Shown one piece after another: positions 1 through 64,000 of a stretch of DNA of 64,000 nucleotides (within the stretch, counting starts at the first letter, position 1; each line of letters opens with the position of its first letter). The stretch comes from Tethya wilhelma (lineage: Eukaryota > Porifera > Demospongiae > Tethyida > Tethyidae). The translations under genes were made by a program, and so were the position numbers. Under the pieces are notes generated by a model. The model had not been told where the DNA came from. It did not search any database and saw nothing but the letters and a program-made list of their open reading frames with translations. The DNA is taken from the NCBI GenBank assembly GCA_964030475.1, contig CAXIPT010000005.1, forward strand, positions 3,252,097 through 3,316,096, written 5' to 3'.

Positions 1-545
1 AATAACAGCACAATTATTACGACGATTTTTAATAGTAAAAGATAAACTATAGCTATTAATTAAGGAAAAGACAATTATCAAAAAGGAAAGTTTCAGCAGG
101 TACACCAACTTTAAATTTCTGTAGAAATTTCTTCCTAGCCACACATGGAAACTGTAAAATCTCCTCCTTCTAAAAACACTTGAATGTGTCCTCAGCTTCG
201 CGAAGCTCATCATAAAATGAAAGATGAAAGTCTGAGAGAGGTAATAGGACATGGCTATGGCATCCAAACATATTATTATTTCAAANAGAAAACAGTAGTT
301 CGTCTGAGAGAGGTAATAGGACATGGCTATGGCATCCAAACATATTATTATTTCAAAAAACCAAAATCTCTGTTGATAAGTAGCCTCTAGTAGCATACTG
401 AATGACTATATTATTCCTTCAATAGAATGGATGACTCTTTCCTCCACTCATATATATGCTGTTATTGTTGAGTGTACTAGAGACTATAGTGATATTTGGA
501 CATGAAATAACACAGAATGCTCCACCAAACCCAATCCGACCTCCA
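1..545. other. Non-coding contig-join region with 55-bp direct duplication
   Basis: No supportable gene. Positions 231-285 and 303-357 are the same 55 bases in direct orientation, separated by an N at 286. This is the pattern left when two overlapping contig ends are placed side by side instead of being merged. A second N lies at 552. Small ORFs here run through the duplication and are not genes. Confidence 0.7.
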
Positions 546-552
546 CTAATAG

Positions 553-1085
553 NCGTGGGTCTTGGTCTCTTGAAGGTGTCTCTTTATCGATCTGGCTGAC
601 GATTGCTCGTGCTCCTTGTCGTGGGTGGCTGATCTGATGTGGAGTGTTTCATCGCTGCCTCTGTTCACGGTGGTGTGGTTGAGAGGGGTCAGTAACCTAG
701 GCAACAGAGCTGCACTCTTTCTAGGAGTAACTACATTGTTTCTCTGGTTCTTATTGCTAGCAGATGGTGGGCTCCATTGGGAGTCCAAACAGGAGCTGAG
801 AGAGTTTCTCTTTGCTCTTCTTCTCTTTCCTCTGCCACTCACAGAGGAGATGTGTTTGGCTGAGAGGGCCTGGTGGTGTCCAGCAGTTACCATGGCATTG
901 TCTTCCAGCAGGGAGCCTCTTCTCAGCTCCTTCATTTTGCTTTGAACTTTATTCACATACTGTGGAAAGGATGCCAGACCAGCAGGTAGCTTCTTTCTTG
1001 TCCTTGAATTACCACTCTTTCTCTCCTCCATGACTTGTTGCATAGCAGCACATGTAGAGGGTGACCACACACTTGTATATTGACT
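553..1085 (-). CDS. Putative exon of an unrecognised basic protein
   Basis: An open frame of about 170 codons on the minus strand is cut by the N at 552. It has no convincing ATG at its start (the frame opens after a stop at about 1086; the first in-frame ATG is at 1045), so it would be an internal or terminal exon. The product is rich in Lys, Arg and Ser. It includes a basic stretch GKRRRAKRNSLSS that looks like a nuclear-localisation or kinase site, and a helical segment FPQYVNKVQSKMKELRRGSL. I do not recognise the family. Length and composition make it more than a chance frame, but splice sites are not decisive. It could belong with the acidic exons at 1746-2184 or be independent. Confidence 0.3.
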
Positions 1086-1745
1086 TTATAAGAGAGAAAA
1101 TTAAGTTCTTTTTAAAATGCAGCAAGATAGTTCTTTAGCTAAGCAACTTATGCTCTCAGATAAACAGAACCTCTGACTCAAAATGGAGTGGTGTAATACT
1201 GTATATATGTCTGTGTGTGTTCAATGAAAGCTCTCATTGTATTCATAACAGTGTCACTCCTCCATTCAGCATGGCTGATTCATGGCCTGGTAACAGGACA
1301 CCATCAGGTCACACAGCCATCAAACATGACAGCACCTATACACATGTCCAGGGACCCCAGCAAAGAGAAGAGAGAGAGAGATAGTATGTGGGAAAGAACT
1401 TAGAAAACATTTCATAGTGTACATTCTTGTTGCTAGGAGACAGTATTGAATATTATTCAGTAAGACCCCCTGTGGAGAGGTTTAGCATACTCTTTAATAC
1501 AAGTTTTATTTATCAATGAAGCAATGAAGCAACATAGTGATTGTGCAATACCTATCATTGATGCTATAACTTATAAATTATAAGAAATCTTTGAAAAAAC
1601 AGACACTTGTACATACAGAGATTGCTGACTCAGCAAACATAAATATCAAAGTACCAGCTAAAAACAGTACTTTTCACAAGTCACATGACAGTCACATGAT
1701 CAGTCTCTTGTCCCCCTTTGCTCGCCAGACATAAGGTCACAGAGG
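1086..1745. other. Non-coding, nothing recognised
   Basis: AT-rich sequence without a supportable gene or clear repeat. The small plus-strand ORF at 1215-1403 has a hydrophobic start but no splice or family support. Confidence 0.5.
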
Positions 1746-2184
1746 TCAGGGGTCAGAAAGGTCAAGATCACCGAGATTGTCAACATCAAAGAGGGCTTCG
1801 TCAACAGTGACAACAGCTTTCAATCTGGTGACATCATCAGCTAATTCAGGTTCGTTAACATCAAGGTCTTCCTCTTCTATAAATAAAGCTTCGTCAATGG
1901 GGGTTGCCCCTTCGTTAGTTCCACATGGCCGAGTCTCGTCCGTACCACCAGTTGCACCACCTAATAGTGTTACCATGGTTACCAGTGAGTCACAATGTGT
2001 CACTATGAGTCATACCGTAAGTTAGTGATGAGTTTAATATGCCATTGAAATGCCTGGCTTATCTTATGATGTAATCTAGCCTCTCACCAGTTGCCTCTGG
2101 CAGTGGGTGTGGCACTGAGGTGGGCGTGGTCATCTCTAGGAGAGCATTGACATCAGTGACGTCCAATCCAATATCCTCTTGCCC
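1746..2184 (-). CDS. C-terminal exons of an acidic protein with a repeated DEALF motif
   Basis: Two exons on the minus strand, 2184-2088 and 1960-1746, joined across a 127-bp intron with AG acceptor and GTGAG donor. The joined frame gives 103 residues ending LGDLDLSDP and a TGA stop at 1746-1748. The tail is strongly acidic and repeats a short pattern: IDEALFIEEEDLDV, then VDEALFDVDNLGDLDL. The exon at 2184 starts in phase 0, so it does not join directly to the candidate first exon at 5454-5367, which ends in phase 1. At least one exon is therefore missing between them, or they belong to different genes. The DE-x-LF-x-x-x-DLD tail recalls the C-terminus of ZC3H15/DFRP1-type proteins, but no zinc finger is visible and I do not assign that name. 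Confidence 0.45.
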
Positions 2185-2530
2185 CTGTGATTAGACACAA
2201 TAATGAACACATGAGCACATCCAGTATGCTGGAAGTGAAATCATACCATACTGGGACAAAATTCGACTGGTAAGGTGTAAGAAGCTGGAAAAGCAATCAA
2301 AAGAACGGGGAGAACAAGTGCTTTCCAATGGTGCTTGAAATTTTGAAATTGGTTATATAATACAAAAGTTATTGTATTTTTTTCTCCTGGCATTCTCAAA
2401 CCAGATGGAGTTTAGCAATGCTCAGTGCATGCTGGCCATGTTCTACTAATGATGATGATGTAATGTCTGTTTGTTATTGTGAAAGTGGAATAGAATTAGA
2501 GCCACTCAAAATCCCTGCTGTGTCAGTAGC

Positions 2531-2564
2531 TATGTATGTATGTATGTATGTATGTATGTATGTA
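2531..2564. repeat. (TGTA)n microsatellite
   Basis: About eight perfect copies of a four-base unit, directly visible. Confidence 0.95.
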
Positions 2565-2766
2565 GCAGGCACATAATCTGAGAAGTAGTAAACCAATTTC
2601 ATACAAGTTAGGTGCCACATGTTTCCCATTAGCTCTGCCCCCTGCAGTGCTATGGGGGGTATCCATTGCAGCATTGATGCTACAATGGTCTACAGGCCAT
2701 TCACTGCAATAGGGTATGAATTACAGCAACAAAGGCACACCAACAACCAGTGCTAGCCTAGGCAAC

Positions 2767-2789
2767 TGTGTGTGTGTGTGTGTGTGTGT
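2767..2789. repeat. (GT)n microsatellite
   Basis: Perfect dinucleotide run. Confidence 0.95.
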
Positions 2790-3612
2790 CAGTTAGCTAT
2801 AGACACACAGCTCTGTTGACTGTCAAACAGCAACACACATACAAGTTGGGGGAGGTCTGTTTATACAGTAACCACTCTGTACTGTCAGCCAATATGCACA
2901 CCTGCCAAATACTGGGGAAAAAAAGCACTGCTTTTCAAAAACAGGAACTGTCACCAACAGTTACACAGCTCACATATATTCAAACAAAATTGCCATTACT
3001 ACAGGTATATATCAGGTATGCCTCCAGCAACAGTGGAGGCAAATATGCTTAGCTATTTCTGTGGACAGAATCACACTTGGCTAAAGGGATCACAAGATGT
3101 GTATTGGTTGCCATGGGCAACAGGTTCACTAGAGATTGGGCCTCTAGAAGTATGCTATGAATGACATCATCAGTGAAATTAGTTTCATACAAATCAACAT
3201 CAAAGGAATGTCATTAGCTGGCTGACCATTCCCACACTATGGCAGTGAGCTCACTGATAACACATTACCAGTGAGCTTACATACATATTTCTATGGTCAC
3301 ATATTATGGGACTGTGCACCAATGTTTAGCCATAGCACACACAGCTAGAGTGAAGTGGATTCAACCCAGTGTGTTGATATGGAAAGAGAGAACCTTGAAC
3401 TTGTTTACACCATGCCTTCACTAGTGTCCCAGTAGCAGAGCTTACACCATGTACAACAATAATATTGTTAGCTGCCTTCTAGCTGTGCAGGAAGGCCACA
3501 TGGACATATAAGCAGCACAAGTATTAGGTATTTATAAAAGCAAAAAAAGGTCACCTCAGCTGGTAACAAAAATAGGAGCAGACAAAATTAATGCAGAAAT
3601 TGTGTGAGCTCA

Positions 3613-3613
<1 letters not shown>

Positions 3614-3646
<33 letters not shown>
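3614..3646. repeat. (TC)n microsatellite
   Basis: Perfect dinucleotide run. The rest of 2190-4150 is AT-rich, without a supportable gene; it may be intron of the acidic-protein gene. Confidence 0.95.
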
Positions 3647-3647
<1 letters not shown>

Positions 3648-4152
3648 TGGCCAAGTAAATACCCCCCACAGCACACCCAGCATAGCAGCTATATCATTTC
3701 ATTAATACATTACAGCACCTGGGACTTTAAAAGGAGCTGTAGGAACAACCTTCAGCTTCCCCAACAACAGAGAATCAATAGCTTTGCATTGAATCACAAA
3801 GAAAACTAGATTCCTTGTGAACTGGATGATATCTAGATCAAAAAAATGAGAGCATTTCTTAGAGAAAACAATGGTGAACAATGTGCAACCATTCAAATTG
3901 CTCTATCATTAGTTTCCATATGTGGACATATAAAAATGTATGTAAGGGAATATGTGTACAGTGACTGCTAGCACTAGACCACTCAGACACACCTGGGATG
4001 GAGCAATCACTAGTCTTATGTAAACAGGAGGGGCTTTTCAATACACACAGATGCTTCTAGAAGGTCATAGCTTAAAAATGTTTTTCTCCAATGGCAGAAT
4101 TTCTCACAATCATATCTTCTTTGCCTCAGATATGAAAAGACCAGTCAGTACA

Positions 4153-4460
4153 TTTTTTTTTTTTTTTTTTAAATTTTATTTTTAAGTGCCCCTTCGGGTT
4201 TACCACAATTGTGGCTAACGAGGGCCTGCAAATAGCCTAGGGCTAATGAACGCAGGTCCCCGGACCGACGGCTTTACATCCCCTCCGAAGGATGCAGTGA
4301 AATTCACCTCCTCATTTTTTGGGGTAGAGCTGAGTTAACTCCTAGGCAGAGCTCGAAAGAGAAAATGGGAAACAAATACCTGTGGCACTGGAGGGACTCG
4401 AACCGCCTACCCATAGGTTGGGAGTCTGAGTCAATGGTGAACAAGCCACCAGGTCAGATT
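4153..4460 (-). mobile_element. tRNA-derived SINE
   Basis: Read on the minus strand, the element starts with a tRNA-like head containing a good pol III B box, GGTTCGAGTCCCTCC (plus-strand complement near 4391-4405), with an A-box-like stretch about 40 bases before it. A GC-richer body of roughly 200 bases follows, and it ends in a run of 18 A (T18 on the plus strand at 4153-4170). Head, body and A-tail in that order are the standard tRNA-derived SINE layout. The base composition is clearly unlike the flanks. Target duplications were not resolved. Confidence 0.65.
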
Positions 4461-4657
4461 TGTAACTTCGCTTCTGAGCATCTGACAGTCCTGATTCTTT
4501 CTGCGTTCAAACAAGCTTACTTTGAACTTTTCTTTACATCTCTCATATTTAGAATATATAGTATACATGTGGGGTATGTTCATCTGCTGGCTTGGGGTAC
4601 TTTTGTATGGGAGTCAATAAGGAAATGAACATTGTTGAGCGCTGCGTATTTCCAGAC

Positions 4658-5305
4658 TAGTCTGGCGTATCCAGACCCTTTACACATACGCTATAAATAC
4701 ATGCGGGAAAAAGGGTCTAGCACGGATTTGTGTAGCCTATGCCAGAATTAAGTACGGAACCAGTTAAACTTTTGTGTCTATCTGGAATGCAATTAGTAGC
4801 CCACGTGGATGTGATTTAAATATACTCGCACATATTAGTGAGATATTTCTTTTCTTGCTCTCTTTGTCCTAGCACTAAAAACAAAGCTCAATACATAGCT
4901 AGTGAGGCAACACTTAGCTATTCCAGGCTTTAAAATTACTAGACTAAGTAAATCTAGCAGAGTAGCGCCTTCTTTAGTGGCTTATTACGTGCTTAGTCAG
5001 CTAAATTTGACAAAAGACAGGATCTTTTTCACCACGCCGATCTTCAACAATCGTACAAAACACAGGAGAGCTTCATTTTGTTTCAACCAGCCGTTTGTTA
5101 AAATTCTTCTTGTCCATAGAAAGCTACTCTTTCAAAAACTCGCGAACACTCAAAACCACAAGAATTTAACTTACAGTGTATATGTAATATAAGTACAAAA
5201 TGATACTAGGCCAGAATTCTGGCCTGGGCGACACGAATCCGTACTAGACCCTTTTCCCCATGTATATTTATGTGCGTGAGTAAAGGGTCTGGATTCACCA
5301 GACTA
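4658..5305. mobile_element. MITE with TAGTCTGG termini
   Basis: The left end TAGTCTGGCGTATCCAGACC and the right end, whose complement also begins TAGTCTGG and continues into CCAGACCCTTTAC, form imperfect terminal inverted repeats of roughly 100 bases. The interior has no coding frame of interest; the 96-codon ORF inside it is repeat sequence. A related copy, inverted, lies at about 25975-26215 in an intron of the FKBP-CRTAP gene. Confidence 0.65.
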
Positions 5306-5366
5306 ACCCGGCCTAGACATGATGTCACATGCAATTAAGCGCTAATAAAATTCCTTAGTGCTTTAC

Positions 5367-5454
5367 CTGGAAAAACTATTGTTGATGGGGCACCAAGGAA
5401 AACAAATACGACAAAAGAGCATGCTGCATAAGTCGCTGTTTGTACTGCTGACAT
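5367..5454 (-). CDS. Possible first coding exon with hydrophobic leader
   Basis: ATG at 5454 opens a frame starting MSAVQTATYAACSFVVFVFL, which looks like a signal peptide or membrane anchor. It reaches a good GTAAAG donor after 29 codons plus one base (phase 1). An alternative upstream ATG in another frame (MFEGKLTH) reaches the same donor. The next exon was not found with confidence; the acidic exons at 2184-1746 are in the wrong phase to follow directly. The family is unknown. The long AT-rich stretch 5455-5938 upstream shows no further gene. Confidence 0.3.
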
Positions 5455-5938
5455 ACGACACGTGGGTCAACTTGCCCTCAAACATGGCGGATTGCTTCCG
5501 TTGCTATAATTATATGTTTTGAAACAACAAATTCAACTTGCCTGTAGAAACTCGAGCTGCTTTTGTAATTTTTTGTACCGAACGTACAAATCACCGTCTG
5601 TGTCTTGGTTGAAATGACTGGTTGCACAAGTAGTCGGAGGTTTCAAAGCTGGTTGAGAGCTATTCTCCTAGATTGTCAGCGAAATGTAGATAAAATTAAA
5701 CTAAGAAATTAATTATGGTTAAAATATATCTAGATACCGTTGTTTGTTTATCAGTAATTCCAATCTCTTCCATAGTAGACAGCAGGATTCCACTAACAAT
5801 TATTGTCTTCTCCCTATGAACTCTCTTTACACTTGGCAGGGCACTATACTAGAAGCTCGTGCCGCGTAATATTCCAAATAATGCTCAATCAGTCACGTCA
5901 CACAGCCGGGGATATCCGGATCCAGAGAGCGGAGCTGG

Positions 5939-6521
5939 ATCTCGTGCTAGCCTCGTCCCCAGGCCCAAAAGAGGGCCTGGTACACACTGTTTGCGCATGC
6001 GCGTAATTATTGCCGTGAAACCACGTGGTTTTATGGGTGTGTTCATAGATGACGTATTTATATCGAACGCTAAACGAGCTCTAGGATCTCTTAGAAAGCT
6101 TCTATGAGCCTATTTATACTTAGTAGTTGTAGAGAAACTAATAGAGTAGTACCTCATTAGATCAAGAAGCTTACAACTAACATCTGCGTTGGCAAAGTTG
6201 AGAAATTGTCAGTGGTGAGTGCCTGTGTCTTGAAATACGACAAAAACTAATTCAAAGTGATAGATAAGTAGAAAGACATCCAGCCATCTACTCTAAGCAA
6301 AAAAAACTTTGGCTAAAAATACTGCTATTCTATGGATCACTTCTCTTCATACTTTTAGAATGGGGGTCCAAGGTACACTAATTGAGAAGTGACGTCAAAG
6401 TATACGGACGTGTGTCGATAGTTTTCAATCGCCCTGGAATTCCAGGGCGATTAAGCGCATGCGCAAACAGTGTGTACCAGGCCCTCTCTTTGCGGGCCTG
6501 GGAACGAGGCTAGATCTCGTG
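5939..6521. mobile_element. MITE with 8-bp target duplication ATCTCGTG
   Basis: The element 5947-6513 begins CTAGCCTCGTCCCCAGGCCC and ends with the near inverse, GGGCCTGGGAACGAGGCTAG. It is flanked on both sides by ATCTCGTG (5939-5946 and 6514-6521). An exact 8-bp duplication beside inverted termini is direct evidence of transposition, and the length fits hAT-type superfamilies. Sub-terminal GCGCATGCGC palindromes occur at both ends. No protein is encoded, so it is non-autonomous. Related ends with the core CCTCGTNCCCAGGC recur at 6533-6629, 18797-18852, 24376-24440, 36408-36478, 47340-47431, 50540-50627 and near 54405 and 54645. Confidence 0.85.
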
Positions 6522-6532
6522 CACGCTGGCTA

Positions 6533-6629
6533 TAGCCTCGTACCCAGGCCACTCCCAGTTTTTGCTGTGTTACACGCAGAAAACGATTTTCTGCGTGCAA
6601 AAACTGGGAGTGGCCTGGGTACGAGGCTA
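6533..6629. mobile_element. Compact perfect hairpin MITE
   Basis: A 97-base element whose two halves are almost perfect inverse complements: TAGCCTCGTACCCAGGCC at the left and its complement at the right. The stem continues through CACTCCCAGTTTTTGC with only a short loop. It shares the CCTCGTNCCCAGGCC terminus with the neighbouring 567-bp element but not its interior. Confidence 0.8.
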
Positions 6630-6691
6630 GTACACCTACCTAGTCCCTGCCTAGCTCAGCTCTCTGTTATGGGTTGTTCTGTGTGAAACTG

Positions 6692-6895
6692 ATGGGTACT
6701 TTCGGACTTGTTGTGGTTGTCAGCTGTGGAGTATTGTTAGGAGGTGGAATTGGCTTTTACTTAAGAGAAAACTACTTGACAAAAGTGAAAAAGAAGGAAC
6801 AGCAAACACTTGAAGAAGAATGGAAGGCACTAGTTCAACTAAGAAAATCCAAACAAGAGCTAGCTGTCAATAATGAGCAGACTATTGATAGATAA
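6692..6895 (+). CDS. Small single-pass membrane protein, unrecognised
   Basis: A single-exon frame of 67 codons from ATG at 6692; the upstream in-frame codons have no ATG. Residues 4-27 (from FGLVVVVSCGVLLGGG) form one hydrophobic membrane segment with a glycine-rich end. A charged helical tail of about 40 residues follows (LTKVKKKEQQTLEEEWKALV, then a QLRKSKQEL stretch). N-terminal anchor plus short charged helix is the usual design of small mitochondrial inner-membrane or ER proteins such as assembly factors, but I do not recognise the sequence. It converges with the securin candidate, whose stop lies 129 bases downstream on the other strand. It could be a chance frame, although the composition argues against that. 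Confidence 0.45.
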   Translation: MGTFGLVVVVSCGVLLGGGIGFYLRENYLTKVKKKEQQTLEEEWKALVQLRKSKQELAVNNEQTIDR

Positions 6896-7023
6896 TATTA
6901 TCTAATCAGGCCTTGAGTAATACTATCTTGAACACGAAGCAATCAAATTAGTGAGTCAACAACATGTGAAGTGAAAATGAAAAATTATTATGCAACTATA
7001 ATGTCAGCTATGTTGTAAAATAA

Positions 7024-10000
7024 CTAGTTAAAGTCAGGAATGTCTGGCAAATCTTCAAAAATATCTTCTTGTAATGTAGATCCACAGTCCTCCTTAACAA
7101 TGATTGAGCCTGCATATTAATGATCAGGTGTTCTGTGATAACAAGTTACATTGTGTTGTCTCATACATATTATACACTACGGTTGTCTGTCTTACATGCA
7201 TATAATATGAAAGGATAATTGCCAAGTGCATTAGTGCAAGGCATCATAAATCAGTTTGTATCTTGGGTTGGAATTATTATGATTACTTTTTTACTTTTTG
7301 CTTCTGATTAGAAGTTTATTATGATTAGTTTTTGGCTAATTATCAAAGTTTTCTCCAAGAAAGGGAAAGCTTACGATCTCAAGATTAAAGCCATGGCACA
7401 AAGAACCATCGTCGATTCGAAAAGATCATATAGTCTTCATAAGCAAGAATTGGCCTCTCAATCAACCTCTGAGAACAATCAATCTTGCACTTGCACTCTG
7501 GGCTGCAAATGTGCATGCGCATTGACACGCCTGAGGTCTGAAGTGTGAGGTGGAGTCTCAGTGCTAGCTTGAAGTTCTTTTGTAGTAGCTTGCTAGCTGA
7601 CTGACCTCGTGTGCCCTAGTGCATTGCTTACAAGAGGAGCTTCAGTTTTTATTCTCTTCTATGTTCTGTTAAAAAGCTGAAGCTGACAGGTATTGACAAA
7701 TTATTTGTCCAGCAAATGGATGTGAGTGTCACTGTCTTGATTATACAATTCAGTGAACTATTACAGTACTAGCTGTGCTCTACTATAAGTATTACGGACT
7801 CTGCATGAGGCACATCATGCACTATGTGTACTACTAGCATAATCACTAAAGCAATTATAGTATATTGATTATACCCAGCTAGCAAGTTACTATAGTGAAT
7901 AAACTGGAATTACATTACACCAGTACACACACAATACTCCACAACCCAATTAAGTAAGAAATTGAAGTCATTATTAAAGTGTTCATGTTCAGCTAGTCTC
8001 GGGAGGATAATGATCAGGTAGGTGACATCCTCGTCTTGGATAACTATATTGAACCATTAATTTTGTGTGAACAATGTTGAATTCCTATTGTATTTCCAAG
8101 ACATACACCTTTTCCCGCACTACAATATAACTGGACAGTGACAAAATTTTCACAATGATCGACCCTTCACATGCACATGTGCACCAAGGGTTATGATAGT
8201 CATTTCTTCTGTGTGTGCGCTTGTTTCAACTATATCAAGAATGGCAGCTCCAGCATTCAAAAGAGACATAAATATTACACGTAGCATTCTAAAAGATAGC
8301 TCCAGATAAAGCATTTTGCAGCAAAGAAAGCTTTTCAAAGTTATTCTGGAATAAGTACTCAAAGAATAGCACAATAAAATACTGTTCAAAGGCTAAGATT
8401 TCACGAGGGAAAAAGGCGGCAATTGTGCCTCCCCCCCCCCAACCTGGCTACGCTCCTGATTAATAGTCTATTACCTTCTTAAACATGCTGATTAGGAATA
8501 CAAGCAGTTGTATGTCATTGAATCTTATGCATTTATGCCTACAGAGACTTTCAGGTTCTAGTGTCATAATAATTTGCCAACTACAAGTAGTAATACTTGT
8601 TACAGTACCATGAACAAGTATATCTTTGCTGTTAAAGATTATGTCAATGGCAGATTTTAGTCTTTAAGGCTAGCTGGTATCATGTGTGAGCATACAATTT
8701 GTATTCCTACATAACACCAAGGGTTACTAAAGAGTTATGTTGCAGCAATTAAATCCCATGCATCAAAATGAAAGATACAGTACTCACGCACTTGTATTTC
8801 TCTATGCTTACTGTAGTTTATCTTTGTGTAAGCAACATAATTCATATAGAGGGACACATGTACATTACAGACACAAATTTATAAGTTTCCATCTCCACAA
8901 GTGCACTGAGGACACTAGAAAAGGTACTGGACGAACCTGAAACAATGTGATGTGGTCTCCTTTCTACATGAAGAGTTGGGCAATCCAGTCCAACTACAGT
9001 ACTTGCTTGTAACACTGATGCAGGAATAGTTGATGTTGCTTTCAAAGCAGTTGTTAGATTTTCGAAGTAGAATGTTGGAGGTGCTCCAGATATATCATTT
9101 CCTACAATACAATACACACAAAACAGTATACAGACAAGTTCTTGTTCCTAGCTAGGCTCTTAGAACATTGTATGTTATTAACCCTCAGCATGTAAAAGCT
9201 GCTGATAGGGTTGCAGCACCACCCTCTCTACACGTACCAAACGTATTGAATTGTAAAGGCATGTATTCAATATCCACTGCAAGGTTGTTCTTCTCCATCT
9301 TCTGGGAGGTTCTGCTTTTAGGCAAGACTTTTGAAGTAGACGAGACTTGGGTAGATTTAAGCTTTGAAACTTGAGTTGGATTAGCTGGAGTCTGACATAA
9401 GAGTAAAACGTACACTATAATAATTATAGCAAAATCATTAATACATGTTACAGAGCCTTGTATGTAGGTGTGCATGAGCAAATACTGTATTATATGCAAG
9501 CAGCAGCAAACTGTACACCAACTTCTCCTGTCAGTAACAAATCACCTCACAATAAGGGCCTTAGGCTATGCACACATTGTTATCTAAGGTTCCAAAGACT
9601 TGCATACAAAGTGTTGCTTGTTTCTTGAGCTTTTTTGCTATAATTTATTGTACTTTTAAACCATATACACTGGGTGCATCTACTTCAATCTCCATGGAAA
9701 AGTCCCAACTTGCTCTGTCTATAAGGTGTGTCTAATATTTTTGGGTGAGGCGTTGGTTGAGATCTTAATTGGTCTTTGAAGGGGCTATTTTAAAGTGTAT
9801 ACTGAAAAGTTTCACCATTTTCTAGCTTGTTGCTGGAGATCTTTTGCTATGCTATGAGTGAAAAATTTCGTGGTACAAAAGCAAGTTTTGGCACTATCTC
9901 CAATTAATTATGCACAAGTGACCTGCACCTCCTTTTTAGTATTCCCAATACATAGGAATGGCACTGAAAAAGCAAAAACTGGGCACTTGGTCTAAAAAGG

Positions 10001-12470
10001 CTTCTTAACCTACTGTTGTAGCTCTTTCTGTTTCTAATGAGCCCAGAACCCTCACTTTCAGAAGCTGATTCTTAAACGAATAAACTTGGTTTCTTAGATA
10101 CAAGACAAAAAGTGCCTTCTCAGTATGGCAGTCACAGATTTCTATACTCATGAATAATTCATTAGCTACTCGAAATCAAATTAGTGACCCTTTCCACACA
10201 TACAAGTGTGCATTATTTAGAATTCATGTATTTCGTGACAAGTACAGATTATGCTATTCCCACTGGATACAAAACTCCACCATAGCTATTAGTTGCTCTG
10301 GACAATTTACTAGCTAGGGTACATCCAGGCATTGATTATTCAGAAAAAAAAAAGAACAAACAAGTGAAACAAACATTAGAAATGTAATGAGAACATACGA
10401 ATGCCAAAATCGTCAAAAGTAAGCAACCAAGATAGGAATGCATGGTGACCAGATTGAGAGAAAGTTCATTCCTGTGTGCACTATACCATTGAGCTAGGGA
10501 TAAGAACATACATAGTAGGCCTGCATGCAAAATGAACTTATCCCTCAATCTGACCACCATTCCTATCTTGTTTGCTTACTTTTATGATTTTTGTCATTCC
10601 TATGTTCTCATTACATTTCTAATGTCTTTTTTTTTTCACTTGTGTTACTTACAGGACAAACTACCATTGTAAATTGCTCGTTCTTCTCGTTCTTTTGGTT
10701 ACTTTTCCAACTTTCTATGTCTTACCAGTCAAAAAGTTATAGCTATTTTGTCCCATAAGAAAAGTACCATAATACATGTAGCAGGAAATTTCCATTGGTG
10801 CAAAATTCCGTATAAATCATCCAAAACGCACCAAAATTTTTTTTCGTAGTTTTAAGTTTTGTATACACGGCGCGTGCTCACAGTTTTAATTTTTGTATAT
10901 TCGAATGGCATACGAAAAATACAAAAATTTCCTGCTATGCAGTATTGTATAAATCTTATTCTTACTTCTGGTGACTTTCTCAAACCTGATGGACTTTCAA
11001 GTGTATAGAGATCAAGTGTACTTTCAAGTGGACTTTCAAGTGTATAGAGATAAAATGGTCATGTCGAGTCTTACAATACACTGTTGTTTTTTTTATACCT
11101 AAGGCTTTTGTGCGTTCTGAGCATTTAGTTTTGAGACTGCAGGCATTGATTGTGCACTATCTGTAGAGTAGAGCTTGGACTGTACAGGATGTGCTTTGCA
11201 TATCAGCATTGCATGTCAGAGCTTGAGCCAAGCTGCTACACAAGATCACTCCAAAAGATAAGAAAAAGTCCTAAATAGCCACTAAAGTGTTTGCAATCGC
11301 ATATTGCATGTGCTTGAAGCTGTATCAAAACAGTACATCACATGCTGCTCACTTTCAACCCACAGTTCTTTCTCTGATCGGTATATGTATAAGGGGTGGT
11401 CACGAACCACACACCAAGAGAATATCTAGTATGGCTAAGGGCATATATTAGGACCTTCTCAAGACAGGGACACAGCTAGCTCACATTGATAGAAGGGAGG
11501 ACAAAAAAGCACTGTAAGTGGTCCACCTAACCAGTAATGAAATTAGGTAAAACTTGTAAAGCAGTGACTTTTAACAAGTTAAAGACTGAAGTCAATAGCA
11601 GTTCTGCAAAACTTGCTAACAAATTTGTGGTTTATGAGTCAAAAATTCCAAAGGCAGTGTTTAGAGAGCCGGGTCCGCATACCAAGCTAAATATATGGTA
11701 GTCAATGGAGCTGACACTCTAGTCCCACGCTGCTGGAGTGCCGGTAAATCTGGATACTATAATCTGGCAATACAAAATCAATAGAAAAGTATACGGACTA
11801 CCGGCTCTGTATACACTTCGAATTCCAAAAGTTCCCCCTATCTACAAGGGGTGGCAACTGCCTATCACTTAGTACTTGCACCCGCGACCGCGGTCAAGAT
11901 GACGGTCAACGGTCAAAGTGAGATTTTAGTGGAAGTCAACGGTCAAAATTGGTAATGGTTGTCACTGATGACGTAATAGCAATGAGTCAAGCGCGAAATT
12001 CACCGTTCGGTCAACGGTCAAGATCAAATTTTAGTGACAGTCAACGGTAAAAATAGATAGTCAAGATCTTGACCACGGTCACAGGTGCAAGTACTAAGTG
12101 ATAGGCAGTTGCCACCACTTGTATCTACAGTTGTATGCAAAGCTAGTACCTTACATGATGTTCTTCAGACATATATACCTTTTGCCATGATATATTACTA
12201 AGATTTCCTAGGGCTTTTCTTGGAGTACTCTGTGGCGCTTGATAAGACTTTAGGGCGTGTGGACGATTCCCTACATGTAAGTACATATCATTTTAGACAA
12301 ATATCAAAAGTTATAAAGCGGCTAAACAGAAACACAGGGACATAATTAAACTTTCGACCATATTAGATACCTTTAACTTTCATTTGTTTGCTGCCTGAGT
12401 GAATTGCCTTCATACCTCTATTTTCCTCGGTTTGTTTAGAAGTGGAAAAACGTGCCTGTACAGTAGACAT
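7024..12470 (-). CDS. Candidate securin (separase inhibitor), five exons, 198 aa
   Basis: Exons on the minus strand: 12470-12371, 12270-12179, 9391-9238, 9101-8937, 7109-7024, all with GT-AG introns and matching phases, ATG to TAG. The product is 198 residues, close to human securin (about 200). What is seen: an N-terminal, basic, disordered region; a perfect destruction box RKALGNLSN (RxxLxxxxN, residues 51-59) preceded by STP; a Lys/Ser/Thr-rich middle; VDIEYMPLQF (residues 103-112), which fits the acidic-I-E-aromatic pseudosubstrate segment that lets securin occupy the separase active site; and an acidic tail ending DLPDIPDFN. Known of the family: securin blocks separase until APC/C destroys it at anaphase, and its sequence is barely conserved. 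No KEN box is visible; TEENR at residues 14-18 is the nearest match. The order and spacing of motifs support securin; another APC/C substrate is the main alternative. Confidence 0.6.
9870..10660 (+). mobile_element. Degenerate copy of the CCCAGTACGG non-autonomous element
   Basis: This lies in the third intron-sized gap of the securin candidate. The first half matches, with many changes, the dispersed element best seen at 31074-32095 (for example AAAAACTGGGCACTTGG and CAGAAGCTGATTCTTAAACG). The second half (about 10340-10650) is the palindromic hairpin typical of its 3' part, with arms around ACATTAGAAATGTAATGAGA and its inverse. Confidence 0.6.
11845..12121. mobile_element. Short hAT-like MITE with GGTCAACGGTCA sub-repeats
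   Basis: The ends CAAGGGGTGGCAACTGCC and the complement of GGCAGTTGCCACCACTTG form terminal inverted repeats that continue through TATCACTTAGTACTTGCACC. TATCTA flanks both sides (11839-11844 and 12122-12127). The interior repeats GTCAACGGTCA about five times, giving a GC-rich island. It sits 57 bases from exon 2 of the securin candidate, inside its second intron. Confidence 0.7.
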
Positions 12471-12560
12471 GTTTAGTTTTTGAATGACGCCCACATGTAG
12501 TACTGCACATGCGCAAATTGTGTCACATTTTTTGCTACATTCTAAATAAAGCACACCAAG
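12471..12560. promoter_or_regulatory. Shared bidirectional promoter, securin candidate / SNRPG
   Basis: Only 90 bases separate the two divergent start codons (minus-strand ATG at 12470, plus-strand ATG at 12561). Both 5' untranslated regions and at least the core promoters must overlap here or reach into the opposite gene. A palindromic GCACATGCGC lies at about 12506-12515. No TATA box is obvious. Head-to-head spacing this short usually means a common regulatory region; co-expression is inference. Confidence 0.6.
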
Positions 12561-15500
12561 ATGAGTGGAAAAGCTCACCCTCCTGAGCTGAAAAAGTAGG
12601 TTCCTAAATGGATAATTGGATATTCTCGTATAACATACTATGTGCTTTGATTAATAGATACATGGACAAAAGACTTCAACGTAAGTTTGCTTCTACAGAG
12701 TCAGGCTACCATAGTGCATGGCTCTCCCTTTAGGTGGCAACTCTCCAAACAGTCCTTAATAAAAAAACATCAAGTTGGAAAATGGTTCTCCAAATGTTTT
12801 TCATCACCCCCTGCACTATAAGTTTTTATATATCATATAATAAGCAAAGTTCTGTGTGTCCGTGTGTTACAGGAGTTCACCAGAAGTGATGTGACTTCGA
12901 GCTAAAATGCCACTTTTTCTCTGGACTGCAAAAATTGCAGGCCACGAAAGAGTACCTAAACAGCTAGCTTAGATAGTGCTGACTTAGGGTAGAATCACAG
13001 GCGCTACAAGTATGGCTGACTATTTTTGAGATCGCTAACAAGGCTTACCAGTAGTGTCTGTATCCGACAAAGAAGCATGATAGAGCAGGCAATCTTTCAC
13101 AAAAGAAACGTAGCAAGGGGAGAGCTTTCGCTTCTTGGAGTCTGCTTTTCTGTCGCTGTACACGAAACACAGCTAGCCTGATAATGAGTTTCTTTGCCAG
13201 CTTATTACAAAAATGGCGGATTTCGGAAAAGGGTCATCTGTGACGTCACATAGTGAGGTAAATTGCTAAGCTGGCCAAATTGCAAAGTACTGCTTGCATG
13301 ACATATGGGTGGTTACCTTTTACTGCCCAGCTATTACTATACAGATGCCTGTGCTTGCATGCATTTAGCAGTAACATTAGTATACTTCATACACAAGCAA
13401 GGAGCGTGGCTAGTGAAGCGAGCCACACTCCTTGTATATATGACAATTCTCCGAGCTAGTACACCAATCACGTGTACATGGTTTGTCTAATTTTGTTTCG
13501 TCTACTACTACTCTTTTTTTTCATCTATTTTTTTGTCTACTCCTGTTTTGTCTACTCAAATAATTGTAAGTCACTGACAACACTGATGAATAGTAATTAG
13601 CTATTGCACTCTGCTAAGTAAAGCAAGCGGCTCTGTTACGACTTCACATTGCTGACGACCTGCAAAAACATGTGAAATTTATACTCCTCAACAAATTTTT
13701 AGCTACATGTGTACCGTAGTGACACAGTCCTCCTAGAATCTCAACTCCCAAAATGTCACTTCCTAAAATGCCAACTCTCAAAATATAATTGTATGTCAAT
13801 TTCCCAGAATAACTACAGTGCTCCACACTAAAAGAGCAACTTTTTGAATTTTGTGTTTATCATTGCATTACTTCCAAACCATTAGCGCTGAAGAAGAATT
13901 GTTGGTATGTATGTGTAGAGTAATCACTTGTGGAGCTTCAGCAAGTGGGTGGGTCTGATCACGTGAGATTTGAAGGGCGTGGCTCATATTTTGTAGACTT
14001 AGGTAGGGGGAAAACGTTAGGGATAAGATCTGGTAAATTACTGTGAGTTAAGAGTCTAAATTTTATACAGAGATAGATGTTGCATTGATGATTATACGGA
14101 CCAAACAGAAACTCTTAACTCTAATGTATAACTGAGAAATACTTGCATAAATGCAAAAATTTAGCAAATTTTAGTACAAAAACGTTAGGGATCAAAAATC
14201 ACCTTTCCACTAGGAGTTAAGGTCCCAAATTCTATATTTACGTTGAATACTAAATCTTCAAACTGTGTACAAACTTTGGTAACAAAAGCTCTTATAGTTT
14301 GTCAGAAATGCAGTGTTTTGTTTAGTAATAGACCTTTTTTGCAGCATTCTGCAGATTTATGGCTTCGCAAAAATAACTGCTATGATAGGGCTAAACTTGA
14401 AGTTCTGAAATTGCTCAAAAACAGTAAATCACTACTTTTTGACATAAGTTAGTGGTTTTACATAGTTTTAACAATTTTTAATGCTTTTTCAAAAAGTTGC
14501 TCTTTTAGTGTGGAGCATTGTACTCTCAAAATGCCAACTTCCCAAAACACCACTAAAAGTAATGTCAACTCTATTTAAAGTTACTGACGGTTCAGGTATG
14601 GTCTTTATTCTGTTTGTACCTGTAGTTTTATGATCTTTAGTCAATATTCTTAGAGTAGCATACTATAAAGAGATCAAAGGTCACTTGTGTACAATTAATT
14701 CCAACTCAAAACGGAGGAAGAGCTCAACAATGCCAAGGTTATCGATACTATGTATTTGAAGAGGAAATGAAGAGAGAATTTTGGAGATTCTGCATGTGAT
14801 CTTGCCTCGCCCAAGTGACAACTGTAAATAATAAGATACAAACAGTCAGAAAAGAACATACGCATCCTCCCTGCCTGGGAAAGAATAAGACAGAGTAGAT
14901 AGTGGCTAGGATGAAGAAGACAGCTCAAGAGGAAGTAGAAATAGTCCCCCAAATCTAAAGAGATTGCTTCCAAGAAGTTGCTACTGACCCAGAATTTGTG
15001 GAAAAGATGCTATAGCAGCACAGTTACCAACATTAACATTATTCAAATCATCACTATACATAAAACGCCAGGAATAATTTCCTTCCTTGCGTCAACAGAG
15101 AGAAATAATTATAGATATAATTGGTAAATAGTCTGAAGCAAGCACTGGAGAGAACTTCCTAGTTAATCAAAGTGAATATATCATCATCTTTTCCACTACA
15201 GGTACAAAATACTATATGAAATGTGTCCTCATATTAAGAGAACCTGTAGTCACAAAAACTATGTACTAGATAGTAGTATAGTTGACATTGACTCCACAAT
15301 TTTTACGCTTACCCCTTACTCTGCTACAACAGGCAGCAGGAGACAACTTGCTGAGGCAGAAATTTTGTAAATAGATGCAACCTTCGAAATGTGCCCATCA
15401 CTATTCTACCAAATATTTACAATCCATGTCTTTGATAATGGGCAGCAATTTCCTATGGTTTACTCAGAAAATCCAGAGAGGTTTACGCAGGTGCTTTAGA

Positions 15501-18500
15501 ATAATCAAAGAAGCCTGTCAGAATGTACACCTATAAATTAATCCTGTGATCATCATGTCTAATTTCAAATTAGTATTGATACAAGCTAAACGTATCAGTT
15601 TTTCTTTAAGTGTTAACCAATATTATTACCAATTTAGACAGTGAATTTGGCGTAAGATACAAATTTAGGCCTATAGACAACCTACTCAAATGATGAGGAT
15701 TTTAGGCATCTTGTCTGCAGCACTGCAGCAATTACTTTCGTACCACCAAACTTTGTCCACATAGCATGGGTGGTGTACAGTAAGATCTTAAAGAATATGA
15801 CAACCTAGAAGACTTTTCTGAGTATTTCAGCAGCACATGGATTAGAGGAAACTACTCTCTATTCAGCTATGGAACTGCTTCTCATAAGATGGGCCCAGAA
15901 CAAACAATAGATTAGAAGGATAGCACCCTCCGCTGAAGTGAGTGATAAAGAAGCCTCCTCCTGCTGCTACATACCTGACAGAGCAAGCAGCTGCTGAAGT
16001 GACTCTATCACAACTAGAAACTGATGCAGTAACACCTCGAAGAAAGAAGAGATACGTCGATGTTGATAAAAGCTAAAGGAACTCATTGAAGCTGGAGAAA
16101 CTTCTATCGTTGACTATATTAGTGCTGTTGGTCATTTGATAGGACTATAGATGTATGGATTTGTTTTGTATGCTGTAATTAAATTAAAATTGTCATTTTG
16201 GGAAGTTTACATTTTAAGATGTGATATTTTGTGAAGTTGACATTTTAGGATGCATATTTGGGAGTTGACATTTTGGTAGTTTTTTTTGTTGTTGTTGTTG
16301 TTGTTGTTTTTATATTTTTGTGAGTTGAGATCGTGAGACCAACCCCATTAAATATGTATATGTTCCTACTTACACATGCATTCGCTTTAGTGAAGTTAAA
16401 TGGTGGACGTGTTGTGTCTGGTGTACTTCGAGGATTTGATCCTTACATGAATATAGTAATGGATGATACTATTGAAGAACGTTCAACTACTGAAAAAATT
16501 AACATTGGAATGGTGGTAAGTTATGTATGTGATATATCCTGGGTGAAATGGTCCGCAGAAATTCGCCATAAAACTGCAGTGGTGCAGTTTACCTTTAATT
16601 ACCATGGTTTAGCACACTAAACTGCCAAATACCCATGTTCCGTGGTTTTCAGTTGTTAGGCCAGCGGTCCACTCACAATACAAACATTTAAAATTCAGAA
16701 AGTACGATGTAAACGCATTCCACAAGCTAATAATCTCACCACACACTTCCAATATTTTCATAGGTCTGTAAAAATCTTTAGGGCAAGTGTGAGCTAGGTG
16801 TATTCAGCGTTTGAGTAGAGCAACTCTTTCTCTTTCTGAAAAATCAAGTCTGATTTCAAGCAGATGCGCCTAATGTGGATCTACTCTTTCATTTTTAGAG
16901 GCCATTCCAAACGATAGTGCTTAAGTAGGTCAAGAAAAAGTGGAAACAATTTGTTTTGCCTAGTGCTGTGATAACAATTTTGGTATCAGTTTGTAGTGCT
17001 AGGATAGAGCTTCAGTACTACTGTACTAGGAACTACCATACTGGGAATAAACGCTTGGACACAACAGAGTATCTCTAGTCCAAGCGCTTGTGTTTTGCAA
17101 ACTCTGCAGTAAGCTAGCTCTTGATATATATGATAATTGCAGGTGATGTTGGCTAAGTAGGCACGCCCATGTAAATGTATAGTCTGCATTGCATGCCTTG
17201 ATTGCCAGCCTCAATGCTATACAGCTTACATGACATTATAGTGTACATGCATTACGCCAAGGGTTATGTACCCCTATGCTAAATCCGTCCCATGAAAATA
17301 GTTTACCCTGGCCTCATTCCCAGACCTCCCAAAAAAGATGGCCTGGTGTCCACTGACTGCACATGCACGTAATTGCAGCGAAAAATAAATTAATCTACAG
17401 TCCTACCTGGGTTGGCTACTGCTGCTATTCCGCTCTTTTCTTCTGTAAATATATCAAGTAAGTACTTGGAAAAAGACAAGCGTTCCTTCAGCTTTTCTAT
17501 GCCTAGCGCTTCGACAAAATACCTATAATGTAACTCCAGTAACGAGTATATGGACAATCTTACGGAGAAATTTACCATGTACCCAGATTTTGAGTACAAA
17601 CTGGTGCTATAATATATTCACAGTACTGGGTACACAGGAATGACATGGATGGCCCGTTAGCGCAATACAAATATTCATGCGAAAAATTTTGCAAAAACTG
17701 AGCACTTGGCACTAAAAGGGTTTTAAAGCTACTATTTAGCTCATTCTCTCCTAAAAACAAAGCCTAAAAATTATTGCAAAAGTACTGAACTAAACTTCCA
17801 ATTTTCTTCGTCTCCTTCTCTTCTATTTTCTCACGCCATATCTCAGAGACCATTCACTTTAAGAAGCTGATTCTTGGATAAATAAACTTGATATCTTTGT
17901 CTTCACATGTTTTTGGTAGGGTTAGGACTATTATACCATTCCCACCCATATATATAGGCAGGATTTAATGTGGGGGGGTACGCTATTTCCCTTCAATATA
18001 TATGAGTGGGCTGCCCAAAAACTCAGTGTACCCGACACTAAAAATTTTGTCCATAAACATAGGAGAGATTTAGGGTATGCTAGTTCCCTCCTATAATTGG
18101 GGCGAGCGTGAGCGAGCCCCACATATACGTTACATGGCATTCGAATCTATGCACTTCCGTCTGTGTGATGTCTGTACGCATATTCCGTAAATAATGCTTC
18201 CTGTTCTAATTTTGCAATTTAGGTAACAAATTTTTGTACAACGTAGGACGTCACGTAGTTGTAGGTGGAGCTCCGGAGCTAGCTAGCTCTCAGGATCCAC
18301 GGAGCGCTTGAGCTAGCTGACTGTAGCTAGTGCACGTGTACGCAGCATAGAGCAGCACAGCTTTGTGAACTGAAATGAAAAGACTGCAAGACCTAGGCAA
18401 AAAGGTTAGAAAGACAAAGAAATAGATAGATTATTGACTGCGTGATAACACTAGGCAGAGAGAAAGCTGAGCAGTAGGTAGCATCAATGAGGCAAATCAG

Positions 18501-20042
18501 ACAAGAAAAGGCATGCTCAACAGCAAAGTGAAAAAAAGCAAGAAGAGAGAACATCAAGATTGCTAAGAGACAGTGACTAGCACAATCGCCATGCAGCTAA
18601 CCACACAGCCGCTGAAGACAAAGCACCATTTCATTGTCCACGTTTACTATCATACGATCAGAAACAAGTGATGATCAACCTGAATATTCACTCATGCAAT
18701 CTGATACTCAAACACACGCTCACGCTCACCCCCAAAATGTCGTAGGCATTTGCTAGTATTATGTATATGGGAAGGATTTAGCGTAGTGGTAAACTTAGCC
18801 TCGTCCCCAGGCCCAAAAGAGGGCCTGGTAACTATTGACTGCGCATGCGCGTTGTTTGGAATCTAAATATTCACTCCCTGCCTGCTATTTCAAGACTTCT
18901 GGCTATGGTGAACTGTTTGTAACCTTTCAGTCTTCTATGTTGGAGGTTAATACTTAATTGTAATACTTATTATTTAGTTGTCATTATGAGCAGATGGGCA
19001 AAGCAAGTAAATTTTGTTAGATACAGCTCCAGCCTCAAGATGCTTCAAGTCATTTACTGATAACGTAGATTGATACTCCCAGTACAGTATTGCTGGGTAC
19101 ACAGGAATGGCACGGATGGCCTACTAGCGCAATACAAATATTCAGGCAAATAACTCTGCAAAACTGAGTGCTTAGCAGAGTGTGCACTTAAGGGTTCTTA
19201 AGCTATTAATTTTAGTTTATTCTTTTTCTAATGAGCCAAAAATACATATCCTAGAACAGCTATTGCTAAAGTATCAAACTAAAATATGCCAAAAGCTCAA
19301 AATTTTTCGTTTTTCTTCTTCTTCTTTTATCTTGGCTACACTCCTTACAAAGGTGCTAGCAACTGCTAGCTAAGGTTTATTCGCATTCACTTGAGTCCCG
19401 GAAGTAGAATTTGTTTGATGTGGTCACAATACTCAGCGTATGGCAAAACGTGGAGATTTTGACTGGTAAAGGGTGGCTAGTATAATAGTAGCTTATAGAA
19501 GTCTTTTTGGTACCATATGCTTAAGCAGTTTTTTTTTTTAGTTTATAGTGCATGTGATTTATTTGTATTTCAGATTACCCACCTCATGCCTGTGTAACCA
19601 GTACCATTGTACAAGTAATTAAGGGAAATTCTAAGTGTCTACAGTGTTTGCAAACACAGCCTAAATTAGCTATATAGTAGCTCTAGTAAATCATAGACAG
19701 TGATTCCTATCTCCTGTATATGTTTCTAGACTACCACACATTACCGTTGGAATTCAAAACATGTTCTAGATTTTGGGCATTACATCTCATAACATTAATC
19801 TGGTAGTTAGGCGTATCTTAACGATTGTTCTTTTAATGTTCATTTCACTATATGTAGAAAGGGTCATTAAAATATAGCTTGTGAACAATGCTCATGAAAA
19901 ATTTATGGAAAAATAAGATTTAGCTGGCCCCAATATTCAGTGTGCTTTAATTTGTATTTGTATAACGAAATATGTTTGTCATTTTCAGGTGATTCGTGGT
20001 AACAGTATTGTCCTAATAGAAGCTCTAGAAAGAATTGTTTAA
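12561..20042 (+). CDS. SNRPG: Small nuclear ribonucleoprotein G (Sm protein G)
   Basis: Four exons: 12561-12595, 12658-12680, 16391-16515, 19989-20042, with GT-AG introns and consistent phases. They give a complete 78-residue protein from ATG to TAA, the usual length for SmG. It starts MSGKAHPPELKKYMDKRLQ. It carries the Sm1 motif LKLNGGRVVSGVLRGFDPYM and the Sm2 motif VIRGNSIVLIEALERI, with the diagnostic NGGR and RGNS turns. SmG is one of seven Sm proteins forming the heteroheptameric ring on U1, U2, U4 and U5 snRNAs in the spliceosome. Exon 2 is only 23 bases. The second and third introns (about 3.7 and 3.5 kb) are filled with mobile elements. The gene shares a 90-bp divergent promoter with the securin candidate. 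Confidence 0.96.
13734..16290 (+). mobile_element. Decayed MULE DNA transposon in SNRPG intron 2
   Basis: From 15371 the plus strand reads IDATFEMCPSLFYQIFTIHV followed by FDNGQQFPMVY, the hallmark of the MULE transposase core. Near 15796 it reads YDNLEDFSEYFSSTWIRGN, and then, in a shifted frame, RTNNRLEG, another MULE hallmark. Stops and frameshifts separate these blocks, so it is dead. Flanking sub-terminal repeats of AACTCCCAAAATGTCA type occur at 13740-13790 and 14522-14575, and their inverses (GGGAGTTGACATTTTGG) at 16190-16290. These probably mark the element's ends. A second MITE (13814-14522) is nested in the left terminus. Confidence 0.7.
13814..14522. mobile_element. MITE nested in the MULE terminus
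   Basis: Its terminal inverted repeats read TACAGTGCTCCACACTAAAA at the left. The complement of the right end reads TACAATGCTCCACACTAAAA. The match continues into GAGCAACTTTTTGAA, about 35 bases in total. The interior is AT-rich and non-coding. It interrupts the AACTCCCAAAATG repeat tract of the MULE, so it inserted later. Confidence 0.8.
17618..17900 (+). mobile_element. 5'-part copy of the CCCAGTACGG element
   Basis: Begins ACTGGGTACACAGGAATG and continues through GCGCAATACAAATATTCA and GCAAAAACTGAGCACTTGGC, matching the element at 31074. The 3' hairpin half is missing. It lies in SNRPG intron 3. Confidence 0.7.
18797..18852 (+). mobile_element. Solo end of the CCTCGTCCCCAGGCC MITE family
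   Basis: AGCCTCGTCCCCAGGCCC through GGGCCTGGT and GCGCATGCGCGT matches the left end of the element at 5947. No partner end was found nearby, so this is a truncated copy. The rest of intron 3 (16516-19988) holds no coding sequence that I can support. Confidence 0.65.
19077..19330 (+). mobile_element. 5'-part copy of the CCCAGTACGG element
   Basis: Starts CCCAGTACAGTATTGCTGGG and follows the family sequence through GCGCAATACAAATATTCA. Truncated before the hairpin half. It lies in SNRPG intron 3. Confidence 0.75.
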
Positions 20043-20120
20043 GATCATTGGAAAATTGTTAGGTTACATGTATGCATGTAAATGTTGAATTACAACAGCA
20101 GTGTAAAATATATATATACA

Positions 20121-20126
20121 AATAAA
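20121..20126 (+). terminator. SNRPG polyadenylation signal
   Basis: AATAAA, 79 bases after the SNRPG stop codon, in an AT-rich 3' untranslated region. Position and exact hexamer make it the likely cleavage signal. Confidence 0.7.
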
Positions 20127-20402
20127 GTTGATTGATGGATTTGTTGTACTTTATCAAATTAATTGCAAAGTATTTTATGTGAAAAGTATGTATTACTGTA
20201 GATTTAAAAAATAATTATTACTTTTTGATAATGGGTGTGTGTAATGTATCAGGTGCATCAAGTTCAGCCTAACGTCACCTAACCTACGCATTTTTGCAGT
20301 TCAGACTTCATTGTTAACATGGGGAGAATAATTAACACTTGTATCTTAGATTCTAATTTATTGGTCAATGGTTTACAAGTATACGGAATTATGGAACAAA
20401 AC

Positions 20403-20612
20403 TACCGTATAGCGGGAAATTTTCGTGGGGGAAAATTTTTGCGAATTTCGCGGTTTGGCAGCTTTCCGCGAAAATTTTCCCCCACGAAATTTGTAAGGTA
20501 TGTGGTCGTCACGTATAGTTGAGACGCATTCCACGAAAATTTTCCCCGCGAATTTCTATTCAAGACGAAAACGCAAAAATTTTCCCCCACGAAAATTTCC
20601 CGCTATACGGTA
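20403..20612. mobile_element. MITE with TACCGTATAGCGGG termini
   Basis: A 210-base element with near-perfect inverted ends: TACCGTATAGCGGGAAATTT at the left and its complement at the right. The interior is built from further inverted copies of CGCGAAAATTTTCCCC. The overlapping ORFs here are products of the palindrome. The TACCGTA start is shared with the elements at 24953-25355 and 33975-34184. Confidence 0.85.
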
Positions 20613-21344
20613 TGTTAGGGAGTTACACCCATGCTCATGCACTACATGTACTTCTAGTTTTATCACACTTTTGCCTTTCTTCATATCTATCGCATACTAA
20701 GTTTTTCCAGGCATTCCTGGCTTATACCTTTCAACTTGCAAAATTCAAAATAAAGTGCTGGGAATGATTGGAGTCAAGGTTATGTATTGCCTATAACCAC
20801 TTGTCGTTGTCCTTTTAAGTGTCACACTGACCCTTTTCTGGGTTTACTGTAGTCTGTAGCTCGTTAATTTTAGTCTATATTGATCTGCAGCAACTGTTGA
20901 TGTCTTGATGGCATGATCAACAGACTGTTCTTGAAGCTATTTGGTGAATCTAAAATCCTTTTAAATCTTTCTAATTTGTGATATTGGGTAACCATTTAAA
21001 TTATTTGCTTGTTTAAGTTATGTTGATTATTGCCGTTTAGACCAACTTGGTGAAAATTATTGTTTTAAATTTTGTAGCATTAAATTTACTTGTGTTTCTG
21101 GGAAAAGTTTCTCAATCCTAAACTATGGTATACAGGTTTTCAAAGAGTAATTTCCTGAGTTTGGTCTCAAAACTTTAGAGAAATATGAGGATGTAGATCA
21201 AAATACCTCCAAATTACATATGAATTCCAGTGGCGGTACTCTGTTGTTTAGTGTGGCGTTACATAAACTCTTAGACATTGATGACTTTAATTCGTTTCTG
21301 TTTACTTCTTGTGTTTTGTGTGTACTCTTCTCTTTATAATTTGG
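20613..21344. other. Intergenic, nothing recognised
   Basis: AT-rich spacer between SNRPG and the TRIM-NHL gene. It presumably carries the TRIM promoter and 5' untranslated region. No repeat or motif stands out. Confidence 0.5.
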
Positions 21345-23342
21345 ATGGAGTCACGGACCAATAGTAGTGTTGTTCGAGTTAAGAAAGCACGTGATGAATT
21401 AACTTGTGCAGTTTGTTTACAGCCTCTTAAAAACCCAAAGTTGTTAGATTGTGCTCATTCTTTCTGTTGTGACTGCTTAGTTGGTCTTGTGAAATCTCCA
21501 ATTGTGCAAGGTGCTAATCAAAGAGGCTATATTTCATGCCCTAATTGCCGGAAGATCACAAGTTTACAAACAGGTGGAGTTGACTCATTACAGGATAATT
21601 TTACAGTTCAGAACTTGGTTCAAATAATTTCAGGAAGCAGCAATACTATTATGGAAGAAGAGAAACAATCTTCTGCTGTAGCGAATGAGCAACTGCCGAC
21701 ACCACCTCAACCATCAATGACTAATGCATTACTCCCAACATGTGATGTTCATTGTTTGCCACAAGAGTACTATTGTGCTGAATGTAATGAACTACTCTGT
21801 AGAAGTTGCATGATGAAGCAGCACCGTTTACACAACTATGATGTAACAGATGTAATTCTCCAATCGATTAGTGCCTCATTGTGTGAGCTTGTACAGCCAG
21901 CTTATGAGACAGTAACAACTGCTGAGAGCCTAACAAAAGAACTTGCTCGTTGTAAAACTGAGTTTACCAGCAAGAGTGAGGATGTAAAAAGGAAGATAAC
22001 CGATTTCTTTGTTGATATGCGAAAACTTCTTGACGAACGTGAAAAAAATCTCTCACATTCTGTGGATGAGTATTGCACAAAGCTACTAGAATCAGTGAAT
22101 ACTGAGGACAACAAAGTATCACAAGCTGTAGCAAATCTTCAAAAATCAATTGAAAAAGTTCATCAATTGATTGATGGTAGAAATGTGAGTGCAATTATTA
22201 CCCAAGGAAAGAGTGTAGCTGAAAGTCTTGAAGAAAATCGAACAAAAGTTTCAGAAACTCTTAAATTACAAACAAGATTTAACTTTTCACTAGCTTTCGA
22301 ACATCAGGTGGAAAGTACCATTTTCCATAATGTAGGCCAACTTACGGAAGATGGAAAGCGTTCCAATCTTGAGGAGAGTGGTTCAGAAGTTAAGAAGAAT
22401 ACACAAAGTGCTTCTGCTGCTGAAGTGTCACGAAGACTGTCTGTACCATTGTTTAAGCCTTTACGTGCCCTTGAACGATCAAATACTACTCCATTACCTT
22501 CAGTTATTGAAGACATTCAACCTGTTTCTGTGATACAATTGAACAGGTCCAATGAAAGTATTCATCCATGTGGTGTAGCTGTGACAAGTAGCAGTAATTC
22601 AGTTGTAGTGTCAGATGTACACTCTGGTTGTGTTAAAGTTGTTGCTTACACTGGTAAGGTGATTGATCATATTCAAAGCCACAAAACATCAGGAAGCCAT
22701 TTTCGAGGTCCTTGTGCTCTTACTTCACACAAAAACGATATCTATATCCTAACTCGAGAGAATGCAAAGATTTACAAATTTTCCAACGGACATCTTTCTG
22801 AATTTAAGTACAAGAAACTGATTGATCCAAGAGGAATTGCGGTTACTGGCGAAAAAATTTTTGTTACTGATTGGCAATGCAACTGTGTTCATGTGATTGA
22901 TCAGCACAACAGCAAGTACCTTAATAGCATTGGTGGAGATTTTATCAAACAACCTGCTGGAATAGCAGTGAATAACCATGGACATTTGGTAGTGGCAGAT
23001 CAACAAAACCATTGCATTTGGATATTAACACAGGATGGAAAGAATGTTGGACGACCGATTGGAAGCAAAGGAACTGGACCTGGTCAGCTTAATCAGCCAC
23101 ATGGTGTTGCTGTTACAACAATTGGAACTGTGCTGATCAGTGAAAAAGAAAATTCCAGAATCTCTATGTTCAATGAACATGGAGAATTAGTTTTGTGTTT
23201 TGGTAAACGAGGAACTTCTTCTGGACAGTTCAACCAACCACGCCATTTATGTATAGACCCAAGTGGAAAACAAGTGATCGTTGCTGATGAAATGAACCAA
23301 CGGATTCAAGTTTTTGAACTGCAAAACTTAGGAAAAACATAA
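21345..23342 (+). CDS. TRIM-NHL protein (RING, B-box, coiled coil, six NHL repeats)
   Basis: A single exon of 665 codons from ATG at 21345. The frame opens slightly earlier but has no earlier ATG. In order: a C3HC4 RING finger (CAVC ... CAHSFCCDC ... CPNC, about residues 20-68), predicted to recruit E2 enzymes; a type-2 B-box (CDVH ... CAEC ... CRSC ... HRLH, about 128-165); a coiled coil to about residue 310; a Ser/Thr-rich linker; and six NHL repeats (about 405-660). Examples of the repeats are DPRGIAVTGEKIFVTDWQ, QPAGIAVNNHGHLVVADQ and QPRHLCIDPSGKQVIVAD, enough for one six-bladed propeller. No filamin domain lies between coiled coil and NHL, so the layout is closer to TRIM32 than to TRIM2/3/71. 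It is probably an E3 ubiquitin ligase, with NHL binding RNA or protein. Intronless structure may reflect a retroposed or lineage-expanded copy. Confidence 0.93.
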   Translation: MESRTNSSVVRVKKARDELTCAVCLQPLKNPKLLDCAHSFCCDCLVGLVKSPIVQGANQRGYISCPNCRKITSLQTGGVDSLQDNFTVQNLVQIISGSSNTIMEEEKQSSAVANEQLPTPPQPSMTNALLPTCDVHCLPQEYYCAECNELLCRSCMMKQHRLHNYDVTDVILQSISASLCELVQPAYETVTTAESLTKELARCKTEFTSKSEDVKRKITDFFVDMRKLLDEREKNLSHSVDEYCTKLLESVNTEDNKVSQAVANLQKSIEKVHQLIDGRNVSAIITQGKSVAESLEENRTKVSETLKLQTRFNFSLAFEHQVESTIFHNVGQLTEDGKRSNLEESGSEVKKNTQSASAAEVSRRLSVPLFKPLRALERSNTTPLPSVIEDIQPVSVIQLNRSNESIHPCGVAVTSSSNSVVVSDVHSGCVKVVAYTGKVIDHIQSHKTSGSHFRGPCALTSHKNDIYILTRENAKIYKFSNGHLSEFKYKKLIDPRGIAVTGEKIFVTDWQCNCVHVIDQHNSKYLNSIGGDFIKQPAGIAVNNHGHLVVADQQNHCIWILTQDGKNVGRPIGSKGTGPGQLNQPHGVAVTTIGTVLISEKENSRISMFNEHGELVLCFGKRGTSSGQFNQPRHLCIDPSGKQVIVADEMNQRIQVFELQNLGKT

Positions 23343-23884
23343 TTTTTTGTACTGTAGATTATAGTAGTAGTGTATGCAAATTTGTTTCACTTGTTTGCTC
23401 AATTTCATTCGTATCTACATACAGTACATATCATACTCCATTCTTGTCTCACCCTTCACAAAAACAAGTTTCTGATACATTAGAAATGTATAATGAGTCA
23501 CTGTTACAGGAATTAATGGCTAAATCATTTAAAGAATGCAAACAAGATGAAATAATAGCTGTAAAGAGTCCTGTGGGCTAAGGCAAACAAGATAGACTCA
23601 ATGGTGTTTGGCTCTTATTCCGATTCAAGTAGATATAGATAGATTAATTAGCAAACTAGCAATAGCGCATGCAACATTGACAGTTCAAAAAAACTTTTCT
23701 TCTTTAAATTAACGAAAGGTACAAGAAATATTAATTGAACAATAGATAACAAATTAATATAGACTTGAGTTCCAACTTCTCGCCGGCCAAGACCTGAAGG
23801 TATTCAAAAAACAAAACTTTACACTATTGCACAAAATTAATCAACAATCAATGTTTAAGTTTAACAGGTATAGCTTACGAGTTA
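23343..23884. other. Intergenic, nothing recognised
   Basis: AT-rich 3' flank of the TRIM-NHL gene. No clear AATAAA was assigned and no gene or repeat was recognised. Confidence 0.5.
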
Positions 23885-24186
23885 ACAATTAGGAGCAGAG
23901 TCAATGGGTATCAAGATGGCTATCTTGGTGACTGGTCTCTTGTAAATTCCTTGAGCAGTCTTCACAGTTGCCACGTATACAAAGCCATGTCTACCAGGGT
24001 GTGTATCCACCACTTTCCCCATAGGCAACTTGCCAGGCACAAGCCCATCTTCTTGTAGTAGAACATCACCAACACAGATGTTTCTAGTTGGATGGTTCCA
24101 TTTGGTGTACCATCAGAGACTAACAATATACTCCAAGTACCACCTCTTCCAAAACTGCCTCACCAGAGCTTGGCACAGGTACCATC
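23885..24186 (-). pseudogene. BEL/Pao retrotransposon remnant (DUF5641 end of the polyprotein)
   Basis: Minus-strand translation gives VRQFWKRWYLEYIVSL, a stop, WYTKWNHPTRNICVGDVLLQ, then LVPGKLPMGKVVDTHPGRHG, FVYVATVKTA and KRPVTKIAIL. The series WKRW-x-x-EY, then W ... GD-V-L, then P-G-x-LP-x-GKV, then G-x-VR/VYV, then RPV-x-K is the C-terminal DUF5641 domain that follows integrase in BEL/Pao elements. The in-frame stop and lack of upstream integrase make it a dead fragment. The plus-strand ORF over the same bases is a shadow. Confidence 0.7.
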
Positions 24187-24375
24187 GATGCAATAGAGTG
24201 ACTGGTCGATATATGAGAGACATATGTGGCTTAATAAAGGGAGTATATACCAATTTCAGAATTCACTATAACCAGTACTTATTGTGCATGGTTATAGATG
24301 GTAATACTATATACATATTGGTATTGGGGGTTCAGTGGCAACACTTTAGACACCTATGGTTGATTAGCTCTGGCC

Positions 24376-24440
24376 TTAGTAGTCCCTGGCCCCACCCCTC
24401 CTTGCGAGGGGTGGGGTCTGGGCACGAGACTAGGGAACGA
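24376..24440. repeat. CCCTGGCCCCACCCC hairpin
   Basis: Stem arms CCCTGGCCCCACCCCTCC and its inverse with a very short loop, ending GGCACGAGACTAGGG. This is related to the CCTCGTNCCCAGGCC hairpin family, just upstream of the FKBP-CRTAP start. Confidence 0.6.
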
Positions 24441-24513
24441 GAGGCAAATTAATCGACCTCAGGTTAATTTTTGGGGGCATCCTCCTTTTGTGCATTGTTA
24501 CTGGCTGGACGGC

Positions 24514-27500
24514 ATGGCAAGATCGATGCAACTTGTCGAGAGCATGAATGCAAAGTTGTTGATGTCACTATTGATTGCTGTCTTAGCAAGTAAAGGTCTC
24601 TGTCAAGACAAAAGTGAAAATGTTCCAACCACCCTACAAGGTACTAACTAAATGAACCGGAGGTTTGCTAGCAATAATTTGTTAATCAAACTAGTGACTG
24701 TGACTCACAGTGAGGACCTTCCGCACTTCAAAACTAGTGAAAGAATTTCAAACTATTCTTGACTATTTGCCGTGTAAGCTATGGATTCATATTCGAGCTA
24801 TTTCTTTTATACGAAGACATGTAGTCTCATTGGCCAGACGTACCTTGTGGGTGAAGTTAAAGGGGGATGGGGGAGAGGAAAAGGAGCATCCAGAGGAGGT
24901 TCGACACGGTTGACCTTTTTTAATTAAAGTCCTCCACGCGCACATATAATGTACCGTAGAGTCGGGTTATTAGGTGCACTTTGTTATTATTGGCGCACAT
25001 TCGCTATTAGGCGCATGCTGTCTTCTTATAAAGGTTGTTCGCATGCTGTCTTTTCCATGAACAACCTTTGATAACAGGCGCAAAGTTTATAAACTGGATG
25101 TTCACTAAGCCTGTCAGCCATGAACAACGCTTTCTTTCACTACTTGGCCTTCCATTTCACTTAGAAAAGGCAGCTTCTCGCCGCTTTTAGAGCTCTAGCA
25201 CCGCTAGCGCAATCGATTTCTGCTTGATGATGTCATTTATTTTGAGGCATGGTCATACGTTAGCCCTCGTTATTAGGCGCACCTCGTCATTTAGCGCATA
25301 CTTTTTCATTAATATCCCAATAAGCGCATGCGCTTAATAACCCGACTCTACGGTATTGAACAAACGGAGGACGTGGTGGACTTTAATTGCAAAAGGTCAA
25401 GCAAAGGTCAACTGTGTCGAACCTCCTCTGAGGAGCATCTGGTAAGAGTCACCAAGTTACCTACCAAGTACAAAATGTCACTAAATTCAAAGTACAGCGA
25501 TCTGATTAGCATTTAGGCAGAACACACAGGACCAGATGTCTAAAGTTTATAAGGTTGCTAATAGCGTATTTATCTCAAACCTGTTGTGCCTAATGAGCTG
25601 TTTCAAGCCATGCAAGTTTTTTAGGCTCAGTTTTGGTTGATCAACACGGACGTCCACAAAAACCCAGCGACGGAACAGACTTTTTTAAAACTTTCCTTTC
25701 CTGAACAATTTTCCCCGTTATTTTGTGGCACTATTAAAGAAGATATTTGAAACATGCATCCAATTTCATTGTGTAAGTGTTTATGCTTCTTTTTGCTTGT
25801 AGAAGAAGACTGGGGAGATGATTTAAAAATTCTCACAACATTTCAGCCAACTTTGTGTGAACACAGAGCAAAAAAAAGTGATGTTATTCACTATCACTAT
25901 GTTGGAAGGCTAGGTGACAGTGGAGAGGTATTTGGTAGAAGGTTAGTATTGTGTGTACTGCAAAAATTATACCTTGGTCTGGTTTGTCCTGACCCTTTAC
26001 ACACACACACATGGGAAAAAGGGTCTGGCGCAGACCATACACCTTTCGTGTCGCCCAGGCCAGAATTCTGGCCTAGTATTATCACTCCTGTAGTTAAAAT
26101 TTATGTCGCATAAAATTCTTGTGGTTTTGAGTGTTTGTGCGCGAGTTTTTGAAAGAGCAGTTTTCTATGAACAAGAATTTTAACTAATGACTAGAAATGA
26201 AGCTCTCCTGTGTTTTCTACTATTGTTGGAGGTCAGTGTGGTGAAAAAAATACTGTCTTGTCAAATATATTTATTTCCAAATTGTACTATTGTTGATAAT
26301 GATTATAGCCTTTTTTATGTGCAATTTGGAAATAAATTGATAACTGCCGTGATATTGGTCGTTGCATCTTTAAACTGCATACATAAGCTAACAATAAGTT
26401 ACTTACCTGTCTATCACCTCAAAACTCACTTGTATCTAGTAACAGAATCAGTTAATCAGGTAAAATGTGAAAAATTCTGGCCGATTATTGATTACTTGAT
26501 CTTGATTATTATGATGGCTTGGTTTGAGGCGGTGCTACATGCAATCAGGACTTCTTTGGGAATACCAGTAGTAGGAAGATTGAACTTCCAGATTTGATAA
26601 CCAAAGTTACATTGAATGTAGTACTGCAAAGACTATTAGTACTAGAGTCTAGTTGTTTTTTTCAAAAAACTAGTCTCTAATTGTGGAATTCTGTGTGTAA
26701 AGTTCAGATATTAGATTCAATGTCTGACAATTTTGTTTCCCATAAATTGCTCAAATCTACTTGCTTCCTCAGCTTTGATTATAACTCCCCATACATTGTG
26801 TCTCTTGGACATGGACGTATCATTGCTGGGATGGATCGTGGATTGATGAACATGTGCTTGTGGGAGAGACGTAGGATTACCATACCTCCTCACCTTGGAT
26901 ATGGGGACAGAGGTGTTGGTCAAGTCATCCCACCAAATGCTACATTGGTGTTTTATGTCAGGCTTATTAAAATTGAGAGGGTAAGAGAGATGACTGAGTA
27001 ATGAACGATTTTAAACACAAAAAATTATCTATCAACAGAATGGGCATGCTTTAGGTGAAGACCAAAGAATGAAAGATGTATGGAATTCTGGACTAGACAG
27101 TTATTCAGCAGAAAATTGGGACCAAGCTATTAGCATGATTGAAGAAGCAGTACGCCTCTTTAACCTTTATGAGAATAAAACCTTAAGCTGTTTCAGAGAA
27201 TGCAGGGATGAAAGTACGTAATTTATGTATATGGTTTGTTGCCCTTATTTTATACTATCTGATTGTTGATTTTGTTGCTAGTATATTATATAGGTCATTT
27301 CAACTAGCTATAGCTACACATACTTAACTTAAATTTTGCTAGTAGCTAAGCTTAAGCTAATTCTGATATGTTGAAAACATTAACTATTGAGCAAACTTGA
27401 AGTAGGAAGTACTAGTGTGCTGCCATTCAATCAATATTTGTTAGCTAAATTGATATACTTGGTTCTGTCTGTGTTTTGATTATTTACTAACACAGATTTG

Positions 27501-30500
27501 CTCTGTACTATAGTAGCATGACCTCAATCTCTGTTTAGTTTTATCAGTGAGTATATGTAGCGTACTGTATGACCATTTATCTCTTTATTCAATGTTGCAT
27601 TGGGCTATATATTGTAGGTGGAACTGAAAGTATTACATTGCCATAGCACATTGTAGCTCAGTTCTGAGCATGTTTGTGCTAATTTAAAATTGTATTTTTA
27701 TTTCTTATTGTTTCAGGGTCTACCATTCCAGCTAATGAAAGTAGTGATCCTCTTGTTGAACAGTTTTTGTTGTATGCAGTAAGGGGAAGGTGTATTAGAG
27801 AATGTAAGGCTAAGAGTCTGCCTTCAAAGTTACGTACTCCAGATCCTTTCCTACTGAAAAAGTTTCGAAGGCGGTTACCCTACTCTTATTTACATTTTGC
27901 ATATTACAAGGTAAGAAGACACAAATCTCAAGTATTATAACATGATTTTTTTGTGTGTATTTCATTTTCCTATTAGCAAAATGACTTTGAGAATGGAGCC
28001 AAGTGTTGCTTTACTTTCTATCACTATAACCCATCTGAGCAGTTAGCCATTGACAGCTTGCCTTTCTATCGCAGTAAGCTTCAACTAAAAGAAAATCAGT
28101 TTGTGTTTCGAGAACCTGGTATTGCTCCGCACCAAGAAGTTTATCTGAAAGGTTTGATTTCAGTAATCTATATCCACAAGTATGACATATTGTTGCTTTA
28201 AATCATGCAAGCCCCAATAGTATCGTGGTAAATGAGTGGTTTGTATGTCCTAGCTTATGTATGTCCTATATATATATAGCTTATGTATTTGTATAGATGA
28301 TGTAATCGCTTGACTGTCTGCTTTTCGTATATATTCTAATTGCTGCAAATTAGCCTTATGCATGCCATGTGTCCATGAAACCCTGAAAATGTAAACACTG
28401 CTCTTTCACTGTTACAGTATACTGAGGAGAAAAGATAGTTATGGGCAACTGCAAAATATTGAAAAGTATATTCCCAGTACGGTAATACTGGGTACACAGG
28501 AATGGCACAGATGCCCCATTAGCGCAATACAAATATTCACGGGAAGCAAAAACTGAGCGCTTGGCACTAAAAGGCTTCTCAAGCTGCTATTTAGCTCATT
28601 CTCTTTCTAACAAGCCTAAAAACATGGCCTAAAACCATCGATAAAGTACTTAGCCATTGACAGCTTGCCTTTCTATCGCAGTAAGCTTCAACTAAAAGAA
28701 AATCAGTTTGTGTTTCGAGAACCTGGTATTGCTCCGCACCAAGAAGTTTATCTGAAAGGTTTGATTTCAGTAATCTATATCCACAAGTATGACATATTGT
28801 TGCTTTAAATCATGCAAGCCCCAATAGTATCGTGGTAAATGAGTGGTTTGTATGTCCTAGCTTATGTATGTCCTATATATATATAGCTTATGTATTTGTA
28901 TAGATGATGTAATCGCTTGACTGTCTGCTTTTCGTATATATTCTAATTGCTGCAAATTAGCCTTATGCATGCCATGTGTCCATGAAACCCTGAAAATGTA
29001 AACACTGCTCTTTCACTGTTACAGTATACTGAGGAGAAAAGATAGTTATGGGCAACTGCAAAATATTGAAAAGTATATTCCCAGTACGGTAATACTGGGT
29101 ACACAGGAATGGCACAGATGCCCCATTAGCGCAATACAAATATTCACGGGAAGCAAAAACTGAGCGCTTGGCACTAAAAGGCTTCTCAAGCTGCTATTTA
29201 GCTCATTCTCTTTCTAACAAGCCTAAAAACATGGCCTAAAACCATCGCTAAAGTACCAAACTAAACTATGCCAAACCTCCAATTTTCTCCATCTTCTTTT
29301 TCTTCTTATTCTTCTATGTTGGCAAGACTTTTCTCAGAGACCGCTCGCTTTCAGAAGCTGATTCTTAAACGAATAAACTTGGTATCTTTGTCTTCAGTCG
29401 CTTTTGGCATCGGTTTTTCATGTCTCTCGTCCAGTCGCTCTATAGATACAAGACAGAAAGTGCCTTCTCCATATGGCCGCTATTAATTTCTAAACTCATG
29501 CATATTCATGATACTTGGGAATTTAAGTTGACGACCCTTTCCACATAGGCAACTGTGCGTTATTTGGAATCCACAGCTTATCTGATCAGTGAACTCTATC
29601 TACATTTCTTCAATAACTATCTTGCTACTATTGAATAAGCAACTTAGCACTGAAAGTAACAAAGTTTTGTGATGCCACTGCTCCGCCTGCAGTGATGCCA
29701 GGTCCTGCAAATTCAGTAAGCTAGCACTGGGACATGTACCATCACACATTCAGTCGGACACCATCCACACTGATACACACGGCACTCATTGATAGAATTA
29801 TGAAAAAATGAGAGCAAACAAGAATAAAAAACATTAAAAATGTGATGAGACACAGGAATGGCCAAATCATAAAGAAAGCAAACAAGTGGAATGGCTGTTA
29901 GTGTGTAAAGAATTCTTCCTGTGGGCGAAATTGAAGGACTTGACACAGTAAAAAGACTATTACATGCAGCCCATAGAAGGATTCTGCACACACTCTAACA
30001 GCCATTCCACTTGTTTGCTTTCTTTTTTATGATTTGGCCATTCCTGTGTCTCATCAAATTTTTAATGTTTTTTATTCTTGTATATATATATATATTTATG
30101 TAAGACTCAGTGGTTTAGGAAGTATGAGTGCACCCGGTAGCTTTCGGGCAGTATTAGTCATAAAGATTCATCCATGTTATAGAACTCTGAACACATTTGA
30201 GTATGAACATGTTCAAATGTGCTCAGAATGCACCTCACAGCAGCTAAATTCTCAAAATTTCTGGTGGAGCATACTCATACCCCCAGACCCAACTGGAAGT
30301 GAGCATAGCTCATTGCCACCAGTGCTCAAAGGTGCATCTACTGCAAAAAAAACTCCGTACGTCACTGAGACTGGCATTGTAAAAGCTAGAGCACTTAGTA
30401 TGCTAAGTGGCAGACAGCTACACAAATGTAGCACATTACATACAGCTAGCTAGCTATTAGTACATGGAAAATTCATTGGAAAAAGTCTCCAGATCTAGCT

Positions 30501-32932
30501 GGGATTGGAACCTAGATCTTTCGAATTCCAGTTGAATGTACATCTTAATGCGTGGCAGGCAATTGTGCAAATTTATGTAGTTTTGTATCCTGCCCATATT
30601 CAGTTTTCATCTGTCTAGCACACCTCTATGCTTTGAATAGACTCAGATGTGATTATAGCTACCAGGCTTCCCCTTTCTTTATGTGTAAGATAGGCGGAGG
30701 GAATGTGGCTATGAGGATGCAACAACAGGCTGAAAATGAAGAATAGTACTATGCAAAGTGTATGCCAAGACCCCTAAGCACCAATGAGATTAACTACTTT
30801 TGAAGAAGACAAAGACTCCTAGAACAGGAAAGAAACACTCTGTCATCAACCAATGAGTTTAATTAACTCTTTTATGTTATACTCTTCTACCATATGGTAG
30901 GTCTCATTCCCACAGACTAGGCTTAACATGCTTGCTTCTGCCCATTCCATGCTTGCATACCACTACAAATTAGTTTGCAGATTGGAAAACTTTACTTCTA
31001 AAGATTTTTGTGTTAGCTTGTTAAATTTTTTTCCATTTCTGTAAAGATTGTCATACTAGTACTGCAAAAAATATTCCCAGTACGGTAGTATTGGGTACAC
31101 AGGAATGGCACGGATGCCCCATTAGCGCATTACAAATATTCACGTGAATAACTCTGCAAAAACTGAGCGCTTGGCACTAAAAGGCTTTTCAAGCTGCTAT
31201 TTAGCTCATTCTCTTTCTAACAAGCCTAAAAACATGACCTAAAACCATTGTTAAAGTACTAAACTAAACTATGCCAAACCTCCAATTTTCTCCATCTTCT
31301 TCTTCTTCTTATTCTATGTTGGCAAGGCTTTTCTCAGAGACCGCTCGCTTTCAGAAGCTGATTCTTGAATGAATAAACTTGGTATCTTTAGTCTTCAGTC
31401 GCTTTTGGCATCGGTTTTTCATGCATGTCTCTCGTCCAGTCGCTATAGATACAAGACAGAAAGCGCCTTCTCCGAATGGCCGCCATTAATTTCTAAACTC
31501 ATGCATTATTCATGAACTTTTGGGAATTCAACTTGACGACCCTTTCCACATACACAAGTGTGCGTTATTTGGAATCCACAGCTTACCTGACCAGTGCTGA
31601 ACTCTACCTTTCTTCAATAACTATCTTGCTACTGTCGAATAAGCAACTTATATAGCACTGAAGGCAACAAAGTTTTGTGATGCCATTGCCCTGCCTGCAG
31701 TGATGCCAGGTCCTGCAAATGCAGTAAGCTATATAGCAGGACATGTACTGTCACACATTCAGTCGGACACACACACTCAGTGATACACACGGCACAAACT
31801 CACAGATTAGAATTATGAAAAAATGAGAGCAAACAAGAATAAAAAACATTGAAAATGTAATGAGACACAGGAATGGCCAAATCATAAAAAAGAAAGCAAA
31901 CAAGTGGAATAGCTGTTAGAGTGTGTGCAGAATTCTTCCTGTAGGCGGACTTGACACAGTAAAAAGACTATTACATGCAGCCCATAGAAGGATTCTGCAC
32001 GCACTCTAACAGCCATTCCACTTGTTTGCGTTCTTTTTTATGATTTGGCCATTCCTGTGTCTCACTACATTTTCAATGTTTTTTATTCTTGTATAAGCAA
32101 AATCCTCATGCAACCAAATATATTGCATCTATATATGCCTAGCTAATATCCAGTTTCAACCCAAGCTTCCAAAAGTGCCATATTTCCCTGAAGCTGCTTC
32201 CTGATCCAAGTATATGTTAGAACATGCCTACTAGGGCGTTATTGGAAATACAGGAGGTAATATATATGTTGAGTAAACCCGAGGGTTTATCAATATTACC
32301 GAGTGTATTTCGATATTGCCTGTCAATAGGCATGTTCTAATTCTTGTATCCCAGCACTTAGACTTGTCAGTAGTTTCTTACCACTTTTGAGCTGTTTGAG
32401 AGCAGTTTTGACTTGAGAAAGAGTTTTAGTCAACTTTGGGTTTATACGCTAAAATTAACTTGAAACAGAGAAAATATTATTTACGAGGGAAAACTAACAG
32501 TTTTCTGAGATTTGTTTGAAGCGCTGGAGTATCTTCAGAGTCTTGAAAGGCACACAGGGTAATATGAAGGGGAGAACCGAGGGAAATATACATATTGCCC
32601 TCAGTTTTCCCCTTGCTCAGGTTTCTTGACGTTATACACCATGAAACAATGTGTTAGTAGTATGGCTTCCTGGGATATAAACATAGATTATGGGGATATA
32701 TCATACAATACTATTATTTTATGATCGTTAGTATAATATCTTCTTTTAGCTTTTGATCCCTCTAGATTAGTCTTGTGCCAACTTATAAACACATTACAAG
32801 GGGTGAAGCCTCAGATCTCAGAACTGCAAACTTTTGTTGAATTCTTTGTGTAAATTTTTCGATAATCTCGATTATTTTACCTTGGTATGCCGCTTTTAAT
32901 GACTGGACTCGCTATTCTTGAGATATAGTTGG

Positions 32933-32976
<44 letters not shown>

Positions 32977-35900
32977 GAGACAAAACGACTACCGTAACCC
33001 TAGGTGCACATGCGCACCAAGGGTTAATTATGTTCAAATGTAGAAGTATTCTGTTTACTTTGTTGATCACTTTTCTAGCTAAACAGGCATATGACCAACA
33101 GAACTGGCTGGAATCTGCTGATCATTTTGAAAAAGCTTTAGTTCTGTATCGTGATGCTCTTCAAGACTGCTACTTGATGTGTGAAGATGTAATTCAGGTC
33201 AACTTGACTGACCCCAACATGGACCCACAAAAAATGGCGCTGTACACTGAAATTAATATCAATGCTGACAGCATGGAGTTCAATGAACTACTGTCTTCCA
33301 TAGTAAAGGAGGTATGTTAAAGCTGTATCAATTATAGTAGGTGGGCCAAAGTTTGAGACATTACATTTCAAAAATGTTTTGATCTTTGACCCTGCATCTG
33401 AATGGGGGTTAGGAGTTAACATTTGAATGATCTTACAAGTTACATATTTTGCTGTGCTGTGGTTGCTGAGATTTTGAGGCTAAGAAGTGCTATATATTGC
33501 TCAATGCTACTGTCAATTAGCAAGACAGACAAGGGTTAGCTTGGTTTCTACTTAAGCATAGATGTATTGGCGTTTGTAGATTGTAGGTTTTTTTAGTATG
33601 GCTAGCTACTCGGCTGATGGCCATGAGACTGAGGTTAACCAGCTAGATATTACCAGCTATCTGTCGACCAACAGCTGAGCATTCCAGTACATGCATGTAT
33701 GCTCATGGTCTGTGGCTTGTGCTGCTTCATCATAGAGTTATTTGGCGTATAATTTGGGCCTGGGTAGATTCTTGATACACTCATGGCTATCAATATGATA
33801 CACTCTCACACATTGTCAAGTGCACTAGGTAGTTATGTATGGTAAGGTTAGAACACCATAAGCCCCTTCATTTTCCCAGTATTTGATGTTCACTTGAGCT
33901 CTCTAATGACTTAACACTTCAACAATGATTGTCACGAATTCGTGACAATCAATATTCATAGCTACCACTTGTGATACCGTATAGCTCCAAATTTTCGTGG
34001 TACAATATTTTCGTGAATTTCGTGATTTGACCGTATATCACGAAAATTTTCTCCACGAAAATTTAGAAAACAGTATATTGGCAATATAATTTCAGAGATC
34101 GTGATTCACGAAAATTAGCTCAAAATGGCAAAGACAGACTTTTCACGAACTTTTTGAACCACGAAAATTTGGAGCTATACGGTAAATGATTGTCAGTTTC
34201 CATGACACCTGCATATATACTAGTATAAAGCTTAGTATCTTGGGTCTTTTTTTTGTCAGCTATAGCTAAACAGATTTTTAAAAGTGATGCTATGGATATA
34301 TGGTTTGGTTTGGTGCACCAGCATAGTTGATAATAGAGCTTCTGCTCAGTAGGACAATGGAGAAAAAGTACTAAACCCGTGGTTGCAGCCATGTCAGGTT
34401 TATGAATTAGACCTAGCAATATCTCCAATTAACAATGTCCATGAGTGCACAGTTTGAGAATGACCACAAATGTTTTGACAATGACTATATACAAGTAAAA
34501 AAAAACATTGGAAATGTAATGAGACACAGGAATGGCTAAATCGTAAAAAGAACGCAAACAAGATGGAATGGCTGGTTAAAGTGTGCAGAATTCTTCCTGT
34601 ATGGGCTGCATTTAACAATCTCCTTATTGAGTCTCTCATTTTGCCCACAGGAAGAATTTCTTACACACTTTAACCAGCCATTCCATCTTGTTTGCATTCT
34701 TTTTACGATTTAGCCATTCCTGTGTCTCATTACATTTCCAATGTTTTTTTTACTTGTTTGTTCTCATTTTTCCATAATTCTACAAATTATATTTGAGTTG
34801 GTGTGTGTAGCTAGCTACTGAGCTAGTAGTCTGGCAAGCCAGACTCACTGAGCCAGTGGCGGGCTGCTGAGCTGGTACTTGAACAACGGTCACAAGTTGT
34901 GTAGCCTGAGTGAAACACACATCTCAGTTATTTGGAGGCAGGAGCTGTATCATAAGATTTACTTGTCTTTCTATATGTTATGATAATCAAAGTCCTGATT
35001 CATCTCTTAAGAAGAGCAACCAGGTATCACAAAATAGTTCCAGGCAACTTCAGTGCATTTAATTCTAAATAACGCACACTTTTGTGTGTGGAAAGGGACG
35101 TCAATTCGAATTTTCTAGAAGTAATGAATTATGCATGAGTGTAGAAATTAATGGCGGCCATATGGAGGAGGCGCTTTTCGCCTTGTATCTAACTACTCAA
35201 TGAGAGGCGCTAAAAACCGATGGCAAAAGCGAGTGTACCGGAAGAAACCAAGTTCGTTCGTTCAAGAATCAGCTTCTAAAAGTGAATAGTCTCTGAGAAA
35301 AGTTGAGCCAAGATAGAAAAAGAAGAAGAAGAACAAGATGGAGAAAATTGGAGGTTTGGCATATTTGTACCTTAGCAATCGTTTTAGGCCATATTTTTGG
35401 GCTCATTAGAAAGAGAATAAGCTAAATAGTAGCTTAAGAAACCTTTTAGTGCTAAGCGCTCAGTTTTTGTAGAGTTATTCGCGTGAATNTTATTTGCGTG
35501 CATATTTGTATTGCGCTAATGGGCCATCCGTGCCATTCCTGTGTACCCAGTACTACCGTACTGGGAATAGACATATAAAGAAGCTTATCAATAGCTTCTA
35601 TATGTAATTTCAAGTTGTTTTAGCAGATACTATGCCAGTTGTCCATTTATTTCTAAATAACATCCATATAGATTTTAATAGCCTTGTAGGTTGCGATCTN
35701 CTTTAGAAGCCTTTTAGTGCTAGGCGCTCAGTTTTTGCAGAGTTATTCGCGTGAATATTTGTATTGCGCTAATGGGCCATCCGTGCCATTCCTGTGTACC
35801 CAGTACTACCGTACTGGGAATAAGTGCACAGTTTGAGAGCAGAGGAGGTACGAAAGGGTCACGTGATCCATCTATTTTGCTGACTCAGCTTTGAGCATCC

Positions 35901-38285
35901 AGTATGCAAGCAGTACTTTATCTTAGGCTCTCTAGTTTTCAGGGTTGCCCACGACTTCCCTGGGCAAATTTGGTACCAAACGATTGAGAAAAGTTGAAGA
36001 AAGAATCTGGGTCCCCCTGCCCGTTGATTCAAGCAACTCTCTTTGTGGTAAATGGCGATGAAATTTTTGGTCAGAAGGATGCAGACTTGCTGAAGTGCTT
36101 AAGTGGCAGCCAAACTGATTTTTTGGCCTCTACCTAAGCTGGAAAAGCTCAGATCTCTGCAAAGATGTTCAAAAAGCTTGCAATATCTAGTCGCTAAAGT
36201 CATACGCGCTCAATGGAATGTAATTAAATCACGTGAATTTCACTGAAAGTCAGGTGGAATATTGATGCTTTCGTACCTCCTCTGGTTTGAGAGTGACAAT
36301 GAGTATGTATTTGAGAATGACCATGGGCATTTTGAGAATAACCATTGGTATGAATATGCATGTTTTACAATTTTGTCCGATTTGAGATTCCACAGAAGAA
36401 GAAGAAGTAGTCTTGTCCCCAGGCTCCCCTTTGACCTTTCATTCAAGGAAAGGAGAAGGGGAGCCTGGTATCTGATATCACATGCATGACATCAACCGTT
36501 GCTAAAGAGCAAATGCGTGGCTACAAAATCTAAAAGAAAAGTAGTTGCTAGTAGTTTATCTTCTACAAGTAGTTTTAAAAATTATAGATCGTAACTAACT
36601 AATGCTCTAGACTTGCCAAAATCAGATGAAAAGACTGGCTAAGCTGCTCATAGAAGCATTTCAAGTTGCCATGATGTCAGCCGGGGTAGTTCTGTACAGT
36701 TTGACTCTCAAAGGGAAGCTTGGTAACAAAGCTAAAGAAGAAGAGTGGAAGGTGGGCATGTTTTAGTTTGGTACTATGGTAGTTGTTTTAGGCCTTTTTG
36801 GCATATGTTAGATTGAGAATTAGCTAAATAACTTAGCTTTAGAGTCCTTTTAGTACCATTTGCGGTATTGGGCCATCATTGCCATTCCTATGTACTGTGA
36901 ATGAACCTTCCTTATGAATTCATGAGCAAATAAAATATTTCATCAGAAGTTTTACTTTTAAAAAAAGCTAGCACCAGTTGGTTCCTAGAAAGGCTAATTC
37001 TACTGCTGATTAGGTTTTGGTTTGTAGAAAGGCTAAATTCTACTGCTGATAAGGTTTCTGTCATGGACTGTCCTAAAACCTATTATTTATATCATGCATA
37101 CATATCATTCTTTTGTAGGTTCTTCAATGCCGTGTCAGCTGCCATGACAAGATTGCCATTATGGAAGGTTCACAGATTGAAAAATACCTAAGTGTTCATT
37201 TCCATTACCTTCAATACTGCTACTACAAATGTACGTAGGTTAATATACATGCATGTTTTTCTATTTTGCATGTGCAACATCATTGATATGCCATTTGTTC
37301 TTTGTGTATTTGAGTTGGGAATGCTAGCATTATTAAAAAAAAAATAATTAGGTTGTGCATTTGTGGTTTGAGGCATCCACACAATTTACTGCTTGCTGGA
37401 TTTTTTTATGGCCACTGCATTCATGCATACATAGATCTTGGCAATTTATATTAGTGGCCTATCTAGAGTCTTAGTACTGTCACTTTTATTCTCAGCTGTT
37501 GTAGATTCTGCTCTCTTTATCCAGTAGTATCGATATCAATCCATGCACCCAGCATTACTGAATTAAGTAGCTAAGTCAGCTGTGAGACTATTCTGCCTGC
37601 CGGTTTTGTATGGCCACTATTATTATAGTTTCATCATTGAAAATCATAATAAGTTTCTAGGCTGTAATGATTTTCGCTCACAAACAAAGTGATACGAGCT
37701 TACCTATGTGTAGGTTATTTGCCATCCACCTGGCTACAATGTGCTTTAGAGTTGCCATGCCCCTCGTACAAAGTCCTTCAGTTGCCTGTGCCAGTCGTTC
37801 GTTCTTGCACAGATGAATTCAAAGAAGCGCTTTATCCAGAGTTTACGTTTTCTGGGCTTTGCAGTCAGTTGGACGATTGCATCATTGTATATATGGACAT
37901 ACAAACCACTCGTTCACCACGCTACTGTGGGGGTTGTTCATGCTCGCCCCAAATAAATCGTGTGCTCGAACATAGCGCACTCTCAAATTCACCAAAATGG
38001 AATTGGTGAAATTGATAGGCCACGCGCTAACTATTTGAGGAAATACCACACTTCATAAACAAGCAAGGAGCATGGCTTGCTTTGTTCGCCAAGCTCCTTG
38101 TATGTAATGGAATATAATACATAATTTGAATAATGTTTCCATTTGCAGTGGGTTTATTGAATAAAGCTGCAAGTTGTGCTGCAACATACTTAGCATTGGA
38201 GCCTTCTGATGAAGTAATGCTACAGAACATTCAATTCTATACAACCGATCACAAAATATCTTCTGATAAATTCATACCCAGAATG
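24514..38285 (+). CDS. Signal peptide + FKBP isomerase + CRTAP/leprecan module fusion
   Basis: Ten exons: 24514-24640, 25803-25941, 26773-26980, 27039-27213, 27717-27910, 27977-28151, 33079-33311, 36611-36751, 37119-37230, 38149-38285. All are GT-AG and in phase, giving 547 residues so far. The 3' end was not found. Residues 1-35: signal peptide (KLLMSLLIAVLAS, cleavage near GLCQD). 43-158: FKBP domain with VIHYHYVG, GHGRIIAGMDRGLMNMC, PPHLGYG and PPNATLVF, most like FKBP9/10. The catalytic-pocket Asp of FKBP12 (in FD) is Gly here (FGRS), and the pocket Trp is Met. 159-547: CRTAP-type repeats, first SYSAENWDQAISMIEEA, second YSYLHFAYYKQNDF, third AYDQQNWLESADHFEKAL, fourth FHYLQYCYYK. The four CxxxC motifs of leprecans are present (CFREC, CIREC, CYLMC, CRVSC). 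The exon 3-exon 4 intron is 58 bp and the CRTAP part has no leader of its own, so this is one polypeptide. Predicted role: ER collagen proline isomerisation and scaffolding. Confidence 0.85.
24953..25355. mobile_element. MITE with TACCGTAGAGTCGGG termini
   Basis: The left end TACCGTAGAGTCGGGTTATT and the right end CCCGACTCTACGGTA are inverse complements. The interior repeats GGCGCA-type words and contains GCGCATGCGC. It sits in intron 1 of the FKBP-CRTAP gene. The TACCGTA start is shared with two other MITEs in the window. Confidence 0.85.
25975..26215. mobile_element. Copy of the TAGTCTGG MITE
   Basis: Contains the family blocks GACCCTTTACACAC, GGGAAAAAGGGTCT and GGCCAGAATTCTGGCCTAG, then CACAAGAATT-type sequence in inverted order relative to 4658-5305. 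It lies in intron 2 of the FKBP-CRTAP gene. The 136-codon ORF that follows (26187-26597) is intronic. Confidence 0.6.
28043..29256 (+). repeat. 607-bp direct tandem duplication beginning inside an exon
   Basis: 28043-28649 and 28650-29256 are nearly identical head-to-tail; I saw one difference, ATCGATAAAG versus ATCGCTAAAG near the 3' end. The unit starts inside exon 6 of the FKBP-CRTAP gene (at QLAIDSLPF) and includes its donor site, intron and the start of a CCCAGTACGG element. The second exon fragment has no in-phase acceptor, so it should not be spliced in. It is either a very recent duplication or an assembly error. Confidence 0.85.
29072..30085 (+). mobile_element. Near full-length CCCAGTACGG non-autonomous element
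   Basis: Begins TTCCCAGTACGGTAATACTGGG and passes through GCGCAATACAAATATTCACG. It ends with a palindromic hairpin (about 29795-30085) whose arms carry CCAAATCATAAAGAAAGC and CATTCCACTTGTTTGC and their inverses. It is about 1 kb with no coding capacity. The 5' 180 bases are duplicated at 28467 by the 607-bp tandem duplication. Confidence 0.75.
31074..32095 (+). mobile_element. Full-length CCCAGTACGG non-autonomous element (reference copy)
   Basis: The cleanest copy of the family. The 5' end is a short palindrome, CCCAGTACGGTAGTATTGGG. The body contains CTGATTCTTGAATG and CGCTTTTGGCATCGG. The 3' 290 bases form a long hairpin with arms at about 31805-31945 and 31985-32095. At least four near-complete copies (here, 29072, 34486 inverted and the degenerate 9870) plus fragments lie in this window, all in introns. 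Confidence 0.8.
32219..32340. mobile_element. Short MITE with GAACATGCCTA ends
   Basis: GAACATGCCTACTAGGGCG at the left and CAATAGGCATGTTC at the right are inverse, with a second internal inverted pair around the GAGGGTTT turn (ACCCGAGGGT). It lies in intron 6 of the FKBP-CRTAP gene. Confidence 0.55.
32933..32974. repeat. (CA)n microsatellite
   Basis: About 20 perfect dinucleotide units, 100 bases before exon 7 of the FKBP-CRTAP gene. Confidence 0.95.
33975..34184. mobile_element. MITE with TACCGTATAGCTCC termini
   Basis: A 210-base element: TACCGTATAGCTCCAAATTT at the left, with the inverse at the right. Internal inverted TTTTCGTG/CACGAAAA copies mirror the design of 20403-20612, which is the same length, but the inner sequence differs. 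Same family, different subtype. Confidence 0.85.
34486..35573 (-). mobile_element. Near full-length CCCAGTACGG element, inverted
   Basis: Reverse-oriented copy. The hairpin half is at 34486-34780, the body carries CAAAAACTGAGCG (complement), and the start palindrome CCCAGTACTACCGTACTGGG is at about 35550-35571. An N at 35489 may mark an ambiguity or small gap. Confidence 0.75.
35705..35822 (-). mobile_element. 5'-end fragment of the CCCAGTACGG element
   Basis: Repeats the last 118 bases of the preceding inverted element almost exactly, after an N at 35700. This may be a real second insertion or a duplicated contig end. Confidence 0.7.
36408..36478. repeat. CCCAGGCTCCCC hairpin
   Basis: GTCCCCAGGCTCCCCTT and its inverse AAGGGGAGCCTGG enclose a short loop. 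Member of the CCTCGTNCCCAGGC hairpin group. It lies in intron 7 of the FKBP-CRTAP gene, 130 bases before exon 8. Confidence 0.65.
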
Positions 38286-38658
38286 GTAAGTTTAACTTCA
38301 ATGCATGCAGTTATGAGGGGGCAGTACTGTAAAAAGCCTAATTAAGGCACATGACTTGTCATACATGAGGTATATACGTACAGTCGAATATCGGAATAAA
38401 GGGAAGGAGGCTTTGGCCTTTATTCAGAAGTTGGCCTCTGGTGGGAGGTTCATCACTATACACTAGGAATTGTGTTGAAGTTTAATGGTATATGCATGTG
38501 CATCACAATAACAGGGAGTAAGAAAATAGTTCAGAGTGATTTGAGTACTCAATAGATACAGAGAGCATCTATGAAGTGTTAATTAGTGGCAAAATTAGGT
38601 GATTTTACTCTCAATATTATGAACATGGGTTGATGATTCTGAAGGCTGCAGCCTTAAT

Positions 38659-38936
38659 CATTCTAAAGGCAGTCTTCATCATGAAGGCACTATACCATTC
38701 TGAAGGCAGTCTTGATCATGAAGGCACTGTACCATTCTGAAGGCAGTCTTGATCATGAAGGCACTATACCATTCTGAAGGCAGTCTTGATCATGAAGGCA
38801 CTATACCATTCTGAAGGCAGTCTTCATCATGAAGGCACTATACCATTCTGAAGGCAGTCTTCATCATGAAGGCACTATACCATTCTAAAGGCAGTCTTCA
38901 TCATGAAGGCACTATACCATTCTAAAGGCAGTCTTT
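38659..38936. repeat. 37-bp minisatellite, about 7.5 copies
   Basis: Direct repeats of a 37-base unit with core GAAGGCACTATACCATTCTG then AAGGCAGTCTTCATCAT. Units differ by a few substitutions (TTGATCAT versus TTCATCAT; TCTGAAGG versus TCTAAAGG). The unit itself contains two half-repeats starting AAGGCA. There are no spacers, so it is not a CRISPR. Confidence 0.95.
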
Positions 38937-39002
38937 AGTAGTAGCTGGCTACTTTAGTGTTTCATTTTTTTAAAAGATGTTATTCTGAGGGTATCATACA
39001 TA

Positions 39003-40015
39003 TGGTAGTACGTATAGTAGGAATGGTCCGACTGTCCCATAGACACAATACAAAATGTTTATGCTCATTAACTTTCAGAGAATGACAGCTAAGCCTTCAG
39101 ACATGGATTAAAGCCTCCCTTGGATAGTTTTCTAAGTGTATACATCAACAAAACTCAGAGAAAATTTCTAGAGCACTCTGGAGAGACCGCTGGCGGGAAG
39201 CCAGAACAGTGCAATTTTATTTTCTTCTTCCTTCCCAACTGACAAACCTGAACGTGATTTCCAGACAAACAAAAGGCATTCAGCCAGCTTTAACTGTACA
39301 GTGCAACTTGACTTCATCCGAACTACGTCCTTTTTTACTCGTTTGGTGCCTAAAAGCTATAATAATATAATTATAACAAACAAAATCTAGGCATTTTCTG
39401 ATATATAATAGTGTACTTGCATGTAGCCATCTTGATGTAGGTAAAGGTTGTCAACAGATCAGGTGGTTTGCATGCATATAATCATAAATGCGCATGCGCA
39501 TCCAGTGGACTTGAAAGCAGTAGCTCATGCTTTTTGTAGAGACTGACCAGTCTCTGATAGCTTATACTCTATATTGCAGTTGAGCACCTTAGTGTTGGAA
39601 AAGTGAACAAACAAGTATATTAAAAATTTCATAAAAATTAGCTGTGTAGGAATGGGCACTGCTGCAAAAAGGAAGGAAACAAGGCTGGGACTTTAAATTT
39701 CGGCACATGACTACTTCATTTTCAGAGTTTTCCAAGCTCATATAGGTTGCCTGTATATCTTCTAATTTATTTATGACTTAATTGGAATTAGAATTTTAAT
39801 CATGATTCTATAATTATTATAATAATATCAATGGGCATGTACATGTAGCATTGTTTGAACCACATCAATATTTATTTTATGTGACTGGATACATGAGGAA
39901 TCGAAAATGAAAATGAAGTAGTCATGTGCCGAAATTTAAAGTCCCAGCCTTGTTTCCTTTCTTTTTGCAGCACCGCCCATTCCTACAATGGTAATTTTTA
40001 TGAAATTTATACCCT
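39003..40015 (+). mobile_element. Diverged palindromic element
   Basis: 39625-39725 and 39905-40010 are inverse complements (arms carry AAACAAGGCTGGGACTTTAA and CGGCACATGACTACTTC). The upstream part (GTAGGAATGGTCCGAC ... CACAATACAAAATG) resembles the CCCAGTACGG family at low identity. This looks like an older subfamily with the same body-plus-hairpin plan. Confidence 0.6.
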
Positions 40016-40269
40016 AACTTAGCTCATAGATTTACTTTATTAATAGCTAGAAGTGTCAACTTAGTCAGGCTCCGCTTTGGTCAGCCAGGCTTGACTACTG
40101 AAAAGTCCAATTTTACTTCTCTATTTATATGATAAGAAAGAAAAATTTAAACAGGTGTGGTTTCCTGCTTGGCTGTTTGCAAAGAATCAATCAGTTGGGA
40201 GCCTGCAGCTTGGCCACTGGTCAGAATTGAGAAGTTCGTAGGATGCACAGAAGTCTAGTTATTGTCGTC

Positions 40270-40560
40270 ATGAGAAGTTGAAAATTGTCATTTTTTAGGT
40301 ATTTTGGGACGACAATANTGCCACGAGGCTAAAATTGACTCCACACATTTGCTGTGCCACCTCAAGAGCTACAAGTAGCCATATCTACATGCCTTGCAAA
40401 GGTGTTAGCAACTGCTAGCTAGTTTTTCTCCATGATTTATCGGCGGTAAAAGTGGCAATGAATGGTAAGTGGAGAGACACAGCAGAATACCGCTAGTGAA
40501 ATACTATGATTTACCACACAATTCTGTGATTTTACCACAGATTTCCGCTCTCATTTCCAC
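40270..40560 (+). repeat. Dispersed repeat, copy 1
   Basis: Shares blocks such as TTGACTCCACACATTTGCTGT, CTTTGCAAGGTGT-like and TTTTTCTCCATGATTTATCG-like with the inverted copy at 43640-43960. Non-coding and interrupted by the N at 40317. Confidence 0.55.
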
Positions 40561-40680
40561 AAGGGAAGTGACAATGAAAACTGAAGTGAATAATGTTTAT
40601 GCACAATACCAGGATTCTTTCAAGGATTGCTGAATAAAACTGGTTTATGTTTCTAATAATAATAATATTATAAAACTTAC

Positions 40681-43600
40681 AGTGGTGGCATTTGCCTCAT
40701 CAGTTTTATCTAAAGGTTCGTCCTCCTTGAGATCCTCTTTATTTAGTCTACTGGAATCTTCTGAATAACCTTCCAAGTCTACATCTGTGAGCTTATCATC
40801 ATTGTGTCCTGCACAAATTCAAATATTGCTTGTTAGTAATATTTTTAGTGATCTACCTTCATAAATATATTAATCTGTGTCAGCAAACATAGCATGCCCT
40901 CGAATTTACCACACAAAAAAAGGAAATGGTGAAATGAATAGGACGAACTAACTCCATCTGGTTTGAGAATACTGCCGGAAGTGAAATAATGCAATACTTT
41001 TCCTATGGGACAAATAGCTAACTTTGACTGGTAAGATGTAAGAAGCTGAAAATGCTATAAAAACCGGGGAGAATGAGTGCTTTCCAATAGTGTTTGAAAT
41101 TTTGAATAATAAGAACTTAAGTTATTCTACTGGCATTCTCAGACCAGATGGACTTATTCAAGAAAAATACAGTATGCTATCAGTACCCACAAAAGTTTGT
41201 AAAGATAACACATTCTAAACTATAATGTTTGTGATTGTCACTAATTTTCTACTGTGCCTTGTTTAGGATTAAAAGAAGATTAAGACTGAACACTAAACTG
41301 AATATGCTGATTAAATGTATCATAGACAATCTTTGGAGGCTACAGGCTGTTGCTAAAGTGCTGCTAATGTCACTGGAGCCTCCTTCCACACTCCTCCTTA
41401 GCAAATACTTCCCTTGATAATACATGTCAGTAAGTGAGAGTCTGGTATCACTAAAGTTCTAGGTTGGGCACCATGAGCATTTTGTTACATACCTGGTCCA
41501 GTACATGTGGCTTCCGCAGCTGATGCACCATCTTTGCTTGGTATAGATGACTGGGAGCTTGTCACACTACTGCTACCAGGTGGAGGTGGGCGTGGTGGAG
41601 GGGGACGAGAGGGGGGAGGGCCAGCCGAGGAAGATGACTTTGCTTTGGAGCTTGTATCTTTATCACTAGCACTGCGGCGACTTTTTCTATTTTTCCACCT
41701 CCTAAAGAAATTAATACACTCATATGGTCATTATTCTCAATTACCATATAGCCGGTTATTTTGGCAGGAATTAAGTTTGGCGAAAGGGTGCTCAATCGAT
41801 ATTGGCAAACTTTAATTTTGGCGAATGAAACATAGAAAGCGCATCACATCATATGGCGAAATTAGTATAGTAGTAGCTACGTGTATATGCACTCTTTTTA
41901 TTTTTCTTTTACTAAAGTAGATTTGACAAAGCTTTTCAAGTCATGAAGCCAAGCAACAATCAAACTAACTGTGCTGAAAGCCTTCTTACATAAATAGTGA
42001 AGCTTCTGGCAGTGTAAAAAATATGGGAGGGGCTAATGCACTACAATTGCAGCACAACTAAAGCTTTTAAAGAAGTAAGTATAAAAGTAGGCTGACAAAG
42101 AAATTAGCAGCAGCATGGTCGACACAGTAAGAAAAAAAACTTCAAGCACGGTGATTGACAGCCTTACTAGGCTAAGTTGACTGTGAAAACTCTCTGTTGT
42201 GTACTACACCATTTTCTTGCTCTGTTTTCTAGTTTAGAGCCTCGTAGCTACTTTCAGTCCAAGTTTTGACATGCAATTTGAAACGCTTGCTGCTACATTG
42301 AAATTGTGTTTGTATTAATTAGAGCACATGGACGGAATGATTTTTTAGAAGCATTTGCACAGGTGTTTTGCAAAACGGGACAGGAACTTTATTCTGAGGA
42401 GTATTGTGGCTGTATGGTGTTTTCAATCAGTGCCATAGCCTATGGCCGTTACACTGAAGTTGGCCACTTGTGGGAGGAGCTGTTATGAGAGGTTCCACTG
42501 TAACCATTGATTTGATGTACCCTTATCAATGGACTATATACCTTAATTAATACAGACACTGACCATACTTACTTAACCAAGGAGGGTGATGCTGGGACAT
42601 CAGGATCAGGTAGATAGTATCCCTTTGCCTTAAGTATCTTGCTACGGTTATTTCTACGCATAGTCAGAACTTCAGGTGATGGTAAAGTACCACTATACGC
42701 CTATATGAATGTAATTGCATAAGAATTTGTGTAGCTTTTTCTGTTAGAACATACATGTACATACAGTATCTCAGCGGTTAACAAAGAATATAATATCACT
42801 AGCCTCACAACTCTGCACAAGTTTGGCCCAAACTTAAGTACTGAAAGAGCGGAACTCGAGAATGAAATATGGCCATGCAGTGTATCTCAGTTACATAATT
42901 AACAGCCCCAAGTAGTTTCAGAATTTCCAGAGAGAGCTCAGATCTTGAGATAAGTGTTTTGCCAATGAGTACTATAACCCTCGGGTCTGCACTCCGTGAC
43001 TTGGGTTAATAATTAATCCAATACAGTCTCACTGGTTATTCACACTCATTTTTTTCCTTTTTAACCTCAGAAATGTAGGTTGGAACTGAGAAGGGTTGGG
43101 GGCTGTAGCTCAGTGCTAGAGTATTTTTTTTTTTTTGTAGTGCAATTAACGGTGTGTATGCATCAAGTACATTCCCTTTGTGCCCATCAAGTACATTCCC
43201 TTTGTGCCCAAGTACATTCCCTTTGTGCCAAACATAATCTACACATGTATACTGAAGCCTATTTTGAGAAAAAGGATATAGTTACAGGCAGAGAGAGAGA
43301 GTCTGAAATAAAACTTAGCAGCATAGTACATGTATCTTATAGATAGTGTATCTAGAGCATGTACCTGTTTACAAGCTAACATCACTCCCAGGGGCAGTAT
43401 GGGGTCAACGATTCCAGTTAATCTAGAAGGAGATCCTGAACTCTTGCAATTAAGAGAAGGGTACACCGAGAGGATGGCATTTGGCAGTCGCAGACCAAGC
43501 TGTTTGAGCTTCATAGCCACTGATATAGCAAAGTTACCACCAGCTGAATCTCCTGCAAATACTATATACTCCCCAGTAGTACCTGCAAGTGGACAAGCGT

Positions 43601-45104
43601 AGAAGATTGTGAAGTCATACAGAAGTGAAATATGGACACATCAATGTACATACACATCCCAGGTGGAAATTAGACCAGAAATCTGCGGTAAAAATGTGGA
43701 ATTATGTGGTAAACCGCAGTATTTCACTAGTGGTATTCCACTGTTTCTCGCCACTTAACCATGCATTGCCACTTTTTACTACCGATAAACCATGGAGAAA
43801 AACTAGCTAAGAGTTACTAACACCTTTGTAAGGCGTGTAGACATGGCTACTTACAGCGTACACAAAATGCCTGAGCTACAAGACTAGCAGAACTCTGACT
43901 CTTGAGCTGACACAGCAAATGGGTGGAGTCAATCTTGGACTATAGTAACCAAAATAAGCTTTTTCAAGCGTATAATGTAAGAAATAAGCACTGTTTTAAC
44001 AGTGTGGCTATAGGGATAATAATTTCTGTATGTCTGTGAATCAGCAAAGTTAGCGTGCATGGCTTGAATCTAGGCTAGAAAAGCTGCATAGCTTAGTCTT
44101 GTCATGAAAGCTGTGAAATAATCACCGAAAACCGTGGACTGTGGTTTCACTCCAAAAACCAGGCTGGGACAAAAATCACGCCACATGGTGTATTTGGCGG
44201 ATTTATGCACGAAACACAGTAATTACACAGTAAACCGTGCAACCGTATGTATGTAGCGACTGACAGACCTGGGGCTTTTTGTAGTTAATGTTAATTTTTT
44301 TTGGCAATGAAAAGAGCTTCTTGATATGAACTTTTCATTGAATCTCATATTTAGAACATAACAGTATCTACCCAGAAATTTGCAGCATACAATATTACCC
44401 ACACAGTTAGCCCCTTTGTGTGCAGCTTATGTACCGAGGGTAAATGATGCATGAGTATACCTAGTTTCTCCAAATTTTGCAAGATCCATGTGTATGCCAA
44501 CAAACATTCTTCCATTGCTCTTGGATAGGGACTTTCAGGTGCCAAGGAGTAGTCGACAGAAATAATTGGTACATCCAATTCCCGAGACCACTGACGAAGG
44601 TAAAACTACAAAATTAATGGGAGTACACCATTAATATTTAGAATACCACTTTTCCAATCAATGATGTCTCATTGCTGACTGGTAAGAAGTGATTACCAGG
44701 CAAGACTGGAGAAGTTTGTATGGTATACAATATATGAAAATATGTTTTACCTCATGTGATTGTGGAGACTGTGCAACAAAACCACCACCATGAATGTGAA
44801 ATACCAGCCCTGTACAAGGAGGAGAGGGGTTTTTCCGTACAGATCGACCAGTTCGAAGCTACAATAAAACAAGTCAAGTACAAGTTAACTTAACTTCTCT
44901 TAACATTAAAGCATAAATACACTGTACCTGGCCGTCTCTCCACCGATGTGAAATAAGCAAGAGTCTCACTGGTTTGTAGCCAGCATCTGAACAGGGTGGT
45001 TTGATTTCTACTTGACCATTTGTGCTTTCTATAGTTAGTGGCTTTGCTGGCACCTCTAACCAATGTCGAATTTCAACAGATTGTGCAACTACTTTCATGG
45101 CACC
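40681..45104 (-). CDS. LIPE: Hormone-sensitive lipase (HSL), partial at both ends
   Basis: Exons on the minus strand: 45104-44928, 44858-44751, 44605-44461, 43582-43365, 42701-42573 (approximate ends), 41701-41493, 40808-40681. Splice sites are good and phases join. Visible: [13 protein letters not shown] before the catalytic fold; the oxyanion motif [36 protein letters not shown]; the nucleophile elbow [10 protein letters not shown]; and [11 protein letters not shown], all matching HSL rather than other GDSAG lipases. Then comes the regulatory insert: a basic [16 protein letters not shown], a Pro/Ser-rich stretch ([15 protein letters not shown]) and an acidic segment. RRSAS fits the PKA consensus at the place where mammalian HSL has RRSVS. 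Missing: the N-terminal HSL domain (about 300 residues) and the C-terminal exons with the catalytic Asp and His. The N positions at 46005 and 40317 are the likely reason. Role: cytosolic hydrolysis of di/triacylglycerol and cholesteryl esters. Confidence 0.9.
43161..43229. repeat. Short tandem repeat (24/20-bp unit)
   Basis: Three copies of AGTACATTCCCTTTGTGCC, the first two preceded by CATCA. Just upstream (about 43100-43124) is an A-box-like GCTGTAGCTCAGTGCTAGAG followed by T13, possibly a truncated tRNA-derived SINE. It lies in a LIPE intron. Confidence 0.75.
43640..43960 (-). repeat. Dispersed repeat, copy 2 (inverted)
   Basis: Inverse of the repeat at 40270-40560 (AACACCTTTGTAAGGCGTGT, GGTGGAGTCAATC). 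It lies in the LIPE intron between the exons ending at 44461 and starting at 43582; no coding sequence in this 880-base intron. Confidence 0.5.
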
Positions 45105-46045
45105 CTGAGTAGTGAACATGGATGGACATAAATCGCACCTTTGGTGCACAAAAAAATTTTTAGCAGAGTATTAATGCAATATATATCATTCCATATCTTG
45201 ACTCCCAGCAGTTTGCCAGATCTTATTGCTAACATGTTTTTCCCTCTACCTTACTGAATAAACTGAGTCATACCCAACAGGTAGCACATGATGAGACTTG
45301 CCCACTCACTAAAGCCACACTAGTATTCACTGAACACAATGTCATATCTACTGTCCATATTTCCACATGACAAACAGTCAGGGAGACACAGTGGAACCTC
45401 TCTACAACAGGCGTCCAAACAATGGCTCCTCTCTACTCCGAATGACGACCCCCAAGTACATCCCCAAACGTCTTTCCCTATTGACCTTTGCCCCCAGCTA
45501 TGGACAAAGCCCCACCTCCATCTAAACCACTCCTAAAAGCAATTGAATAGCAATGCAAAAGTAGAAGTAATGAGAACTGAAGGTAAACCAGGGAGCTTAT
45601 GAGCATTGTCTGGAGAACTAAACACTGGATTTTGTGCTCTTTCATAGTCTTAGATATGTTCTGTGACAGCAAAAGATTCAACTATTACTAAATATCAGTG
45701 TAATACTATAGAATCATGCACTTCTTTTTGCAGGAAGTTTGCTAAAAACATTTTCAACAAGTATAAGTACAAAAACCATCAAATCTGGGGTATATAAGCA
45801 AAACCTCTCAAGAAGGGCAACCTCCCTACAAAGGCAAAGAAGCTTGTCCCCAGACAATGTCGTTGTTCGGAGGTTCCACTGTATCTATTAGTTACCTGCG
45901 TAATTTGACAGCTTTCATGGTGATAAAAGACAAGACTGAGCTCATTTAGCCTACATTCAAGCCATGCACATTAGGCTTGCGGATTCAAAGACATACAGAA
46001 ATCATNAACTGACATTGTTATGATATTTGATACCAGGTTACTTAC
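45105..46045. other. LIPE/GFPT intergenic with N at 46005; coding ends missing
   Basis: The GFPT last exon (expected to encode about 14 residues ending SVTVE) and the LIPE N-terminal exons should lie here, yet no frame fits them. The N at 46005 lies 41 bases past the last GFPT exon found and is the best place for a hidden gap. The frame at 45478-45681 is not supported. Confidence 0.55.

Positions 46046-64000
<17,955 letters not shown>

Follow-up and report, generated by a model that had tools for sequence, protein, structure and literature searches.

The 64,000-nucleotide stretch of the Tethya wilhelma genome analyzed here (the window) raises the question of whether one sponge gene encodes both an FKBP-type prolyl isomerase domain and a CRTAP-type collagen-chaperone module, parts that are separate in vertebrates, and what such a protein would do. 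The gene comprised nine exons on the + strand, with GT-AG at all borders. These joined without a stop into a 500-residue protein over 13,772 bp, bearing out the initial annotation in that every splice phase joins. Exon 1 (24514-24640) supplied an in-frame ATG, a hydrophobic leader with a hydropathy peak and a GT donor; in-frame methionine codons at 24526 and 24544 are alternative possible starts. Exon 2 (25803-25941) encoded the N-terminal part of the FKBP domain (FKBP_C match, residues 62-154) and exon 3 (26773-26980) its C-terminal part, ending at Arg158. The bounds of exon 3 coincided with the homology start and the end residues in the fragments P0129, P0133 and P0134. Directly after Arg158 lay the phase-0 intron between the FKBP and CRTAP parts (26981-27038, +), with the 58 bp length annotated for it.

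Exon 4 (27039-27213) encoded a linker and the start of the leprecan TPR module with the first CxxxC motif (CFREC), and exon 5 (27717-27910) the second (CIREC) together with Y274, F277 and Y280, aromatics of the predicted collagen groove. The first TPR half ended in exon 6 (27977-28151), which placed Ser308 at the CRTAP Asn184 site. The third motif (CYLMC) was in exon 7 (33079-33311) and the fourth (CRVSC) in exon 8 (37119-37230), with the second-half groove aromatics Y447, Y450 and Y453. Exon 9 (38149-38285) contained Asn481 and the end of the TPR module, followed by the donor GTAAGT toward a further tail exon.

A tandem repeat absent from the initial annotation spanned 28043-29247 (+) with a period of 607 bp; bases 28043-28640 (598) recurred exactly 607 further on, and the repeat duplicated the end of exon 6. 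Its second copy has an AG at 28652-28653 and may supply a cassette exon of 105 nt in frame (28654-28758); alternatively, the copy may have arisen in assembly. A 37-bp tandem repeat array (38622-38972) was present directly after exon 9, in the intron expected to hold the tail exon. Elsewhere in the window, a TRIM-NHL type frame in one exon, with RING, B-box and NHL repeats, lay just upstream of the fusion gene (21291-23342, +), an alpha/beta hydrolase exon (Abhydrolase_3) downstream on the opposite strand (43242-43640, -), and an intron-free frame of 1269 residues with no Pfam match at 0.001 at 57446-61255 (-).

The FKBP_C match (PF00254) scored 94.4 bits against a Pfam cut-off of 21.1 (E 5.4e-27). 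After a 13-residue linker, TPR_leprecan (PF23557) was matched at residues 172-487, covering positions 5-308 of 310 in the profile (187.6 bits against a cut-off of 27, E 4.6e-55). The four annotated CxxxC motifs were confirmed at residues 209, 242, 370 and 421. Leaders were scored by hydropathy only, not with a signal-peptide predictor: the N-terminal leader gave an 11-residue peak of 2.95 at residue 15 and no second leader was found starting in exon 4, which agrees with one leader for the protein and none for the CRTAP part. Pfam gave no EF-hand match in the protein and a single FKBP_C only. Its P4H substrate-binding model touched the second TPR half, below the 27-bit cut-off in the window protein (24.5 bits) and above it in that of Halichondria panicea (42.7). 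Among solved structures the best relative by sequence was human CRTAP (E 1.4e-37), with P3H1 lower (2.4e-25); the FKBP part matched FKBP2 and many others. When the structure model of a relative was compared, the 50 structural matches listed were FKBPs, leprecans, P4H substrate domains or FKBP-TPR proteins; the FKBP part of this model was of middling confidence (10-residue means 51-83). The Pfam profile, the solved relatives and this model identify the module as the proposed collagen-chaperone scaffold; the window protein is predicted to be a leprecan family member of the CRTAP/SC65 branch.

A search of 5.8 billion proteins, in which the best 120 of 216 matches were looked at, returned among the matches listed at least nine proteins with both FKBP_C and TPR_leprecan (P0001-P0008 and P0070). 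The species-assigned matches listed were three, all sponges: a complete model from H. panicea (Demospongiae), a partial model of 448 aa from Geodia barretti (Demospongiae) that starts inside the FKBP domain, and a partial model of 318 aa from Oopsacas minuta (Hexactinellida, a glass sponge) that ends inside the TPR module. The co-occurrence in other species that had been suggested as a check was thus seen, and the single polypeptide is present in three sponges of two classes. Four CxxxC motifs were counted in each of P0001-P0008, as in the window protein, and two in the truncated P0070. A profile of the nine fused proteins plus the window protein placed the same nine on top, with fragments (best 120 of 297 matches). 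A search with the TPR part alone returned its own query only and has no bearing on stand-alone sponge CRTAPs.

The six other fused proteins had frames of 519-548 aa, and their longest contigs were 1,759 to 3,037 bases. The bases beyond the frame numbered 163-246 in P0002-P0004 and 547-1,411 in the other three; the window gene needs 13.8 kb. As the contigs are short, and in three of the six cases could not hold introns of ordinary length, they most likely derive from spliced RNA. Fragment P0122 had a longest contig of 3.2 Mb with letters unlike those of the window, and its frame stayed open between the FKBP and TPR exons for 53 codons (159 nt), at the intron position where the window has 58 bp. 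The one point in favor of two adjacent genes wrongly joined, with FKBP and CRTAP transcribed separately, is that an unspliced 58 bp intron would end the FKBP part at a stop after VREMTE. This reading was rejected as exceedingly improbable on the six whole-frame proteins, half of them on contigs unable to hold introns of ordinary length, on the models from three sponges, on P0122, a different source whose two exons are separated by 159 nt at this position, and on the leaderless exon 4. The names of the database records each cover one half of the protein (SC65-like or cartilage-associated protein; peptidylprolyl isomerase, FKBP9-like or FKBP2), which makes the architecture easy to miss.

The C-terminus was complete in eight relatives, and each of them ended in HxEL (HAEL, HQEL, HNEL, HSEL and four HEEL). 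They ran about 45 residues beyond the end of exon 9 of the window gene, and position 38285 is therefore not the gene end; the nine exons within the annotated span of 24514 to 38285 stand. For the tail exon of the window gene, tblastn with five tails gave nothing convincing, a tail profile run on 924 plus-strand segments did not find it, and nothing convincing was seen among 751 acceptor-to-stop candidates or in a whole-genome search with one tail. The HxEL ends resemble KDEL-type signals and would be of the ER-retrieval type. The vertebrate complex is retained in the ER by the KDEL of P3H1 (PMC12794382).

A tree was made of 49 FKBP domains, 12 of them fused and 37 from other, hand-picked proteins, with a root for drawing only. 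The 12 fused FKBPs and P0122 formed one group with 100/100 support, separated from 20 FKBP9/10 domains by a 95/88 branch. This single clade makes one origin of the fused FKBP, before the split of demosponges and glass sponges, likely. The initial annotation had called the domain FKBP9/10-type: among the four domains of one FKBP9, domain 3 was indeed the closest to the window FKBP (52.6%), but the fused domains form a clade of their own across the 95/88 branch. Over 28 pairs of eight sequences, with the partial P0008 and P0070 left out, mean identity was highest in the FKBP domain, at 72%; the two TPR halves reached 37% and 42%, and the linker 36%.

Pocket residues were numbered after FKBP12, in which Asp37 and Arg42 are pocket residues of the active enzyme; P0008 was dropped as too short and P0122 was counted among the other FKBPs. 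The Asp37 site was Gly in 9/9 readable fused FKBPs and the Arg42 site Tyr in 12/12, so that neither of these pocket residues of active FKBP12 was found in them. In 365 other FKBP domain alignments the Asp37 site was Asp in 301 and Gly in 24, the fourth FKBP9 domain being among those with Gly. Six of the nine other pocket positions had the FKBP12 residue (Y26, F36, I56, Y82, I91, F99). The remaining three were Tyr for F46 and Met for W59, both common in other FKBPs, and a conservative Ile for V55, and on these nine positions the pocket is not wrecked. The loss of the Asp and Arg argues against an ordinary isomerase. Taken with the 72% identity, it points to a domain that is strongly kept without being a textbook isomerase. 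The 'hard-wired isomerase' of the initial annotation therefore holds for the fusion and is unproven for the isomerase, since the two pocket residues lost are kept in most other FKBPs compared.

Groove aromatics of the TPR module were read at the positions of those in CRTAP. In CRTAP the TPR groove, which is similar to that of prolyl 4-hydroxylase, holds a collagen peptide to which Asn184 bonds, and Tyr and Phe residues line it (PMC12433258). The first-half aromatics were kept apart from two sites in P0070 and a single one in P0006. The Asn184 site was Asn in six of ten sequences, and the window protein (Ser308) was among the four without it. In the second half the Asn was kept in 9/9 and the aromatics were kept as well, apart from the final site of P0002 and P0005. 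Overall, the putative collagen-groove aromatics of the fused proteins are mostly kept.

Collagen-modifying genes were sought in the whole 124.6 Mb genome with probes that included human CypB and P3H1 catalytic sequences. No dioxygenase was found in the window, as annotated: the P3H1 catalytic probe gave a best E of 0.67, and the genome's five PF13640 matches all lay on contigs other than C5, which carries the window. Elsewhere the genome does have one: the same probe reached E 9e-20 on contig C2. Five P3H catalytic exons and a weak sixth lay there on the minus strand at about 3233378-3237158, and human P3H1 641-691 was matched by one of these exons (E 1e-18). Near 3271281-3272863 lay another leprecan gene that has a leader of its own and of which the first half only was seen. 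It is on the same strand as the catalytic exons and about 34 kb from them; the two could belong to one gene, and a second TPR half was not found in between. This leprecan gene is head-to-head with, and a few hundred bases from, a plus-strand gene with an FKBP_C match (C2 3268001-3278000, about 3281-6543 therein), so that FKBP and leprecan are neighbors again at this place, unfused. A second copy of a leprecan exon was seen on C89 (38001-48000, 4687-5157 therein), 97.7% identical to C2 over 471 bp; as the identity is limited to this length, the copy may come from a divergent haplotype or from an incomplete duplication.

P4HA N-domain exons were located on C4. A cyclophilin-B-like gene at C25:37158 was 87% identical to human CypB over 62 residues and had a leader-like exon upstream. 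FKBP_C gave at least 12 matches in the genome, which include the window gene and several that belong to a single gene, and no four-domain FKBP9/10-like gene was seen among 11 FKBP loci compared with an FKBP9. With separate P3H exons and a CypB-like gene present, the fusion leaves neither P3H nor cyclophilin B dispensable.

The protein is probably a sponge collagen-chain chaperone resident in the ER, a leprecan scaffold with a tethered, altered FKBP that pairs with a separate P3H. The fusion, its domains, their conservation, the single FKBP clade and the tail signal of the relatives are direct results, and ER location, collagen binding, the P3H partnership and FKBP activity are inferred. The CRTAP/SC65-like scaffold, with the FKBP fixed at its N-terminus, would grip proline-rich procollagen with its TPR part, in the groove used by CRTAP and by the P4H substrate-binding domain, and its partner would probably be P3H as a protein of its own. 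With its pocket remodelled, the tethered FKBP may act on or clamp prolyl bonds of the same chain, as an isomerase that is slow or specialised or as a proline-binding chaperone. The HxEL tail of the relatives would allow self-retention in the ER, a task that in vertebrates falls to the KDEL of P3H1 for the whole complex. Counted against this explanation are the failure of the searches to find the C-terminal tail of the window protein, and with it a retrieval signal, the loss of the pocket Asp (9/9) and Arg (12/12), which argues against an ordinary isomerase, the Ser of the window protein at the CRTAP Asn184 site, where four of ten sequences lack Asn, and the middling confidence of the FKBP part of the structure model.

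The chief rival, which we hold to be possible and short of probable, makes the FKBP a dead or nearly dead isomerase that serves as a structural or docking arm only, for example to lysyl hydroxylase, while the TPR part does the collagen work. Gly for Asp and Tyr for Arg in all readable fused FKBPs, set against Asp in 301/365 other alignments, fit such an arm, as does the strong constraint on the domain; in vertebrates FKBP65 complexes with LH2 (PMC12794382) and SC65 is in a complex with P3H3 and LH1 (PMC4847768). It sits less well with the other nine pocket positions, six unchanged, two with residues common in FKBPs and one conservative, and with the Gly at the Asp site in 24/365 other FKBPs, the fourth FKBP9 domain included. 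The initial annotation had further suggested that the fused FKBP stands in for cyclophilin B, in which case a sponge P3H complex would carry it in that position. In the vertebrate complex the isomerase subunit is CypB (PMC12794382), and the fusion does place an FKBP on the CRTAP part; however, a cyclophilin-B-like gene with a leader-like exon and separate P3H exons are present in the same genome and the FKBP pocket has lost its Asp and Arg, so that replacement is not supported and is considered improbable.

The domain families are known; what we rate as new is their joining, and the fused FKBPs share the pocket change. Among the papers listed by literature searches (titles and abstract openings, part of the literature) no description of an FKBP-leprecan fusion was found, and within that scope the architecture is apparently undescribed, in line with the initial annotation, which was aware of no description. 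PMC4132317, in the part drawn on here, compares proteins of sponges and placozoans with SC65 and with FKBP6 in separate scores, without reference to a fusion. 3-Hydroxyproline has been traced back to sponges (PMC3973637). Defects in CRTAP, P3H1, CypB and FKBP65 lead to recessive brittle-bone disease (PMC12794382, PMC4847768). Two parts that are separate in vertebrates and joined in one sponge protein point to a direct working link in collagen folding, and a covalent FKBP-leprecan kept in two sponge classes would mean that there is an advantage in holding both activities at a set spacing within a single chain. More tentatively, and with more doubt than belief, we suggest that the fusion predates the demosponge/glass sponge split and forms a self-retained collagen-folding unit whose remodelled pocket clamps the chain in the TPR groove rather than isomerising it quickly. 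The Rosetta-stone argument would then predict direct contact of vertebrate ER FKBPs (FKBP65 or its kin) with CRTAP or SC65. The fused protein also offers a single polypeptide for structural work.

Compared with the non-enzymic leprecans CRTAP and SC65 (P3H4), the window protein differs by the FKBP between leader and TPR module, and its relatives differ by an HxEL tail of their own. The ER collagen FKBPs FKBP9 and FKBP10 (FKBP65) share with it an FKBP with a leader, domain 3 of FKBP9 being 52.6% identical, and the FKBP9 compared ends in HDEL, which is like the HxEL of the relatives. They have four FKBP domains and EF-hands, whereas the window protein has one FKBP_C and no EF-hand match, and its FKBP lies across the 95/88 branch and has lost the pocket Asp and Arg. 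FKBP51/52 and FKBP38, which work with Hsp90 in the cytosol and have a different type of TPR, also place an FKBP before TPR helices and gave partial structural matches, but the window TPR is of the leprecan type and comes with a leader. The P3H1/CRTAP/PPIB complex (PDB 8k0e, 8k0f, 8k0i, 8k0m, 8k17, 8kc9) likewise combines a leprecan scaffold with a member of a prolyl isomerase family, a combination that is covalent here; in the sponge the family is FKBP instead of cyclophilin, and the genome still has a CypB-like gene.
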